From an uncultured Euryhalocaulis sp. (GTDB lineage: Bacteria > Pseudomonadota > Alphaproteobacteria > Caulobacterales > Maricaulaceae), in NCBI GenBank assembly GCA_913055605.1, contig CAJXKJ010000008.1, positions 1-64,000 of the forward strand: 64,000 nt of DNA, in the 5' to 3' direction. Below are positions 1 through 64,000 of the stretch, piece after piece. Below the pieces are notes generated by a model. The model was not told the DNA's origin. It ran no database searches and worked only from the letters and a program-made list of their open reading frames with translations. How positions within the stretch are numbered: position 1 is the stretch's first letter; each line of letters begins with the position of its first letter. The position numbers and the translations under genes are program-made.

Positions 1-106
1 GCAGCTCGGCCCGCGCCCCGGGGCGCTGGACGTGGAGGTGCGCGGCGACCGCGTGAACCTGATGGGCCGCGCCACCAAATATCTGGAAGGCACGATCGTC
101 TTCTGA
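1..106 (+). CDS. C-terminal end of a PhzF-like protein (partial)
   Basis: This is the last 34 codons of a gene that begins before the window; the stop is TGA at 104-106. The peptide reads roughly GPRPGALDVEVRGDRV followed by a GRA...LEGTI ending. That pattern (Gly-Arg-Pro, two short beta strands carrying a GDRV turn, then GRAxxxLEG) is typical of the end of PhzF/phenazine-biosynthesis-like isomerases. Too little is present to see catalytic residues, so this is a family guess from the tail only. It converges on the next gene with three bases between the two stops. Confidence 0.45.
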   Translation, partial: QLGPRPGALDVEVRGDRVNLMGRATKYLEGTIVF

Positions 107-109
107 CGG

Positions 110-445
110 TCAGAGCGCCTCGGCGCCCAGTTCCACGGACCAGTGGGACAGCCGCTCCTTCAACCGGCCGCGGCGCGCATAATCGGACAGGCCGGGGTCC
201 AGCGTTTCCAGCGTCGCGAAGCTGAGCCCCGCGTCGCCGCAGGCCGCCCAGGCGGACTGAAGACTGGCCGAGCGGTGATTGCCCATCCGCAGCATGAATC
301 GCGTGCGGTTTTCGATCCCGTCCAGGCCGGGCGCAGCGCCGACCCAGACCTGACCGGTCCCGGCGCAAACGATCCGGAACACGCCCGCGTTCGGCTTCCG
401 CTCCTTATACGCCGCCGCGGCGGCTTTCCTTTGCGCGCTGTCCAT
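110..445 (-). CDS. GIY-YIG nuclease family protein
   Basis: A 111-residue protein. It starts with a basic helix (AYKERKPNAGVFRIV), then a GQVWVG strand, then IENRTRFMLRMG and a LQxAWxxxG segment. This is the arrangement of the short alphaproteobacterial GIY-YIG-like proteins in which the tyrosine pair is degenerate (GVF and WVG replace GIY and YIG). The family is linked to structure-specific DNA cleavage, but with the altered motif the catalytic activity is uncertain. The ATG at 443-445 was chosen because the longer upstream frame is only the shadow of the opposite gene. It is transcribed divergently from the DUF2239 gene, with a 48-base gap holding a strong palindrome. Confidence 0.7.
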   Translation of the reverse strand: MDSAQRKAAAAAYKERKPNAGVFRIVCAGTGQVWVGAAPGLDGIENRTRFMLRMGNHRSASLQSAWAACGDAGLSFATLETLDPGLSDYARRGRLKERLSHWSVELGAEAL

Positions 446-465
446 CGTCCCGCTCCGGCTTGATT

Positions 466-487
466 TATTTTTACCCGGGTATAAATA
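466..487. promoter_or_regulatory. 22-bp dyad TATTTTTACCCGGGTATAAATA between divergent genes
   Basis: The two half-sites match at 10 of 11 positions around a CCCGGG centre. The dyad is the only AT-rich stretch in the gap between the GIY-YIG gene and the DUF2239 gene. Its right arm includes a TATAAA that could serve as a -10 box only 8 bases before the ATG at 494. A bound dimer would therefore cover the DUF2239 start. No protein is known to me for this site; autoregulation is inference from its position. Confidence 0.55.
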
Positions 488-493
488 GCGGCG

Positions 494-1129
494 ATGGAAA
501 CGCAAGACGGAGACGCGCCGCCCCGCGCCTACACGGCCTTCGCCGGCGAGATGCTGCTCTCGCGCGGGCCGGCGGAGACGGTGGCCCTGGCCGCGAAGGC
601 GGCGCGGGACGCCGATCCGCAGGCCGCGATCCTGATCTTCGACGACCGGACCGGACGGTCGGAGGATTTCGACCTGAGCGGGACCCCGGAGCAGATCGCC
701 GGGCGGCTGCGCGCCATCCCGGCGATCCACGCCAGACAACGGCTGGGCCTGGCCAATCCGCCCGCTTCGGCCAGCGGCAAGGGCGGGCGCGGACGGCCGA
801 AGCTGGGCGTGGTCGGACGGGAAGTGACCCTGCTGCCCCGTCACTGGGACTGGCTGGCCGAGCAGCCGGGCGGCGCGTCGGCCGCCCTGCGCCGGCTGGT
901 GGAGGAGGCGCGCAAGACGCGGCGGGGCGAAGACGCCGCGCGGCGGCGGCGCGAGGCGGCCTATGGCTTCATGTCCGCCATGGCCGGCGACCGGCCCGGC
1001 TTCGAGGAAGCCGCGCGCAGCCTGTTCGCGGGGGACATGGACGGCTTGTCGGCGCGCATCGCCGGCTGGCCGGCCGATGTGCGCGACCACGTCATGACGC
1101 TGGCCGTGGGCGAACCGCGCCCGGCCTGA
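494..1129 (+). CDS. DUF2239 family protein
   Basis: A 211-residue soluble protein. The N-terminal half reads as a small alpha/beta domain (YTAFAGEMLLSRG, then AILIFDDRTGR). The centre has the family signature GRPKLGVVGREVTLLPRHW followed by WLAEQPGGASAALRRLVEEA, typical of DUF2239. The C-terminal half is helical and rich in Arg and Ala. The signature looks like a ribbon or helix DNA-contact element of the kind found in small regulators, but the function of the family is not known to me. There is no convincing ribosome site before the ATG, and a possible -10 box lies just upstream, so a short or absent leader is likely. Confidence 0.8.
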   Translation: METQDGDAPPRAYTAFAGEMLLSRGPAETVALAAKAARDADPQAAILIFDDRTGRSEDFDLSGTPEQIAGRLRAIPAIHARQRLGLANPPASASGKGGRGRPKLGVVGREVTLLPRHWDWLAEQPGGASAALRRLVEEARKTRRGEDAARRRREAAYGFMSAMAGDRPGFEEAARSLFAGDMDGLSARIAGWPADVRDHVMTLAVGEPRPA

Positions 1130-1145
1130 TCTGATCAGACCGGGC
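1119..1145. terminator. Hairpin between convergent genes
   Basis: An inverted repeat of 12 bases with one mismatch (GCCCGGCCTGAT against ATCAGACCGGGC) spans the end of the DUF2239 gene and the gap to the purB stop. Neither strand has a clear U tract after the stem, so it is at best a weak bidirectional terminator. Confidence 0.3.
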
Positions 1146-1150
1146 CGCGC

Positions 1151-2449
1151 CTAGCCGAACACCCGCGCGAAAATCGTGTCCACGTGTTTCAGGTGATAGT
1201 CGTCGCCGGTCAGGCTGCGCAGCTTTGCCTCGTCCAGCCGGGCAGCGACGTCGGAATCGGCCAGAAGATTGTCCAGGAAATCGCCGTCGCCGTTCCAGGT
1301 CTTCATCGCGTTGCGCTGGACCAGGCGGTAGGCCTCCTCCCGGCTCGCGCCGGCCTGGGTCAGGGCCAGCAGGACGCGCTGGGAATTATGCAGGCCGCCG
1401 AGCCGGTCCATGTTTTCCCGCATCCGGTCCGGGTAGACGACCAGCTTCTCGATCACACCGGCGAGGCGGTGCAGGGCGAAATCCAGATGGCCGGTGGCGT
1501 CCGGCGCGATGCCGCGCTCGACCGACGAGTGAGAGATGTCCCGCTCATGCCACAGGGCGACGTTTTCCAGCGCCGGGGTGACGGCGGAGCGGACCAGGCG
1601 CGCGAGGCCGGTCAGGTTTTCGGTCAGCACCGGATTGCGCTTGTGCGGCATGGCGCTGGAGCCCTTCTGGCCGGGGCTGAAGAATTCCTCGGCCTCCAGA
1701 ACCTCGGTCCGCTGCAGATGCCGGATTTCGGTGGCCAGACGCTCCACGCTGGCCGCGACGACGCCGAGCGCGGCGAAGAAGGCGGCGTGGCGGTCGCGCG
1801 GAATGACCTGGGTCGAGACGGGCTCGGGCGTCAGGCCGAGCGCCCTGGCGACATGCTCCTCCACCCGCGGGTCGATATTGGCGAAGGTGCCGACGGCGCC
1901 GGAAATGGCGCAGGTGGCGATTTCCGCCCGCGCCGCCTCCAGCCGCGCGCGGCCGCGCGCGAACTCGGCGTAAAAGGTCGCCAGCTTCACGCCGAAGGTC
2001 GTCGGCTCGGCATGGATGCCGTGGCTGCGCCCGATCGTGATCGTGTCTTTATGTTCGAGGGCGCGCGTCTTCAGCGCCGCCAGCACGCGGTCCACACCCT
2101 CCAGCAGCAGGTCGGAGGCGCGGGCGAGCTGGACCGCCAGCGTGGTGTCCAGCACGTCGGAAGACGTCAGGCCCTGGTGGACGAAGCGGGAATCCTCGCC
2201 CACGAACTCGGCCAGATGGGTGAGGAAGGCGATGACGTCGTGCTTCACCTCGCGCTCGATCTCGTCGATGCGGGCGACGTCGAATTCGGCGTCCTTGGCT
2301 TTCCACACCGATTCCGCGGCGCTTTTCGGGATCACCCCGATCTCGGCCAGCGCGTCGCAGGCGTGCGCCTCGATCTCGTACCAGATGCGGTACTTGGTCT
2401 CCGGCGACCAGAGCGCTTCCATTTCCGGGCGGGTATAGCGGGGGATCAC
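1151..2449 (-). CDS. purB: Adenylosuccinate lyase
   Basis: Cytoplasmic purine enzyme of 432 residues, the usual length for the family. It splits SAICAR to AICAR and adenylosuccinate to AMP, releasing fumarate in both. The fumarase/aspartase superfamily signature GSSAMPHKRNP is intact in the middle of the protein, as is the TSSDVLDTT segment that binds the phosphate and succinyl groups, and the family start IPRYTRPEM. The ATG at 2447-2449 is preceded by an AGAGGT-like ribosome site. It stands alone, converging with the DUF2239 gene. Confidence 0.97.
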   Translation of the reverse strand: MIPRYTRPEMEALWSPETKYRIWYEIEAHACDALAEIGVIPKSAAESVWKAKDAEFDVARIDEIEREVKHDVIAFLTHLAEFVGEDSRFVHQGLTSSDVLDTTLAVQLARASDLLLEGVDRVLAALKTRALEHKDTITIGRSHGIHAEPTTFGVKLATFYAEFARGRARLEAARAEIATCAISGAVGTFANIDPRVEEHVARALGLTPEPVSTQVIPRDRHAAFFAALGVVAASVERLATEIRHLQRTEVLEAEEFFSPGQKGSSAMPHKRNPVLTENLTGLARLVRSAVTPALENVALWHERDISHSSVERGIAPDATGHLDFALHRLAGVIEKLVVYPDRMRENMDRLGGLHNSQRVLLALTQAGASREEAYRLVQRNAMKTWNGDGDFLDNLLADSDVAARLDEAKLRSLTGDDYHLKHVDTIFARVFG

Positions 2450-2545
2450 GGGCGGGGACCTCTTTGGACGGGCTTTCGCGGCAGGAGGGCGGGGTAGTCC
2501 CTTCTCCCGCCCCGATCAAGCGCGCCGCCCTATCGCGACGGCCGC

Positions 2546-2986
2546 CTATTGGCAGCGGCGCCAGCCGGGGGTGTCGACCGGGTTGCCGACGCCAGTGACG
2601 GTGATGCGGTCGCCCTGGACCAGCGCGTCGAGCACGACGTCGGGCTGGGCCTCCCCCTCCGCGGTGCATTCGGAGCCGGAGACGCGCACCGCATCGCCCG
2701 CGCCGCGCGGGATGTCGACGCGGGCGCAATGCACCTCGCCCGGCGTGGTGAAGCTCTCGGCCTGGAAATTCCAGCTCATGCCCCGGCAGTCCGCCGCCTC
2801 GCTCCAGCGTCCGGTGACGCGCTGGCGGTAGGTCTCGGCGGGGTCGCGCTCGGGCGGGCCGGCGTCGTCCGGCCAGCCGGGCACCGGCTCGCCGCTTTCG
2901 GCGGGCATCGGGGTTTCGGCGGTCTCGGTTTCCGGCGCGCCGCAGGCCGCCAGCGCCAGAAGGCCGATCCCGATCAGCATCCTCAT
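2546..2986 (-). CDS. Small lipoprotein, paralogue of the next gene
   Basis: A 146-residue exported protein. The signal peptide ends in ALAACG, a good lipobox, with the lipid-bearing Cys near residue 15. After an acidic Pro/Glu linker comes a compact domain with four further Cys, including CRGMSWNF and EVHCARVDIP. The same pattern (GRW, a Cys-Gly-Trp-Phe segment, VHC-R, a late WRRC) is seen in the gene just upstream, so the two are tandem duplicates. The start overlaps the stop of that gene by four bases (ATGA), implying coupled translation. I do not recognise a named family; disulfides are likely in the periplasm. Confidence 0.65.
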   Translation of the reverse strand: MRMLIGIGLLALAACGAPETETAETPMPAESGEPVPGWPDDAGPPERDPAETYRQRVTGRWSEAADCRGMSWNFQAESFTTPGEVHCARVDIPRGAGDAVRVSGSECTAEGEAQPDVVLDALVQGDRITVTGVGNPVDTPGWRRCQ

Positions 2987-3438
2987 TGCCCGTCTCCCGT
3001 CTCCGCCGGCGCGCAGCGCCGCCACGGCCGCACCAATACGGGGGCAAACACCCCGGCGATGGTCAGGGTTTCCGCGGGGCCTTCCGGGGACAGCGTCATG
3101 TCCAGCACCAGATCGCCGTGCAGCATCCGGCCGCGGTCGCAATTGCTGGCCAGGAAGCGCAGATCGGCGGCGGCGCTGTCCAGCAGCTCCACGCGCGGGC
3201 AGTGCACGCCCTCCGGCGCGTCGAAGCCGTTGGGGGCGTAGACGGAATTGGCGCGGAAATCCCAGACCAGGCCGTCGCAGGCCGGGGTTTCGCCCCAGCG
3301 GCCGACGATGCGGGATTCGTAGAGGGCGCGCAGGTCTTTGGCCTCCGTCTCCTCCGCAACGTCCGCGAGCGGGGCGGCGCAGGCGGCGAAGGCCGTGGCG
3401 GCCAGTCCGGCGGCGGCGATCCATGCCATTGGTTTCAC
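2983..3438 (-). CDS. Small secreted protein, first of a tandem pair
   Basis: A 151-residue protein with an N-terminal signal (MAWIAAAGLAATAFAAC) and a possible lipobox FAAC. The mature part repeats the Cys layout of the downstream paralogue: GRWGETPACDG, WDFRANS, GVHCPRVELLD, LASNCDRG and RPWRRC. The GTG at 3438 was chosen because GGGAG lies nine bases upstream; the ATG at 3429 is the alternative. Conserved Cys suggest a disulfide-stabilised beta-rich fold in the periplasm or outer membrane. Function is unknown. It is divergent from the CC0125-type lipoprotein gene. Confidence 0.6.
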   Translation of the reverse strand: MKPMAWIAAAGLAATAFAACAAPLADVAEETEAKDLRALYESRIVGRWGETPACDGLVWDFRANSVYAPNGFDAPEGVHCPRVELLDSAAADLRFLASNCDRGRMLHGDLVLDMTLSPEGPAETLTIAGVFAPVLVRPWRRCAPAETGDGQ

Positions 3439-3533
3439 GGTGTTATCTCCCGCCCACAGCAGAGGCGCCGTGGACCGTTAACGCGCCCTGTGCGTTAAAG
3501 CGCGGCGAAGGGACGAAGTTCAAGGAGCGTGAC

Positions 3534-4013
3534 ATGCGCCTCATCCTGCTGTGCGCCGCGGCGGCGATCCTTTCGGCCTGCGCCACCCCCACCGTGTACC
3601 AGCCGGCGGCGACGCCGGACGCCGTGGGCTATAGCGAATTCCAGCTGGAGGAGCGGCGCTATCGCGTCACCTTCCGCACCGGCAATGACGTCAGCCTGGC
3701 GGAGGCGCAGGACCTGGCGCTGCGCCGCGCCGCCGACCTGACCCTGCAGCAGGGATATGACTGGTTCGCGGTGACCAACCGGTTCACCGAGGCCGGGACG
3801 GGCGGCGGCGGCCCGCGCTTTTCGGTCGGCCTGGGCGGGACGGATTTCGGAAGCTCCAGCGCCATTGGCGGCGGGGTCGGCGTCGGGTTTGGCGGGCGCA
3901 GCCAGAGCGGCTATGTCTCGACCCTCGAATTCGTCGTGGGAACCGGACCGCAACCCGAAAGCGCCGACGCCTATGACGCGCGCGCCGTCGCGGCCTCGCT
4001 CGCCACGCTCTAG
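3534..4013 (+). CDS. CC0125/CC1285-family lipoprotein
   Basis: A 159-residue lipoprotein. The signal MRLILLCAAAAILSAC ends in the lipobox LSAC. The mature part has the family features: YQPA near the N-terminus, GYSEFQLEERRYRVTF, an ALRRAADLTLQQGYDWF helix-strand unit, then a Gly-rich stretch and a final strand. The ATG at 3534 with AAGGAG upstream is preferred over an in-frame ATG at 3423 that would bury the signal peptide. The family is widespread in Caulobacter and relatives and has no known biochemical role. Confidence 0.75.
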   Translation: MRLILLCAAAAILSACATPTVYQPAATPDAVGYSEFQLEERRYRVTFRTGNDVSLAEAQDLALRRAADLTLQQGYDWFAVTNRFTEAGTGGGGPRFSVGLGGTDFGSSSAIGGGVGVGFGGRSQSGYVSTLEFVVGTGPQPESADAYDARAVAASLATL

Positions 4014-4055
4014 GCGGGCGCCCAAGTCGCGGACGGGCGCGGAAAGGGAAGGCGA

Positions 4056-4778
4056 ATGCGCGGTCTTGCGGGAATCGTAGCCATCGTCGTCCTGGCCATG
4101 CTGGGCGCGGTGCTGGCCGCCCGGGTGTTCGCCCCCGACATGCTTCCGGGCAGTTATGAGCAGGCGCGCCTGGCCTATCTGGTCGGCTGGATGGCGATGC
4201 TGTGCGCGGCGATCTTCATGTTCGGCCAGATGCCGCTGGGCCATGCGGTGCGCTCGCTCCTGGTCTGGGCGGGGATCGGGCTGTTCCTGGTGGCGATCTA
4301 TGCGCTGCGCGACGATTTCGCCGATCTGTACGCGGAAGTGCGCGGCGAGCTGATGCCCGGCGCGCCGACGGCGGTGGCGATCCCCGAGGACGATCTGAAC
4401 CCGGGCGCGAGCGCGGCGTCCGTCCGCCGGGCGGCGGACGGGCATTTCTGGGCCGAGGCGCAGGTGAACGGGGCGCGCGTGCGCTTTCTGGTCGATACGG
4501 GGGCGAGCACGGTGGCGCTGACCCACTCGGACGCGCGCCGCGCCGGGCTGGACCCGGATACGCTGCGCTACACCACGCCGGTGATGACCGCGGGCGGCCA
4601 ATCCTATGGCGCGCCGGTGCGGCTGGAGCGCGTCTCGGTCGGCGGGGTGCGGCTGGACGATGTGGACGCCATCGTGATCCAGAGCGGCGACCTGCCGATC
4701 TCGCTCCTGGGCATGTCGTTCCTGGGCCGGCTGTCCCGCTACGAAGCCACGCAGGAATCGCTGATCCTGCGCCGTTAG
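4056..4778 (+). CDS. Membrane-anchored retropepsin-like aspartic protease (TIGR02281 type)
   Basis: A 240-residue protein. Three hydrophobic segments lie in the first ~90 residues, followed by a single retropepsin-like domain of about 130 residues. The catalytic motif is FLVDTGASTVAL, with Asp in DTGAS; the late ISLLGMSFLGRL is the clan AA flap-end motif. One Asp per chain means the active form must be a dimer, as in retroviral proteases. The protease part is expected to face the periplasm. The gene lies 42 bases after the CC0125-type lipoprotein and converges with the TauE-type permease. Confidence 0.85.
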   Translation: MRGLAGIVAIVVLAMLGAVLAARVFAPDMLPGSYEQARLAYLVGWMAMLCAAIFMFGQMPLGHAVRSLLVWAGIGLFLVAIYALRDDFADLYAEVRGELMPGAPTAVAIPEDDLNPGASAASVRRAADGHFWAEAQVNGARVRFLVDTGASTVALTHSDARRAGLDPDTLRYTTPVMTAGGQSYGAPVRLERVSVGGVRLDDVDAIVIQSGDLPISLLGMSFLGRLSRYEATQESLILRR

Positions 4779-4782
4779 GCGC

Positions 4783-5601
4783 CTAGCCGACCCAGGCCTC
4801 GCGCAGCAGGGAGATGGCGGTCAGGGTCAGCGCCAGCGCGAACAGGCGGCGCAGGGCGCTGGCCGGGATGGCGTGGGCCACACGCGCGCCCAGCGGCGCC
4901 ATGGTCACGGTCAGCACGCCGATGAACAGCGCGCCCGGCAGCGAGACATAGCCCAGCGAGAACGGCGGGCGCCCCTCCCCCCCCAAGCCGGTCACGACGA
5001 AGCCGAGCGCGCCCGGCAGGCCGATGGCGATGCCGAAGCCGGCGGCGGTGCCGACCGCCCGGTGGATGGATTTTCCGAACAGCGTCATCAGCAGCACGCC
5101 GAACGTGCCGCCGCCGATCCCCATCATCGCCGACACCGCGCCGATCAGCCCGCCGAGCCCGGCGCGGCCGAACCCCCTGGGCAGGTCCGGCGCGATGCGC
5201 CAGTTCACGTCGCCGAAGGCGAACTGGATCGCGACCAGCAGGGCGGCCACGCCGAAAAACGCCGTCAGCCCCCGGCCGGGCGTGATCCCGGCCAGCGCCG
5301 CGCCGATCAGCGCCCCGACGACGATCCAGGGCGACCAGGTCTTCAGCACGTCCCAGTCCACCGAGGCGCGCTTGTTGTGCGCCATGACCGAGCGGATGGA
5401 GGTGGCGATGATGGTGGCGAGCGAGGTCGCCACCGCGACATGCATGCGCGTTTCCTCAGGGTAGCCGAGCGCGGTCTGGGCGAAATACAGCGCCGGCACG
5501 ATCACCACGCCGCCGCCGACGCCGAACATGCCGGCGATCAGGCCGGCGAACACGCCCGCCCCCGCCAGCGCGGCCAGCAGCCAGATCAGCTCCGCTTCCA
5601 T
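4783..5601 (-). CDS. TauE/SafE-family sulfite or anion exporter
   Basis: An integral membrane protein of about 272 residues. It has two repeats, each beginning with a Gly-rich motif: GMFGVGGGVVIVP near the N-terminus and MGIGGGTFGVLLM in the second half. These are the TauE/SafE (DUF81) signatures. Members move sulfite, sulfonates or related anions across the inner membrane; the substrate here cannot be read from sequence. The ATG at 5601 was chosen; a TTG 21 bases upstream has its purine run too close to be a good start. Confidence 0.85.
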   Translation of the reverse strand: MEAELIWLLAALAGAGVFAGLIAGMFGVGGGVVIVPALYFAQTALGYPEETRMHVAVATSLATIIATSIRSVMAHNKRASVDWDVLKTWSPWIVVGALIGAALAGITPGRGLTAFFGVAALLVAIQFAFGDVNWRIAPDLPRGFGRAGLGGLIGAVSAMMGIGGGTFGVLLMTLFGKSIHRAVGTAAGFGIAIGLPGALGFVVTGLGGEGRPPFSLGYVSLPGALFIGVLTVTMAPLGARVAHAIPASALRRLFALALTLTAISLLREAWVG

Positions 5602-5740
5602 CAGCGTATTTCCAACTGCCAAAACCCCTCGTGCGGCGGACGCATGTTAGGCCGCGATTCACCGCGATGGCCAAGGATGCGTTCAGAAACGGATTCTAGT
5701 TTTCCGCGTTTTTGAACGACTTAGCTGCGAAAGCCCCGCC

Positions 5741-7030
5741 GTGCCGACCCCGATCAACGAACAGCGCCGCCTTCAGGCCCTGCGCGAATACAACATCCTG
5801 GACACCGAGGGCGAGGAGCAATTCGAGCGCCTGACGCGGGTGGTGCAGAGCCAGCTGGATGTGAAGATCGCGCTGATCTCCCTGGTCGATGCGGAACGGC
5901 AATGGTTCAAGGCCTGCGCCGGGCTGGAGGGCGGGCCGCGCGAGACCCCGCGCAGCGAGGCGTTCTGCGCCCACGCCATCCTGTCCGACGACACGATGAT
6001 CGTGCTGGACGCGCGGGAGGACCCGCGTTTCGCCGAGAACCCGCTGGTCACCGGCGAGCCGAATATCCGCTTTTACATGGGCGCCCCGCTGATCACGCCG
6101 GAGGGGCTGCGCATCGGCACGCTGTGCGCGATCGACGACCAGCCCTGGTTCAGCGTGCCGGACAAGATGCGGCTGCTGCTGGAGGATCTGGCCAAGATCG
6201 TGGTCGACGAGCTGGAGCTGCGGCGCGTGCGCATGGCGAAGGCGGAAACTGCGGCGCGCGAGCTGGAGCGGTCGGAGCGCCGGGGCGACGCCGCCGAACG
6301 GGCAAAGACGCAGTTCCTGGCCATGATGGGCCATGAGCTGCGCACGCCGCTGAACGGGGTGATCTCCGCCGCGCACGTCATCCAGCAGGCGCGCAGCGCC
6401 GAACAGATGCAGGACATGGCCGATGTGGTGATCGAAAGCGCCGGCCGCATGGAGCGCACGATCAACGCGCTGCTGACCTATGCCGCGCTGGACCGCAACG
6501 AGCTGACCCTGCGCGAGGAGAGCGTGAACGTCGCCGAGAAGCTGGCCTCCGTCGTCAAGCTGACGCACGCCGCGGCGGTGGAGCGCGAGGTCACGGTGAA
6601 TGTCTCCGCCGACCCGCATATCGTGCTGGCCGACCGGGTGCAGCTGGGCGAGGCGGTCGCGCAGCTTCTGCTGAACGCCATCGTGCACGGGCCGCGCGGG
6701 GGCCGGGTGGACATACGCTGCACGCCGGCCGCGTCCGGCGACATCGACATCGCGGTCCTGGACCAGGGACCAGGCCTGCCCCACGACGCGCTGGAGCGGG
6801 CGCTGGAGGCGTTCGAACAGCTGGACGGCGGGCTGAACCGCAGCGCCGAGGGCATGGGGCTGGGCCTGCCGCTGGCGCAGAAACTGGCGGAGCTGCATGG
6901 CGGCGGGCTGACCCTTCACGCCCGGCCGGGGGGCGGCGCCTGTGCGGCGATCACCCTGCCGGCCTGGCGCGTGATGCGGCCGTCGGGCGACGCCGAAAAG
7001 GTGTCTAGGCGCGCAAAAGCGGCCGGCTAG
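5741..7030 (+). CDS. GAF-domain sensor histidine kinase
   Basis: A 429-residue cytoplasmic kinase without membrane segments. Residues ~1-165 form a GAF domain of the type that starts NEQRRLQALREYNILDT. A short coiled coil follows, then the dimerisation domain with the phosphoacceptor His in FLAMMGHELRTPLN (near 205). The ATPase domain has its N box (LLNAIVHG), G1 (DQGPGLP) and G2 (GMGLGLPLA). The start is GTG at 5741. It is likely to sense a small intracellular ligand and signal to a response regulator that is not encoded nearby. Its stop overlaps the stop of the convergent dusA gene by four bases. Confidence 0.88.
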   Translation: MPTPINEQRRLQALREYNILDTEGEEQFERLTRVVQSQLDVKIALISLVDAERQWFKACAGLEGGPRETPRSEAFCAHAILSDDTMIVLDAREDPRFAENPLVTGEPNIRFYMGAPLITPEGLRIGTLCAIDDQPWFSVPDKMRLLLEDLAKIVVDELELRRVRMAKAETAARELERSERRGDAAERAKTQFLAMMGHELRTPLNGVISAAHVIQQARSAEQMQDMADVVIESAGRMERTINALLTYAALDRNELTLREESVNVAEKLASVVKLTHAAAVEREVTVNVSADPHIVLADRVQLGEAVAQLLLNAIVHGPRGGRVDIRCTPAASGDIDIAVLDQGPGLPHDALERALEAFEQLDGGLNRSAEGMGLGLPLAQKLAELHGGGLTLHARPGGGACAAITLPAWRVMRPSGDAEKVSRRAKAAG

Positions 7031-8022
7031 GCGGCGGCCGCCTCGCCCTCCACCGCCGCCAGCGCGCGGCGCAGGATGTCTGCGCCCGCGCCCGGCGCGG
7101 CGGCCTCCACCGACAGGATGCGGCGCCATTCCCGCGCGCCCGGAAGCCCGTGATACAGGCCCAGCATGTGGCGGGTGATCGCGTTCAGCCGTACGCCGCG
7201 CGCCAGCTGCGCCTCGATATAGGGCAGATAGGCCTGCACGACGCCGGCGCGCGTCAGGCCGCGATCCGGTTCGCCGAAGACGCGGGAATCGGCCTCCGCC
7301 AGGACCCAGGGCGTCTGATAGGCCGCGCGGCCCAGCATCGCGCCGTCCAGCGTCTGTGTTTCCGCCAGCGCGTGGCCGACATCCTCCAGCCCGCCGTTCA
7401 GGATCACGGTCAGGTCCGGCCGGGCGGCTTTCAGACGGCGCACCAGATCGTAGTCCAGCGGCGGCACGGAGCGGTTGTCCTTCGGCGACAGGCCGGACAG
7501 CCAGGCCTTGCGCGCGTGCACGATGAAGGTCGTGACGCCGGCGGCGGCCACCGCCTCCACGAATGCGAAGAGCGCGGTTTCGGGGTCCTGGTCGTCCACG
7601 CCGATGCGGCATTTGACGGTGCAGGGAATGTCGACCGCCGCCTGCATCGCGGACATGCAGTCGGCGACGGTCTGCGGCTCCGTCATCAGGCAGGCGCCGA
7701 AACGCCCGGACTGAACCCGGTCGGACGGGCAGCCGACATTCAGATTGATCTCGCGATAGCCGGTGGCGGCGCCGATCCTGGCCGCGGCGGCGAGCTCCGC
7801 CGGGTCGCTGCCGCCGATCTGCAGCGCCACGGGATGCTCGGCCGGGTCGAAGCCGATCAGGCGGGGCGCGTCGCCGCGCGTGATCGCCGGGGCCACCGCC
7901 ATCTCCGTATAGAGCAGGGCGCGGCGCGTGATGGTGCGGTGGAACGCCCGGCAATGCCGGTCGGTCCAGTCCATCATCGGCGCGACGGAAAACTTGTGAT
8001 CCAAGACGTTGTTTTTACTCAT
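7027..8022 (-). CDS. dusA: tRNA-dihydrouridine synthase A
   Basis: A flavin enzyme of 331 residues that reduces uridine in the tRNA D loop (positions 20 and 20a in the DusA subgroup). It starts with FSVAPMMDWTDRHCR, the DusA version of the TIM-barrel entry. The catalytic Cys is in INLNVGCPSDRVQSG, followed by FGACLM; KCRIG, FIVHARKAW and NGGLED strands bind FMN and RNA. The ATG at 8020-8022 gives the normal family length; a longer frame upstream has no support. It is divergent from the SDR gene, and the twin operator lies between them. Confidence 0.93.
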   Translation of the reverse strand: MSKNNVLDHKFSVAPMMDWTDRHCRAFHRTITRRALLYTEMAVAPAITRGDAPRLIGFDPAEHPVALQIGGSDPAELAAAARIGAATGYREINLNVGCPSDRVQSGRFGACLMTEPQTVADCMSAMQAAVDIPCTVKCRIGVDDQDPETALFAFVEAVAAAGVTTFIVHARKAWLSGLSPKDNRSVPPLDYDLVRRLKAARPDLTVILNGGLEDVGHALAETQTLDGAMLGRAAYQTPWVLAEADSRVFGEPDRGLTRAGVVQAYLPYIEAQLARGVRLNAITRHMLGLYHGLPGAREWRRILSVEAAAPGAGADILRRALAAVEGEAAAA

Positions 8023-8089
8023 GTTTTCTTCGAAACGCGTCTGTCCGATGAAGTTTTGGACCAACCGCCCTTCAATGACCACCCCTTAG

Positions 8090-8134
8090 GTTGACATCGT
8101 CAACTTAGCCTTGCTACTGGTTGACAGTGTCAAC
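8090..8134. promoter_or_regulatory. Twin operator: two GTTGAC-N3-GTCAAC palindromes
   Basis: Two perfect 15-bp dyads, GTTGACATCGTCAAC (8090-8104) and GTTGACAGTGTCAAC (8120-8134), differ only in the three central bases. Their centres are 30 bases apart, close to three helical turns, so two dimers would sit on the same face. Each contains TTGACA, the -35 consensus. The pair lies just upstream of the SDR/TetR operon (start 8150) and 68 bases from dusA. It is the obvious operator for the TetR protein encoded at 9111-9692. Confidence 0.75.
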
Positions 8135-8149
8135 TTGAAGGACGCTGTC

Positions 8150-9148
8150 ATGCCCTTTGCCCTTATCACCGGCGGCCATTCAGGCATCGGTTATTCCTGC
8201 GCGCGCCATCTCGCCTCGCAGTTCACATGGGACCTTGTCCTGGCGGGCCGGAGTCCGGGCCGCATGAATCAGGCCGCTGATGGTCTGCGCCGCGATTTCG
8301 GGGTCAGGGTGACCTGCATAGATCTGGACCTCTCCTCTCTGGAATCCGTGCGGGAGGCGGCGGCGAACGTCATCACTCTCATGGATCGCGGCGAAATCGG
8401 CGCGCTGGACGCGCTTCTCTGCAATGCCGGCGGGCGCTTCGATGGCCCGGTCGCCTATTCGGAAGACGGATACGAGCTGACATTCGCCACGAACTGTCTG
8501 GGCCATTTCCTGCTCGTCGACCGTCTGAAGGACCGGATCGCGGAAAACGGACGCATCGTGTTCACGGCCAGCGGAACCCACGATCCGGACACCGCAGACG
8601 GCAAGATGGTCGGCGCGGTCGTCGAGCCGGATGCGGAGACGCTCGCCCATATCGGCAAGAACGGCATTGCGCCCGTATCGGCGGGCAAACGCTATTCGAC
8701 GTCGAAACTGTGCAACATCCTGAACGCCTATGAACTGCATCGCCGCCTGGAAAACTCGGGACGGTCCGTTTCGTCCATCGCATTCGATCCGGGGAGCGTT
8801 GCGGGCACCGGCTTCCTGCGCGGCATGCCGGCGCCGGTGCGGTGGCTGGCGAAGACCGCGTTCATGCAATGGGTTTTCAGGCGCCGCGGCATCACGATGG
8901 GATCGCTGGATTTTTCGGGCGCATCCCTGGCCCGGCTCGCCGCCGACCCCGGGTTCGCCGAGGCCTCCGGCAAATATTTTCAGTCCAACGACGGAAAACT
9001 GATCGAGACGCGGTCCTCCACGCTGTCGTATGACCGGGCCCGCGCCGCCAGGCTGTGGGATCAGATGGAAGACCTCGCCGGGCTGCGTCCGAAGGAGGAC
9101 CGGAATCGGCATGACGACGGGCGAGAAGCTGATCGAGGCTGCGGCTAG
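8150..9148 (+). CDS. Short-chain dehydrogenase/reductase
   Basis: A 332-residue SDR-family NAD(P)-dependent oxidoreductase. The cofactor motif is TGGHSGIG at the N-terminus, NAG appears in LLCNAGG, and the catalytic pair is Tyr-xxx-Lys in RYSTSKLCN with Ser in FTASGTHDP upstream. This layout resembles the WW-oxidoreductase/retinol-dehydrogenase-like branch. The substrate is unknown. The ATG at 8150 has AAGGA eight bases upstream. The end overlaps the TetR gene by 38 bases, so the two form an operon, and the upstream twin operator suggests repression until a substrate-like ligand appears. Confidence 0.85.
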   Translation: MPFALITGGHSGIGYSCARHLASQFTWDLVLAGRSPGRMNQAADGLRRDFGVRVTCIDLDLSSLESVREAAANVITLMDRGEIGALDALLCNAGGRFDGPVAYSEDGYELTFATNCLGHFLLVDRLKDRIAENGRIVFTASGTHDPDTADGKMVGAVVEPDAETLAHIGKNGIAPVSAGKRYSTSKLCNILNAYELHRRLENSGRSVSSIAFDPGSVAGTGFLRGMPAPVRWLAKTAFMQWVFRRRGITMGSLDFSGASLARLAADPGFAEASGKYFQSNDGKLIETRSSTLSYDRARAARLWDQMEDLAGLRPKEDRNRHDDGREADRGCG

Positions 9149-9692
9149 CCTGCTCGATTCCGGCGGCGAGAGCGCGGTGACGCTGCGCGCCGTGGGTCTG
9201 GCCGCCGGCCTGTCGCACAACGCCCCCTACAAGCATTTCGCCAGCCGCAACGCCCTGCTGGCGGCCGTGGCCGCCGTATCGTTCGAGGAGCTGGCGAAGG
9301 CGGCGAACGCCATTCGCACATCGTCCCGCCCGCCCGCGCAGAAGATGTCAGAGGCCATCGCGCTCTTTGTCGACTACAGCCGCCAGCGGCCGGCCCGGTA
9401 CAGGCTGTTGTTCAACAATCCCGAAACCGCCGCCGCCGGCGGCGAGCTGAAGGCCCGGGCCATGGAGACCTTCGAGGAATTCCGCGCGATCGTGCAGGAA
9501 TGCCAGGAGGCGGGCGTCCTGCCCGATGCGCCCAGCCAGGCCCTGGCGAGCCTCATATTCGCGAGCGCCCATGGTCTTCTGACGATGGAAGCCAACGGAC
9601 AGATGCACCCGGAAAAGGGCCTGTCGAATGTCGGCGCCAGCATGGAGCTGTTGCTCGGCCTTCTTTCGCCCGGCCGGACATCCGGAAAATAG
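9111..9692 (+). CDS. TetR/AcrR-family transcriptional repressor
   Basis: A 193-residue regulator. Residues ~5-50 form the TetR helix-turn-helix, with VTLRAVGLAAGLSHNAPYKH ending in the usual YKHFxSRxAL. The rest is an all-helical ligand-binding and dimerisation domain with FVDYSRQRPARYRLLF, seen in the TetR_C_13/33-like group. The start ATG lies inside the end of the SDR gene and has GAAGGAGG about 12 bases upstream. It most likely binds the twin GTTGAC palindromes in front of the operon and so controls itself and the SDR, and possibly dusA. Confidence 0.88.
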   Translation: MTTGEKLIEAAASLLDSGGESAVTLRAVGLAAGLSHNAPYKHFASRNALLAAVAAVSFEELAKAANAIRTSSRPPAQKMSEAIALFVDYSRQRPARYRLLFNNPETAAAGGELKARAMETFEEFRAIVQECQEAGVLPDAPSQALASLIFASAHGLLTMEANGQMHPEKGLSNVGASMELLLGLLSPGRTSGK

Positions 9693-9720
9693 TCCGCGGA
9701 CATCCGTATCGGAACGGACG

Positions 9721-11241
9721 TCAGGGATGGCCCTGGGGCGCGACGGTCCGCTGCCGCGCCGAACGCATCCCGCCCAGCGCGAGCCCGCACAGCAGCGCCC
9801 CGGCGGCCAGCAGCGCGAGATCGACGATCCACACCAGAGCCGGGCCGGCCAGCCCCCCATGGCCCGCCGCGTGCCAGAGGCCGAGGACGATCAGGGCCGC
9901 GCCGCTGAGCATCTTTCCCCAGCGGCCGATCGCCGCCGCCGGAAGCGCGGCGGCCAAAGCCAGCGCCGCAAGCGCCACGCCGCCCCACACGCCGATCAGA
10001 AGGCCCTGCCCTGCCGCCGGCGCCGCCAGCGCCGCCAGCGCGGCGGCGGCCAGCCCCAGAGGCTGGCCCCAGACGACCGCGGCCCAGACGCGCTCCCACC
10101 CCGGCGCGGGGCGGCCCTTGTCCCGCCGCCGGGCAAGCCAGATTTTGATCCCTCCGACCGCCAGATAGGTGACGCCGAGGCCGAGAATTCCATAGGCGAT
10201 CTTGATCACGCCGCCGGAAAACCAGCCGAAATGGAGCGGCCCCATCGAGCCGAGGACGGTTTCGCCGAACGTGAAGTCCTCCGCGCCCTTGGCGTAATAG
10301 AGGCCGCCCCGGTCGAACGCGTAGCTGGCGGTTTCGGCGAGCGCCGCGTCGTTGCGGAAATCGAACAGGGCCGCGCCGCCCTGCTCCGTCGGGTGCTCCA
10401 GCGTGATGCGGTCGATCCGCCCGGCGTCGGGGAGCTGGGCGAACATCGGCGCCAGGTCGAGCAGCGGCGCGGGCGCGGGATTTTCGGCCGGCTCCTGCGC
10501 CAGGAACAGATCGTAGATCCGGTCCGTGTCGCCGTCGAACATCACCAGGCCCAGCACGCCGACCGTCACCGTCACCAGCCCCAGAAAGGCGCCGGTGAGG
10601 GAAATGACGATATGGAAGGGAAGCCCCCATACGCCGATCCTGTTGTGGAGGTCGGCTTCCTGAAGCCGCTGCGAACCGCCGATCCGCAGATGGAAGGCGT
10701 CCCGAAGGATGCGGGGGTGGGCCAGAATTCCCGAGATGAGGGACGACAGAAGCGCCACCCCCGTCATGCCGACGACGAAGATCCCCCAGGTCGCCGGCAG
10801 ATGAAGATAGATGTGCAGGCCGAGAATGAATTCCGACCAGGCGTCCCGCATCGGCGCAACGAGGTCGCCCGCGCCGTCGGCGATCCAGTCGCTCTCCTGC
10901 GCCGCGTCGACGCTCACGCGGAGATAGGGCCGGTCCTTGTCGGGCATGGTCAGATAGACATGCTCGACACCCTCCCCGGCCTGCTGGACCGCCTGTTCCA
11001 GCGCGGTCTGCACCGCTTCGGGGGAGACCGCCTCCACGCGGGGAGCGTCCGGATTCTCCCAGCGCAGGAACTCGTCATAGAAGACCGCCAGCGTGCCCGA
11101 GAGGCAGACGATGTAGATCACCGCGGCGAAGGCGATGCCGAGCCCGCTATGGCCCTTCAGCACCGCCTGCACGAAGCCGGTAGGAATGCGGGAGAGCAAA
11201 GGTTTGCGCTTTTTCCCCGGGATGGCCGCCGCGCCGGACAT
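9721..11241 (-). CDS. PepSY-associated transmembrane protein (siderophore-uptake type)
   Basis: A 506-residue inner-membrane protein. The first membrane segment follows LLSRIPTGFVQAVLKGHSGLG, with the His typical of PepSY-TM proteins. A periplasmic PepSY-like region (about 45-150) follows, then further membrane segments with conserved His (GLHIYLHLPATWG, DLHNRIGVWGLPFHI, LHFGWFSGG). Such proteins accompany TonB receptors for siderophores and are thought to reduce or release the iron. The ATG at 11241 overlaps the stop of the gene upstream by one base. It is the third gene of an operon with the TonB receptor. Confidence 0.8.
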   Translation of the reverse strand: MSGAAAIPGKKRKPLLSRIPTGFVQAVLKGHSGLGIAFAAVIYIVCLSGTLAVFYDEFLRWENPDAPRVEAVSPEAVQTALEQAVQQAGEGVEHVYLTMPDKDRPYLRVSVDAAQESDWIADGAGDLVAPMRDAWSEFILGLHIYLHLPATWGIFVVGMTGVALLSSLISGILAHPRILRDAFHLRIGGSQRLQEADLHNRIGVWGLPFHIVISLTGAFLGLVTVTVGVLGLVMFDGDTDRIYDLFLAQEPAENPAPAPLLDLAPMFAQLPDAGRIDRITLEHPTEQGGAALFDFRNDAALAETASYAFDRGGLYYAKGAEDFTFGETVLGSMGPLHFGWFSGGVIKIAYGILGLGVTYLAVGGIKIWLARRRDKGRPAPGWERVWAAVVWGQPLGLAAAALAALAAPAAGQGLLIGVWGGVALAALALAAALPAAAIGRWGKMLSGAALIVLGLWHAAGHGGLAGPALVWIVDLALLAAGALLCGLALGGMRSARQRTVAPQGHP

Positions 11242-11795
11242 CAGAAGCCCTTCAGCATGGACAGGCCGAAGCCGAAGACGATGACGCCGATCAGGAACGC
11301 CGTCGCGCGGAGGATGCGGTTGTCGGCCAGCGTCCAGGCCATGCAGGCGGCCCAGACGACAGGCACGATCATTCCCCCGATCACCAGGCGCGTCTGGTCC
11401 GCCCCGCCGGTCCAGGTCAGATAGAAAATGCCGATGCCCATGGCCGCGAACAGGCCGATGGGGCCGGCGAGGAGCCAGCGCAGCGTTCCCCGCCACCAGG
11501 TCGACGGACGCTCCACGGGTTCGGGCGCGAGGCTGCGGCTCTTGCGCCGCCTGACCTGCCTGATCTCCAGCCCGCACGCGACGACGATCCACGCCGCGAT
11601 CGAGATGAGGCTGAAGGCGACGAACACGCCGCGGCCGGCGCCGAGCGTGGCGACGGCCAGGGCCATGGCCGCCGCGAAGGCGAGCCAGCCAAGCGCCGTC
11701 CACGGAACGCGGCCGGACCCGCGCGTACGCCAGGAGCGCGAGAGGGCGGCGGCGCCCGCGCCGCCGCCAGCCCCGACCAGCGTCATCCAGAGCAT
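11241..11795 (-). CDS. Small multi-pass membrane protein in iron-uptake operon
   Basis: A 184-residue protein with about five hydrophobic segments. There is a basic cytoplasmic loop (RQVRRRKSRS) near residue 80. It lies six bases after the TonB receptor gene and ends by sharing one base with the PepSY gene start, so the three are co-transcribed. I do not recognise a named family. Position and topology suggest a helper for siderophore or ferric-complex handling in the inner membrane. Confidence 0.7.
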   Translation of the reverse strand: MLWMTLVGAGGGAGAAALSRSWRTRGSGRVPWTALGWLAFAAAMALAVATLGAGRGVFVAFSLISIAAWIVVACGLEIRQVRRRKSRSLAPEPVERPSTWWRGTLRWLLAGPIGLFAAMGIGIFYLTWTGGADQTRLVIGGMIVPVVWAACMAWTLADNRILRATAFLIGVIVFGFGLSMLKGF

Positions 11796-11800
11796 GTCAA

Positions 11801-14095
11801 TCAATAGCGGGCGTCCAGCCGGACGCCGAAGAGCTGTGGCGCGCCGAGATTGATGATGCCGTCGCCATAGCCCGGGAAGGTCACGTATTCCTCGTCGAAC
11901 AGGTTTTCGGCGAAGAGGCGCACGCCATAGCGGTCGGTCTCGTAGCCCACCGCGGCGTTGACCACGGTGTGCGCATCGACCTTCGCATCGCCCGCCGAGC
12001 TCAGGAACGGATTGGCGAAGGCGTTGGCCTCGTCGCTGTAGTTCACGCTGCCCTGAAGGAAGAGGCCCGTGGGCGACCGGTAGGTGGCGCCGGCGGAGAA
12101 CGTCCATTCCGGCGCATACGGGAAGGGGCGGCCGGAAAGATCGGTGGTGACGCCGCCCACGACATAGTCGAATTCGTCGAATTCGGTCTTTGCGTAACCG
12201 ACGCCGGCATAGACGTCCAAGCCCTGGGACAGGGCGTAGAAGACCTCGAACTCGCCGCCATAGAGGTGGGAGGAGCCGGCGTTTGCGACCTCTGTATCGA
12301 AATCGTTGGCGGACAGCTGGACGGCGATCTGCTGATCGGTCCAGTCGATATAGAAGATGTTCGCGTTGGCGGTCAGCCGCCCGTCCAGCCATTGCGACCG
12401 GACCGCGAAATCGTAGTTCCAGGTGTATTCCTGGTCATAGGTGAAGGTCGTGCCCCGGGCGATGTTCGAGGCCGCGCCGCCCGAGCGGTAGCCCCGCTGG
12501 ACGGTGAAGCTGGTCGAGAGATCGCCGGTCCATTCATAGGTCGCGCCGACCTTGGGCAGGAAGGCGTCGAAGGACGAGGAGATCGGCGTTCCCGACCCGC
12601 TGGCGGCGGCGAGCAAATCCTGCAGGCCCATATTGATCTCGTTCACCAGGAACGCGGTCTGGGGATCGAACGCCGGATCGGCCGGGTCGGGCAGCACGTC
12701 GAGATTCCGTCCGGTCGCGATGTTGGAGAAGAAGGTCTCCTGGTCCTCGTGGTCGTAGCGGCCGCCGCCATAGATCGTGAAGCGGTCCGTCACATCGAAC
12801 GACGCGTCGAAGAACAGGGCGACGGATTCGATCGCGTCGGGGGAATTGACGTCCGTGGAGACCTCGAACGGGTCGGCCGGGCTGTAGAGGAAGCGGACAT
12901 AGTCGACGACCGCCGGCGGCAGGCCGAAGCCGCCGAATTCGGGCGGCGCGGCGAGCAGGGCGGGAATGCCCGTCGACTCGAAGCTGATCAGGCTCGTCCC
13001 GCCATAGCGCTCGTCTTCATCGAAGTCGGAATAATAAACGCCGAAGAGGCCGCGGAACCGGTCGAAGGAGAAGCGGGCGCGGAGCTCCTGCGTGAAGGTG
13101 TCGGCGTTCTGGACGTCCCAGAACGAGCCCAGCGCCGCCGTCGTGTAGTCGGTGTCGTACTGATACTCGTAGTCCGCCGTGTTGTAGGACGTGACCGAGG
13201 CGAGCGACCAGTTGTCGTTGAGCTCGTAGTCCAACTCCAGCGTGGCGATGTCGGTGGTGATCGTTTCCCAGGTATCGACGTCCCAGGCGACGTCGCGGTC
13301 GTCGTACTGGTCGGGACCGGCATAGGTCGCCGACGGGCCGAATTCGTGCTCGTCATGGGTGAGCGTGAGAAGCGCGCGGAAGCCCGGCATGGAGTCCGGT
13401 TCGAAGGCGAGCTTGCCGCGCAGGCTCGTCCGCTCGTCGAAGTCCGAATCCGTGCCCAGGAACGTGTTGTCCGAATAGCCGCCGAATTCGGAATATTCGC
13501 CAGCGACGCGGAACGCGACCCGGCCGTCGCCGATCGGCCCGCCCAGCGCGACGGCAGCGTTATAGCCGTCGAATTCCGTCACCCGGGCGCGGGCCCGCGC
13601 GTCGAACGTGCTGGTCGGGTCGGTCGTGCGGATAACGATCGCGCCGGCCAGCGCGTTGCGGCCCTGCAGGGTCGATTGCGGGCCGCGCAGGATTTCCACC
13701 TGGCTGACGTCCCAGACATTGAGCGGGCCGGACTGGACCGCGCGATACGGCAGGACCGCGCCGTCGACATAGATGCTGGCCAGGGAGTTCTGCCCCGCCT
13801 GCGTGACGCGGAAAAAGTCGATCCCGCGGATCTGGAAGCCCGCATCGCCGCCGGTGACGTTGGCGGTCATGTCGATGACGTCTTCGAGGTCCGTCAGATT
13901 CTGCTGTTCGATATCCTCGGTCGTTATGACCCGAACGCTGGTCGGCGTGTCCTGCAGGGAACGCTCGAATTTCTCGCCGGTGACGATCACGACGTCGTCC
14001 ACGCCGCCGCTGTCCCCGGTCTGGCCGATCGCCGGTCCGGCAAACGCAAACAGCGCGGTCAGGCTGACCCCGACAGCGAGATGGTGTTTCAACAT
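11801..14095 (-). CDS. TonB-dependent outer-membrane receptor
   Basis: A 764-residue receptor. It has a signal peptide ending near GPAIGQ, then a short TonB-box-like stretch (DDVVIVTGEKF), a plug domain (LQDTPTSVRVITTEDIEQQ to VEILRGPQSTLQGRNALAG) and a ~600-residue 22-strand barrel ending in FGVRLDARY with a terminal aromatic. Such receptors import ferric siderophores and other bulky ligands. The partner genes (PepSY protein, small membrane protein) and the Fur-like dyad point to iron. Because a lignin-type locus begins just upstream, import of aromatic ligands cannot be ruled out. Confidence 0.9.
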   Translation of the reverse strand: MLKHHLAVGVSLTALFAFAGPAIGQTGDSGGVDDVVIVTGEKFERSLQDTPTSVRVITTEDIEQQNLTDLEDVIDMTANVTGGDAGFQIRGIDFFRVTQAGQNSLASIYVDGAVLPYRAVQSGPLNVWDVSQVEILRGPQSTLQGRNALAGAIVIRTTDPTSTFDARARARVTEFDGYNAAVALGGPIGDGRVAFRVAGEYSEFGGYSDNTFLGTDSDFDERTSLRGKLAFEPDSMPGFRALLTLTHDEHEFGPSATYAGPDQYDDRDVAWDVDTWETITTDIATLELDYELNDNWSLASVTSYNTADYEYQYDTDYTTAALGSFWDVQNADTFTQELRARFSFDRFRGLFGVYYSDFDEDERYGGTSLISFESTGIPALLAAPPEFGGFGLPPAVVDYVRFLYSPADPFEVSTDVNSPDAIESVALFFDASFDVTDRFTIYGGGRYDHEDQETFFSNIATGRNLDVLPDPADPAFDPQTAFLVNEINMGLQDLLAAASGSGTPISSSFDAFLPKVGATYEWTGDLSTSFTVQRGYRSGGAASNIARGTTFTYDQEYTWNYDFAVRSQWLDGRLTANANIFYIDWTDQQIAVQLSANDFDTEVANAGSSHLYGGEFEVFYALSQGLDVYAGVGYAKTEFDEFDYVVGGVTTDLSGRPFPYAPEWTFSAGATYRSPTGLFLQGSVNYSDEANAFANPFLSSAGDAKVDAHTVVNAAVGYETDRYGVRLFAENLFDEEYVTFPGYGDGIINLGAPQLFGVRLDARY

Positions 14096-14118
14096 GTCCC
14101 CTCAAACCCCCAGATGCG

Positions 14119-14137
14119 GATGCGAATGACTCGCATC
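14119..14137. promoter_or_regulatory. Fur-like dyad GATGCGAATGACTCGCATC
   Basis: A 19-bp inverted repeat with 7-base perfect arms (GATGCGA and TCGCATC) lies 24 to 42 bases upstream of the TonB receptor start. The core TGCGAATGACTCGCA resembles the alphaproteobacterial Fur pattern TGCnAAT...GCA. Its position and the iron-uptake look of the operon support a Fur-family operator. Confidence 0.55.
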
Positions 14138-14369
14138 CTCATTAACACAGGAGAGGAGATTGGCAACCGGACGGGTTTCGATGGGTCGCCGTCGGGGTTT
14201 GGCCTGAACGCGCGGGTGCTTCCTCAGCCTGAGCGGCATCGAAGCGCGCGGAGGCGCTCTACGCGGTTCCGGCGAACCGCCCGGAGACGTGTCGGGAGAT
14301 TTCGCCGCCGGCGCGGCCGGGCGGCGGGTCCGGACGCCGCCCGGGCGGGGGCGTCCGGGGGCCGGCGGG

Positions 14370-15047
14370 CTAGAGCCCGCGCGATTCCAGGGCTTCGAGC
14401 ACCATGGCGCGGTATTCGTCGCGGCGGCGGGTGCGGATCAGGCTGAGCGCCTCGCGATCCTGCTCGCCCAGCGCCTTCACCAGGTCGAGCTTTTCCACCA
14501 CGGCGCGTTCGGCGCTGGGCCGGCGCGGCAGGCTGAGCAGCGAGCGGTAGCGGTCGGTCAGGCTCCACAGGCGCATCGCCTCGCGCACGATGATCTTGTC
14601 GCCGCTGAGGTCGAACACCGCCTGATGGAATTTGCGGTGCATGCCCCACCAGGAATGCCAGTCGCCCGAATCCAGCAGGCTCTCCAGCTCGCGCGCGCGC
14701 GCTTCGAGCTGGTTCAGCGTGGCCTCGGTCGGCCATTTCAGGGAGGCGACGAGCTCGTCCTCGATCAGCTCGCGCAGGCGGAACAGCTGGCGGGCCTCGG
14801 AACTGGAGATGCGGGAAACGAAGAAGCCGCGATTGGGGTCGTGGTCGACGACACCCTCGGCGGAGAGAAGTTTCAGCGCCTCGCGCACCGGAACGCGGCT
14901 GGCCTTGAACTGTTCGGCGAGCTCCGTCTGCCCCAGACGAAGGCCCGGCCCCAGGACGCCGCGGGCCACTTGTTCACGGATGGCGTTGGCGATTTTTGCG
15001 GGCATGCCCGAGCTGTCTGCGACGGTTTCTGCGGTCATCCGTTCCAA
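14370..15047 (-). CDS. GntR-family (FadR/VanR-like) transcriptional regulator
   Basis: A 225-residue regulator. The N-terminal winged helix is classic GntR: LRLGQTELAEQFKASRVPVR, then EALKLLSAEGVVDHDPNRGFFV. The C-terminal half is an all-helical FCD domain with metal- or acid-binding His and Asp positions (ELIEDELV, MHRKFHQAVFDLSG). FCD regulators usually respond to small carboxylic acids, including vanillate in VanR. It sits at the edge of the aromatic-dimer locus and is its only regulator, so an aromatic acid inducer is a reasonable inference. The 18-bp palindrome upstream is a likely operator. Confidence 0.88.
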   Translation of the reverse strand: MERMTAETVADSSGMPAKIANAIREQVARGVLGPGLRLGQTELAEQFKASRVPVREALKLLSAEGVVDHDPNRGFFVSRISSSEARQLFRLRELIEDELVASLKWPTEATLNQLEARARELESLLDSGDWHSWWGMHRKFHQAVFDLSGDKIIVREAMRLWSLTDRYRSLLSLPRRPSAERAVVEKLDLVKALGEQDREALSLIRTRRRDEYRAMVLEALESRGL

Positions 15048-15123
15048 TTTGTCCTCTCTGACGCTTTTCGCGTGGCGGTTCGTAACCCGTACGCAACCGC
15101 CCCCTCCGGAACGCGCCGAGCCC

Positions 15124-15141
15124 GCGGAATCTAGATTCCGC
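15124..15141. promoter_or_regulatory. 18-bp perfect palindrome upstream of the GntR gene
   Basis: GCGGAATCTAGATTCCGC is a perfect inverted repeat, 77 bases before the GntR start. A second perfect 12-bp palindrome, CCGTTTAAACGG, lies at 15169-15180. GntR/FCD proteins bind short palindromes of this size, so autoregulation is likely. Which of the two dyads is the operator cannot be told from sequence. Confidence 0.5.
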
Positions 15142-15252
15142 TGCTGCAGCGCACAATTACACGGGGCGCCGTTTAAACGGGTTTCGTATTAAACTTTTGA
15201 CAGGAAGGGCGCTTAACAATCCGCGTAAACGCATGGCGGATTTGCGTTTTTG

Positions 15253-16260
15253 CTACTGGGCGCCCGGCCATTCCGGCGGCAGCGCATCCACTGCGATGCG
15301 ATGGGACACCGCATGGATGCCCTGAATCCGGCCATCCTCGATGCGGAAAATATTGGTCAGATAGACCCAGGGAAACAGCTGGCCGTTGCGGTCCGCCGCG
15401 CCCTCGGCGCGTTCGAAAACCACCGTCGCCCACAGCACGCCGGCGACGTCGTCGAAGAAATAGCGGCGGCCGGCGACCGCGCGGATATTGTTCCGGAAAT
15501 TCTGGAAACCGCCGACGCAGACCGCGTCCGGACCGGTCAGCAGGGCGATATTGTATCCCGGCTGGGCGTCGGCCGGATCGATCTCCGCCCGCTCCGGAAT
15601 CCGGCCGACCATCCAGGAGCCGTTCTCCAGACGGAAACAGTCCGGCGCGGCGATGACGGCCGAGGCGTCCGCCGCCTCGATCCCGTCATAATAGGATTCG
15701 ACAGCGGCGATCGCCGCGTCCCGCGTCACCGGCGGCGCGCCGTCGGCCACGACCTCCTCCGGCGGCGGGTTGGCGGTGAAGCCGGCCGGGTTGTACAGCG
15801 GGGTCTCGTCCCGCGCGATCACCCATTCGGCCTCGGTAATCCGGCGGTCCTCCACGCTGATGCGCAGGGAGACGATGGCGGTGGACGCGCCCTCGCCCAG
15901 CAGGCCGACATAGCCGGCCTGGCCCGTCTGCCCGTCGGCGTAGCGGCGCTGCAGCGCGCCGAGCGCGGTGGCGGAGGTCCAGACCCCCTCTCCGATCGCG
16001 GTCGGCCGGGCGTTCTGGGTGGCGCGGAAATCGTCGGCCAGCGGGGCTGCGTCCGGATCGTGCGCCAGCACGGCGGCCAGATAGCGGTCCAGCAGGTCGA
16101 TCAGACAGTCGCGCCCGCATTCGGCGGCCGGGGTTTCCTCACCCGGACCGGACGCCTGCCCGGATTCGCGCGAACAGCCGGCGGCCGCGCCCAGGCACAG
16201 CAGGGCCGCAGCCAGGGCGATCGCCGCCGGTCGGTGCTGTGATGTGGCGCGTTGGGTCAC
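15253..16260 (-). CDS. Lipoprotein with two NTF2/SnoaL-like domains
   Basis: A 335-residue exported protein. The signal runs AAIALAALLCLGAAAGC-like to a lipobox AAGC at about residue 29. Two similar alpha+beta domains follow. The first is LIDLLDRYLAAVLAHD to the strand ITEAEWVIARD; the second begins AIAAVESYYDGIEAAD and ends in WVYLTNIFRIEDGRIQGI. This is the NTF2/SnoaL cone layout (helices, then curved sheet with a closing xxFRIxDGRI strand). Related domains act as lyases or isomerases, including ones in lignin dimer breakdown. The GTG at 16260 places the signal at the N-terminus but has a poor ribosome site. Function here is inferred from family and position. Confidence 0.65.
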   Translation of the reverse strand: MTQRATSQHRPAAIALAAALLCLGAAAGCSRESGQASGPGEETPAAECGRDCLIDLLDRYLAAVLAHDPDAAPLADDFRATQNARPTAIGEGVWTSATALGALQRRYADGQTGQAGYVGLLGEGASTAIVSLRISVEDRRITEAEWVIARDETPLYNPAGFTANPPPEEVVADGAPPVTRDAAIAAVESYYDGIEAADASAVIAAPDCFRLENGSWMVGRIPERAEIDPADAQPGYNIALLTGPDAVCVGGFQNFRNNIRAVAGRRYFFDDVAGVLWATVVFERAEGAADRNGQLFPWVYLTNIFRIEDGRIQGIHAVSHRIAVDALPPEWPGAQ

Positions 16261-16352
16261 GGCGGTCAGTCTATCGGCTCTCAGGAAGGGTAACAGGCCG
16301 GATCGGGCAACGGCCCCCGGCGCGGGTGTCCTAGCCGATCCGGCGGCAGAAC

Positions 16353-16382
16353 AAAAAGGGCGGCGCACATCGCGCGCCGCCC
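16353..16382 (-). terminator. Intrinsic terminator after the LigV-like gene
   Basis: Read on the minus strand, a 9-bp perfect stem (GGGCGGCGC with GCGCCGCCC, 7-base loop) is followed directly by TTTTTG. It lies 20 bases after the stop of the aldehyde dehydrogenase gene and ends the ligW-like operon. Confidence 0.8.
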
Positions 16383-16401
16383 CGTTGATGGCCGGCCCCG
16401 A

Positions 16402-17958
16402 TCAGATCGGATAGTGGCGCGGCTTGGTCGCGATGGAGATCCAGCGCGTTTCGGTGAACGCCTCGATCCCGTAACGGCCCCCGAAACGCCCGTATCCGCT
16501 GTCCTTTACGCCGCCGAAAGGCATTTGCGCCTCGTCCTGCACGGTCGGGCTGTTGATGTGGCAGATGCCCGAATCGATGCGCCGGGCGACGGCCAGAGCG
16601 CGGCTGACATCCTGGCTGAACACCGCGGCGGACAGGCCGTAATCGGTGTCGTTGGCCAGTTCGACCGCGTGGTCGTCGTCATTGGCGCGGATCATGGACA
16701 CGACCGGGCCGAAGGATTCCTCCCGCCAGATGCGCATGTCCTGGGTGACGTTGTCGACGATGCTGGGCGAGACCACCGTGCCGTCCGCGGCGCCGCGGAC
16801 CGGGGTGGAGGCGCCCTTGGCGACCGCGTCCTCGATCAGCTCGTTCACGCGGCCGGCCGTTTCCAGATCCACCACCGCGCCCAGCGGCGCGTCGGAGGTG
16901 TGCGGGTTGCCCGCGCCCAGCCCCTCGGTCCGGGCCTTGAACTTCTCCAGGAACGTATCGGCGATGCCCTTGTGGGCGACGATCCGCTCGGTCGACATGC
17001 AGATCTGGCCCTGGTGCATGAAGGCGCCGAACACCGCGGCGTTCACCGCCTCGTCCAGATCGGCGTCGTCCAGCACCACCAGCGGCGCCTTGCCGCCCAG
17101 CTCCAGCACCACCGGCTTCAGATATTTGGCGGAGGTCTGGGCGATCAGCTTGCCGACGCGGGTGGAGCCGGTGAAGTTCACGCGGCGCACCGCCTTGTGC
17201 GCGATCATCGCCTCCACGACCTCGCCGGCGTCCTCGGCCTTGTGCGTGACGACGTTCAGGACGCCGTCGGGAATGCCGGCCTCCTTGAACACTTCGCCGA
17301 TCAGCATGTGGGTGGCCGGGCAGATTTCGGAGGCCTTCAGGATCGCCGTGTTGCCGACCGCGATCGGCACCGCGATGGAGCGCACGCCCAGGATCACCGG
17401 GGCGTTCCAGGGCGCGATGCCCAGCACGACGCCGCAGGGCTGGCGCACCGCCATGGAGAAGGTGCCGGCATAGTCGGACGGGATCACTTCGCCATTCACC
17501 TGGCTGGTGATGGCGGCGGCCTCGGTCAGCAAAGCGGCGGCGAAGGCGGTGTTGAAATGGCCCCAGCCGGCGGTCGAGCCGGTTTCGGCGCGGCAGCGCT
17601 CGGCCCAGTCCGGCCCCTTGGTCTTCATGATGTCGGCTGCCTTCAGCAGCGCCGCGCGGCGCGCGTTCGGTCCCATGGCCGACCATTCGCCGAACGCGGC
17701 ATAGGCGTTTTCCACCGCCTTCACCGCGTCCTTGGGCGTCGCCGCCGCGGCGCGGGAGGCGACCTCGCCGGTCACCGGATCCTTGCGCTCGAACGTCGCG
17801 CCGCCTTCGGCGTCCACCATCTGGCCGCCGATCAGAAGTTTGGTTTCGAACATTGCCTCACCCCGTTGTTCGGGCCGCTTGTCGTCCGCGGCCGCTGATT
17901 TCGCTTCGGTCTTGTCTTCGGGCCGTTCCTTGGACGTCTTCTTCCCCAGTCCGAACAT
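16402..17958 (-). CDS. Vanillin/benzaldehyde dehydrogenase-like aldehyde dehydrogenase
   Basis: An NAD(P)-dependent aldehyde dehydrogenase of 518 residues (about 483 without an N-terminal extension). The Rossmann part has PWNAPVILG and FTGSTRVGK; the catalytic Glu is in LELGGKAPLVV and the catalytic Cys in HQGQICMSTERI. The sequence around KASEICPATH and NFTGSTRVG is close to the salicylaldehyde/vanillin dehydrogenase group (LigV, Vdh). It would oxidise aromatic aldehydes such as vanillin to acids in the cytoplasm. The ATG at 17958 has an ideal GGAGGG site and adds a charged 35-residue tail; the ATG at 17853 is the conventional alternative. It follows the LigW-like gene by 24 bases. Confidence 0.85.
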   Translation of the reverse strand: MFGLGKKTSKERPEDKTEAKSAAADDKRPEQRGEAMFETKLLIGGQMVDAEGGATFERKDPVTGEVASRAAAATPKDAVKAVENAYAAFGEWSAMGPNARRAALLKAADIMKTKGPDWAERCRAETGSTAGWGHFNTAFAAALLTEAAAITSQVNGEVIPSDYAGTFSMAVRQPCGVVLGIAPWNAPVILGVRSIAVPIAVGNTAILKASEICPATHMLIGEVFKEAGIPDGVLNVVTHKAEDAGEVVEAMIAHKAVRRVNFTGSTRVGKLIAQTSAKYLKPVVLELGGKAPLVVLDDADLDEAVNAAVFGAFMHQGQICMSTERIVAHKGIADTFLEKFKARTEGLGAGNPHTSDAPLGAVVDLETAGRVNELIEDAVAKGASTPVRGAADGTVVSPSIVDNVTQDMRIWREESFGPVVSMIRANDDDHAVELANDTDYGLSAAVFSQDVSRALAVARRIDSGICHINSPTVQDEAQMPFGGVKDSGYGRFGGRYGIEAFTETRWISIATKPRHYPI

Positions 17959-17982
17959 CCCGCACCCTCCCCGTATGTTCTT

Positions 17983-19035
17983 TTAGACGCGGATTTTAAA
18001 CACCCGCTCGGCGTTCGTCTGGAAGAATTTTTTCTTCGCCGCGGCGCCGATCGACATGTTGTCCTGCATCGTCACTTCCTCGGGCAGGTACTGGTACGGA
18101 TAGTCCATCGCGTACATCACGCGGTCCTCGCCCAGCACCTCCTGCGAATAGCGGATCGGGGCCTCTGCGGGCATGCCGCTGGAGGTCACGATCACGTTTT
18201 CGCGCATATAGTCGCTGACCTTCTTCTTCAGCTCCGGCATGTGGGGATAGCGTTTCGAGCGGATGCCGGCGGCGTGCATGTAATCCAGCCGGTACAGCCA
18301 GAAGGGCAGCGCCTCGCCCATATGGCCCAGGATCAGCTGCAGCTTCGGGAAGCGGTCGAACACGCCGGAGGTAATCATGCTGAGCGCGTGGAAGCCGGTC
18401 TCCACGCCGAAGCCGAACACCGCCCCGTCCAGCCCGGCCTTGACCAGCGGCGCGATCAGCCCGCGCGAGGGCCCCTGGGGGTGGAGATAGAGCGGGACGT
18501 CCAGCGTCTCGCACGCCTCCAGGATCGGCCAGAATTTCTGGTCGCTGAGATATTCGTCATGGGTGTGGGAGTTGATGACGCAGGCCTTCATGCCCAGCGT
18601 CTTCACCGCCCGCTCCAGCTCGTCCGCCGCGGCCTTCGGGTCCTGCGGGGCGACGGCGGCCATGCCGGTATATTTGTCCGGATGCGCCTTGCAGGCCTCG
18701 GCCAGCACGTCGTTGCTGAGGCGGGCCAACTCCACCGCCTCGTCCTTCTGGAAGATCTGGACGCCGGGTGCGGTGAGGCCCAGCACGGCGTGGTCGACGC
18801 CGGAGACCTTCATGTCGTGCAGCCGGCGCTCGCCCAGATCCTGCAGCCGCTCGCGGATCAGCGAAGCGCGCTCGCTCGGGTGTTTCCAGTAGAAGCCCCA
18901 GAGGCTCTGGAAGCCCGGATCGTCGATCCCCTCGTCCAGCAGGCGCTCATAGGCCTGGAACATCTCCGGCGGGCCCCAGGCCTCTTCGGTCGCGATGCGC
19001 TTGTAATCCGGGTTCGGGGGAATCTCGTCGGCCAT
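17983..19035 (-). CDS. ligW: LigW-like 5-carboxyvanillate decarboxylase (amidohydrolase 2 family)
   Basis: A 350-residue metal-dependent decarboxylase. It opens with RIATEEA, where Glu is a metal ligand, and continues with SLWGFYWKHPSERA, VAPQDP, NSHTHDEY, LYLHPQGP (His ligand), LDGAVFGFGVETGFH, GHMGEALPFWLYRLDYMHAA (His ligand) and MYAMDYPYQY (Asp ligand), ending KKKFFQTNAE. From memory this matches Sphingobium LigW almost motif for motif, more closely than gamma-resorcylate decarboxylases. LigW converts 5-carboxyvanillate to vanillate in biphenyl and phenylcoumaran lignin-dimer breakdown. The ATG at 19035 has GGTGAGG upstream; a GTG nine bases earlier is less likely. Flanked by aldehyde dehydrogenases. 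Confidence 0.82.
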   Translation of the reverse strand: MADEIPPNPDYKRIATEEAWGPPEMFQAYERLLDEGIDDPGFQSLWGFYWKHPSERASLIRERLQDLGERRLHDMKVSGVDHAVLGLTAPGVQIFQKDEAVELARLSNDVLAEACKAHPDKYTGMAAVAPQDPKAAADELERAVKTLGMKACVINSHTHDEYLSDQKFWPILEACETLDVPLYLHPQGPSRGLIAPLVKAGLDGAVFGFGVETGFHALSMITSGVFDRFPKLQLILGHMGEALPFWLYRLDYMHAAGIRSKRYPHMPELKKKVSDYMRENVIVTSSGMPAEAPIRYSQEVLGEDRVMYAMDYPYQYLPEEVTMQDNMSIGAAAKKKFFQTNAERVFKIRV

Positions 19036-19047
19036 TTTCCTCACCTT

Positions 19048-19425
19048 TTATGTGTTTTCAGGCTTTTGGGGCGGCATGCCGGAATAGGAGTTCGGGTTGG
19101 ATTGAAAAATCGCCCAGGCGACCTCCTCGACAGACTTCCCCGAGCACTCAATCTCCGGGAGATGCCGCTCGGCGAACGTTCTCAGCAGTTTCTCGACGAT
19201 GTCCCCGTGCGTGGGCGTGTCCTCAGCCGCGACCAGGTCCACGCAGCTAAAATCGCGTTTGACGATTTTCAGCGCGCGGCCCTCAATGTCGAAAGCATTG
19301 ATCGAAGGGTCGTCCGCATCCGGCGGTTCGCAAGCAAGCTCCGCCGCTTTCACCGAGTCATACACACACAAATCACCCGGCCGGTCGAACAGGGCGTTGT
19401 CGTTGATGATGATCGGCAGCTTCAC
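19048..19425 (-). CDS. Unknown small protein between aldehyde dehydrogenase and ligW
   Basis: A 125-residue acidic soluble protein starting with IIINDNALFDRPGDLCVYDS. The middle reads NAFDIEGRALKIVKRDFSCV, and the end is Pro/Gln-rich. There is no signal or membrane segment. The GTG start lies one base after the stop of the aldehyde dehydrogenase gene, and its own stop is 12 bases before the ligW-like gene, so it is co-transcribed. Base composition looks lower in G+C than its neighbours. I do not recognise the family; it resembles the short stand-alone proteins of the immunity or DUF kind. Confidence 0.65.
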   Translation of the reverse strand: MKLPIIINDNALFDRPGDLCVYDSVKAAELACEPPDADDPSINAFDIEGRALKIVKRDFSCVDLVAAEDTPTHGDIVEKLLRTFAERHLPEIECSGKSVEEVAWAIFQSNPNSYSGMPPQKPENT

Positions 19426-19426
19426 C

Positions 19427-20857
19427 TTACGCCTCGCTGACGAATTTGGTGACCAGGCAGCTTTCCAGCCCCTCGATCCCCTCCTCCGATCCGTGGCCGG
19501 ACTGTTTGACCCCGCCGAACGGGGATTCGGGCACGGAGATGCGGAACGTGTTGATGCCGATCATGCCGGATTCGATGTCGTCGCCCAGCCGCGAGGCGGT
19601 GCGGTGGTCGCGCGTGAAAGCGTAGGCGGCCAGGCCATAGGGCAGGCGGTTGGCGTGATGCACCGCCTCCTCATAGTCCGAGAACGGCCGCATCAGGGCG
19701 ACGGGGCCGAACGGCTCCTCCGTCATCGCCTTCGAGTCGTCGGGCAGGTTTTCCAGCACGGTCGGTTCGAAGAAATAGCCCTTGCGGTTGGAGCGGCTGC
19801 CGCCGATGCGGACCTCGGCCCCGGCGGCCTTGGAATCCGCCATCAGGTCTTCCATCGCCGTGATGCGGCGGTCGTGGGCGAGCGGGCCCATATCGACCCC
19901 GTCCTCCAGACCGTTGCCGACATTCAGCCGGCCGGCGCGCTGCACGAAGCCGTCGACGAATTTGTCGTAGACTTTCTCCTGCACGAAGAAGCGGGTGGGG
20001 CTGACGCAGACCTGGCCGGCGTTGCGGAATTTGGACATCACCGACTGGTCCAGCGCGGCCTCAACGTCCGCGTCATCGAACACCAGGACCGGGCCGTGGC
20101 CGCCCAGCTCCATCGTCGTGCGCGCCATCGTGTTGGCGGCGAGCTTCATCAGCTCCTTGCCCACGGGGATGGAGCCGGTGAAGTGGACCGCGCGGATCGT
20201 TGGGCTGCCGATAATGTGTTCGGAAATCTGCTGGGGCACGCCAAACACGACGCTCATCACGTCGTCCGGCAGGCCGGCGTCCATCAAAGCGCGGGCGACC
20301 TCCAGCGCGGCGTTCGCCGTCTCTTCCGCCGGTTTCAGGATGACCGAGCAGCCGGCGCCCAGCGCCGCGCCCAGCTTCCGCGCCGGATTGCCGAGCGGGA
20401 AATTCCAAGGCGCGAAGCCGGCGACGGGGCCGACCGGCTCCTTCCGCACGGTCATGCGCGTGCCGGCCGGATAGGGCGTCAGCACGCGGCCATAGGCGCG
20501 GCGGCCTTCCTCCGCGTACCATTCGAAAATCTCGGCCGCCATTTCCAGCTCGACCCGCGACTGGGCCAGCGGCTTGCCTTCCTCCATCGTCGCGATGGCG
20601 GCGATCCGGTCGCGCCGTTCGCGCAGCAGCTCGGCCGCCTTGCGCAGCACCTTGCCGCGCTCGTTCGGCGGGACGGCGCGCCAGACCTTGAAGCCGCGCT
20701 CTGCGGCCTCCAGCGCCTCGTCCAGATCGGCGGCGGTCGCCATCGGCAGGTCGCCGAGCGTCTCTTCGGTGGCCGGATTGATGACCGGCATGCTGTCGCG
20801 GCCCTCGCCGCTGCGCCATTTGCCGCCGATGATCAGGCCAAGGTCCGGATATTCCAC
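19427..20857 (-). CDS. Aldehyde dehydrogenase (succinate-semialdehyde-type branch)
   Basis: A 476-residue NAD(P)-dependent aldehyde dehydrogenase. Key motifs are PWNFPLGNPARK, the Gly motif FTGSIPVGKELM, catalytic Glu in MELGGHGPVLV, and catalytic Cys in RNAGQVCVSPTRF. The overall pattern fits the GabD/SSADH branch, whose members in aromatic loci often act on bulky semialdehydes or aromatic aldehydes. The GTG at 20857 has GAGGA just upstream; a TTG eight codons earlier is not favoured. A terminator lies between it and the carotenoid oxygenase, so it probably has its own promoter as well. Substrate is not readable; 5-formylferulate- or vanillin-like aldehydes are candidates. Confidence 0.85.
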   Translation of the reverse strand: MEYPDLGLIIGGKWRSGEGRDSMPVINPATEETLGDLPMATAADLDEALEAAERGFKVWRAVPPNERGKVLRKAAELLRERRDRIAAIATMEEGKPLAQSRVELEMAAEIFEWYAEEGRRAYGRVLTPYPAGTRMTVRKEPVGPVAGFAPWNFPLGNPARKLGAALGAGCSVILKPAEETANAALEVARALMDAGLPDDVMSVVFGVPQQISEHIIGSPTIRAVHFTGSIPVGKELMKLAANTMARTTMELGGHGPVLVFDDADVEAALDQSVMSKFRNAGQVCVSPTRFFVQEKVYDKFVDGFVQRAGRLNVGNGLEDGVDMGPLAHDRRITAMEDLMADSKAAGAEVRIGGSRSNRKGYFFEPTVLENLPDDSKAMTEEPFGPVALMRPFSDYEEAVHHANRLPYGLAAYAFTRDHRTASRLGDDIESGMIGINTFRISVPESPFGGVKQSGHGSEEGIEGLESCLVTKFVSEA

Positions 20858-20879
20858 GCGTTTCCTCGTTTTTCTGGGC

Positions 20880-20920
20880 AAAAAGGGAGAAGCCGGGATG
20901 CTGGCAGTCCCGCTTCTCCC
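20880..20920 (-). terminator. Intrinsic terminator after the carotenoid oxygenase gene
   Basis: On the minus strand GGGAGAAGC pairs with GCTTCTCCC, continues as GGGA/TCCC past a one-base bulge, and is followed by TTTTTGCCC. It lies 40 bases after the stop at 20960 and just before the next aldehyde dehydrogenase start, so the two genes are at least partly separated transcriptionally. Confidence 0.75.
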
Positions 20921-20959
20921 CTAGGACGCGGCCGGATTCAAGCGTGCGCCTGAGGCCGG

Positions 20960-22426
20960 TCAGAACTGATCGGCGTCCACCCAGTTGCCGTGGACCTGGC
21001 AGCGCAGGCGCATGGGGATCTCGATGCGGGCGAGCGGGCCGTTTTCGGGGTGCGCAGCCTCCATCACCCAGATTTCCGATCCCATCGTCTCGTGCAGGTC
21101 GACGACGAAGGCGAGATAGCCTTCGTGCCCGTCCTGTTTGGACGGGATGTGGACGTGCTCCTGGATCGTGCGGTGCGGGCCAAAGCCGAAGCTGCGCAGG
21201 TCGCCGGTCTTCACGTTTAGCCGGCTGATCGTGTTGAAGCCGGGGCCGACCGGACCGACGATATTGGGCGGACCCTGTTCGATGTCGAAGCGCTGGTACC
21301 AGGCGATCTCGTACTCGCGCATGAAGTCCTTGTCCGCCACGCGCGGGAAGTCGCCCGGCGGGCCAATCACGGTTTCCTTCACCGCGTCGGAATTGGCGGA
21401 CAGGTCCAGCTCCCACCGGACATAGGCGCTGCGCGCGCTGCCCGGCGTGATGTCCAGGTTGGAGGTTTCCAGCATGAAGGGGAAGGGCGGCGCGGTGGAG
21501 CGGCCGAAATCGACGAAGACTTTGTCGCCGTCGCTGAAGGCGTTCATGAAATGGAAGCTGCAGGCCGGGTCGTCATATTTGAACCAGCGCATCTCCTTCA
21601 CGCTCTGGTCGCGGCGCATCACGCCGAACCAGGTCGGCGCCTCCGGATCGAAGGCGAACATGTGGCCGCCGCCCTTCAGCCGGTCGAGATCCGCGGTGAG
21701 CGGGAAGAAGGGGAAGATGACGTGGTCCCGCGTCACGACGAAGTCGTGCATGAGGGAGGAGTACGGCCCCTCGAACCACTCTTCGCGGATCAGGTTTCCG
21801 TCCTTGTCCGCCACGCAATAGGACACGGTCTTCGAGGCGATGCCGTCGGCCTGGTAGCCGTAGAAATGCAGCTCCCCCGTCTCCGGGTCGTAGCGGGTAT
21901 GGGCGGTCATGGTGGCGGTGCGCAGCTTGCCGCCGAAATCGAAGACGCCCTTGGTCTCCAGCGTTTCGGGGTCGAGCTCGTGTGCGCGGCCGTCCTCCTT
22001 CAGCGCCAGCAGGCGGCCGCCGTGCCAGATCGGCGTGGTGTTGGCCGCGGTGCGGGTTACGCCCAGCGTCTCGGCGTCCAGGTTCTGGACAATCGGATCG
22101 TCCGTGTAGGGATTGCGGTATTTGCCGTGCAGGCCGCGGCGCGCCTTGCGCTCGGCCTTCAGCCGTTCGGTCATCACATAGCGCTGCTGGTAATCGACAT
22201 GACCGTTCTCGAACCAGACCTTCGAGACCATGCCGTCGCCGGACAGGTACGTGTCCTCCCCCAGCATCGGCGGATATTGCGGATCGGGGATGCAGCGGAA
22301 CCACGCGCCGTTGATCTCCGCCGGGACTTCGCCCTCCGCGACCACGAGGTCGTAGATCTGGGCCTCGATCCGGTTGGGGGCGTTAAAGCCCTGATAATCC
22401 ATGGTTTTCGGGAACGGTGCGGTCAT
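20960..22426 (-). CDS. Lignostilbene-dioxygenase-type carotenoid oxygenase
   Basis: A 488-residue Fe(II) dioxygenase of the carotenoid cleavage fold. The four His iron ligands are visible: H176 (MTAHTRYDP), H227 (SLMHDFVV), H292 (CSFHFMNAF) and H479 (RCQVHGNW). RNPYTDDP and LLALKEDGRAHELDPETLE give the Tyr and Lys (K143) that hold a phenolic substrate in lignostilbene dioxygenases. These enzymes split the central double bond of 4-hydroxystilbenes into two aromatic aldehydes, for example vanillin and 5-formylferulate. There is no signal peptide, so it acts in the cytoplasm. The ATG at 22426 follows GAGGGAGGGAGAT. The neighbouring aldehyde dehydrogenases and LigW-like enzyme fit the products. 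Confidence 0.85.
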   Translation of the reverse strand: MTAPFPKTMDYQGFNAPNRIEAQIYDLVVAEGEVPAEINGAWFRCIPDPQYPPMLGEDTYLSGDGMVSKVWFENGHVDYQQRYVMTERLKAERKARRGLHGKYRNPYTDDPIVQNLDAETLGVTRTAANTTPIWHGGRLLALKEDGRAHELDPETLETKGVFDFGGKLRTATMTAHTRYDPETGELHFYGYQADGIASKTVSYCVADKDGNLIREEWFEGPYSSLMHDFVVTRDHVIFPFFPLTADLDRLKGGGHMFAFDPEAPTWFGVMRRDQSVKEMRWFKYDDPACSFHFMNAFSDGDKVFVDFGRSTAPPFPFMLETSNLDITPGSARSAYVRWELDLSANSDAVKETVIGPPGDFPRVADKDFMREYEIAWYQRFDIEQGPPNIVGPVGPGFNTISRLNVKTGDLRSFGFGPHRTIQEHVHIPSKQDGHEGYLAFVVDLHETMGSEIWVMEAAHPENGPLARIEIPMRLRCQVHGNWVDADQF

Positions 22427-22609
22427 ATCTCCCTCCCTCGGGACCATTTGCGCCTGTCTTGGTTCAGCGCGTTGCGGGCGATACTAGCGTTCCGAACGCC
22501 ACCCGGAACCGCGCAATGTCGCCGCAGGGGCCTGCGGCGCCCCGGCCCGGTTCGCCCAGCGGCGCGCGGGTGTTAGACTGGCCGCCAAACACGCGGGAGG
22601 AACGCGAAC

Positions 22610-24115
22610 ATGGACCAGAAAGTCGACTTTCCCGGACTGGGCGCCGCCGCCCAGTCCTTCATCTCCACGGGACCGAAAAAGCTGCTGATCGGCGGCGAAT
22701 GGGTGGAGGCCGCGTCGGGCAAGACGTTCGACGCGATCGACCCGGTGACCGAGGGCGTGATCTGCAAGGTCGCCGAGGGCGGCAAGGAAGATATCGACCG
22801 CGCCGTGAAAGCCGCGCGCACCGCCTTCGAGGGCGAATGGTCGAAGGTGAGCCCGGCCCAGCGCCAGAACCTGATGCTGAAGCTGGCGGACCTGCTGGAG
22901 AAGCACGCCGAGGAGCTGACCGATCTGGAATCGCTGGACGTCGGCAAGCTGCGCTTCTTCGCGCGCATCATCGACGTGCAGGGGTCGGTGGACTCCATGC
23001 GCTACAACGCCGGCTGGGCGACCAAGATTCACGGCCGCACCTACGACATGTCGCTACCCTCCATGCACGGGGAGGAGTATCGCGCCTTCACCGTGAAGGA
23101 GCCGGTCGGCGTGGTCGGCCAGATCGTGCCCTGGAATTTCCCGCTGGCCATGGCGATCTGGAAGATCGGCCCGGCGCTGGCCACCGGCTGCACCTGCATT
23201 CTGAAGCCGGCCGAGCAGACGCCGCTGACCGCGATCCGCCTGGGCGAGCTGATCCAGGAGGCGGGCATTCCTGCCGGCGTCGTGAACATCGTCACCGGAT
23301 ACGGCGAGACCGCCGGCCAGGCTCTGATCGAGCATCCGGACGTCGACAAGATCGCCTTCACCGGCTCCACGCCCGTGGGCAAGCATATCGCCCGCACCGC
23401 GGCGGACACGGTGAAGCGCGTGTCGCTGGAGCTGGGCGGCAAGTCGCCGGCCATCGTGGCGGCGGACGCCGATCTGGACGTGGTCCTGCCCGGCATCGCC
23501 AACGGCATCTTCTTCAATCACGGCCAGGTCTGCACCGCGGGCAGCCGCCTGTTCGTTCACCGCTCGATCCACGACAAGGTGGTCGAGGGGGTGGCGAATA
23601 TCGCCAGCGGCATGCGTCTGGGCTCCGGCTTCGAGGAAGGCGTGCAGATGGGCCCGCTGGTCTCGAAAGAGCAGATGGAGCGCGTGCTCGGCTATATCGA
23701 GAAGGGCAAGGCGCAGGGCGGACAGGTCGCGACCGGCGGCGAACGCCATGGCGACAGCGGTTATTTCGTGAAGCCGACCGTCTTCACCGGCTGCGGCACC
23801 GACAGCGCGGTGTACCGGGAGGAGATTTTCGGCCCCGTCCTGGTCGCCACGCCCTATGACGACATGGACGAGGCGGTGAAGATGGCCAACGACACCGACT
23901 ATGGCCTGGCCGCCTCTGTCTGGTCGACCAATGTCTCCACCTGTCACCGGGTGTCGCGCAAGCTGCGCGCCGGCACGGTGTGGGTGAACACGCACAACAT
24001 GCTGGACCCGGCGATGAGCTTCGGCGGGTACAAGCAGTCCGGCTTCGGCCGGGAGAACGGGATGGAGGTTCTGGACCTCTATACCGAGACCAAGTCCATC
24101 GTGATGCAGATCTAA
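22610..24115 (+). CDS. Aldehyde dehydrogenase, class I (betaine/phenylacetaldehyde-type)
   Basis: A 501-residue NAD-dependent aldehyde dehydrogenase. Motifs: VPWNFPLAMAIWKIGPALA, FTGSTPVGKHIA, catalytic Glu in LELGGKSPAIV, catalytic Cys in NHGQVCTAGSRLF, and the C-terminal FGGYKQSGFGRENG. This is the classical class I pattern found in betaine, phenylacetaldehyde and coniferyl-aldehyde dehydrogenases. It is divergent from the carotenoid oxygenase, so the 183-base gap holds promoters for both. GGGAGGAA precedes the ATG. It ends in a strong bidirectional terminator. A role in oxidising a lignin-derived aldehyde is inferred from position. Confidence 0.85.
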   Translation: MDQKVDFPGLGAAAQSFISTGPKKLLIGGEWVEAASGKTFDAIDPVTEGVICKVAEGGKEDIDRAVKAARTAFEGEWSKVSPAQRQNLMLKLADLLEKHAEELTDLESLDVGKLRFFARIIDVQGSVDSMRYNAGWATKIHGRTYDMSLPSMHGEEYRAFTVKEPVGVVGQIVPWNFPLAMAIWKIGPALATGCTCILKPAEQTPLTAIRLGELIQEAGIPAGVVNIVTGYGETAGQALIEHPDVDKIAFTGSTPVGKHIARTAADTVKRVSLELGGKSPAIVAADADLDVVLPGIANGIFFNHGQVCTAGSRLFVHRSIHDKVVEGVANIASGMRLGSGFEEGVQMGPLVSKEQMERVLGYIEKGKAQGGQVATGGERHGDSGYFVKPTVFTGCGTDSAVYREEIFGPVLVATPYDDMDEAVKMANDTDYGLAASVWSTNVSTCHRVSRKLRAGTVWVNTHNMLDPAMSFGGYKQSGFGRENGMEVLDLYTETKSIVMQI

Positions 24116-24150
24116 AGACCTGCTCCAAAAAACCTGCGCATCCGCGCAAA

Positions 24151-24186
24151 AAGACGCCGCCGCGGCCCGCGCCGCGGCGGCGTTTT
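24151..24186. terminator. Bidirectional intrinsic terminator
   Basis: A perfect 12-bp stem (CGCCGCCGCGGC / GCCGCGGCGGCG) with a 4-base loop is flanked by AAAAAGA on the left and TTTTG on the right. It sits between the convergent stops of the aldehyde dehydrogenase (24115) and the last PQQ dehydrogenase (24202) and can stop both. Confidence 0.9.
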
Positions 24187-24201
24187 GCTGTCCGGCCCCG
24201 C

Positions 24202-26403
24202 CTATTGATTGGCGGGGTGGTCGGCCCGGCGCGGCAGGATCACGTCGTGGATATAGGTCGCCACGTCGTGAAACTGCCCCGCGTCATAGGCGCCGCGGAA
24301 GGCCGGCATCTCCGTGCCCGCCACGCCGTTGCTGGCGATGGTCATGATCGACTGGATGTCGATATCGGCCGGGATGATCCCGCTGATGTCGTGGCCGCCG
24401 CCGGAGCCGTCCTCGCCATGGCAGGTGGCGCAGACGGTGCGGTAGATCGACTCGCCGCTGTCCAGATCGGCGACGCGGTCGGTCGGCACGGCCGGGGGCT
24501 GGCCGAACGGGCCGAAGGGCGACCCGCCGCCGCGCTGGGCGTCCTCCGGCGTGAACTGCTCCATGTCGCCGCCCAGCGCAAACAGGAACAGGCCGTCGCC
24601 CAGCTCGCCGCCGAAGGTCGACCCGGCCGACAGAATGGCCACATATTGCTCGCCCTCGTGCTCGAACGTCGCGGCGGTGGCGTCGACGCCGGCGTCGGTC
24701 TGCCAGGACCAGAGGCGCTGGCCGGTTTCCGAATCCATCGCCGACATCACGCCGTTGGACCGGCCGAGGAAGATCAGGCCGCCGGCGGTGGTGATGGAGC
24801 CGCTGCAGCCTCCGTCCATCACGCGCCGCCAGCGGGCGCTGTGGTCGGTCAGGTCCATCGCCACCAGCAGGGTGCGGCGGACATTGGGCAGGCCGGCGAC
24901 GCGCGCCCCGCCGCCCTGCAGATAGGCCTGGCGCGGGGGCGGGCCGACCTTTGCGTCCGGGTCGCCGCCGAAGGAGGCGCCGGCCCCCTCGGTCACGCAC
25001 AGATACATCAGATGGGAGTCCGGGTCGTAGGAGCTGGGCTGCCAGTTCACCAGGACGGTCTTGTGCACGCCCGGGGTTTCGCCGTCGAACGGCGTGAAGG
25101 TGTGGCCCCAGTGCGGCAGGATTCCGACATAGTCCTCCCCCACCGCATCCAGCGTGTGCGGGGCGAGCGGGTCGCCCTGCGGGATCGGCTGGGTGGCGGC
25201 GGTTTTCGAGATTTCGTTCTGCGGCACCGGCATGTCGACGATCGGCGTCAGCGGCGAGCCGTCGGTGCGGTCGAGGATGAAGAGGTATCCGCTCTTCGAC
25301 GCCTCGGCCAAGCCGTGGCGAAGCTCGCCGTCGATCATGGCGTCGAACAGGATGACCGGGTTGGACGAGTCGAAATCCCAGATGTCGTGCCGCACCTGCT
25401 GGAAATGCCATTTGTATTCGCCGGTGTGCACGTCCAGCGCGACGATGGAGACGGTGAACAGATTGTCCCCCGCGCGGATCGCGCCGTTCATGTCCGGTCC
25501 GGCGTTGCCGGTTGAGAAATAGATCATGCCGAGATCGGGATCGATCGCCGGGGTCTGCCAGACCGGCGCGCCGCCATATTTCCAGGCGTCGTTGTCCTGC
25601 GGCCAGGTGTCGTGGCCGAACTCGCCCGGACCCGGAATGGTGTAGAAGCGCCAGACCAGCTCCCCGGTCTCCGCGTCGAAGGCGTCGACCTTGCCGCGCG
25701 CGCCGAAATCGCCGCCGGTATAGCCGACGATGACCATGCCGTCGTAATAGCGCGGCGCGCCGGTGATGCCGTAGCTCTCGTTATAATCGCCGCCGACAAT
25801 GTCCCACAGGACCGCGCCGGTCTGCTGGTCCAGCGCGAGGACGCGGCCGTCGACCTGGCCGACATAGAGCCGGCCCTCGCCCATGCCGAGGCCGCGCGAC
25901 AGCCAGCCGCAGCAGAGCGCCGTCTGGTCGAAATCGATTCCGGAATCGTGCTCCCAGAGGATCTCGCCGGTCTCCACGGACACGGCGAAGACGTCGTCCT
26001 CCCCGGTGACGACATAGATCACGCCGTCGACGACCAGCGGCTCGGCCTGGCCGGAGAAGCCGGGCCGCATCGCGGAGCCGTTCAGCGAGGTGCGCCAGAC
26101 CGCGCCAAGCTCCCCGATATTGTTGCGATTGATCCGGTCCAGCGTCGAATAGCGCTGGTTGAACAGGCTGCCGCCGTTTGTCGTCCAGTCCGCCGAGGCC
26201 GGCTGGACCAGCGGATGATCGGACGGCGCGGCAGCGGGGCGTGCTTCAGCCGCGGCTTGCGGGGCCGGCGTCTCTGCCTTTGGCGCCTCGGCCATGTCTG
26301 CCGCCGCGGCGGTTTCGGCCTGAGCCTCTTCTGCTGGGTTTTGGTCGCCGCAGGCGGCGAGCGCCAGCAGCGCGGCGCACGCCGCCGCATAATGAATTCG
26401 CAT
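24202..26403 (-). CDS. PQQ quinohemoprotein alcohol dehydrogenase, lanthanide-type, lipoprotein (copy A)
   Basis: A 733-residue periplasmic alcohol dehydrogenase. Lipobox LAAC puts the lipid Cys at residue 18; an Ala/Pro linker follows to ~70. The eight-bladed PQQ propeller holds the vicinal Cys pair C164-C165 (LCCGWLSRG) and the catalytic Asp in W342-D343-F344-D345; the second Asp (D345) is the extra lanthanide ligand of XoxF/PedH-type enzymes. The Glu metal ligand position reads GGDFGARG, with Asp instead of the usual Glu. A C-terminal cytochrome c domain has CATCH at 658-662. The ATG at 26403 follows GGGGGAGGA. It is the last gene of the PQQ array, with copy B upstream as its nearest paralogue. 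Confidence 0.88.
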   Translation of the reverse strand: MRIHYAAACAALLALAACGDQNPAEEAQAETAAAADMAEAPKAETPAPQAAAEARPAAAPSDHPLVQPASADWTTNGGSLFNQRYSTLDRINRNNIGELGAVWRTSLNGSAMRPGFSGQAEPLVVDGVIYVVTGEDDVFAVSVETGEILWEHDSGIDFDQTALCCGWLSRGLGMGEGRLYVGQVDGRVLALDQQTGAVLWDIVGGDYNESYGITGAPRYYDGMVIVGYTGGDFGARGKVDAFDAETGELVWRFYTIPGPGEFGHDTWPQDNDAWKYGGAPVWQTPAIDPDLGMIYFSTGNAGPDMNGAIRAGDNLFTVSIVALDVHTGEYKWHFQQVRHDIWDFDSSNPVILFDAMIDGELRHGLAEASKSGYLFILDRTDGSPLTPIVDMPVPQNEISKTAATQPIPQGDPLAPHTLDAVGEDYVGILPHWGHTFTPFDGETPGVHKTVLVNWQPSSYDPDSHLMYLCVTEGAGASFGGDPDAKVGPPPRQAYLQGGGARVAGLPNVRRTLLVAMDLTDHSARWRRVMDGGCSGSITTAGGLIFLGRSNGVMSAMDSETGQRLWSWQTDAGVDATAATFEHEGEQYVAILSAGSTFGGELGDGLFLFALGGDMEQFTPEDAQRGGGSPFGPFGQPPAVPTDRVADLDSGESIYRTVCATCHGEDGSGGGHDISGIIPADIDIQSIMTIASNGVAGTEMPAFRGAYDAGQFHDVATYIHDVILPRRADHPANQ

Positions 26404-26532
26404 CGATTGTCCTCCCCCGTCCGGGCCAGCTCTTGCAACGGCGGGCCGCGTCCTTTGCCGATAGTGCGCCCGGCACGGCGACGGGATCAATGGCAAGGAT
26501 CAATAGGGGGCGCCGCAGGGACAGCCCAATGC

Positions 26533-26561
26533 AAAACGGGCGGCCCGGCGGGCCGCCCGTT
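26533..26561 (-). terminator. Intrinsic terminator between PQQ genes B and A
   Basis: A perfect 12-bp stem, AACGGGCGGCCC with GGGCCGCCCGTT and a 3-base loop, runs into TTTTGC on the minus strand. It lies 24 bases after the stop of copy B, so copy A (start 26403) probably has a separate promoter or depends on read-through. Confidence 0.75.
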
Positions 26562-26584
26562 CTGTCTGCGTGTTGTGTGGGAGC

Positions 26585-28843
26585 CTATTCGCCCGGAAGC
26601 GGCGGGCGGCCCTCCAGCAGCGAGTCGTGGATATAGGTCGCCACGTCGTGCAGCTGCTCCGCGTTATAGACTCCGCGGAAGCTGGGCATTTCGGTGCCCG
26701 GCCGGCCGGCGTCGGCGGTGTACATGATCGACTCGATGGTCAGGCCGCTGGGCAGCGGGGCGCCGATATCGTGCCCGCCCTCCCCGTTCTCGCCATGGCA
26801 GGCCTGGCAGACCGTGCGGTAGATCATCGCCCCGTTTTCCAGATCCGCGACGCGGTCGGTCTGCACCGCCGGGGGCGGGGCGAAGACGGCCGGGCCGCTG
26901 GGCGGGCCGGGACGCGCCGCGTCCTCCGGGAACTCCTCCATGTCGCCGCCGAGGGCGAACAGGAACAGGCCGTCATTGGTGCGGCCGCCGAACAGCGCGC
27001 CGCCGGCCAGCACGGTCACGTATTGCGTGCCGTTATGCATGAAGGTGGTGGCGGTGGTGTCCACCCCGCCATCGGTCCGCCATTGCCACAGGCGCTGGCC
27101 CGTGTCGGCGTCCATCGCCGTCAGCCGTCCGTCGCTGCGCCCGACAAAGATCAGGCCGCCACCGGTGGTGATGGAGCCGCGGCAGCCGCCCTCCATCTCC
27201 CGCCGCCAGCGTGCGCTGTGGTCGGTCAAATCCATGGCCGCCAGCAGCGTGCGGCGGCCGCCGCCGACGCCCGGCTGGCCGCGGAAACCGCCGCCCATAT
27301 ATTGCTGGCCCGGCGGCGGGCCGACCATCGCGTCCGGGTCGCCGCCGAAGGCGCCCCCGACGCTGTCGCCGGCGCAGATATACATCAGGCCCGTCTCCGG
27401 ACTGTAGGAGCTGGGCGGCCAGTTCACCGCCGAGGACGGGCGGTAATTGCCCGGCTGGTCGCCGGTGAAGGGCGTGAAGGTGCGGCCCCAGTTCGGCAGC
27501 AGGCCGACATACTCCTCGGACACCGCGTCGACGATATGGGGCACGACATAGTCGCCCTGGGGAATCGGCTGGGTGGCGGCGGTGGCCTGTTCCGGCGCCT
27601 GCGGCACGGGCGTGTCGATGATGGGGGTCAGCGGCTCCCCGGTCACGCGGTCCAGGATGTAGAGATATCCCCCCTTGTTCGCCTGGGCGATGCCGTGGCG
27701 GAGCACGCCGTCCACCTCCGCATCGAACAGGATGGTCGGGTTGGGGGCGTCATAGTCCCAGATGTCGTGGCGGATTTCCTGGAAGTGCCAGCGGTATTCG
27801 CCGGTGGCGATATCCAGCGCCATGATCGACACGCTGAAGAGGTTGTCGCCCGGACGGATCGCGCCGTTCAGGTCCGGCCCCGGATTGCCAGTGGAGAAAT
27901 AGATCAGGCCCAGTTCCGGATCGACGGACGGGGTCTGCCAGACCGGCGCGCCGCCATACATCCAGGCGTCGCTGTCCTGCGGCCAGGTGTCGTGGCCGAA
28001 CTCGCCCGGCCCCGGGACGGTGAAGAAGCGCCAGATCAGCTCGCCGGTCGCGGCGTCGAAGGCGTCGACCCGGCCGCGCACGCCGTATTCGCCGCCCGCG
28101 TAACCGGTGATGATCATGCCGTCGTAATAGAGCGGGGCGGAGGTGATGGAGTAGCCTTCGGCGGGGTCCGCCTCCTGCACCTCCCACAGCTTTTCGCCGG
28201 TCTCGATGTCCAGCGCGACGAGCTTTGCGTCGAGCTGGCCGACATAGACGCGGCCGTCGCCGATGCCGACGCCGCGCGACAGCCAGCCGCAGCAGATATT
28301 GGTGCCGTCGAAATCGATCCCGGCCTCATAGGTCCAGTTGATGGCGCCGGTCTCCACATCCACGGCGAAGACGTCGTTCGCGCCGGTGATGATGTAGATC
28401 ACGCCCTCATAGACGATGGGCTGGGCCTCGCCGGAGAAGCCCGGACCCGCGCCCGAGCTGTTCAGCGAGGTGCGCCAGACCGCGCCCAGCTCGCCGATAT
28501 TGTCCTTGTTGATCTGGTCCAGCGGCGAATAGCGCTGGTTGAACAGATTGCCGCCATTGGTGCGCCAGGAATCGGTCGGGTACTCCAGCAGCGCGGCGGG
28601 GCCGAACGGGTCGCCGTCGTCCACCACCTCCGTCCGCTGCACGGCGGCCTGGGTGATTTCCGCGCCATCCGCCTGTGCGGGAGCCGGGGCGGGGGCGGGT
28701 TCAGGCGCGGGCGCTTCGGCGACATCCGCCGGGGCTGCCGGTTCGGGCGCCTCGGCCGCGTCGTCGGACTCGCTGCAGGCCGCGGCGGTCAGGGCGCACA
28801 GCGCCGCGGCGCCGAGCATGATGGAGTGTTTCAGCGAGCGCAT
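26585..28843 (-). CDS. PQQ quinohemoprotein alcohol dehydrogenase, lanthanide-type, lipoprotein (copy B)
   Basis: A 752-residue paralogue of copy A. The signal ends in TAAAC, a lipobox, followed by a long Ala/Pro/Glu tether to about residue 90. C184-C185 (ICCGWLSRG) form the adjacent disulfide. Catalytic motif W362-D363-Y364-D365 again carries the second Asp expected of lanthanide enzymes, and here the metal Glu is normal (GGEYGVRG). Lys in ANKGGYLYILD contacts PQQ. Cytochrome c heme motif CQACH at 679-683. Electrons would pass from PQQ to heme c and on to the respiratory chain. Sits downstream of the MDR dehydrogenase gene by 64 bases. ATG at 28843 follows GGAAGAG. Confidence 0.88.
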   Translation of the reverse strand: MRSLKHSIMLGAAALCALTAAACSESDDAAEAPEPAAPADVAEAPAPEPAPAPAPAQADGAEITQAAVQRTEVVDDGDPFGPAALLEYPTDSWRTNGGNLFNQRYSPLDQINKDNIGELGAVWRTSLNSSGAGPGFSGEAQPIVYEGVIYIITGANDVFAVDVETGAINWTYEAGIDFDGTNICCGWLSRGVGIGDGRVYVGQLDAKLVALDIETGEKLWEVQEADPAEGYSITSAPLYYDGMIITGYAGGEYGVRGRVDAFDAATGELIWRFFTVPGPGEFGHDTWPQDSDAWMYGGAPVWQTPSVDPELGLIYFSTGNPGPDLNGAIRPGDNLFSVSIMALDIATGEYRWHFQEIRHDIWDYDAPNPTILFDAEVDGVLRHGIAQANKGGYLYILDRVTGEPLTPIIDTPVPQAPEQATAATQPIPQGDYVVPHIVDAVSEEYVGLLPNWGRTFTPFTGDQPGNYRPSSAVNWPPSSYSPETGLMYICAGDSVGGAFGGDPDAMVGPPPGQQYMGGGFRGQPGVGGGRRTLLAAMDLTDHSARWRREMEGGCRGSITTGGGLIFVGRSDGRLTAMDADTGQRLWQWRTDGGVDTTATTFMHNGTQYVTVLAGGALFGGRTNDGLFLFALGGDMEEFPEDAARPGPPSGPAVFAPPPAVQTDRVADLENGAMIYRTVCQACHGENGEGGHDIGAPLPSGLTIESIMYTADAGRPGTEMPSFRGVYNAEQLHDVATYIHDSLLEGRPPLPGE

Positions 28844-28907
28844 CGTCTCTTCCCTATATTCCTGCCGGCGGAGCAACGGCCCGCCGTTTGCCTGTGTCTT
28901 ACGGCGG

Positions 28908-29918
28908 TCAGATGGCGATCGCCACCTTGCCGAAATGCTTGCCCGAAAACTCGTACTCATAGGCCTCGCGCGCCTGGTCGAAGGGGAACACCTTGTCCAC
29001 GACCGGGCGCATTCCGTTCACCGTCATCGCCTGCGCCAGCCCCTCCAGATCGACGCGCGGGCCGACGAACAGGCCGTGCAGCGTGGCGCCCTTGAACATC
29101 AGCGGGTGGGGGAACAGCCCCTCGCCCGGCGCGCCGATCACCCCGATCAGCAGGATCTGCCCGCGATAGGCGACGCACTGATACGACTTGACGAGCGTGG
29201 CGGGGCCGACGGCCTCCACCACGATATCGACGCCGCGCCCGGCGGTCAGGCGCATGACCTCGTCCTGCCATTCGGGCGTCTTGGCGTAATTGATCGTGGC
29301 GTCCGCGCCCAGCTTGCGCGCGCGGTCCAGCTTGTCGTCGCTGGACGAGGTGATGATGACCTTGGCCCCGGCCATCTTCGCGATCTGCAGGCCATAGATG
29401 GAGACCCCGCCGGTGCCGAGGCAGAGCACGGTCTGGCCCGGCTTGATCCCGGCGCGGATGACCAGGCCTTGCCAGGCGGTGGAGCCGGCGCAGGTCAGCG
29501 TCGCGGCTTCCTCGAACGACAGATCGGGCGGCGCGGCGGCGAGGCCGGCCTCCGGAAAGACGCGGTATTCGGCGAGCGCCCCGTCAAAAGGCGAGCCCAG
29601 CGCGGCGGGCTTGGCGGGCGGCGGCCCCTCGCTCCAGTTCGCGAAGAAAGCGGTGATGACGCGGTCGCCCGGCTTGAAGCGGGAGACGCCCTCGCCCACG
29701 GCCTCCACCTCCCCCGCGCCGTCGCTGAGCGGGATGGTGTCGCGCGGGACCGAGCCGCCGATATATTTGCCCGCGACGATGGCCTGGTCGCGATAGTTCA
29801 GCGCCGCGGCGCGCATGCGCACCAGGACCTCGCCCGGACCGGCCGAGGGACGCTCCATCTCCACCTGGGTCAGCCCGTCCAGGCTGTCGGCGCCTTTTTC
29901 AACGACATAGGCTCGCAT
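28908..29918 (-). CDS. MDR-family NAD(P)-dependent dehydrogenase (zinc-free type)
   Basis: A 336-residue medium-chain dehydrogenase/reductase. The GroES-like part has ALNYRDQAIVAGKY and PLSDGAGEVEAVGEG; the Rossmann part has CLGTGGVSIYGLQIAKMAGA and ends FGKVAIAI. The Cys and His zinc ligands of classical alcohol dehydrogenases are missing, which places it in the MDR7/quinone-oxidoreductase-like group. No signal peptide, so cytoplasmic. It follows the GFA gene by 14 bases and is in the same operon as the NTF2-like lipoprotein. It may reduce or oxidise an aromatic carbonyl or alkene intermediate; the substrate is not readable. Confidence 0.83.
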   Translation of the reverse strand: MRAYVVEKGADSLDGLTQVEMERPSAGPGEVLVRMRAAALNYRDQAIVAGKYIGGSVPRDTIPLSDGAGEVEAVGEGVSRFKPGDRVITAFFANWSEGPPPAKPAALGSPFDGALAEYRVFPEAGLAAAPPDLSFEEAATLTCAGSTAWQGLVIRAGIKPGQTVLCLGTGGVSIYGLQIAKMAGAKVIITSSSDDKLDRARKLGADATINYAKTPEWQDEVMRLTAGRGVDIVVEAVGPATLVKSYQCVAYRGQILLIGVIGAPGEGLFPHPLMFKGATLHGLFVGPRVDLEGLAQAMTVNGMRPVVDKVFPFDQAREAYEYEFSGKHFGKVAIAI

Positions 29919-29932
29919 GGGGCGTCTCCCTC

Positions 29933-30298
29933 TCAGTCCAGATATGTCCAGCTGTCCGCGCCGTCGAAATGACGGATGCGGACGCCGGCGTAGTCGGCCG
30001 GATCGGCCATGGCGAAATTCACCGCCATGCGCGGATGCTCTTCCGGATTCAGGCTTTCCCAGTGCGTCGTGCATCCGCACGTCGCGCAGGAGACGAAGGC
30101 CAGCATCCGGTCGCCGTGGCTGTAGCGGATCGCCGCGTCCGGCGCGGCGTCGATCGAAATCTCCTGCACGTCCGCATAGGCCCACAGCCCGCCGGCGCGG
30201 CGGCAATAGGAGCAATTGCACTGGTTCAGCCAGTCCGGCCGGCGCGGATAGGTCCAGCGCACCGCGCCGCAATGACAGGCGCCGCTGATCGCGCTCAT
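29933..30298 (-). CDS. GFA-family protein (glutathione-dependent formaldehyde-activating type)
   Basis: A 121-residue cytoplasmic protein of the Gfa/CENP-V fold. The zinc Cys sets are plain: GACHCGAVRW, NQCNCSYCRRAG and FVSCATCGCTTHW. The family's founding member adds formaldehyde to glutathione, though that activity is debated and other members have other roles. Its ATG overlaps the stop of the triple-NTF2 lipoprotein gene by four bases (ATGA), so the two are translated together. If that lipoprotein releases formaldehyde, capture by glutathione here would make sense; this is inference. Confidence 0.82.
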   Translation of the reverse strand: MSAISGACHCGAVRWTYPRRPDWLNQCNCSYCRRAGGLWAYADVQEISIDAAPDAAIRYSHGDRMLAFVSCATCGCTTHWESLNPEEHPRMAVNFAMADPADYAGVRIRHFDGADSWTYLD

Positions 30299-32403
30299 CC
30301 CTGGTCCGGCGCCAGCGTCGCCGCGCCGGTCACCGGGTTCGGATAGTGATAGGGCGGCAGGAAGGCGCTCGGATACATCTCGAACGGCAAGGAAGGCGGC
30401 AGGTCGGGCGGGTTGGCGTCGGTAATGCCCGGCGGGGTGCGCCGGTCATTGTCCTTCCAGCCCGAGGCATAGGGCGCGAAATAGGTGTTGAAGACCTGGT
30501 CGCGCTGGATCCGCCATTCGCCGTCGATTTTGGTGAAGTCGTTTTCATAGACCCCGCCCATCCACTGCGAATAGGCGCCGAACTGGCCCATGATCGACAG
30601 GGCGCGGGAGCGGATTTTCGCCGTGTCGCCGTCCGGGGCCAGCGTGATGACCGGCTGGAACTGCATGTGGTTGTGCAGCAGGCCGTGCTGTTCGCCGCCC
30701 TGTTCGCCGTACAGGTCCAGATTGCGGCGCACCGCGTCCCGGCCGACATACTGGCCGCGCATCGCGATCTCGATAATGCCGTCCTCGGTGAAGATGCCGG
30801 CCAGCGAATCCCACTGATTGTGGGCAAGATAGAAGCCGTAGATCGAGTTCAGATTCTCCAGCGCCTCGATATCCTCCAGCGCGGTGATGCGCCGCTCCAG
30901 CGATTCCAGCTGGGCGGCGAGCGCGCCGGCGTCGCCAGCGATCAGGGCGGAGTCGGGCGCGGCGGTCTCTTCGCCGGCGCCGGTGACCGGGTTGCCGTAA
31001 TGGAAGGGCGGGGTGAAGGCCGCCGGATAGGATTCGTAATCAGTGCTGGGCGGGCTGTCCGGCGCGGGATCGCTTAGCGGCGCCTCCAGCGGCAGGCCGG
31101 TCTTGCCCCAGCCGTCCTCATAGGGCGTCGCCATGGTCTGGTAATAGGTCATCGCGGCGATCTTCCAGACCCCGCCCTCATTCACGAAGTCCGTCTCATA
31201 GACGCCGGTCTCCCAGCGCGCCCATTGCCCGTGGCGCGCGCGCTGGTTCCAGCCCTGGAAGCGGCCCTGCGCGGTCATCCCGTCCGGGGCGACATGCACG
31301 GTGGGCATGATGACCATGTGATCGTCCAGCACGCCCTCCTGCGGGCCTTCCGCGCCCTGGGCCTGCAGCCAGGCGAGGATGCTGTCCGCGCCGCGATAGA
31401 TTCCCGACCCGCCCCATTCCAGCGTGGCGCCGTCCGCGAACAGGGCGGCGGCGTCCGTCCACATATGCTTGTCGATATAATAGGAGAACACGCGCTGCAG
31501 GTTCTCCGCGGCGTTTTCCGCCTCGATCCGGCTTGTCTCCTGCGTCAGCACGGCGGCGCGGCGGGCGAGGTCGTCCAGCGGCTCTGCTTCCTCGGGCGCG
31601 ACGGGCGCGGCCGGGACCGGCGCGGCGAAGCCGGTCATGGCGGCCGTGGTCTCCCCGGCCGCGTTGCGGAAATGGAAGGGCGGCAGGTGCACGCCCGGCC
31701 AGGTCTCGTACTGCACCGTCGGCGGCGCGTCGGGCTGTAGCGTCGTGACGAAGCGGCCCATGGTCGGGTCCGGCGTTTCCAGCCAGCCGGTCTCGTAGGG
31801 CACCATGACGGAATCGTACCAGTGGACGCTGTCCAGCTTCCACACGCCGTCTTCCTTCACATAGGTGTTGGTGTAGGGCCCCTCGCCCCACATGGCGTTT
31901 TCGCCGTACTGGCCGGTCAGGATGATGGCGCGCCAGCGCCCCTGCGCCGACTGTCCGTCCGGGTCCAGCGTCACGACAGGCATGACCTGGAAATGCTCGT
32001 TCAGCGCGCCTTCGGGCAGGCTGTCCTGCCCGCCGCCCAGCGCGAACAGATATTCGCGCACGCGGTCGCGGCCCCGATAGACGCCGTCCAGCGCAATCTC
32101 GATGGAGCCGCCCTCCGCGAACAGGTCGGCCATGTCCGAATACAGGCCTTCGGACAGATAGAAGCCGTAGGAGTGCTGGAGCCGCTTGATGTCGTTGGAG
32201 TCCTCGACCAGCTGGCGGCGCGCCTCCAGCGTCTCGATCCGCTGTTGCAGGGCCGCGCGTTCGGCGGCGTCCTCGCTGTCCGCCGCGTCGGTTTCGCCCT
32301 GCACGCCGTCCTCCGCCGTCTGGGTGGTCTGAACATTGTCGCCGCAGGCCGCGAGCATCAGCCCCGCGCCCAGTGCGGCCGCCGCCGGCCCCGAAAATCT
32401 CAT
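30295..32403 (-). CDS. Lipoprotein with three tandem NTF2/SnoaL-like domains
   Basis: A 702-residue lipoprotein with lipobox LAAC near residue 20. Three similar units follow, at about 65-265, 280-490 and 500-700. Each has a helix (DIKRLQHSYGFYLSEG; ENLQRVFSYYIDKHMW; ALENLNSIYGFYLAHNQW), a DLFAEGG-like turn, YRGRD or YVGRD, an HxQxxPV strand (HFQVMPVVTL, HMVIMPTVHV, HMQFQPVITL), a WKLDSVHWYDS-like strand and an end motif LPPFHF, TPPFHY or LPPYHY. Single NTF2-like proteins of this kind include the lignin-dimer lyases LdpA and PcfL, which release formaldehyde. A three-domain, lipid-anchored version is unusual. Start ATG follows GGGGAGCGG. Coupled to the GFA gene. Confidence 0.78.
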   Translation of the reverse strand: MRFSGPAAAALGAGLMLAACGDNVQTTQTAEDGVQGETDAADSEDAAERAALQQRIETLEARRQLVEDSNDIKRLQHSYGFYLSEGLYSDMADLFAEGGSIEIALDGVYRGRDRVREYLFALGGGQDSLPEGALNEHFQVMPVVTLDPDGQSAQGRWRAIILTGQYGENAMWGEGPYTNTYVKEDGVWKLDSVHWYDSVMVPYETGWLETPDPTMGRFVTTLQPDAPPTVQYETWPGVHLPPFHFRNAAGETTAAMTGFAAPVPAAPVAPEEAEPLDDLARRAAVLTQETSRIEAENAAENLQRVFSYYIDKHMWTDAAALFADGATLEWGGSGIYRGADSILAWLQAQGAEGPQEGVLDDHMVIMPTVHVAPDGMTAQGRFQGWNQRARHGQWARWETGVYETDFVNEGGVWKIAAMTYYQTMATPYEDGWGKTGLPLEAPLSDPAPDSPPSTDYESYPAAFTPPFHYGNPVTGAGEETAAPDSALIAGDAGALAAQLESLERRITALEDIEALENLNSIYGFYLAHNQWDSLAGIFTEDGIIEIAMRGQYVGRDAVRRNLDLYGEQGGEQHGLLHNHMQFQPVITLAPDGDTAKIRSRALSIMGQFGAYSQWMGGVYENDFTKIDGEWRIQRDQVFNTYFAPYASGWKDNDRRTPPGITDANPPDLPPSLPFEMYPSAFLPPYHYPNPVTGAATLAPDQG

Positions 32404-32433
32404 CGTCCGCTCCCCAGGCTTATTGTTTTCCCG

Positions 32434-33102
32434 TCAGGGCAGCATCGTCCTGACGGTCTTCACCACGGCGTCCTTGCGCGTTTCCGGATCGATCTTTTCC
32501 GGCACCGCGAGCCCGCGCTGCACCGCCGGGCGCGCCTCGATCTGGTCGATCCAGCGCTTCAGGTGGTCCAGCCCGTCGATGGAGATGCCGCCCCAGCCAT
32601 GGCCGCGCGCCCAGCAGAAATTGGCGATGTCGGCGATGGAATAGGCGCCGGCCAGATATTCGTTGTCCGCCAGGCGGCTATCCAGAACCTCCAGAAGCCG
32701 GCGCGACTCTTTCTGGTAGCGCTCGATGGCGTAGGGAATCTTCTCCGGCGCGTAGCGATAGAAGACATTGGCCTGTCCCATCATCGGGCCGACCCCGCCC
32801 ATCTGGAACATCAGCCATTGCATGACGAGGCTCTCGCCCTTCTCGTCGGCGGGCATCAGCTGGCCGGTCTTCCTGGCCAGATAATGCATGATCGCGCCGG
32901 ACTCGAAGACGGCGAAGTCGCCGTTTCCGCGGTCGACGATGGCCGGGATGCGGCCGTTCGGATTGATCTTGAGGAACCAGTCTTCCTTCTGCTCCCGCTT
33001 GTCGAAGGAGATGGCGCGGACCGTGTAGTCCAGCCCCATCTCCTCCAGCGTCACGGACGCCTTGAAGCCGTTGGGCGTTCCGGCGGTGAACAGTTCGATC
33101 AT
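32434..33102 (-). CDS. Nu-class-like glutathione S-transferase
   Basis: A 222-residue cytoplasmic GST. The thioredoxin-like half begins [20 protein letters not shown], the TPNG motif typical of Nu-class/YghU-like enzymes, then [11 protein letters not shown] and the glutathione-binding [10 protein letters not shown]. The C-terminal helical half has [17 protein letters not shown], also Nu/Ure2p-like, and the capping [11 protein letters not shown]. In Novosphingobium a Nu-class GST completes beta-aryl-ether lignin cleavage by removing glutathione, which fits this locus. The ATG overlaps the stop of PQQ copy C by four bases, showing coupled translation with a periplasmic dehydrogenase. Confidence 0.85.
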
Positions 33103-35249
33103 GGTTCCTCCCGGGTGCGCTCGTTCGACTGGGCCTCCGCCTCGGCGGCCATGTCCTCATTCGCGCGGGCGATGATATAGGCGCGGATCGCCTGGGTGTC
33201 GGCGGGGTCCAGCTCCTCGTCGAAACTGGCCATGCCGGTTCCGGCCAGCGCGCCGTCCAGCACCACGGCGTCGAACGCCTCCTGGCTGTTCAGGCGCACG
33301 GTGCGGCGCAAATCCGGCAGGATGCCGACCTGGACCACCGCGCCGCCATGGCAATTGCCGCAGAACAGGCCGTACAGGCCGGCGCCCTGGCCGATCATTT
33401 CTTCGGAGGCGAACTGGGCCGGCGGAACGATGGGGGCCATCTCCAGCTCCGGCGCGGGCGGCAGCACGCCCTCGCCGTCCAGCGAGAAGATCAGCAGGCG
33501 CGAACGGTTGGCCCGCTCCATCCCCTTCATGTTGGAGTCGCCGCCGATCATGCCCCAGGAGCCGCCGGTGCCGGCGACGATGGCGACATATTGCCGGCCG
33601 TCGATTTCATAGGAGATCGGCGCGGCGATCACTCCGGTCTGGACGCCGGTTTCCCACAGCGTCGCGCCCGTGCCCGCGTCGACCGCGGTGAACAGGCCGG
33701 AGCCGGTGCCCTGGAACACCACGCCGCCGGCGGTGGCGAGCGCCCCGCCATTGGCCGGGCCGGCGCGCTCCACCCGCCAGACCTCGGACTGGGTCGCGGG
33801 GTCCCAGGCGATCAGCCGGCCATAGGTGTCGGACACGACCTCGTTCGGGTCGAGGATGGCGTTCTGGGCGAAATCGACCGCCTGGTTGGTGGTCAGCGCG
33901 TGCGCCTCGAACCCCTGCGAGCCGTCGGCATAGACGAAGGGCGAGCCGTGGATCGGGAAATAGACCAGTCCGGTTTCGGGGCTGTAGGACATCGAGTGCC
34001 AGGTGTGCGCGCCGTTCGGGTTCTGGCGCGACACGAAGGGCTCGCCGGTGCGGTAGAAGCGCGCCGCCGGGTTCTCGATCGCACGCCCGGTCTCCAGATC
34101 GACGCCGGTCGCCCAGCTGATCTCGGTGAACGGCTCGGCGGAGATCAGCTCGCCCGTCGCGCGGTCCAGCACATAGAAGAAGCCGTTTTTCGGCGCCTGC
34201 ATGATCACATTGCGGGTTTCGCCGCCGATCTCGATATCGGCCAGGATCATCTGCTGGGTCGCGGTGTGGTCCCAGGAATCGCCGTTGGTGGACTGGTAGT
34301 GCCACACGTAAGAGCCATCGTCCGGGTCCAGCGCGACGATGGAGGAGAGGAAGAGATTGTCCCCCTCCCCGTTGCTGCGCACCTGATGGTTCCAGGGCGC
34401 CCCGTTGCCGACGCCGATATAGAGCAGGTCCAGATCCGGGTCGTAGGACATGGAGTCCCAGACCGTGCCGCCGCCGCCCAGAGTCCACCATTCGCCGGAC
34501 CAGGTGTCGGCCGCCATTTCCAGCGCCGGGCTTTCGAAGCCGTCCTCCGGATTGCCGGGCACGGTGTAGAAGCGCCAGTCCAGTTCGCCGGTCTCGGCGT
34601 CATAGGCGCTGACATAGCCGCGCACGCCGTATTCGGCGCCGCCGTTTCCGATCAGCACCTTGCCCTTCACCACGCGCGGGGCGCCGGTGATCGTGTAGGG
34701 CCAGTCCAGATCGACGGTCAGGACATCCCACAGCTCCTCGCCCGTCTCGGCGTCGAGCGCGATCAGGCGGCCGTCGATCGTGCCGACAAAGACCTTGCCG
34801 TCCCACACCGCGACGCCGCGATTGACGACGTCGCAGCAGGCGTTGACCGCCCACTGGCCGTCGACCTCGGGGTCGTAGTGCCACAGACGCTCGCCGGTGA
34901 CGGCGTCGAAGGCGTTCACATGGCTCCAGGCCTCGGACACATAGAGCACGCCGTCGACCATGATCGGCGTGGCTTCCTGCCCGCGCGTGGTCTCCAGATC
35001 GGCGTACCAGTCCAGCCCCATCTCATCGACGTTATCGGCGGTGATCTGGTCCAGCGGGCTGAAGCGCTGTTCGGAATAGGTGCGGCCGTGGCTCATCCAC
35101 TGGCCGGGCTCGCTTTCGGCCCCGGTCAGGCGCGCGCCATCGACCGCGGCGGCCCCCTGTGCGAGCGCGGCGGCAGGCGAAAGCGCGGCCAGCGCCAGAG
35201 CGCCGGCGCAGCCGGCCAGAAAACGGGAACGCGAGCGGGTGCGAGCCAT
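33099..35249 (-). CDS. PQQ quinohemoprotein alcohol dehydrogenase, calcium-type (copy C)
   Basis: A 716-residue periplasmic enzyme with an ordinary Sec signal ending near ALAQG rather than a lipobox. The PQQ propeller has C138-C139 ([10 protein letters not shown]), the metal Glu in [12 protein letters not shown], Asn in GVGNGAPWN, and W326-D327-H328-T329. Thr at the +2 position is what calcium-dependent type II enzymes such as Comamonas qhEDH have. Lys is in [11 protein letters not shown]. Cytochrome c motif CGNCH at 630-634. It starts the seven-gene coupled set C-GST-NTF2-GFA-MDR-B-A. ATG follows GGGGAGGGG. It oxidises a primary or secondary alcohol and passes electrons to heme. Confidence 0.9.
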
Positions 35250-35354
35250 GAAATCCCCTCCCCAAGGATTCTGCTGTGAAGCGCCGTCTGATGCGGCGCT
35301 GGTTCCGGCAAAACTATCCCAGGCGGCGGGGGCCGCACACCCCCCAAGGACGCG

Positions 35355-36797
35355 CTAGTGCGCGGCGGGCGCAGCGCCCTCCGCCGGCGGGGCGCTGACG
35401 CGCAGCAGGCCGATGGCGAGGGCGGCCGCCAGAGCGGCGCAGACCGCGCCGGCCAGGAAGGCGGCGTTATAGCCCGCGGCGAGCGCTTCGGGCGCGGCGG
35501 CGCCCGCCTCCAGCATCCCGCCCGTGCGGGAGGCCGCGATGCTGGCGAGAATCGCGAGGCCGAGCGAGCCGCCCATCATGAAGGCGGTGTTCACCAGACC
35601 CGAGGCGAGGCCCGACTGGTCCGGCGCCACGTCGCTCATCGCCGCCAGCAGGACCGGGTTGAACGCCATGCCGGCGCCCAGGCCCAGCAGCAGCATGGCC
35701 GGCAGGACATGGATCAGGAACGAGCCGTCGGCCGGGGCGAAGGAGAACAGGACCAGCCCGGCGGACGCGAAGGCGAGCCCCGCGGCCAGCGGCCGGGCGA
35801 TGCCGAACCGGTTCACCAGCCGGGCGGAGAACGTATAGGAGAACGCGCCCATGATGATATTGGCCGGCAGGAAGGCGAGCCCGACGCGCAGCGGATCGTA
35901 GCCCAGCACCAGCTGCAGATAGAGCGCCGACAGGAAGAACCAGGCGAACATCGCCGCGGCCCACAGGATGGCGACGGCGTTTGCGGTGGCCAGATTGCGC
36001 CGCCGGAACAGGCCAAGCGGGGCCAGCGGCGCGGGCGCCCGCGCCTCGATCACCACGAACGTGACCAGAAGCGCGATGGCGGCGGCGAGCAGGCCCAGCG
36101 TCTGGGCCGAGGCCCAGCCGGCGGTTTCGCCGTCGATGATCGCATAGACCGCCAGCAGCAGCGCGCCGGTGACGGTGACCGCGCCGGCGACGTCCAGTTT
36201 CTGGCGCGCCGTGCGCGCGGGATCGGCCGGCAGCAGGCGCCTCGAGGCGATGAAGACGACGATCCCGACCGGGATATTGACCAGGAAGATGGAGCGCCAG
36301 TCGAAGGCCGACGTCAGCAGCCCGCCCAGCAGAACGCCGATCGAGCCGCCGCCGGCCATGACGAAGCCGAAATAGCCCATGGCGCGCACCCGGCCCGGCC
36401 CTTCCGGAAACAGGGCCATGATGAGGGACAGCGCCACGGCGGAGACCACCGCCGCGCCCAGGCCCTGAACCGCACGCGCCACGATCAGCATGGTCTGGCC
36501 GTTGGCCAGGCCGCAGGCGAGCGAGGCCAGGGTGAAGACCGACAGCCCGATCAGGAACAGCCGCCGCTGGCCGTAAATGTCCGCCAGCCGCCCGCCCAGC
36601 AGCAGGAAGCCGCCGAAAGTCAGCAGGTAGGCGTTCACGACCCAGACGAGCGCGCCTTCGGTGAATCCCAGATTTTCCCGGATCGTGGGCAAGGCGACGT
36701 TCACGATCGTGGAATCGAGCACGATCATCAGGTCGCCGAGGCACAGCACGGCGAAGGCGAGCCAGCGGACCCGCGCAGGCATGGCGTCTGCGGACAT
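35355..36797 (-). CDS. MFS transporter, DHA2 (EmrB/QacA-like, 14 TM)
   Basis: A 480-residue inner-membrane transporter with about 14 hydrophobic helices. The DHA2 signatures are clear: motif D LDSTIVNVALPTI in helix 1, motif A GRLADIYGQRRLF between helices 2 and 3, and a helix-5 motif C-like stretch (GVLLGGLLTSAFDWRSIFLVN). Such pumps use the proton gradient to export drugs or, in catabolic loci, aromatic compounds. It lies between PQQ copies D and C in the same direction, with 141 and 105 base gaps. Export of toxic phenols or aldehydes is a reasonable inference. Confidence 0.88.
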   Translation of the reverse strand: MSADAMPARVRWLAFAVLCLGDLMIVLDSTIVNVALPTIRENLGFTEGALVWVVNAYLLTFGGFLLLGGRLADIYGQRRLFLIGLSVFTLASLACGLANGQTMLIVARAVQGLGAAVVSAVALSLIMALFPEGPGRVRAMGYFGFVMAGGGSIGVLLGGLLTSAFDWRSIFLVNIPVGIVVFIASRRLLPADPARTARQKLDVAGAVTVTGALLLAVYAIIDGETAGWASAQTLGLLAAAIALLVTFVVIEARAPAPLAPLGLFRRRNLATANAVAILWAAAMFAWFFLSALYLQLVLGYDPLRVGLAFLPANIIMGAFSYTFSARLVNRFGIARPLAAGLAFASAGLVLFSFAPADGSFLIHVLPAMLLLGLGAGMAFNPVLLAAMSDVAPDQSGLASGLVNTAFMMGGSLGLAILASIAASRTGGMLEAGAAAPEALAAGYNAAFLAGAVCAALAAALAIGLLRVSAPPAEGAAPAAH

Positions 36798-36938
36798 GAG
36801 CGGCGTTCCTGAGGACCGGGAGCGGCGTCTTTAGACGAGCCGCGCCCGCCCCGGAAGGCGCATCGCAGGGCGCGGCGCAATTTCGCCGCGCCCTGTTGTT
36901 ATCGGGCCGCTATTTGCGGCGCTGTGGTTCTTACGCCG

Positions 36939-39056
36939 CTATTGGCGGGCCGCGTTGGCCGCCATCTGCTGGTGCGCCCGGTCGACCAGATAGGCGCGGA
37001 TCGCCGCGGTGTCGGCCGGCTGCAGCCGGTCGCCGAAGGCGATCATGCCGTTGGGCTCCAGCGCCCCGGCCAGCACGACGGCGTCGAACGCCTCCTGGCT
37101 GTTCAGGCGGACGCTGTAGCGCAGGTCGGGGAACAGGCCGCGATTGCCGAAGCTGCTTTCGTGGCACATGGCGCAATTGTCGGTGAACAGCGCCTGGCCG
37201 TCTGCGATCACGTCCGCCTCGGCGAACTGTTCGGGCGGGTTCAGGACCAGTTCCGGCGCCGGGGGCGTCGGCGGCAGGGTCTGCGTCCCGCCCAGCGTAT
37301 AGACCAGCAGGCGGGAGCCGTTGGAGTTGCCGTAACCCGGCACGCCATAGCCGACCAGCTGGGCGACATACTGCACCCCGCCCAACTCATACGACATCGG
37401 CGCGGCGACGACGCCGGCCTCGGTATCCTGGCGCCACAGCTCCTGACCGGTTTCGGCGTCGAGCGCCGCCAGCCAGCCGTCCAGCTCCGGCGAACCCGAA
37501 AAGACCAGGCCGCCGGCGGTGGCCAGCGCGCCGCTGCCGACGCGGCCCTTGATGTCGGTGCGCCAGATTTCCTCGCGCGCGACCGGGTCCCAGGCCAGCA
37601 GGCGGGCGCCGCCCCGCGGCAGGTCCGCCGCGCCGGGCTGGGTTTCCCAGATGTCGTCGGGCGCGCCGCCGCCAGTGCCGGTATTGGCCCGGCCGACGAC
37701 GGGATTGTATTCCTCCGCCGGCCCCATCACCGCCGCGGTCTCCACCAGCGGCAAATATACGAGGCCGGTTTCCGGGCTGTAGGACCAGGGATGCCAGGCA
37801 TGGGCGCCCTGGGCGCTGGGCGCGACGATGAAGGGCTCGCCGGTGCGGCCGAAGAACGCGCCCTCGACAAAGACGGGGCGGCCAGATTCGTCGATCTCCC
37901 CGGTCGTCCAGGACTGGGCGGTATAGGGCGTGCCGGAGATCAGCTCCCCGGTCGCGGCGTCCAGCACGTAGAAGAAGCCGTTCTTCGGCGCCTGCATGAT
38001 GACGCGGCGCGTCTCGCCGCCGATCTCCAGATCGGCCAGCATCATCGGCTGGGTCGCGGTGTAGTCCCAGGTCTCGCCGGGCGTTTCCTGATAATGCCAG
38101 ACATATTCGCCGGTGTCGGCGTCGACCGCGACGATGGAGGACAGGAACAGATTGTCGCCGCCGCCGGGGCTGCGGAATTCCGCGTTCCAGGGGCTGCCGT
38201 TGCCGACGCCCAGATAGACGAGGTTCAGCTCCGGATCGTGGATGATGGCGTCCCAGACCGTGCCGCCGCCGCCCAGCGTCCACCATTCGCCGTTCCAGGT
38301 TTCCGCCGCCATTTCCAGCGCCGCGTTCTCGAACCCGTTCGCGGGATTGTCGGGCACGGTATAGAAGCGCCACACGACATCGCCGGTTTCCGCATCGAAG
38401 GCGGTGACGAAGCCGCGCACGCCGAATTCCGCCCCGCCATTGCCGATGACGACCTTGCCGTTCACCACGCGTGGCGCGCCGGTGATCGTGTAGGGCCATT
38501 TGGAGTCCTGCTCCGCCACCGTGTTGACGGACCAGACTTCCTCCCCGGTCGCGGCGTCCAGCGCCACCAGGCGCGCGTCATAGACGCCGACATAGATCTT
38601 GCCGTTCCAGGCGGCGACGCCGCGATTGACGACGTCGCAGCAGCCATGGCCGCCGACCTCGCCCGGCACTTCGGGATCGTAGTGCCAGAGCTGTTCGCCG
38701 GTTTTCCCGTCGAAGGCGTAGACGTGCGACCAGGCGGTGGAGACATAGAGGACGCCGTCGATGAACAGGGGCGTCGCCTCCTGCCCCCGCTGGGTCTCCA
38801 CGTCCGCGTACCAGGCCAGGCCCAGGTCGGAGACGGTTTCGGTATCGATCTGGTCCAGCGGGCTGAAGCGCTGTTCGTCATAGGTGCGGCCGACGCTCAT
38901 CCACTGGCCGGGGTCGCCGCCCCCGGCCGCCGCCTCCAGCCGCGCCTCGTCCACCTGGGCGGGCTGGGTGGGCTGGGCCGTCGCTGGCGCCGGAGCCGCC
39001 GCAAACGCCATGGCCGTCAGGCCCAGCAGGCCCGCGCCGATCCGAAATCCCGTCAT
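36939..39056 (-). CDS. PQQ quinohemoprotein alcohol dehydrogenase, calcium-type (copy D)
   Basis: A 705-residue enzyme with a Sec signal ending near APATAQ and no lipobox. Features: C139-C140 ([16 protein letters not shown]), GNGGAEFGVRGF for the metal Glu, GVGNGSPWN, and W330-D331-Y332-T333 with Thr at +2 (calcium type). The cytochrome c domain has CAMCH at 628-632, an unusual Met between the Cys pair, and a short tail. It follows the beta-propeller lipoprotein by 56 bases. ATG after GGGGAGAG. Closest in motifs to copy C. Confidence 0.9.
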   Translation of the reverse strand: MTGFRIGAGLLGLTAMAFAAAPAPATAQPTQPAQVDEARLEAAAGGGDPGQWMSVGRTYDEQRFSPLDQIDTETVSDLGLAWYADVETQRGQEATPLFIDGVLYVSTAWSHVYAFDGKTGEQLWHYDPEVPGEVGGHGCCDVVNRGVAAWNGKIYVGVYDARLVALDAATGEEVWSVNTVAEQDSKWPYTITGAPRVVNGKVVIGNGGAEFGVRGFVTAFDAETGDVVWRFYTVPDNPANGFENAALEMAAETWNGEWWTLGGGGTVWDAIIHDPELNLVYLGVGNGSPWNAEFRSPGGGDNLFLSSIVAVDADTGEYVWHYQETPGETWDYTATQPMMLADLEIGGETRRVIMQAPKNGFFYVLDAATGELISGTPYTAQSWTTGEIDESGRPVFVEGAFFGRTGEPFIVAPSAQGAHAWHPWSYSPETGLVYLPLVETAAVMGPAEEYNPVVGRANTGTGGGAPDDIWETQPGAADLPRGGARLLAWDPVAREEIWRTDIKGRVGSGALATAGGLVFSGSPELDGWLAALDAETGQELWRQDTEAGVVAAPMSYELGGVQYVAQLVGYGVPGYGNSNGSRLLVYTLGGTQTLPPTPPAPELVLNPPEQFAEADVIADGQALFTDNCAMCHESSFGNRGLFPDLRYSVRLNSQEAFDAVVLAGALEPNGMIAFGDRLQPADTAAIRAYLVDRAHQQMAANAARQ

Positions 39057-39112
39057 TGCGCTCTCCCCAATATTGTTGTGCGCCCAAGTTTTTGGCGTCT
39101 GCGTACCTAGTC

Positions 39113-40168
39113 CTAGCGCGCGGCGACCACGCTCCAGGGCCGGCCGCCGAGCTGGATCGTCTCGATGCTTTCGCCCGCCTCCAGGTCGATCACCGTCAGG
39201 TCGCCGGACAGGCCGGCGGCGGCGTAGAGCCGCGTCTCGTCGGGCGACATGGACAGGCCCCAGTTGCGGAAGCCGGACGGGAAATAATTGGTGACCGCGA
39301 ACGTGGCGAGGTCGATTTCCCCCACCGCGTTGCCGCGGCCGAGCGCGACATAGGCGCGCGCGCCGTCGGCGGTGATCGCCATCTCCACGGCCTGGATATT
39401 CTCTTCCACGAAATCGGGCGTGCCGGGGCCGCCGAAGCCGACCGTCTCCACGATTTCCCAAGTCGCCGCGTCGATGATCTCCACGCTGGCGCCGACCTCG
39501 GACGAGACCAGCAGGCGCGAACCGTCCGGCGTGAACACCGCGTCGCGCGGGCGGGTGCCGACCGGCACCTCCGCCACCACCGCGCCGGTTTCGGCGTCGA
39601 AGATATGCGCCAGGCTGTCGACCTCCGACGTCGAGACGACGAAGCGGCCGTCCGGGCTGACCGTCATGCCTTCGGGCTCCCCGCCCGTCGGCACGGTGCG
39701 GGTCACCGTGTTGCTGGCGATGTCGAGGAAGGAGACATAGGCGTCGTCCTCATTGGCGATATAGATCGTGCCGCCATCCGGGCTGATCGCGAAGCGCTCC
39801 GGGTCCGGGCCGGAATCCAGCCGCCCGACGACCTCCGCCGTGGCGGTGTCGATCACGTCGATCGCGTTGTCGTTGCTGACCGCGACATAGAGGCGGGCGC
39901 CGTCGGGGCTGAGCCGCATGCCGCGCGGGCGCTCGCCCACCGCGATCTGGCCGGTCTCGGTCAGCGTGTCCGGATCGATGACGTGGACGACATTGCTTTC
40001 CTCGTTGGAGACATAGACGCCGCCGGCAGCGGCGGCGGCCGGCGCTGAATCGCCGGCCGTGTCCGCGCTGTCTCCGGACTGTCCGCAGGCGGCCAAAGCG
40101 AGCGCGGCGGCCAGACTGGCGGCGGCCCAGCTGGCGGCGTTGGCGGAGCGGGACGTGCGGTGGGTCAT
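39113..40168 (-). CDS. PQQ-dependent catabolism-associated beta-propeller lipoprotein
   Basis: A 351-residue lipoprotein with lipobox LAAC. The mature part is a seven-bladed YVTN-type propeller: repeats VYVSNEESNVVHVIDPDTL, LYVAVSNDNAIDVIDTAT, IYIANEDDAYVSFLDIAS and so on, each with an SPDG turn. This matches the TIGR03866 family, found next to PQQ-enzyme catabolic clusters; its role there is not established, and a docking, sensing or assembly partner is possible. It contains no catalytic motif I can see. The ATG at 40168 has GGAAG upstream; an ATG ten codons earlier has no ribosome site. Sits between PQQ copies F and D. Confidence 0.82.
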   Translation of the reverse strand: MTHRTSRSANAASWAAASLAAALALAACGQSGDSADTAGDSAPAAAAAGGVYVSNEESNVVHVIDPDTLTETGQIAVGERPRGMRLSPDGARLYVAVSNDNAIDVIDTATAEVVGRLDSGPDPERFAISPDGGTIYIANEDDAYVSFLDIASNTVTRTVPTGGEPEGMTVSPDGRFVVSTSEVDSLAHIFDAETGAVVAEVPVGTRPRDAVFTPDGSRLLVSSEVGASVEIIDAATWEIVETVGFGGPGTPDFVEENIQAVEMAITADGARAYVALGRGNAVGEIDLATFAVTNYFPSGFRNWGLSMSPDETRLYAAAGLSGDLTVIDLEAGESIETIQLGGRPWSVVAAR

Positions 40169-40249
40169 GATGTCTTCCGTACCGGTTTGCTTAAACATAA
40201 TGCAGGCTGCCGCCCGGTTCCTGAGAGCGGTCTTAGTTTCGTTGCGCGC

Positions 40250-42514
40250 CTATTGGCCATGAAGGCCGGACGCCTCGGCTTCCTCGGTCTCCTCATCCCC
40301 GGCGGGCGGCGCGGCCGGTCCGCCGCGCGGGCCGGGATCCTCGCCGGCGGCTTCCCGCTCCTGCGCGTCGTGGGCGAGCGCGACGACATAGGCGCGGAGG
40401 GCGTGCGTGTCCGCCTCCTCCAGCTCCGCGGCGAAGCTGGCCATGCCGTTATCGGCCAGCGCGCCGCCCAGGACGACGGCGTCGAAGGCGGGCTGGGCCT
40501 GGATGCGGGCGCTGCGCCGCAGATCCGGGAAGGTGGAGCGCGCCTGGCCGTCATCGCCGTGGCAGATGGCGCAGTTCTTTTCGAACAAATCGGCGCCGTG
40601 ATCGATCTCCACGGCTTCGGCGAACTGTTCGGGCGGATTGATCGGCGGGGGGACGTAGTCCACCGGCGCCGGAAGCACGGCCGTGCCGCCCAGCTTGAAC
40701 ACCAGCACGCGGGAATAATTGGGCGCGTAATAATAATCCGCCGCCCGGCCCGGAACGACGGCGACATATTGTTCGCCGTCCAGTTCATAGCTGATCGGCC
40801 CGGCGGTGACGCCGGTCTGCGGATCGAAATCCCAGAGCTGTTCGCCGGTCTCCGCGTTATAGGCGACGAATTCCACGTCCGCATTGCCCTGGAAGACCAG
40901 ATTGCCGGCGGTGGTCAGCGTGCCGCCATAGCGGCCCTCGCCCTCGAACGGATGCTCCCAGACCTTTTCGTTGGCGACCGGGTCCCAGGCCAGAAGCGAG
41001 CCGCGCTGGGGGAATTCCAGTTCGGCCGGCATCTCCGGAAAGTCCGGCCCGAAATGCACCGCGCCGGTATTGGTGCCGACCTCGCTGAACACGAATTCCT
41101 CCGGGTTCTGGAAGGCCATGCTGCTGTAGCGCGCCTCCAGATAGACGAGGCCCGTGTTGGGGTTGAAGGAGATGGGGTGCCAGCTGTGCCCGCCGGCCGG
41201 GCCCGGGGTCAGCCAGAAGACCTCCCCGGTCTGGTCGTAACGGGCCTCCGGATTGGGGATCGGCCGGCCGCCCTCGTCATGGCCCAGCGCCCAGTTCACC
41301 GGGACGATATTGTTGGCGGAGAGGAACTCGCCGGTCGCGGCCTCCAGGACGTGGAAATAGCCGTTCTTCGGCGCCTGCATCACGACGCGGCGCGGGCCGT
41401 CCGGAAAGTCCAGCGTGGCGACCATGATCGGGGCGGTCGCCGTATAGTCCCAGGTCTCGCCCGGCGTGGTCTGGTAGTGCCAGACATAGTCGCCGGTGTC
41501 CGGGTCCAGCGCGATGATCGAGGCCAGAAACAGATTGTCGCCGCCGTCCGGGCTGCGGATCGACTGGTTCCAGGGCGAGCCGTTGCCGGAGCCGACGAAC
41601 AGCAAATCGGTTTCCGGGTCATAGGCCATGCCGTCCCAGACCGTGCCGCCGCCGCCATATTTCCACCACTCGCCGGTCCAGGTCTGCGCCGCCATTTCCA
41701 TGGCCGCGTTCTCGAACCCGTCGGCGGGGTTGCCGGGCACGGTCCAGAAGATCCAGTCGCGGTCCCCGGTCTCCGCGTCATAGGCGGCGACATAGCCGCG
41801 CACGCCGAACTCCGCGCCGCCGGCGCCGATCACCACCTTGCCCTTCACCACGCGCGGGGCGCCGGTGATGGCGTAACGGTTGGCGGGCAGGTTTTCGACG
41901 TCGAAGGTGCGGGTCGACCAGACCTCCGCCCCCGTCCAGGCGTCCAGCGCCACCAGACGGCCGTCGATCGTGCCGACATAGATTTTGCCGTTCCAGGCCG
42001 CGACGCCGCGATTGACCACGCCGCAGCAGGCGTTCTGCTGCCACTCGCCTGGGACTTCAGGGTCGTATTTCCAGACCTGCTCTCCGGTGCGCGCATCGAA
42101 GGCGTAGACCTTCGACCAGGCGGTGGAGACATAGAGCATGCCGTCCACCATGACCGGCGTGGCTTCCTGGTTCTGGTTGGTGTCGAGGTCCGCGAACCAG
42201 GCGAGGCCCAGCTGGTCGACATTGTCCGTCGTAATCTGGTCCAGCGGGCTGTAGCGCTGTTCCTCCAGCGTGCGGCCGGGGGCCATCCACTGTCCCGGTT
42301 CGGCGTCGGCGTTCAGCAGGCGCTCTTGGTCCACCGCGGCGTATTGCGGTGCTGCGGGTTCCGGCGCGGGCGCCTCGGCCGTCTGGGCGGGCTCAGCCTC
42401 GGGGGCGGCGGGCGCCTCGGCGGTCTGGTCCTGTCCGCAGGCGGCGAGCGCCAGCGCGAAGACCGAACCCAGCGCCGCGGCGCGCAGCGCGCCGGTCCTG
42501 GCGATCCTGTTCAT
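40250..42514 (-). CDS. PQQ quinohemoprotein alcohol dehydrogenase, calcium-type, lipoprotein (copy F)
   Basis: A 754-residue enzyme. The signal ends ALALAACG, a lipobox. A 25-residue Pro/Ala/Glu tether follows. C163-C164 (NACCGVVNRG), GAGGAEFGVRGY, GSGNGSPWN, and W355-D356-Y357-T358 with Thr at +2 mark a calcium-type enzyme. PQQ-contacting Lys in APKNGYFHVLE. Cytochrome c motif CAICH at 648-652. The C-terminal tail after the heme domain is long, acidic and Pro-rich (GPRGGPAAPP), unlike the other copies. ATG after GGGAGG. It lies 64 bases after copy G. Confidence 0.9.
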   Translation of the reverse strand: MNRIARTGALRAAALGSVFALALAACGQDQTAEAPAAPEAEPAQTAEAPAPEPAAPQYAAVDQERLLNADAEPGQWMAPGRTLEEQRYSPLDQITTDNVDQLGLAWFADLDTNQNQEATPVMVDGMLYVSTAWSKVYAFDARTGEQVWKYDPEVPGEWQQNACCGVVNRGVAAWNGKIYVGTIDGRLVALDAWTGAEVWSTRTFDVENLPANRYAITGAPRVVKGKVVIGAGGAEFGVRGYVAAYDAETGDRDWIFWTVPGNPADGFENAAMEMAAQTWTGEWWKYGGGGTVWDGMAYDPETDLLFVGSGNGSPWNQSIRSPDGGDNLFLASIIALDPDTGDYVWHYQTTPGETWDYTATAPIMVATLDFPDGPRRVVMQAPKNGYFHVLEAATGEFLSANNIVPVNWALGHDEGGRPIPNPEARYDQTGEVFWLTPGPAGGHSWHPISFNPNTGLVYLEARYSSMAFQNPEEFVFSEVGTNTGAVHFGPDFPEMPAELEFPQRGSLLAWDPVANEKVWEHPFEGEGRYGGTLTTAGNLVFQGNADVEFVAYNAETGEQLWDFDPQTGVTAGPISYELDGEQYVAVVPGRAADYYYAPNYSRVLVFKLGGTAVLPAPVDYVPPPINPPEQFAEAVEIDHGADLFEKNCAICHGDDGQARSTFPDLRRSARIQAQPAFDAVVLGGALADNGMASFAAELEEADTHALRAYVVALAHDAQEREAAGEDPGPRGGPAAPPAGDEETEEAEASGLHGQ

Positions 42515-42578
42515 CCCATCCTCCCAGAGGGCCGGGCGATCGTTCGGCGCCACCCGGCCTTTCACGTCTCTCGGGCGC

Positions 42579-44852
42579 CTATTCGGCGCCCACCTCGTCA
42601 TGGATGCCGTCGCCTTCGGCGGGCTCTTCGTCCGGCGCGTCAGCGGCGGGCGCGGGGCCCAGCGCGGGGTTTTCCTCCAGCGCCATTTCCGCCAGCGAAA
42701 CGACATAGGCGCGCAAGGCGCGGCTGTCGTCCTCGTCCAGTTCCTCGGCGAAGCTGGCCATGCCGTTGCGCGCCAGCGCGCCGTCCAGCACGACGGAGTC
42801 GAAGGCCGGCTGGGCCTGCAGCCGCGCGCTGCGTCTGAGATCCGGGAAGGTCGAGCGCGAATTGCCGTCATTGCCGTGGCAGATCGAGCAGTTCTGGTCG
42901 TACAGCGCCTCGCCATGGGCGATCTCTTCGGCCTCCGCGAACTGGGCGGGCGGGTTGATCGGCGGGGGCACGTATTCGACCGGCTCGGGCAGGACCTCGC
43001 TGCCGCCCAGCTTGAAGACCAGAACGCGCGAATTGTTCGGCGCGTAATAATATTGCGACGCCCGGCCCGGGACGACGGCGACATATTGTTCGCCGTTCAT
43101 CTCATAGGAAATCGGGGCGGCGACGATGCCGGTCTGGGCGTCCCAGTTCCACAGCTTGGCGCCGTTGCGCGCGTCGAAGGCGGCGAATTCGGTATCGCCC
43201 GTGCCCTCGAAGACGAGGCCTCCGGCGGTGGCGACCGTGCCGCCGCTGCCGCCGCGCTCCACCCCGTGCTCCCACGCCTTTTCGCCGGTGACCGGGTTCC
43301 AGCCGATCAGGGAGCTGGAGAATTCGAAATTGAAATCCTCCGGCCGCGTATCGGCGAAGCGGCCGCCGGCGCCCATGTCGATGCCCAGATTGCCGCCGAC
43401 GTCGGACTCCTCGAAATCCTCCCGGTCCAGATAGGCGAAGCCGGAATAGCGGGTGGAGAAATAGACCAGCCCGGTTTCCGGATTGAACGACATGGGATGC
43501 CAGCTATGCGCGCCGGCCGGACCGGGCGTGACCCAGGCCGCCTCGTCGCCGCCCTCATAGCGGACGTCCGGATTGATGTTCGGGGCGCCGGTTTCGGGGT
43601 CCCAGCCCAGCGACCAGTTCTGCGGCACGAAGGGGGTGGCGGACAGGAACTGGCCGGACTCGGCGTCCAGCACATAGAAGATGCCGCCCTTGGTCGCCTG
43701 CATCAGCACGTGGCGCATCTGGCCGTCGATCTCCAGATCGGCGGTCATCAGCGGCGCGACGGTGTCGAAATCCCAGCTTTCGGCCGGCGTCGCCTGATAG
43801 TGCCAGCGGTATTCGCCGGTATCGATGTCCACCGCGACGATGGAGGCGATGAAGAGCTGTTCCCCCACCGGTCCGCCGCGATAGCCGGCGGTCCAGGGCG
43901 TGCCGTTGCCGGTGCCGAAATAGACCAGGCGGGTCTCAGGGTCGTACAGGATGCCGTCCCAGACCGTGCCGCCGGCGCCGCTGCCGACCTCCTCGAACTC
44001 GTCCCAGTTCCAGGTTTCGGCGGCCATCTGCAAAGCCGGCGTGTCGTTGAGGCCGAGCGCGGGATTGGTCGGCACGGTGTAGAAGCGCCATTCCTCCTCC
44101 CCCGTCTCGGCGTCGAAGGCGGCCAGATAGCCGCGCACGCCGAACTCCGCCCCGCCCTCGCCGATCAGGACCTTGCCCTCGGCCACGCGCGGGGCGCCGG
44201 AGATGGCGTAGCGCAGCGCCGGATCGAAGGTCTGGGTCGACCAGACCTCCTGCCCCGTGCCGGCGTCGAGCGCGACCAGACGGCCGTCCAGCACGCCGAC
44301 ATAGATCTTGCCGTTCCAGGCGGCGACGCCGCGATTGACCACGCCGCAGCAGATATCCTGCTGCCGCGCGCCGTCGATCATCGGGTCGTAATACCAGAGC
44401 TGTTCGCCCGTGGCGCCATCGAAGGCGTAGACCTTCGACCAGGCGGTGGAGACATAGAGCACGCCGTCGACGAAGAGCGGCGTGGATTGCTGGTTCTGGT
44501 TGGTGTCGAGGTCGGCGTACCAGGCCAGGCCCAGATCGGAGATGTTGGTGGTGTCGATCTGGTCCAGCGGGCTGAAATGCTGTTCCGAATAGGTGCGGCC
44601 GGTGGACATCCACTGGTCCGGCTCGGCGTCGGCGGCGAGCAGGCGCTCTGTGTCCACCGCGCCGAATTCGGGCCGGTCGGCGGATGCGGGCGCCGGCGCG
44701 GCCTCGGCCGTCTCGGCGGTCGCGGCTTCCGGCGTTTCGGAGGCCGCCGGCGCTTCGGCGGTCTGCGGGTCGCCGCAGGCGGCGAGCGCCAGCGCCAAAG
44801 CCGAGCCAAACGCGGCGGCGCGCAGGGCGCCGTTCGAGCCGATCGCTTGCAT
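42579..44852 (-). CDS. PQQ quinohemoprotein alcohol dehydrogenase, lanthanide-type, lipoprotein (copy G)
   Basis: A 757-residue enzyme and the first gene of the 20-kb array. Lipobox LAAC is followed by an Ala/Glu tether. C168-C169 (ICCGVVNRG), GEGGAEFGVRGY, GTGNGTPWT, and W360-D361-F362-D363. Overall it resembles copies C, D and F, yet has Asp at +2 like A and B, so the lanthanide signature appears in two separate lineages of this array. Heme motif CSICH at 655-659. Two ATG codons stand together; the second (44852) has the better spacing from GGGGAGGA. The upstream region holds an AT-rich stretch (GATAATATATATG) that could be the array promoter. Confidence 0.9.
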   Translation of the reverse strand: MQAIGSNGALRAAAFGSALALALAACGDPQTAEAPAASETPEAATAETAEAAPAPASADRPEFGAVDTERLLAADAEPDQWMSTGRTYSEQHFSPLDQIDTTNISDLGLAWYADLDTNQNQQSTPLFVDGVLYVSTAWSKVYAFDGATGEQLWYYDPMIDGARQQDICCGVVNRGVAAWNGKIYVGVLDGRLVALDAGTGQEVWSTQTFDPALRYAISGAPRVAEGKVLIGEGGAEFGVRGYLAAFDAETGEEEWRFYTVPTNPALGLNDTPALQMAAETWNWDEFEEVGSGAGGTVWDGILYDPETRLVYFGTGNGTPWTAGYRGGPVGEQLFIASIVAVDIDTGEYRWHYQATPAESWDFDTVAPLMTADLEIDGQMRHVLMQATKGGIFYVLDAESGQFLSATPFVPQNWSLGWDPETGAPNINPDVRYEGGDEAAWVTPGPAGAHSWHPMSFNPETGLVYFSTRYSGFAYLDREDFEESDVGGNLGIDMGAGGRFADTRPEDFNFEFSSSLIGWNPVTGEKAWEHGVERGGSGGTVATAGGLVFEGTGDTEFAAFDARNGAKLWNWDAQTGIVAAPISYEMNGEQYVAVVPGRASQYYYAPNNSRVLVFKLGGSEVLPEPVEYVPPPINPPAQFAEAEEIAHGEALYDQNCSICHGNDGNSRSTFPDLRRSARLQAQPAFDSVVLDGALARNGMASFAEELDEDDSRALRAYVVSLAEMALEENPALGPAPAADAPDEEPAEGDGIHDEVGAE

Positions 44853-45015
44853 CATATCCTCCCCAAACGCGCAGACGGCCTTCGGACGGGCCGCTCTTGC
44901 CGCATTCATATATATTATCGGGACAAACTGCGCCCGCCCCGCAAAGCGGCGCAAGTCACAACATTCTTAATTGCTTGTAATGGCCGCCCGGCGCGCGGCT
45001 GGGGGGACGAGCGCC

Positions 45016-45792
45016 CTAGCGGCGCAGATCGTCCCAGCGGCGCTGACGGGTCAGCATCGAGCGGGCGTATTCGATATTGTTGCGCGCCGCGTCCGGCGGC
45101 AGGTCGACCAGCGCCAGACGCTCGGCCTCCTCGAACTTGCCCTGATAGGCCAGCGCCAGCGCCAGATTCTGGCGCGCCTGGGCGGTCGCGCCCGGCAGGG
45201 ACGCGGCCTCGCGCAGCATGCGCTCGGCGGTCCCGGCCTCCCCGGACAGCATGTAGCTGACGCCCATATTGGTCAGGACCGTGGCGTTGCCGGGCGACAG
45301 CTCCAGCGCCTGGCGGTAGCGGCCCCGCGCCTCCTCGTAACGGTCGGACTGGTCGAGGGCGACGCCGAGCGTGGAATAGCCGCGCCAGTCGGACGGGGCG
45401 TAGGCGATGGCCTGCTCCAGCGGGCCGAGCGCGGCGGGGGGCCGGCCCTCGGCCAGGCGCGCGGAGGCCAGCGCGATCAGGAGGTCGACATCGCCCGGAT
45501 TCTGCTGGACCGCCAGTTCGGCGACCGCGCCGGCCTTGGCCGCGCTGCCCATGGCGCGCAGCGCCTTGGAAAATTCCAGCGCCGCCTCGCGGTCGACCGG
45601 ATTGCGTTCGTATTCGGCGTTCCAGAAGGTCGCCCGCGTGATCGGGTCCAGATCCGCCGCCGCGGCGCGCTGTTCGGCCGTCGCGCCCACAGGCGCCTCG
45701 GACGCGGCCACGGCGCCCCCGCCACTGGCAGCGCAGGCCGCAAAGAGGCTAAGGCTGGCGAAAGCGGAGACGATGGTAAGAACACGAATCAT
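45016..45792 (-). CDS. TPR-repeat lipoprotein (TadD-like)
   Basis: A 258-residue exported protein. The signal SAFASLSLFAAC ends in a lipobox. The rest is at least four tetratricopeptide repeats, for example GYSTLGVALDQSDRYEEARG followed by YRQALELSPGNATVLTNMGV and NLALALAYQGKFEEAERL. This matches TadD-type proteins of tight-adherence pilus systems, though no other tad gene is in the window, so a general scaffold role is equally possible. It is divergent from the M17 aminopeptidase gene. Confidence 0.8.
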   Translation of the reverse strand: MIRVLTIVSAFASLSLFAACAASGGGAVAASEAPVGATAEQRAAAADLDPITRATFWNAEYERNPVDREAALEFSKALRAMGSAAKAGAVAELAVQQNPGDVDLLIALASARLAEGRPPAALGPLEQAIAYAPSDWRGYSTLGVALDQSDRYEEARGRYRQALELSPGNATVLTNMGVSYMLSGEAGTAERMLREAASLPGATAQARQNLALALAYQGKFEEAERLALVDLPPDAARNNIEYARSMLTRQRRWDDLRR

Positions 45793-45892
45793 GACGGGCG
45801 CCGTTTTGCGTTTGGGCCGATGCTCCTGAAACGGGGTCAAGAATGCGTTAAAGGTTCGGTTCCGCCCGCCTTCGCCAGAAAGGACATTTCCC

Positions 45893-47272
45893 GTGCGTGA
45901 CATCCTGCCCAGTTCCGCCCCCGCCGGCGCCGTCGCCATCCATGCGGTCGAGAAGCCGGCTTTGGGGGCCTGGCTGGATGCGCGATCCGAAACGCTGCGC
46001 GCCTATGCGCGGGCGGCCGGCTTCCGCGCCGAGGCGGGCGAGGTGCTGCTGGCGCCCCTGCCGGACGGCGGGGTGGACCGGGTGCTGCTGGGCATGGGCG
46101 ACAGGCCGGACGCCTGGAGCTTCGCCGCGGCGGCGGAGAAGCTGCCGGCCGGCGACTATCGCCTCGGCTCCGCGCCCGACGGGGTGCGGGCGGACCGGAT
46201 CGCGCTGTCCTGGGCGCTCGGGACCTATGTGTTCGACCGGTACAAGAAATCGGAGCGCATCGCGCCGCGCCTGGCCCTGCCCGCCGGCGCGGACGCCAAA
46301 AAAATCGCCGATTTGTACGATTCCATCGCGCTGGCCCGCGACCTGGTGAACACGCCGGCCTCCGACATGGGGCCGGCCGAGCTGGAGGCCGCCGCCGAAC
46401 AGATCGCCGCCGAATTCGGGGCGGAGGTGCACAGCGTCGCCGGCGACGAATTGCTGGAGGCGAATTTCCCGCTGATCCACGCGGTCGGCCGGGCGTCGGA
46501 CCGCGCGCCGCGCCTGATCGAGCTGGAATGGGGCGACCCCGCCGCGCCGCACGTGGCGCTGGTCGGCAAGGGCGTGTGCTTCGATTCCGGCGGGCTGGAC
46601 ATCAAGCCGGCCGGGCCGATGCGCCTGATGAAGAAGGATATGGGCGGGGCGGCCAACACGCTGGCGCTGGCGCGGCTGGTGATGGCGTCGGGCCTGAACG
46701 TCCGCCTGCACATGATTCTGGCGGCGGTGGACAATTCCATCGCCGGCAACGCCTTCCGCCCCGGCGACGTGCTGGATTCCCGCGCCGGGCTGACGGTGGA
46801 GATCGACAATACCGACGCCGAGGGGCGGCTGGTGCTGGGCGACGCGCTGACCCGCGCGGGCGAGGAAAACCCGGCCCTGACGCTGGACTTCGCGACGCTG
46901 ACCGGGGCGGCGCGCGTCGCCATGGGGCCGCAGATCGCGCCGTTCTACACCGACGACGAGGCGCTGGCCGCCGAGATCGCGCAGGGCTCGGCGGCGATGT
47001 TCGACCCGGTGTGGCGGATGCCGTTGTGGCGCGGCTATGACGACCTGCTGAAAAGCCCGATCGCCGATCTGGTGAACTCGCCCGGCAACAGTTTCGCCGG
47101 GTCCATCGCCGCGGCGCTGTTCCTGCAACGCTTTGCGCCGACAGAAGGCTCCTGGGCGCATTTCGACATCTATGCCTGGAACGCCACGGCCCGGCCCGGC
47201 CGGCCGGTGGGCGGCGAGGCGCAGGGCATATTGTCCGCCTTCGACGTTCTGCAGAAACGGTTCGGCGCATGA
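45893..47272 (+). CDS. M17 leucyl aminopeptidase family protein
   Basis: A 459-residue cytoplasmic metallopeptidase. The catalytic domain has both metal-site signatures: KGVCFDSGGLDIKPAGPM followed by MKKDMGGAA, and NTDAEGRLVLGDAL. Residues ~1-150 form the shorter N-terminal domain. It removes N-terminal residues from peptides and probably forms a hexamer. Start GTG at 45893 with AAAGGA upstream. The stop overlaps the start of the NlpC/P60 gene by four bases; this pair is common in alphaproteobacteria. Confidence 0.9.
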   Translation: MRDILPSSAPAGAVAIHAVEKPALGAWLDARSETLRAYARAAGFRAEAGEVLLAPLPDGGVDRVLLGMGDRPDAWSFAAAAEKLPAGDYRLGSAPDGVRADRIALSWALGTYVFDRYKKSERIAPRLALPAGADAKKIADLYDSIALARDLVNTPASDMGPAELEAAAEQIAAEFGAEVHSVAGDELLEANFPLIHAVGRASDRAPRLIELEWGDPAAPHVALVGKGVCFDSGGLDIKPAGPMRLMKKDMGGAANTLALARLVMASGLNVRLHMILAAVDNSIAGNAFRPGDVLDSRAGLTVEIDNTDAEGRLVLGDALTRAGEENPALTLDFATLTGAARVAMGPQIAPFYTDDEALAAEIAQGSAAMFDPVWRMPLWRGYDDLLKSPIADLVNSPGNSFAGSIAAALFLQRFAPTEGSWAHFDIYAWNATARPGRPVGGEAQGILSAFDVLQKRFGA

Positions 47273-48138
47273 GCGTGAAGGTCGATCCGCGCGTGACCCC
47301 GGCCCGGCCGGACCTGGCCGCCGCCGAGCTGAAAGAGGTGGTCAGCGCCGACCGCTACGCCGATCCGGTCCGCTATACCTGCACGGTGGCCTCCGCCGCG
47401 ATCCGGCGCGCGCCAGGGGACACCGCGCCGATGGACGACCAGCTGCTGTTCGGCCAGGCGATGGACGTCTACGAGATTTCCAACGGATGGGCCTGGGGCC
47501 AGGCGCGGGCGGACAATTATGTCGGCTATGTCCGCGCCGACCAGATTTCGGATTTCGCCCAGGCGCCGACCCACCGCGTCTCGGCCCTGCGCGCCATCGC
47601 GTTTTCGGAGCCAGACCTGAAATCCCCGCCGCTGGGCCTGTACAGCATGAACTGCCGCATCGTCGCGCAGTCGCGCGAGGGCCGGTATGTGGGCGGCGCC
47701 GGGGCGGGCTGGATTTTCGAAGGCCATCTGGCGCCGCTGAACGGGCCGCGCCCGTCCGACCACGCGGCCGTCGCCGAACGCTTTCTGGGCGCGCCCTATC
47801 TGTGGGGCGGCAAGGAGAGTCTGGGCCTGGACTGTTCGGGCCTGGTGCAGATGGCGCTGACGGCCTGCGGCCATGCCTGCCCGCGCGACAGCGACCAGCA
47901 GGAAGCCTCGCTGGGCGCGCCGGTGGAATTCGACGCGGCGCTGTCAGGGCTGCAGCGCGGCGACCTCGTCTTCTGGAAGGGCCATGTCGGGATCATGCTG
48001 GACCCCGACCTGCTGATCCACGCCAACGCCCATCATATGGAAACGGCCGTCGAGCCGCTGGCCGAGGCGCAGGACCGCATCGCGTCCCGGCCCAGAGGCG
48101 GGCCGATCACCTCCATCCGCCGCCTGCAGGGGCGCTAG
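47269..48138 (+). CDS. NlpC/P60-family cysteine peptidase with SH3-like N-terminus
   Basis: A 289-residue protein. Two SH3-like regions occupy roughly 40-160 (IRRAPGDTAPMDDQLLFGQA and WAWGQARADNYVGYVRADQI). The NlpC/P60 domain follows: PYLWGGKESLGLDCSG with the catalytic Cys, RGDLVFWKGHVGIML with His, and LIHANAH with the third polar residue. Such enzymes cut gamma-D-glutamyl-diaminopimelate bonds in wall peptides. There is no signal peptide, so it may work on recycled muropeptides together with the coupled M17 aminopeptidase. Confidence 0.88.
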   Translation: MSVKVDPRVTPARPDLAAAELKEVVSADRYADPVRYTCTVASAAIRRAPGDTAPMDDQLLFGQAMDVYEISNGWAWGQARADNYVGYVRADQISDFAQAPTHRVSALRAIAFSEPDLKSPPLGLYSMNCRIVAQSREGRYVGGAGAGWIFEGHLAPLNGPRPSDHAAVAERFLGAPYLWGGKESLGLDCSGLVQMALTACGHACPRDSDQQEASLGAPVEFDAALSGLQRGDLVFWKGHVGIMLDPDLLIHANAHHMETAVEPLAEAQDRIASRPRGGPITSIRRLQGR

Positions 48139-48142
48139 CGCC

Positions 48143-48529
48143 ATGGCGGGTCTGTTCGAGGGCCGCTGTCTGTGCGGGGCGGTGCGCTATCGCGTCGCCG
48201 GGCCGCCGCGCAGCCCGCACTGGTGCCATTGCGAGATATGCCGGCGGGCGACCGGGGCGCCGGCCGCGGCCTGGGCCAATTTCCCGGTCGCCAGCCTGCA
48301 ATGGCTGGGCGCGGCGCCGGACTGGTACGAATCTTCGCCCAGGGTGCGGCGCGGTTTTTGCGGCGCATGCGGCGGGTCGCTGTGCACGCTGGAGGACGGC
48401 GATGCGCTGATCAGCATCCTGATCGGCTCGCTGGACCGGGCCGCCGAGGTGGCGCCGGACTATCATATCTGGACGCGCCGCCAGCTGCCCTGGCTGCAGA
48501 TCGCGGACGGCAAGCCGCGCCACCGCTAG
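48143..48529 (+). CDS. GFA-family zinc protein
   Basis: A 128-residue protein of the Gfa/CENP-V fold with the Cys sets GRCLCGAVRYRV, HWCHCEICRRATG and GFCGACGGSLC. It is a distant relative of the GFA protein at 29933 but sits in housekeeping surroundings, four bases after the NlpC/P60 gene. Several GFA members have no proven link to formaldehyde, and the role of this one is unknown. Confidence 0.82.
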   Translation: MAGLFEGRCLCGAVRYRVAGPPRSPHWCHCEICRRATGAPAAAWANFPVASLQWLGAAPDWYESSPRVRRGFCGACGGSLCTLEDGDALISILIGSLDRAAEVAPDYHIWTRRQLPWLQIADGKPRHR

Positions 48530-48540
48530 GCGCGCCCGCC

Positions 48541-49296
48541 TCAGCTGCGCTCCGGCGTTCCGCCGGCGGCGCGCACCAGGTCCTCCAATGCGTCGCCGGC
48601 GCGGGCGAGCGCCGCCTCGTCGGTGCTGCGCGCCACGATGTTCACGCCGCGGCTCTTTTCGGTGAAATAGGGATAGGAGCCGATCTGCACGCCGCATTCG
48701 TCCTGGACCCGGACCATGCCGTCGGCGAGGTCGCTTTCGCGCAGGCCCGCCGCCCCGACGGTGAGGGAGCGGATCACCGCCCCGCCCTCGATCCGCTCCG
48801 GCAGGTCCTCCAGCATCGCGCGCATGATGTTCGGCACGCCGGCCATGACGAAGACATTGCCGATCTGGAATCCGGGCGCGCCCGTCGAAGCGTTGACGAT
48901 CAGGCTGGCGCCGTCGGGAATTCGCGCCATGCGGCGGCGGTTGTCATCCTCCGGCCGGTCCAGCGCCCGGCCGTAATGGCTCTCCATCACCGCCAGGGCG
49001 TCCGCCCGCTCTGCGATCGGCACACCGAAGGCCGCGGCGACCGAGTCCGCCGTGATGTCGTCATGGGTCGGGCCGATGCCGCCGGTGGTCAGCACATAGT
49101 CATAGCGGCCGCGCAGGGCGTTCAGCGCCGCCACGATCTCCTCCTGGATGTCCGGCACGGCGCGCGCCTCGCGCACCTGGACGCCGAGCGCGCCCAGGAA
49201 GGTGGCGATGGCCTGCAGATTGGCGTCCTGCGTGCGGCCGGAGAGCAATTCGTCCCCGATCAGCAGCACGCCGGCGGTTACGGTCCTTCCGGACAT
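48541..49296 (-). CDS. CinA/MoaB-type molybdopterin-binding domain protein
   Basis: A 251-residue protein with the N-terminal domain of competence/damage-inducible protein A. The signature GVLLIGDELLSGRTQDANLQ starts it, and TTGGIGPTHDDITADSVAAA forms the phosphate- or cofactor-binding loop. It lacks the C-terminal nicotinamide deamidase domain of full CinA. In alphaproteobacteria such short forms are widespread and of unclear role. ATG at 49296 has GAGGGAT upstream; a longer frame begins with an unlikely Pro/Arg-rich leader. Confidence 0.88.
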   Translation of the reverse strand: MSGRTVTAGVLLIGDELLSGRTQDANLQAIATFLGALGVQVREARAVPDIQEEIVAALNALRGRYDYVLTTGGIGPTHDDITADSVAAAFGVPIAERADALAVMESHYGRALDRPEDDNRRRMARIPDGASLIVNASTGAPGFQIGNVFVMAGVPNIMRAMLEDLPERIEGGAVIRSLTVGAAGLRESDLADGMVRVQDECGVQIGSYPYFTEKSRGVNIVARSTDEAALARAGDALEDLVRAAGGTPERS

Positions 49297-49417
49297 GGGA
49301 ATCCCTCGCGGCGGACGGGGAATATACGCGCCGCGCACGCCCCGCCCAGCGAAACTGTGAGAAAAGGCCGCGTCCGGCGTTTAAGCGCCCCCGGTCCCGC
49401 GCTATATATTTGGGTCA

Positions 49418-50251
49418 ATGAACTATATCCAGGCAGACCTCGCGACCCCCGCCCGCGGCCAGATTCGGCTGCACGACGAATCCGCATTCGAAGGCATGCG
49501 CCGCGCCGGGCGTCTGGCGGCCGAGTGCCTGGACCTGCTGGTTCTGGAGGCCAAGCCCGGCGTCACCACCGGCTATCTGGACGATCTGGCGCGCAAATTC
49601 GCGTTCGAAAAGGGCGCGACGCCGGCCTGCCTGCATTATCGCGGCTACCGCAACACGATCTGCACCTCGATCAATCACGTCGTCTGTCACGGCATTCCGA
49701 ACGACAAGCCGCTGCGCGACGGCGACATCATGAATATCGACGTGACGCTGATCGTCGACGGCTGGCACGGCGACACCTCGCGCATGGTCATCCTGGGCGG
49801 GGCCAAGCGGCGGGCAGAGCGTCTGGTGGAAATCACCTATGAAGCGCTGATGCGCGGGATCGAGGCGGCGCGCCCCGGCGGGACGCTGGGCGATATCGGC
49901 GCGGCGATCCAGGAATTCGCGGAGGGCGAGCGCTGCTCCGTGGTGCGGGATTTCTGCGGCCACGGCATCGGCCGGCTGTTCCACGACGCGCCGAACGTGG
50001 TGCATTTCGGGGAGCGCGGGCGCGGCTATGAGCTGCGCCCCGGCATGTTCTTCACCATCGAACCGATGATCAATCTGGGCAAGCCGGGCGTGAAAATCCT
50101 GGACGACGGCTGGACCGCGGTGACGCGCGACCGGTCCCTGTCCGCCCAGTTCGAACACACGGTCGGCATCACCGAGAGCGGGGTGGAGGTGTTCACCCGC
50201 TCCCCCGCCGGCCTGGACTGTCCGCCTTACGACAAGCCCGCGGCGGCCTGA
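49418..50251 (+). CDS. map: Methionine aminopeptidase, type I
   Basis: A 277-residue enzyme that removes the initiator Met from new proteins. The five metal ligands are in NIDVTLIVDGWHGDTSRM (two Asp), CGHGIGRLFHDAPNV (His), FFTIEPMINLG (Glu) and AQFEHTVGIT (Glu). Length and motifs are those of the bacterial type Ia/Ib enzymes. The upstream gap (49297-49417) is a shared promoter region with the divergent CinA-type gene. It is followed by radC after 13 bases. Confidence 0.95.
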   Translation: MNYIQADLATPARGQIRLHDESAFEGMRRAGRLAAECLDLLVLEAKPGVTTGYLDDLARKFAFEKGATPACLHYRGYRNTICTSINHVVCHGIPNDKPLRDGDIMNIDVTLIVDGWHGDTSRMVILGGAKRRAERLVEITYEALMRGIEAARPGGTLGDIGAAIQEFAEGERCSVVRDFCGHGIGRLFHDAPNVVHFGERGRGYELRPGMFFTIEPMINLGKPGVKILDDGWTAVTRDRSLSAQFEHTVGITESGVEVFTRSPAGLDCPPYDKPAAA

Positions 50252-50264
50252 GCGGGGCGCGCAT

Positions 50265-50945
50265 TTGGCGGACGAGCCGCATTATCTCGGCCACCGCCAG
50301 CGCCTTCGCGAGCGCTTTATCGAGCGCGGACCGGAATCCCTCGCCGATTACGAGCTGATGGAGCTGCTGCTGGCGCGGGCGCTGCCGCGCCGCGACGTGA
50401 AGCCCATCGCCAAATCCCTGATCGAGACGTTCGGCGGCTTCGCCGAGGCGCTGTCCGCGCCGGTGGAGCGGCTGACCGAGGTGAAGGGGATCGGCACGCA
50501 GGCGGCGATCGAGCTGAAGGTCGCGGCGGAGGCCGCGGTGCGGTTTTCCCGTGCCGGGGTGATGGGCCGCCCCGTCATCTCCTCCTGGACCGCGCTGCTG
50601 GATTATTGCCGCACGCGCCTGGCCTATAAGGGCAAGGAGGAGTTCCACGTCCTGTTCCTGGACAAGAAGAACCGCCTGATCGCCGACGAATTGCAGGGCG
50701 CCGGCACGATCGACCACGCCCCGGTCTATCCGCGCGAGGTGATGTCGCGGGCGCTGGCCATCGGGGCGACCTCCATCATCCTGGTGCACAACCATCCGTC
50801 GGGCGACGCGACGCCCTCCATGGCCGATATCGAGATGACGCGGAAAGTGGCGGACGCCGGCAAGCCGCTGGGCGTGGTGGTGCACGACCATCTGGTGATC
50901 GGGCGCGAGGGCACGGCGAGCTTCAAGGCGCTGGGCCTGCTCTGA
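50265..50945 (+). CDS. radC: RadC family JAB-domain protein
   Basis: A 226-residue protein. A helix-hairpin-helix-like N-terminus (DYELMELLLARALPRRDV and LTEVKGIGTQAAIELK) is followed by the MPN/JAMM domain with EFHVLFLDKKN and the metal motif HNHPSGDATPS. Despite its name, a direct DNA-repair role is not proven for the family. Start is TTG at 50265 after AGCGGGGCG. It converges with the FlaEY-like gene. Confidence 0.92.
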   Translation: MADEPHYLGHRQRLRERFIERGPESLADYELMELLLARALPRRDVKPIAKSLIETFGGFAEALSAPVERLTEVKGIGTQAAIELKVAAEAAVRFSRAGVMGRPVISSWTALLDYCRTRLAYKGKEEFHVLFLDKKNRLIADELQGAGTIDHAPVYPREVMSRALAIGATSIILVHNHPSGDATPSMADIEMTRKVADAGKPLGVVVHDHLVIGREGTASFKALGLL

Positions 50946-50969
50946 CTCCCCTGCCCCCTGCTCTGATCC

Positions 50970-53690
50970 TCAGATCAGCAGGCTCGCCTCGTTCACCCCG
51001 GCGTTGAGCCGGTCCAGCCCGGCCTGAAGGTTGGCGAGCTGGGCGGTGAGATAGGCCGGCGCGGGGCCGGTCGGCTTGCGGTTCAGCAGCTCTTTCAGCG
51101 CCGGATCGGTGTGCAGCTCCCGATAGGCGCGGCGGATGGTGATCAGCGCCTTGTCCAGCGCCTCGCCGGCCGCCGTCGCCGAGGCCTTGCTTGCGATGGA
51201 GAGCGAGGACGGCACGCCCAGCGCATAGAGCGGCGGGGCGGCGGAGGCGCTCTCGTCGTCCTTGTCGGGGGTGTTGCGCACCGCGCCGGGCTCCAGCCCC
51301 AAAGCGGCCAGCGCGTCCTTGCCCTTGGCGCCGGCGAACAGCTCCACCACCGCGTCGCCGGTGGGCTTTATCTTGAGGTTGTCGCCCTTGCCGGAGCGGC
51401 CGACCTGGGCCTTGCCGTCCAGAACCAGCACCGCGTTGATCTTGAAGGTCAGGGACAGATAGGTCTCGTCCTTGCCGATGGTGATCTTCTTTTTCCGGCC
51501 GCCGTCGACGGCGACATAGAAATGGTCGCCGGTGCGCAGCGCCGTGCGCTGGGTCAGGCTGGCGCCGCCGCCATAATCCAGCGTGCCGCGCGGCAGGCCG
51601 AACGCGTCCAGCACGCTGTCGCCGCCCGGATCGATGGCGATCGAGTAGGCCTCCGACAGGCCAGCGCGGCCGGAAATCTGGGTCGTCCAGGCGACAGAGC
51701 CGTCGGCGCCGTCCAGCTTGGCGGCGAAGGTGTTGCGGTCCCCGACCAGATCGTTCGCGCCGGGCAGCGTGCCGGTGGTCCGCCCGGTCAGATAGACCGC
51801 GCCGCCATCGACCACGATGTCGCGCGCGCCCTCGTCGGAATCGCTGCCGAGGAAGGTCGTATAGGCCTCGCTGGCCGAGGCGCCGGCGTCGTCCAGCCGG
51901 ATCAGGAACACGTCCTTGCCACCGGCGTGCCCGGCGTACGAGCCGGCGAGCGCGGAGCCCGCCCCGGCGCCGCCGGTCAGATAGATCGCGCCGCCGTCCA
52001 CGGCGACGCCCGCCAGCTCCCCGCCGTCCATCGCGCCCAGATCGTGCGTCCAGACCGCCGCGGAGGTTCCGTCGGCGGGCGAATATTTGCTGAGCCGCCC
52101 GGCGCCGTCCTCCATGCTGGCCACCAGCAGGGAGCCGTCGCCGGCCACCGCGACGCCGGTGACGCGGTCGGCCTCCGCCCCGCCGATCTGGCGCGTCCAC
52201 AGATGCGCGCCGTCCGCATCCAGCGCCCGGACGAAGCCGTCCTTGCCGCCATTCGACGCCGCGCCCAGCGTGCCCGCCGTGACCCCGCCGATATAGATTT
52301 CGCCCGAGGCGCCGAGCGCGACGGAGGACGGGGCGTCGTCCTGCCCCGTGCCGAAGCGCTGCATCCACAGCTCCGCGCCGAGGGCGGAATATTTGGCGAC
52401 GAAGCCGTCCGTGCCGCCCTTTTCGATCGTGTCGCCGAGCGCGCCCTCGATCTTTCCGGTCAGGACGACGCTGCCGTCGGAATCCACGGCGAGGTCCGCG
52501 GCGGCGGCGGTGTCCGCCGCGCCCAGCACGCGCGACCAGATCTGCCGCCCGGTGGAGTCGTATTTCAGCAGGACAAGGTCGGTCTCGCCCTTCAGCGCCG
52601 CGCCGCCCACCGTCCCGTCAGCCTCGGCCAGCATATAGAGCTCGCCGTTCGGGCCCACGGCGGTGGCCTTGGTGCGCAGGATGCCGGGATTGGTGACGTC
52701 CTCGCCCTTGTCGTTCTGGGTGGTGACGGGGTCGGCCTCGACCCGGCGGATATACTGGATGTCCGGGGCGCCGGCGCCGAGCGCGTTCAGCTTGGACAGC
52801 TGGCCGGCCGCGACGTCCGCCCCGCCGCTGACCCCGGCGACATAGAGCGAGGGCGCGCCGGCGGGGGCGGAGAAGGTGAGCTTTTCCGTCGAGACGCCGG
52901 TGATCTTGAAGCCGAACTGGGAGCCGGGAATGATTCCGTTCTCGTCCTTCTCCCCGATCTTCACGCGGGAAAAGCGGCTGACGATGCCCGCGGCCTCCAG
53001 CTTGCCGTTGATATAGTCCGCCACGTTATCGAGCGTGCGCGGCGTGCCGCCCATTTCCGACAGGTCGATGGAGACCGGCGTGGCGATCCCGTTCTTCAGG
53101 GCGCTGATGGTGAACGCAGCGGCGCCGGCGAAGGCGTCGACCTCCGCATCGAACGCGCCGTCATGGATGGCGGGGGTGACGTATTCGCTGACCCCGCGGG
53201 CGATCTTCACCGCGCTTTCGGCGACCGAGCGCGATTCGCCGCGCGCCAGAGACAGCGTCTCCAGATCCAGCGCGCCGAACGCCTTCTCGAACTGGGCCAT
53301 GCCTTCCTGAAAGCGGCGCTCCAGAAAAGTGCGGCGGATGTCGGTGGTCGATTCGTCGGCGGCCTCGTCGGCCAGCGCATAGAGCCGCTTCAGCCCCTGG
53401 TGCAGGGAAAAGAGCGCCTTGCTGTCGTCCGAGGCGCCTTTCAGCGTCTTGAACTCCGAATCCTTGAAGAAGACCCCGTCGGCCAGGACGCTGCGCGCCA
53501 GCACGTCCAGGCCCAGCGGCTTGGCCTTTACGTCCCAGGGCGGGATCACCCCGGCGTCCGCGGTACCGGCCTTCGCCGCGGCCGAGGCCGTGGACGCGGC
53601 GAGCGGCAGCGAGCGCGTGGCGGCCTGGGCGCTTTTGGCGCTGTACCACCCCGACAGCAGATCGGCCGAGAATCCGATGATGGGCTCCAT
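50970..53690 (-). CDS. FlaEY-like protein with beta-propeller (SBBP-type) repeats
   Basis: A 906-residue acidic protein. The N-terminal ~250 residues include DLSEMGGTPRTLDNVADYIN followed by GKLEAAGIVSRFSR, a segment I recall from Caulobacter FlaEY. Residues ~330-700 are repeated propeller-like units with a DGFVAKYSALGAELW / DVFLIRLDDAG pattern, as in SBBP repeats. The C-terminus is helical with ITIRRAYRELHTDP. No classical signal peptide is visible. FlaEY proteins are linked to flagellar function in Caulobacter, where the role is poorly defined; no other flagellar gene is in this window. Confidence 0.6.
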   Translation of the reverse strand: MEPIIGFSADLLSGWYSAKSAQAATRSLPLAASTASAAAKAGTADAGVIPPWDVKAKPLGLDVLARSVLADGVFFKDSEFKTLKGASDDSKALFSLHQGLKRLYALADEAADESTTDIRRTFLERRFQEGMAQFEKAFGALDLETLSLARGESRSVAESAVKIARGVSEYVTPAIHDGAFDAEVDAFAGAAAFTISALKNGIATPVSIDLSEMGGTPRTLDNVADYINGKLEAAGIVSRFSRVKIGEKDENGIIPGSQFGFKITGVSTEKLTFSAPAGAPSLYVAGVSGGADVAAGQLSKLNALGAGAPDIQYIRRVEADPVTTQNDKGEDVTNPGILRTKATAVGPNGELYMLAEADGTVGGAALKGETDLVLLKYDSTGRQIWSRVLGAADTAAAADLAVDSDGSVVLTGKIEGALGDTIEKGGTDGFVAKYSALGAELWMQRFGTGQDDAPSSVALGASGEIYIGGVTAGTLGAASNGGKDGFVRALDADGAHLWTRQIGGAEADRVTGVAVAGDGSLLVASMEDGAGRLSKYSPADGTSAAVWTHDLGAMDGGELAGVAVDGGAIYLTGGAGAGSALAGSYAGHAGGKDVFLIRLDDAGASASEAYTTFLGSDSDEGARDIVVDGGAVYLTGRTTGTLPGANDLVGDRNTFAAKLDGADGSVAWTTQISGRAGLSEAYSIAIDPGGDSVLDAFGLPRGTLDYGGGASLTQRTALRTGDHFYVAVDGGRKKKITIGKDETYLSLTFKINAVLVLDGKAQVGRSGKGDNLKIKPTGDAVVELFAGAKGKDALAALGLEPGAVRNTPDKDDESASAAPPLYALGVPSSLSIASKASATAAGEALDKALITIRRAYRELHTDPALKELLNRKPTGPAPAYLTAQLANLQAGLDRLNAGVNEASLLI

Positions 53691-53739
53691 CGCCCCACGC
53701 TACGCACAAAGATTTAAAGCCGATTAAGCACGATTGGCC

Positions 53740-55405
<1,666 letters not shown>

Positions 55406-55416
<11 letters not shown>

Positions 55417-55735
55417 CGGACGAATCCTCGAATCCCGGTGGCTCGCCTTCGAACGAAGCCGCGAGAAACTTTTCAATGAATTGATCCTCAGAGTTTACCG
55501 GATCGGCGCCGCCGACGGTCGCGTTTTCTTCACCCTCGGAGACTTGTCCACAACCGCTTTCGAGCGGCTCGACACGGAAGCCGAAATCGATGAAGGCGAC
55601 GATGAGATTCCAGAGTTCCTGGAGAACGATTTGCCGCTCCTCCGGCGACAGGTCCGTATCGGCGAGCAGGTGATCGTAACGCTCGACGTCGATGGTGATG
55701 AGAGGCGCAGCCTGGCGTATGTAGCGTTTTCTCAT
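55406..55735 (-). CDS. Small element protein preceding the serine recombinase
   Basis: A 109-residue acidic protein: MRKRYIRQAAPLITIDVERY, then LSPEERQIVLQELWNLIVAF, and an acidic low-complexity tail with GQVSEGEENATVGG. No membrane segment. It overlaps the recombinase start by 11 bases, so translation is coupled. Small acidic partners are common before serine integrases and may act as excision factors or regulators, but this one has no recognised domain. Confidence 0.65.
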
Positions 55736-55836
55736 CTCACTCACGTCTTGTCCTGCTTCGCCTTTTCTCCGTTGCAGCCAGAAACAATATAGGAATAATA
55801 TCCTATACCGGCCCACAACTCAAGAAGAACCTTGCC

Positions 55837-56181
55837 TTATCTGTCACGGCCGCGGTCGGTGCGGGTCCCGCGCTGCCGCCGTCCGCGGAAATTCTTTCGG
55901 CGGCCCTCCGGACTGTCCTTTTCCACCTCGGGAGCTTGGTCCGGACCGGGTTCGCGGCGTAGTTCGTTGGTGCGCGCGTACGCCGTGCGGGCCAGTTCGG
56001 AGACCTTCAGCAGGTCCGGGCCGGAGAAGCTGTTGCTGTCCCGGTAGTCGCCCTTTTCGTCGCGATAGGTGCGGGCGAAGGAGGTGCTGAAAAACGCCCC
56101 GTCCTCGCTCTCTCGCTTCCAGATCGTCGCCTTTACATTGCCATCGCGGATCGTGTCCGCCGGGGGATTGCGTTCGCTCAT
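55837..56181 (-). CDS. Conserved element protein of unknown function
   Basis: A 114-residue protein. The first ~65 residues form a small beta-rich domain (GNVKATIWKRESEDGAFFST, then FARTYRDEKGDYRDSNSFSG) and a helix LLKVSELARTAYARTNELR. The C-terminal third is Arg/Gln-rich and probably binds nucleic acid. Related short proteins are frequent on alphaproteobacterial plasmids and integrative elements. Start ATG at 56181 follows AGGAAGAC. Confidence 0.7.
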   Translation of the reverse strand: MSERNPPADTIRDGNVKATIWKRESEDGAFFSTSFARTYRDEKGDYRDSNSFSGPDLLKVSELARTAYARTNELRREPGPDQAPEVEKDSPEGRRKNFRGRRQRGTRTDRGRDR

Positions 56182-56208
56182 GATCGTCTTCCTTTCCATT
56201 GCTGACCT

Positions 56209-56565
56209 TCACCGGCTGCGCGTGCGGTCGCGCTCGCGCATCTGTCTCTGACGCTTGGCGATGAACTCGGCGCGGCGAACCCCACGCGGCTTCTCGACTG
56301 CGCCTTCGCGTTCGGCCTGCCACTGCGCATCGAACGCCGCGCGGTCGGGACCGCGCGAGAGCGCCGGGCCGGGCCGCAGGACGGGCGTGGGCCTGCTGCG
56401 CTTCACCATGAAGGAATCGCGGCGCTCGGCTTCTGATCGATTCAGATCGTCGAGCTGAGCAGCAATCAGCGGGTCGCGGTTGCGGTCGAACTCCCGCCGC
56501 ACGTCCGGCGCGGAATCCATGAAACCGGGACGCGAACCGAGAATGGGTGACTTCGGAACGCTCAC
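56209..56565 (-). CDS. Basic element protein coupled to the VirD4-like gene
   Basis: A 118-residue Arg-rich, probably unstructured protein beginning VSVPKSPILGSRPGFMDSAP and containing EFDRNRDPLIAAQLDDLNRS and AEFIAKRQRQMRERDRTRSR at the end. The GTG start overlaps the TGA stop of the coupling-protein gene (GTGA), so the two are translated together. Function unknown; its basic nature suggests contact with DNA or with the coupling protein. Confidence 0.6.
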   Translation of the reverse strand: MSVPKSPILGSRPGFMDSAPDVRREFDRNRDPLIAAQLDDLNRSEAERRDSFMVKRSRPTPVLRPGPALSRGPDRAAFDAQWQAEREGAVEKPRGVRRAEFIAKRQRQMRERDRTRSR

Positions 56566-58178
56566 GGCCGGAAGCCTTCGATGTAGGACCACATGCCATC
56601 CGCATATTGCGGCAGGTGCGCGTGGTGCGGCGGCACGGGTTCGGTGATGACACGCCGCCACGCATGACCGAGGCGCGTCCTGATCCGCACAGCGTCCTGC
56701 CGACCGGCGACGTAAGGGTTGGGGTGGAAACGCCCGGCCATGAACCGTTCATCAAAGAACGGTCTGCGGTCGGCATAGATCGGGTGCTCCAAGCCGTCGG
56801 CGAACACGAGCGCGTACCTACCGCTCATGTTCAGCACTTCATCCGGGGTGCGCAGCCAGCGGTGCGATTTGGTGCGCTGCTCCGCCGCCTGCGCGTGATG
56901 CGCAGCACGAAGACCGGCGGCCACCGGGTCTTCACCCTCCAGTAGCGCCAGCAACGTTTGTTGTTGGGCAAGGCGGCTGCGCGATTGCGCGAGCGTGTCG
57001 TCATATTGGAGCGTCTGTGCGCCCAGCATCCGCGAATAGGTGCTCGCCGAGTCCAGATCTCTAATGGCGAAGGCGACACGAACCGCCGCGCTGGCGGTGA
57101 CGATATTGTCCGCATCCGGCCCCAGCGCTTTCATCTGGTGTAGGCTCTGGAACACCGCCACCGGGCGTACGCCGATCCCCGCGCCATAGGTGAAGAGCTT
57201 CACCAGCAGGGGGAACGCGCCGAGCTGGGCGCACTCGTCCAATATCCAGGTCTGGCGCGGGGCCTGCGCCGCGCGGGATTTGTAGATCATCGCGCCGACC
57301 AGCATGGCTTTGATGATCGGCCCCCATGCCTGCACGAACTCGGCGGGTGGCATGAGGTAGAGGTGGTACGTCCGCCCGCGCTCGCACAACTCCGAGAGCG
57401 AAAAGTCGAATGGCGGGGAGACCGAATCCATCAGGACCGGATCGGAGAGCGGAGCGAACGCCTTGAACAGCTCGCCCATGATGCCGCGAAAGCCGCCGCC
57501 CTCGCTCTCGCGCGAGGCGGCGATCTCCTCTTCGACGCGGCGCACGGATTGGTGGACGCTTTCGCTTATCTCGAATGCGAAATCGAGCCAGGCCTGTCCG
57601 CCGCCCATGATGAGGTTCACCGCCCAGTAGAGGCGCGGCAGCGTCAGCACCCCGTCCATCTCGACGACGGTCAGGATCAGAGCCTCCAGCAGTTCGCGCG
57701 CGCGGGATTCGAAGAAGACCGCCTGCGGCGCGCCGGTGTGCGGGATCATATTCTCCGCCAGCACCTTCACGTCGGAGATCAGCGTCGGGCTATCCTTGCG
57801 AACATAATCGACCGGGTTGATGCGGTTGGCGGGAAGCCCGTGCAGGCGGCACGGGTTCCAGTAGATGCAGGATTTTCCGGCCGGGACCTGGTTGCGGCTG
57901 ATCGCCGCCAGCTCGCCTTTCATATCGAGGATCAGGGCGCTCAGATCGTGAATGCCGGTGCAGACATTATAGGCAAGCAGATCGCGCAGCTTGCCGCCGC
58001 GCGCGCCCGCCGTGATCAGGACGCCGCCGGGTCCGTTCCACAGCAGCGGGCGCTCGCCCATAAAGGCGAGCAGCAGTGAGTCTGGCGTGCGCGTGAACAT
58101 CCCGGCGCGCTCAGCATCTGTCGCGCTGGAGAACCCGGCGCTCCCGAACCTGAAATGCTCATTGTGCTCGAAGGGCAT
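56562..58178 (-). CDS. VirD4/TraG-type coupling protein
   Basis: A 538-residue ATPase-like protein. The C-terminal RecA-like half is clear: WILDECAQLGAFPLLVKLFT with Walker B Asp-Glu, then RPVAVFQSLHQMKALG, typical of the TraG/VirD4 family that brings DNA to a type IV channel. The Walker A position reads ITAGARGGKLRDLL: the Lys is present but the following Ser/Thr is replaced by Leu. No N-terminal membrane segments are seen, unlike classical VirD4; the two small membrane proteins just upstream may supply them. Start ATG at 58178. Confidence 0.82.
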   Translation of the reverse strand: MPFEHNEHFRFGSAGFSSATDAERAGMFTRTPDSLLLAFMGERPLLWNGPGGVLITAGARGGKLRDLLAYNVCTGIHDLSALILDMKGELAAISRNQVPAGKSCIYWNPCRLHGLPANRINPVDYVRKDSPTLISDVKVLAENMIPHTGAPQAVFFESRARELLEALILTVVEMDGVLTLPRLYWAVNLIMGGGQAWLDFAFEISESVHQSVRRVEEEIAASRESEGGGFRGIMGELFKAFAPLSDPVLMDSVSPPFDFSLSELCERGRTYHLYLMPPAEFVQAWGPIIKAMLVGAMIYKSRAAQAPRQTWILDECAQLGAFPLLVKLFTYGAGIGVRPVAVFQSLHQMKALGPDADNIVTASAAVRVAFAIRDLDSASTYSRMLGAQTLQYDDTLAQSRSRLAQQQTLLALLEGEDPVAAGLRAAHHAQAAEQRTKSHRWLRTPDEVLNMSGRYALVFADGLEHPIYADRRPFFDERFMAGRFHPNPYVAGRQDAVRIRTRLGHAWRRVITEPVPPHHAHLPQYADGMWSYIEGFRP

Positions 58179-58254
58179 GGCATTATTCCCGGATATTCAA
58201 TGAGGGTGCGCCGGGCGGCGGAGGGGAAGAACGCCGCCCGGCGCGTCTCCCCGG

Positions 58255-58383
58255 TCAGCCGCCGATGGCGGACAGGGCGACCAGGATGACGAAGAGCACG
58301 AACACCGCGCCGCCGACCGCGCCCCAGTCGATCTCGGTGCGATAGGCGTGGGCCGAACCGAGCCATCTCTTCTTGGTGAACAT
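58255..58383 (-). CDS. 42-residue single-pass membrane protein
   Basis: A very short gene. An N-terminal polar part (FTKKRWLGSAHAYRTEIDWG) is followed by one hydrophobic helix (AVFVLFVILVALSAIGG). A clear AAAGGAG lies nine bases before the ATG at 58383, which supports translation. It sits between the coupling-protein gene and another small membrane protein in the same direction. Confidence 0.6.
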   Translation of the reverse strand: MFTKKRWLGSAHAYRTEIDWGAVGGAVFVLFVILVALSAIGG

Positions 58384-58415
58384 GACGCGCACTCCTTTGC
58401 TGCTTGGTTGGGGGT

Positions 58416-58706
58416 TCAGAGGAAGCGTTTGACCAGCGTGACGAAGCCGCCCGTCGCGGCGGTCTTGATCGCGAGGTTGAAGCTCAAGAAAAGCGCCGCC
58501 ATCACGATGACCCGCCACAGGGGATCGATGATGGAAGTGAGGAAGCCGTAGTTGGCGTCCGCGAACGACCACACCGCATCGACGCTGGCCGAATACAGAA
58601 GCGGCGAGACGAAGAAGGTGATGAGCGCCGCCGCCAGCAGGCAAAGCCAGTTGATCGAGCGTTCGAGGAAGCTGGGCTTGCCCTTCGCAAGGGTGTTGGC
58701 GTTCAT
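58416..58706 (-). CDS. Small multi-pass membrane protein of the element
   Basis: A 96-residue protein with two or three hydrophobic helices (INWLCLLAAALITFFVSPLL; VIVMAALFLSFNLAIKTAA). ATG at 58706 follows GGAGCGG. Together with the 42-residue protein it could anchor the membrane-less VirD4-like protein, which is inference from order. No named family recognised. Confidence 0.65.
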   Translation of the reverse strand: MNANTLAKGKPSFLERSINWLCLLAAALITFFVSPLLYSASVDAVWSFADANYGFLTSIIDPLWRVIVMAALFLSFNLAIKTAATGGFVTLVKRFL

Positions 58707-58866
58707 GGTCCGCTCCGGTTGGTTGCGTCGAATGACGGGATGGAGCGCGACGGAGAGGATGCGCGCAACGCGGCCTAATCCGCTTTGGACGCAGATTGAC
58801 GGGGCGTCTCCCTAAGCCTCTGAATCCACCCCGCTTTGTACTTCGCCCGACTTTTCGGAAAGAGCG

Positions 58867-59508
58867 ATGGCTGCGCCGCCCAGACACCGGCTCCGCAAAG
58901 GGTCCAAGCTCGACGACGCGACGCTCGCCGCCATCGTGCTGGCGTTCTGCTATTCGCTGCCGGTGGATTCCTGCGCCGCAAAGGTCGGAGCGTCGCGCAA
59001 ACGCGTGCGCGAAATCTATCTCGCCATCCGAGACCGGCTGACGGCTGCGCGGTTCGCCCGCTGGCACCGCGCCAATGCGCTGCTGCCGCGCATCGCCGAT
59101 CCCGAAAAACTGATCCTGGTAAAATCCGCGTTCTTCGACGTGCTGGAGCGCTGCTACGCGAACGAGTCCTGCTTCAAGAATTTCGCCGCCGGAAATCGCA
59201 AGACGCGCATCTGTCAGTCATGCCCGGTCCCGGCGAAGATGACGGGCCGCAGGAGTGCGATGGAGGCGGTGGGCGCAATCGACGCCACGCGCTCGCTCTA
59301 CCGCGCCATCAAAATCCACGGCGAAGGCGGGATCGATCCTGTCCGGCTGTTCCGCCGTCGTTTCGTCCACATGGCGGTGGTCGCCTGCGCTGCGCAGCAC
59401 ACCAGAACGGTCGCGAACGGTTTGCCGGATTTCGCGGATGCTTCGGAATTGTCTCTGCGGTCGCTGTTCGAAGCCATCATCGCGGAATTATCCGAGCGCC
59501 CGCTCTGA
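58867..59508 (+). CDS. Unknown Cys-containing HTH-like element protein
   Basis: A 213-residue basic protein. The N-terminal part (KLDDATLAAIVLAFCYSLPV, then AAKVGASRKRVREIYLAIRD) reads as a helix-turn-helix like that of transposase or regulator N-termini. The middle has spaced Cys in ERCYANESCFKNF and RICQSCPVPAKM, a possible zinc site. The C-terminal half is helical. Divergent from the small membrane-protein gene. I do not recognise a family; a DNA-binding regulator or transposase-derived protein is possible. Confidence 0.6.
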   Translation: MAAPPRHRLRKGSKLDDATLAAIVLAFCYSLPVDSCAAKVGASRKRVREIYLAIRDRLTAARFARWHRANALLPRIADPEKLILVKSAFFDVLERCYANESCFKNFAAGNRKTRICQSCPVPAKMTGRRSAMEAVGAIDATRSLYRAIKIHGEGGIDPVRLFRRRFVHMAVVACAAQHTRTVANGLPDFADASELSLRSLFEAIIAELSERPL

Positions 59509-59586
59509 ATCCGGTTCCGGCCCCGACCGGGCTGACATATTCTAGGCATGGTCGAGAGCGCCCTAAGGGGATGAAGGGATGCGCCG

Positions 59587-60813
59587 ATGAAATTTCATGA
59601 GCCGCTTGGCGCGCCGGTAGTGCCGAACCCCGCCCGCTATATCGAGGTGACCGACGAGAAAGTCGAATATCGCACTTGGGGAAAAACGCGCTTTAGCACC
59701 CCGCTTAAGGACGTACGTGTGGTGTTCGATCCTCAGGGTGTGATGGGGGCGGTTGGAGGTTATGGCGAAGTCCAAGTATCGGAAAATTCACTCAAACTAG
59801 GCGTGATCACTCTCGTCGACGCCAAAGGTTTCTATGAGTATGTCCAAAAGCGGCAGACCGCCGTACGGAAAGATCAGCCCGCGGCAACGGCGGGTGCACA
59901 GGAGCAACGGGAAGCTACGCAACCTGTTGACTGCCGATTCAGTCGAAGCATCCTAATTCTCCCGCAGCTCGAGACGGGCATGCTTAGCGGATGGCTCTGG
60001 AGCCTGCCTGGGATTGTCGGACAGAACGGCATTGCGGGCGCGGGCGTATGGGTTAACCGGAACGATCCTCTTTGCTCTTGGCAAATCCGTCTTCCACGCT
60101 CCGCAGTTGGGAATGTTTCGATAAACAGCCCTGTTTCTGGCCTAGTTCTTGATCTCGGTCTATATCAAACGAAACTAGGCGGATGGTGTGCCATACTGTT
60201 GCCGGAAGGCGAGCCGGAACCCCTACCGCTAGGTACGATCTATTCCAATGTGCGGAAATTCGCCTGGCAACACCGAAACGATATCTATCGCGACGCCTAC
60301 CGGCGGGGGGCTGCCCCGGAATTGGACCGCCGACTAAAAAATGAGTTCGAGACGGCTATAAGCGCTTCCTATAGCTTCCGAGACATCGGAGACGGCTACA
60401 TAGATGGCTCGCCCACTCCCACGTGGGCAGAGAATTTTCCCAACATCATTCACGACAGACCGCAGCTTGCTCCGCTTCTGACACCGCTGATAAATCAGGG
60501 GGAACGTCGATCTGAAAGCAGTGACACTCAGCGAAGCGCAGTTGAGCCGCCCATATCAAATCAAACCCCGACTGAGCCAACTAAACCAGTTGCGGAGGAC
60601 CGCGACGCCGCACGCGATGAAGAAGTTCAGGCGCAGGATCAATGGGAGGACATAATCGCCGCAGCAACGCGCTTTGGGCTGGCGGCACGCTTCACAGAAC
60701 AGGAGCTTGAGGCCGCCTACCGTGCACGGCGCCTAGCATTATCAACAATTGCGCCTGAACAGATATCAGAGTGTGACAAAGACTATCAAATTTTATTGCG
60801 GTTTTCTGCCTAA
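59587..60813 (+). CDS. Unknown protein with PH-like N-terminus and degenerate J-like C-terminus
   Basis: A 408-residue cytoplasmic protein. Residues ~15-90 (YIEVTDEKVEYRTWGKTRFS, then VRVVFDPQGVM to KGFYEYVQKR) look like a bacterial PH/GRAM-type fold. The middle is a unique domain with WSLPGIVGQNGIAGAG and an IYRDAYRRGAAPELD helix. The last ~50 residues, AATRFGLAARFTEQELEAAY then RARRLALSTIAPEQ, resemble a J domain but lack the His-Pro-Asp triplet needed to stimulate DnaK. GAAGGGATG lies upstream of the ATG. No known function. Confidence 0.55.
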   Translation: MKFHEPLGAPVVPNPARYIEVTDEKVEYRTWGKTRFSTPLKDVRVVFDPQGVMGAVGGYGEVQVSENSLKLGVITLVDAKGFYEYVQKRQTAVRKDQPAATAGAQEQREATQPVDCRFSRSILILPQLETGMLSGWLWSLPGIVGQNGIAGAGVWVNRNDPLCSWQIRLPRSAVGNVSINSPVSGLVLDLGLYQTKLGGWCAILLPEGEPEPLPLGTIYSNVRKFAWQHRNDIYRDAYRRGAAPELDRRLKNEFETAISASYSFRDIGDGYIDGSPTPTWAENFPNIIHDRPQLAPLLTPLINQGERRSESSDTQRSAVEPPISNQTPTEPTKPVAEDRDAARDEEVQAQDQWEDIIAAATRFGLAARFTEQELEAAYRARRLALSTIAPEQISECDKDYQILLRFSA

Positions 60814-61163
60814 GGAAACCAGGCCAATGGAACAGGAAAATGAAATATATTCCCTTCAACTGGACGAACGCAGTCTGGCGTTTCGATTTTTAGACCGTAC
60901 TGAGTCTTCATGGCCTGAAGGTTCGCGCGCGCCTTTTCGTATTCCTGCATTTGCAAGGTTGATCGATATCTGAATTCCTGCGGCATGGTTAAATGGTGCA
61001 AGTATTCGCGCTGGTACGCTTTGTATATGTCAGTTTCGTTCAGTCCATATTTCACGCCGTCGCGATGGTCGATGAACACCGCAAGCGGCTCATCTGCCTT
61101 AGAAAAGCCTACCCGATCAAATTTCCTAACCAACCTCTCTGGATCGTACGTCACGTTACACAC
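60810..61163 (-). CDS. Unknown small protein, possibly leaderless
   Basis: A 117-residue soluble protein (VTYDPERLVRKFDRVGFSKA, then FIDHRDGVKYGLNETDIYKA, then QEFRYRSTLQMQEYEKARAN). It overlaps the end of the preceding convergent gene by four bases. The GTG start at 61163 has no ribosome site, but TATAAT lies six bases upstream, so the transcript could begin at the start codon itself. Codon use is less GC-biased than the chromosome. No family recognised. Confidence 0.5.
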   Translation of the reverse strand: MCNVTYDPERLVRKFDRVGFSKADEPLAVFIDHRDGVKYGLNETDIYKAYQREYLHHLTMPQEFRYRSTLQMQEYEKARANLQAMKTQYGLKIETPDCVRPVEGNIFHFPVPLAWFP

Positions 61164-61282
61164 AAAATTATTATAATATGTTTTTCATATTACCATAAAT
61201 GAGCCTACATTTCAAATATAGACTGAATTAAACATATATTTACCAAGATTTTCTATAATATAACCATACTTTCGAGGGCAGC
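61164..61282. promoter_or_regulatory. AT-rich divergent promoter region
   Basis: About 120 bases that are far richer in A+T than the rest of the window. On the minus strand TATAAT (61170-61175) serves the gene ending at 60810. On the plus strand TATAAT at 61254-61259 lies 24 bases before the GTG of the coiled-coil gene. No clear -35 boxes are seen. The composition would also suit a nucleoid-protein or silencing site. Confidence 0.45.
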
Positions 61283-62185
61283 GTGAAAGGACCGGAACAC
61301 CAGAAATTCAGACAGGAATTCGACGACGCCGTGGGCGCGGTGGACGAGCGCGCCCACAATATCGAACACACTCTCGCGAACCTTTCGATGGACGCCGACA
61401 GCGAAACCGTCGGCAGCGGATACCGCGCCCTGAACAGCTCGCCGGACAAGGTCGCCCGAAGCCCCGAAGAAAAGCGCAGGCGTGACGAATATGCCCGCAC
61501 GCTGCGGGAGGCGATCCAGCGCCAGATCGAAGCCAACAACGAACAGATCGAAGCCAACAACATTCGTCTGGCCGAACTAACCGGTGAGGCAAGCGCCCTT
61601 GAGCGACTCCTTACAGCCCTGCGGCGCGGCGAAGAGGCGGATATTGATGCGCAGGGTCGATTGCGCGACGCGGAGGCGGAAGTGGCGATCCGCACCTATG
61701 AGCGGAAATACGGCGTCACCATCGACCGCGCCGACGCAGGCCAGATCGACCTCGTCCTGAAGGACGTTCTGGACGAAATGGACTGGATCAGGCGGGACAA
61801 CGAACGCCTTGAGCGCGACAACGAACTCCTGGCGAGTGAGGGCGCGCGCATGGACGCCGATCCCTCCCATATTCCCGAATTCGTGGCCGGAACGCTGGAG
61901 GCGTCCGGTGTCTCTGAGGTGACGACCGCGACGTTTGCGATGAAGAGCGCCGATACACGGTTGCGCGTTCTGACCGAACTGCAGTTAGACGAAGCCACAC
62001 GCGCGACGGCAGAACGCGCCATCACGGACGCCGACTCGTTCTTTCAGTCTTCGATAGAAGCTCCGCCAGTGAACGGGGCCTTTACGAATGCGGCGACCCA
62101 TGCGGTCAAACCGGAAGAACCGGAACGGGCTCCCTCCGATCCTGAGCCGCGCAACGTCATCGGCAAACCCCCTGCCGCTCCCTAG
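61283..62185 (+). CDS. Coiled-coil element protein
   Basis: A 300-residue acidic protein, mostly helical. Heptad-rich stretches include LREAIQRQIEANNEQIEANN followed by IRLAELTGEASALERLL, and LDEMDWIRRDNERLERDNEL. The C-terminus is Pro/Glu-rich and disordered. GTG start at 61283 with GAGGG upstream. No signal or catalytic motif. It could be a structural or segregation-type protein; unknown. Confidence 0.65.
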   Translation: MKGPEHQKFRQEFDDAVGAVDERAHNIEHTLANLSMDADSETVGSGYRALNSSPDKVARSPEEKRRRDEYARTLREAIQRQIEANNEQIEANNIRLAELTGEASALERLLTALRRGEEADIDAQGRLRDAEAEVAIRTYERKYGVTIDRADAGQIDLVLKDVLDEMDWIRRDNERLERDNELLASEGARMDADPSHIPEFVAGTLEASGVSEVTTATFAMKSADTRLRVLTELQLDEATRATAERAITDADSFFQSSIEAPPVNGAFTNAATHAVKPEEPERAPSDPEPRNVIGKPPAAP

Positions 62186-62436
62186 TAGCGAAACGGGTCG
62201 AAATAAATGCCGATCACCACGGCGCCTATCGCGGCCAGAATCGCAATGACGCCGTATTGCGCGCGCCAGTAAGACAGGGCCAGCCCGACAATTCCCGCCA
62301 ATAGCGCCACGACGAACGGATTGAAGAGCATGAACTTGAAGCTGGCGAAGCCGAAGCCGCCCGCACACACGAGCGCGGCCAGCCCGGCAACGGTTTGCTT
62401 GGTCTGAAAATCCAGTTCGACCTTGTGATCAGCCAT
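62182..62436 (-). CDS. Small two- to three-pass membrane protein
   Basis: An 84-residue protein: polar N-terminus ADHKVELDFQTKQ, then hydrophobic helices (VAGLAALVCAGGFGFASFKF, FVVALLAGIVGLALSYW, YGVIAILAAIGAVVIGIYF). ATG at 62436 after GGGGAA. It ends by overlapping the convergent coiled-coil gene by four bases. Function unknown. Confidence 0.65.
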   Translation of the reverse strand: MADHKVELDFQTKQTVAGLAALVCAGGFGFASFKFMLFNPFVVALLAGIVGLALSYWRAQYGVIAILAAIGAVVIGIYFDPFRY

Positions 62437-62467
62437 ATCGATTCCCCAATGATGAGACTGTCGGAAT

Positions 62468-62950
62468 TCACTTCCCCACTGCGACTCGACCCGTGACAAG
62501 ACCGCGCGACACGAGGATGCCGTATCCACGTTTGATCTCTTCGAGCATTTCCGGAACGCCTCCGGGGTTTGCGTTCAGCACTGTCGCGGTCAGTTGCGCG
62601 TCGGCCCAAAATTCGACCGAGTTTCGCTCACCGCGGAGACTATCGGCCGGACCAAGGATTACGCCCCGCACCGGATAGCCTTGCGTGATCGCCTCGCTCG
62701 CGGTCTGGAGCGTGGCATCGAGTCCCGATTGTTCGTCGCCATAGACGACCATCACCAGATACGGCCCACCGGAAACCTGTCCTGCCGCAAACCGGACGCC
62801 GTCCGGCTGGAGGTCGCGGGCATCGTTTACAGGCACATGTCCCCATTCGGGACGAATGATGGCGTGTTGTTCAGCGTGGACCGGCGAGGCGGCAACCAGA
62901 GCTGCGGCAATTATCGCGTCCCGGCATACGTCCGTGTGCAGCTTTCTCAC
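62468..62950 (-). CDS. Secreted element protein, possibly conjugation-related
   Basis: A 160-residue exported protein. The signal DAIIAAALVAASPVHAEQ has a good signal-peptidase site (AxA). The mature part contains YLVMVVYGDEQSGLDATLQT, AITQGYPVRGVILGPADSL and AEMLEEIKRGY-like helical ends, with a thioredoxin-like alternation of strands and helices. It resembles the small periplasmic disulfide/assembly proteins (TrbC- or TraW-like) of conjugative systems only in general layout, so that is a weak suggestion. Confidence 0.6.
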   Translation of the reverse strand: MRKLHTDVCRDAIIAAALVAASPVHAEQHAIIRPEWGHVPVNDARDLQPDGVRFAAGQVSGGPYLVMVVYGDEQSGLDATLQTASEAITQGYPVRGVILGPADSLRGERNSVEFWADAQLTATVLNANPGGVPEMLEEIKRGYGILVSRGLVTGRVAVGK

Positions 62951-63073
62951 TGACGTTCGTTTTTCGGACTCTGGATGGTAAAGTCCGACGAACCGTTAAA
63001 CCCCGCGCAAAATCTGTATCGATCCGCCTTTGCCCGGCGTCGATCAGGGAGTCCGAGAAAGGAAGCCCATCGG

Positions 63074-63086
63074 GACAGAATTTGTC
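63074..63086. promoter_or_regulatory. GACA-N5-TGTC dyad before the resolvase
   Basis: A short inverted repeat (GACAGAATTTGTC) lies 41 bases upstream of the resolvase start. Serine resolvases usually bind similar dyads in the res site next to their own gene. The rest of the 62951-63126 gap shows no further clear dyads, so this is a weak candidate for one res subsite. Confidence 0.3.
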
Positions 63087-63126
63087 GCGAATAGGTGGCT
63101 GCGAACGCAGCCCGAGCGTGACCGCC

Positions 63127-63693
63127 ATGAAGATAGCCTACGCCCGCGTCTCAACCGGCGAGCAGCTTCTCGACTATCAGATCGAGGCGCTGAAACGCGC
63201 GGGCTGCACGTACATCTATACCGACAAGCTCGACGGCGCGCGGGCGCATCGACCTGGCCTGGAGAAGGCACTTCGTGCGCTTAAAGCGGGCGACACACTC
63301 GTCGTCTGGCGACTCGACAGACTGGCCCGGTCGCTCCGCCACCTTCTCGACCTCGTGGAAGTGATCACCGAGCGTGGCGCGTCGCTGCATTCGCTCTCCG
63401 AATCCATTGAGACGGACTCGGCGGCAGGACGCCTGATGCTGCACATTCTGGCCGCCCTGGCGGAGTTCGAGCGCGGGCTGATCAGCGAACGGACCCGCGC
63501 GGCTCTGGCTTGTGCCCGTCAGAAGGGCAAACGTCTCGGGCGACGACCGGCTCTGTCGTCCTGCCAGATACAGGCGGCCACGCGCGCCCACGAGCAGGGG
63601 CGCACCGTTGACGAACTCGCCGCCGAACTCGGCGTCGCCCGTTCGACACTCTATCGCAGCCTCCACCACGCAGGACATTCGTCGCCACACTGA
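63127..63693 (+). CDS. Serine resolvase/invertase (Hin/Tn3 type)
   Basis: A 188-residue small serine recombinase. The catalytic domain opens KIAYARVSTGEQLLDYQIEA with catalytic Ser, then VVWRLDRLARSLRHLLDLVE, and the long helix FERGLISERTRAALACARQKG, ending in GRRPAL and a helix-turn-helix (TVDELAAELGVARSTLYRSL). Such enzymes resolve cointegrates or invert a segment. ATG at 63127 was chosen over an earlier in-frame ATG at 63082 because the domain starts here. It lies near the right side of the visible part of the element. Confidence 0.92.
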   Translation: MKIAYARVSTGEQLLDYQIEALKRAGCTYIYTDKLDGARAHRPGLEKALRALKAGDTLVVWRLDRLARSLRHLLDLVEVITERGASLHSLSESIETDSAAGRLMLHILAALAEFERGLISERTRAALACARQKGKRLGRRPALSSCQIQAATRAHEQGRTVDELAAELGVARSTLYRSLHHAGHSSPH

Positions 63694-64000
63694 CGGATCA
63701 TCCTCCGGCAGCCGCTTCCTTCGCCGGGCCGGACAAACTCTCCGATCCTCACCGAGGCGTTCGAAAAGTTCGGGTTCAATGACGGCGACGGCCAGGTCGA
63801 GACATGGCAGGTCGAAGGCGTCCTGACGGAGGCCGGATACGAGGTGGAGGTCAATCAATGGGGGCTCCACAACACCGTCATCACCTCCATCAAGAAGGAC
63901 GGCATCGAGCAGATCGATTTCAACGCCGGACAGGTTGGCTACGACGATCCGCGCGACTATCTGCCGGAAAAAATCGTGGAACTGCTCGACCGGAAACTGC
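63694..64000 (+). CDS. Open frame after the resolvase, no visible start (partial or remnant)
   Basis: The frame of the resolvase stop continues open to the window end and reads like real protein: TEAFEKFGFNDGDGQVETWQ, then GVLTEAGYEVEVNQ and HNTVITSIKKDGIEQIDF, ending LPEKIVELLDRK. No ATG, GTG or TTG with a ribosome site precedes the conserved-looking part. It may be the tail of a gene cut by the resolvase region, a frameshifted gene, or a gene with an odd start. The gene continues past 64,000. Confidence 0.4.

Follow-up and report, generated by a model that had tools for sequence, protein, structure and literature searches.

A three-domain SnoaL-like lipoprotein from a Euryhalocaulis genome may work as a one-piece relative of the LdpA lyase trimer

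We found that a gene in a 64,000-nucleotide stretch of DNA from an uncultured Euryhalocaulis sp. (contig CAJXKJ010000008.1, positions 1 to 64,000; hereafter the window) encodes a lipoprotein made of three fused SnoaL-like domains, whose best match among solved structures is the diarylpropane lyase LdpA. The structure of this protein is well supported, while its reaction and compartment are what we infer from kinship and gene company. The reading we favor, with a probability of roughly 0.53, is that it is an exported, membrane-anchored, covalent LdpA-like trimer that carries out stilbene-forming deformylation of aryl dimers as LdpA and PcfL do. This suggests that part of lignin-fragment breakdown may take place outside the inner membrane of the cell.

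Results

Sequence and predicted structure of the protein

The gene is the open reading frame at 30295..32403 on the minus strand; it starts with ATG and encodes 702 amino acids. Directly upstream of the ATG is the purine-rich stretch GGGGAGCGG, and the codon positions are gene-like with a GC3 of 0.88. At an E-value of 0.1 the sole Pfam family matched by the protein was SnoaL_4 (PF13577), which was found in three stretches with E 7.1e-75 and a score of 249.5 bits against a gathering cut-off of 24. When the repeats were aligned to each other over about 200 residues each, repeats 1 and 2 were 36% identical, repeats 1 and 3 were 37% identical, and repeats 2 and 3 were 35% identical, with E-values of 2e-49 to 2e-44 that place the similarity well above chance. 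This bears out the first-pass annotation, which had described three fused NTF2/SnoaL-like domains. From the repeats, the structural model and the alignment to LdpA we assigned domain 1 to residues 47-252 (31648..32265), domain 2 to residues 276-475 (30979..31578) and domain 3 to residues 492-695 (30319..30930), all on the minus strand.

The core motifs that had been listed as common to the repeats are mostly kept. The first reads YRGRD at residue 109, YRGAD at 336 and YVGRD at 552, the histidine motif reads HFQVMP at 137, HMVIMP at 362 and HMQFQP at 579, and the closing motif reads PPFHF at 241, PPFHY at 465 and PPYHY at 683. It is repeat 2 that departs from the list, with YRGAD in the first motif and HMVIMP where HxQ had been proposed. 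The N-terminus, MRFSGPAAAALGAGLMLAAC followed by GDN, was recognized by eye as a signal peptide (residues 1-20, 32344..32403, minus strand) with the lipobox LAAC at residues 17-20; residues 1-25 have a pLDDT below 50 in the model. By its signal sequence the protein is predicted to be an exported, membrane-anchored lipoprotein, as had been suggested.

We modeled the whole 702-residue chain with AlphaFold2, using an alignment of 40 three-domain proteins as input. The model has a mean pLDDT of 89.8 and forms one rigid three-domain body, and since its pTM is 0.90 for three domains, their mutual placement is confidently predicted. In each domain a long N-terminal helix (residues 40-84, 276-311 and 492-527) is accompanied by short helices and by a four-stranded sheet with long strands. 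The best match to a solved structure was LdpA (8abv), which aligned over 200 residues of domain 1 with a Z score of 23.4 and an rmsd of 1.6. The next structural family, LinA, scored 7 Z units lower (Z 16.4). Sequence identity to LdpA is about 35% for each domain. The kinship to LdpA that had been proposed was thus recovered by structure prediction and structural search. In the structural alignment, single LinA and BaiE chains each extend across two of the modeled domains (287..654 and 49..463), which hints that C-terminal tails may be swapped between the barrels. The three barrels may form a pseudo-threefold trimer, which would replace a homotrimer or a three-gene heterotrimer.

The aligned histidine motif allowed a comparison with mutated LdpA. 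Structures 8abt and 8abu differ by H to Q in this motif, and 8abu is the H97Q mutant of NaLdpA with erythro-DGPD. We found that the histidine mutated in 8abu (NaLdpA H97) is present in all three domains, as H137, H362 and H579. The expected NTF2-like fold is therefore accompanied by a pocket residue common to the protein and the lyase. LdpA Asp36 (SYK-6 LdpA numbering) corresponds to S, D and A in domains 1, 2 and 3, Asp being kept only in domain 2, and Gln97 (SYK-6 LdpA numbering) corresponds to M, M and Q, Gln being kept only in domain 3, where it is Gln583. Since the residues at positions 36 and 97 vary among the domains, the three pockets differ. The protein is not an LdpA orthologue, and because of its three domains and its lipobox we class it as a member of an LdpA-like sister family, which may work like a one-piece LdpA trimer.

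Sets of three domains in other genomes

We searched contigs with three proteins of the genome itself (the window protein and two paralogues) and took 79 loci from the best 80 of 95. This list is biased to three-domain loci, as the query is itself three-domain and only the best 80 of 95 were used. Domains were detected with a domain HMM at a cut of 90 bits and then clustered, and duplicate pieces of the own genome (L001-L009) were excluded. Exactly three domains were present in 66 of the 93 domain clusters from these best 80 of 95. By gene arrangement, 44 of the triplets are fused, 14 are separate genes (1+1+1, one of them, L049, doubtful), six are 1+2 and two are 2+1. The other 27 clusters, again from the best 80 of 95, comprise 13 with a single domain, seven with two, five with four and two with six; several of the two- and four-domain clusters are explained by a contig end or by a third domain below 90 bits. 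L049 was doubted as a true 1+1+1 set, since its domains are spaced as in a fused gene and the third begins with an ambiguous residue; we excluded it from the fused/split count and retained it in the trees.

On a tree of 198 domains, position 1, 2 or 3 in the triplet required 7 changes, the minimum possible being 2, although this FastTree tree carried long-branch warnings. When the position labels were shuffled the mean was 93.9 changes, and 0 of 200 shuffles were as low as the observed 7. On the concatenated tree, with 65 rows labeled, the fused or split state changed 6 times. By these trees the three domain positions are separate old lineages, which stay together and in order whether fused or split. 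The simplest reading of the triplets is an obligate (hetero)trimer, whose specialized subunits would have been joined or split more than once. The built-in trimer that had been offered as one possibility gains support from these fused and split sets of three together with the pTM of 0.90.

As a less biased check, a single-domain model was run against 119 genomes of one family at E 1e-45. Among the matches listed, 12 of the 119 genomes had a match, and in seven of these 12 the matches cluster, always in exactly three domains. Single matches also occurred outside clusters, and five genomes, one of them fragmented, had single matches only. In Sphingobium SYK-6 we found 37 domain matches, 27 of them in nine three-domain ORFs and 3 in a split set (L072), which consists of three consecutive genes with overlapping ends and, by eye, a signal peptide on each. 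The first-pass annotation had held that a secreted three-domain version would be a new architecture. The architecture is not confined to the Euryhalocaulis genome, given the 44 fused triplets among 66 and the nine fused ORFs of SYK-6; what stands is that the titles and abstracts searched in the open-licence literature showed nothing on proteins with three fused SnoaL domains. The triple architecture is widespread and is undescribed in the open-licence literature searched.

Pocket residues differ by domain position across the triplets, and the domains may have different substrates, the other possibility raised in the first-pass annotation. The LdpA histidine is retained at positions 1, 2 and 3 in 19, 43 and 65 of 66 triplets, and Gln97 in 38, 37 and 64 of 66. 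Only 10 of 66 triplets, the window protein included, have the histidine at all three positions. Because both residues are near-invariant at position 3, this position is the constant catalytic candidate, and we infer that at least domain 3 is catalytic.

Distribution within the genome and its relatives

Elsewhere in the genome that holds the window, C2 carries another three-domain gene, C65 has one more at the end of a contig, and C27 has a 1+2 pair. When this genome was queried with LdpA, members of the triplets matched with E-values of 1.3e-28 to 1.7e-17, including the single-domain member of the 1+2 pair; outside the triplets nothing in this genome was better than E 4.5e-6, and no LdpA orthologue was found there. 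At E 1e-20, 0 of 60 near relatives had a match to the triplet protein, and in a sample of the class at least 2 of 289 genomes, the own genome being one, had a match at 1e-30. Confinement to this genome was ruled out by the many distant MAGs, the sphingomonads and SYK-6, all of which carry triplets. At 1e-60 the LigW-like gene was found in 0 of 60 near relatives and twice in the own genome, and at the same cut-off the own genome had 7 LSD-family genes and none of the 60 relatives more than 3. The island looks acquired.

Gene neighborhood in the window

Genes in the window were called with a codon-usage script. The triple gene lies in a tight minus-strand run of six genes joined by overlaps or short gaps. 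The first in the run encodes a PQQ-dependent alcohol dehydrogenase (PQQ-ADH) with a C-terminal cytochrome c and, by eye, a signal peptide (33099..35249; TIGR03075, 619 bits, cut-off 480). It is followed, with a 4-base overlap, by a YfcG-like glutathione S-transferase (32434..33102, from family and structure matches), and then by the triple gene. A GFA-family protein (Pfam: glutathione-dependent formaldehyde-activating enzyme; 29933..30298, E 9.5e-10) has a 4-base overlap with the triple gene. A zinc-type, quinone-oxidoreductase-like dehydrogenase (28908..29918, from a family match) and a PQQ-ADH/cytochrome c lipoprotein (26585..28843; TIGR03075, 429 bits, under the cut-off of 480) complete the run. 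Another PQQ-ADH gene lies at 24205-26295, and three more (36942-39056, 40253-42565 and 42582-44855) lie with a beta-propeller gene at 36939..44855 on the minus strand, so that the window has six PQQ-ADH genes within 24205-44855.

The GFA family is weakly characterized, and for this reason we do not rely on its member in the run to prove that formaldehyde is released. In SYK-6, too, a GFA gene adjoins an LSD gene. We considered the glutathione S-transferase as a LigE/F-type etherase and found no support for this, as its best solved relatives are 6tum and 4eci (about 328 bits), then YfcG-like proteins, with 5uun, which we take to be the N. aromaticivorans Nu-class enzyme, at 145 bits.

A second run at 16402-22426 contains a lignostilbene dioxygenase (LSD) gene, two aldehyde dehydrogenase genes and a LigW-like gene. 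The LSD-family protein (20960..22426, minus strand) is NOV2-like, has four invariant histidines and scored 616.5 bits, under a cut-off of 650. One aldehyde dehydrogenase is FerD-like (19427..20857, minus strand), with 57.5% identity to the SYK-6 enzyme encoded beside a LigW-like gene. The LigW-like 5-carboxyvanillate decarboxylase (17983..19035, minus strand) is 53% identical to the product of the gene at the LigW2 position in SYK-6, and its best PDB match is 4inf, a 5-carboxyvanillate decarboxylase (1.6e-125). With LSD, FerD-like and LigW-like genes present, the window holds candidates for later steps of a lignin-dimer pathway, and for the first step the one LdpA-like candidate it encodes is, by sequence, the triple protein. 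The triple gene does not share an operon with the LSD gene, from which it is separated by 7.9 kb and an opposite-strand gene. No signal peptide was seen on the LSD, aldehyde dehydrogenase, LigW-like, GFA or glutathione S-transferase proteins of the window, so a pathway that uses them would have to cross the inner membrane.

We compared the window genes with seven stretches of SYK-6. Homologues of the LSD (44.5%), GFA (39%), zinc dehydrogenase (49%), aldehyde dehydrogenase (57.5%) and LigW-like (53%) proteins all lie within the 38 kb that holds LdpA. Judging by locus numbers in PMC12997858, the LSD, aldehyde dehydrogenase and LigW homologues are probably lsdA, ferD and ligW2. The window LSD is 46.7% identical to the SYK-6 copy at 3.018 Mb, 44.5% to the copy at the LsdA position and 36.9% to that at the LsdD position. 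As it is nearer to the first two than to the LsdD-position copy, a beta-1 or other dimer is just as likely a substrate source as a beta-5 dimer.

Gene neighborhood of triplets elsewhere

The three nearest relatives of the window protein on the tree are from an Acidobacteria genome (L023) and two Gammaproteobacteria (L035 and L049). In all three a same-strand RPE65-family (LSD-family) gene adjoins the triple gene with no called gene between, and its product starts, by eye, with a twin-arginine motif (NRRTF, NRRSF and DRRSF, respectively). The L023 gene has a three-domain gene on either side and is the sole RPE65 match at 1e-10 in that MAG. The own genome has two twin-arginine LSD genes as well (C2:46165-49159), 50-52% identical to the L035 LSD. 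At three other loci (L031, L032 and L039) an LSD gene without a twin-arginine signal lies just upstream of the triplet. The four histidines, presumably the iron ligands, are invariant in 11 of 11 LSD sequences compared. The titles and abstracts searched in the open-licence literature yielded no report of a lignostilbene dioxygenase exported by Tat.

Family presence within 11 kb of triplets was scored with HMMs built from window genes only, on contigs of which many are short. An LSD gene was found at 10 of 72 triplet loci, the window included, versus 0 of 11 single-domain loci, numbers too few to separate the two. Since 62 of 72 triplet loci lacked an LSD gene within this distance, the reaction may be a different one in other clades. 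A PQQ-ADH gene was nearby at 29 of 72 triplet loci (absent at 43) versus 4 of 11 single-domain loci, and on these counts PQQ-ADH nearness was rejected as a mark of triplets. BLAST clustering gave PQQ-like genes at 37 loci, a count that single linkage may have made wider. Among the separate-gene (1+1+1) sets, 11 of 13 have a same-strand PQQ-ADH frame within about 0.7 kb, in genomes that are mostly related sphingomonads.

Discussion

Proposed mechanism and alternatives

In the reading we favor, PQQ dehydrogenases would oxidize aryl dimers before or alongside the lyase step. The triple protein would work periplasmically or on the surface of a membrane, where it would take formaldehyde off an aryl dimer of the beta-1 or beta-5 type without a cofactor and so form a stilbene. 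A lignostilbene dioxygenase would cleave the stilbene, and FerD-like and LigW-like enzymes would handle the cleavage products. Several observations weigh against this reading: the identity of about 35% between each domain and LdpA, the partly kept Asp36 and Gln97 equivalents, the lack of a visible signal peptide on the later enzymes of the window, the separation of the LSD gene from the triple gene, the 62 of 72 triplet loci where no LSD gene was found within 11 kb, and a PQQ-ADH nearness that single-domain loci show as well. We propose more tentatively, with the odds somewhat against it, that some bacteria run the stilbene route outside the inner membrane, with PQQ dehydrogenases that would oxidize aryl dimers or oligomers, a covalent LdpA-like trimer that would release formaldehyde and form the stilbene, and Tat-exported LSDs that would cleave it in the periplasm.

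The most serious competitor, which we rate as less likely, is that the same fold and trimer serve another periplasmic reaction that releases no formaldehyde; the protein would then be a dehydratase, isomerase or hydrolase for compounds that the PQQ dehydrogenases consume or make. The PQQ-ADH frames beside 11 of 13 separate-gene sets and the LSD genes at only 10 of 72 triplet loci would fit this, and so would the BKACE, HpcH/HpaI aldolase and aldehyde dehydrogenase families that recur around triplets. Proteins such as BaiE, LinA and the scytalone dehydratase-like proteins share the fold, and MgaD, a SnoaL_4 protein from Pseudomonas NGC7, is given as a predicted isomerase in PMC12314914. What speaks for the lyase is that the three nearest relatives of the window protein each have an LSD-family gene next to the triple gene, and that in the fold comparison LdpA leads the next family by 7 Z units.

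Residue conservation bears on whether the protein is an enzyme at all. It could be mostly a non-catalytic binding or shuttle protein in the periplasm that gives hydrophobic aryl dimers to PQQ dehydrogenases or importers, and the loss of the LdpA histidine at position 1 in 47 of 66 triplets and at position 2 in 23 of 66, together with the only partly retained Asp36 and Gln97 equivalents of the window protein, would agree with such a role. We regard it as quite unlikely, since position 3 has the histidine in 65 of 66 and the glutamine in 64 of 66 triplets, and the window protein has the histidine in 3 of 3 domains. The old, distinct lineages of the positions and their different pocket residues could also describe three independent enzymes on a string, one per dimer or stereoisomer, that form no trimer. 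To this we give the least credence of all, because the whole-chain pTM is 0.90 and exact sets of three survive fusion and fission, with 6 fused/split changes on the tree.

If the lyase reading is right, an exported covalent trimer, with adjoining Tat-signal dioxygenases in relatives, would place cleavage of lignin fragments in the periplasm. A search of two pathway papers (PMC12997858 and PMC11323797) for the word "periplasm" found no occurrence. Were the stilbene route periplasmic, cells could cut oligomers too big to import across the inner membrane. The protein would also be a membrane-anchored catalyst for lignin valorization, and some members of the large SYK-6 set of NTF2 proteins, put at 62 homologues in PMC12997858, would gain a role. 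With their fused and split forms, the triplets let one test in nature how a trimer of similar subunits turns into a heterotrimer or a single chain.

Comparison with known systems

The NTF2-barrel proteins BaiE (a bile-acid 7-alpha dehydratase), 3ef8 (scytalone dehydratase-like) and LinA have the barrel in common with the triple protein (Z 14.4-16.4), but they are single-domain chains and match it less well than LdpA does. The sets of SYK-6 resemble it in another way. Its three-domain ORFs and its three-gene set at 1330504-1332610 have the same number of domains as the triple protein, and the SYK-6 sets placed on the tree (L065 and L072) have the same domain order; the three-gene set differs in that each of its domains is a protein by itself, with its own signal peptide, and the set adjoins a PQQ-ADH gene. 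No function for these ORFs or this set was found in the open-licence literature.

The phenylcoumaran gamma-formaldehyde lyase PcfL (Saro_0796) has similar gene company. PMC12997858 lists pcfL, ferD, ligW and lsdD as Saro_0796, 0797, 0799 and 0802, and the window has LSD, FerD-like and LigW-like genes. According to PMC11323797, the beta-5 pathway of N. aromaticivorans uses PcfL, LsdD, FerD and LigW, and PcfL is an LdpA homologue with 44% identity and 8 of 11 LdpA active-site residues in common; the domains of the triple protein, at about 35%, are less like LdpA than PcfL is. LdpA itself, the diarylpropane lyase of SYK-6 and N. aromaticivorans (PDB 8abt-8abw), has in common with the triple protein the fold, the N-terminal helix, the mutated histidine and the SnoaL-like core. 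SYK-6 LdpA, however, is a single domain that starts MADVETRLAE and has no signal peptide, whereas the triple protein has three domains and is a lipoprotein.

Three-domain paralogues and associated genes in the same genome

We found a three-domain paralogue of the SnoaL lipoprotein gene on contig C65 (locus L017, 12257-14497). This gene lies at the contig end, which cuts it and leaves it incomplete, and the approximately 130 residues ahead of its domain 1 are a different region. Contig C2 also carries a three-domain gene (locus L016, region 8321-14922; genes named by eye). Flanking it are two SnoaL genes of a single domain each, both with signal peptides, together with a beta-propeller-like lipoprotein and a PQQ-dependent alcohol dehydrogenase gene; transporter-like genes lie upstream.

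Two tandem lignostilbene-dioxygenase-family genes were observed at C2:46165-49159 (3160-6166 of locus L141). Since twin-arginine signals are present, both proteins are predicted from their sequences to be exported. A second LigW-like gene, at C1:85103-86098, is 40% identical to the LigW-like gene of the window.

The PQQ-dehydrogenase family model gave 22 matches genome-wide at 1e-20, a count that includes two frames each matched as two pieces. Within the window, 21 kb (24205-44855) hold six PQQ-dehydrogenase/cytochrome c genes.

Triplet neighbourhoods in other loci

At two loci, L024 (8416-12597) and L025 (7792-12010), six consecutive SnoaL domains are distributed over genes as 1+2+3, as if a split triplet adjoined a fused one. 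Elsewhere, HpcH/HpaI aldolase, ALDH and BKACE genes are repeated triplet neighbours (L072, 2386-6889, and other loci). Their recurrence hints at another pathway in these places.

Sphingobium SYK-6 encodes three consecutive three-domain SnoaL ORFs (L136, 3035762-3042411). About 17 kb separate them from the lignostilbene dioxygenase gene at 3017755, which is the SYK-6 enzyme most similar to that of the window. Approximately 4 kb from this dioxygenase gene lies a single-domain relative (L105), whose domain shares 40-43% identity with the window domains.
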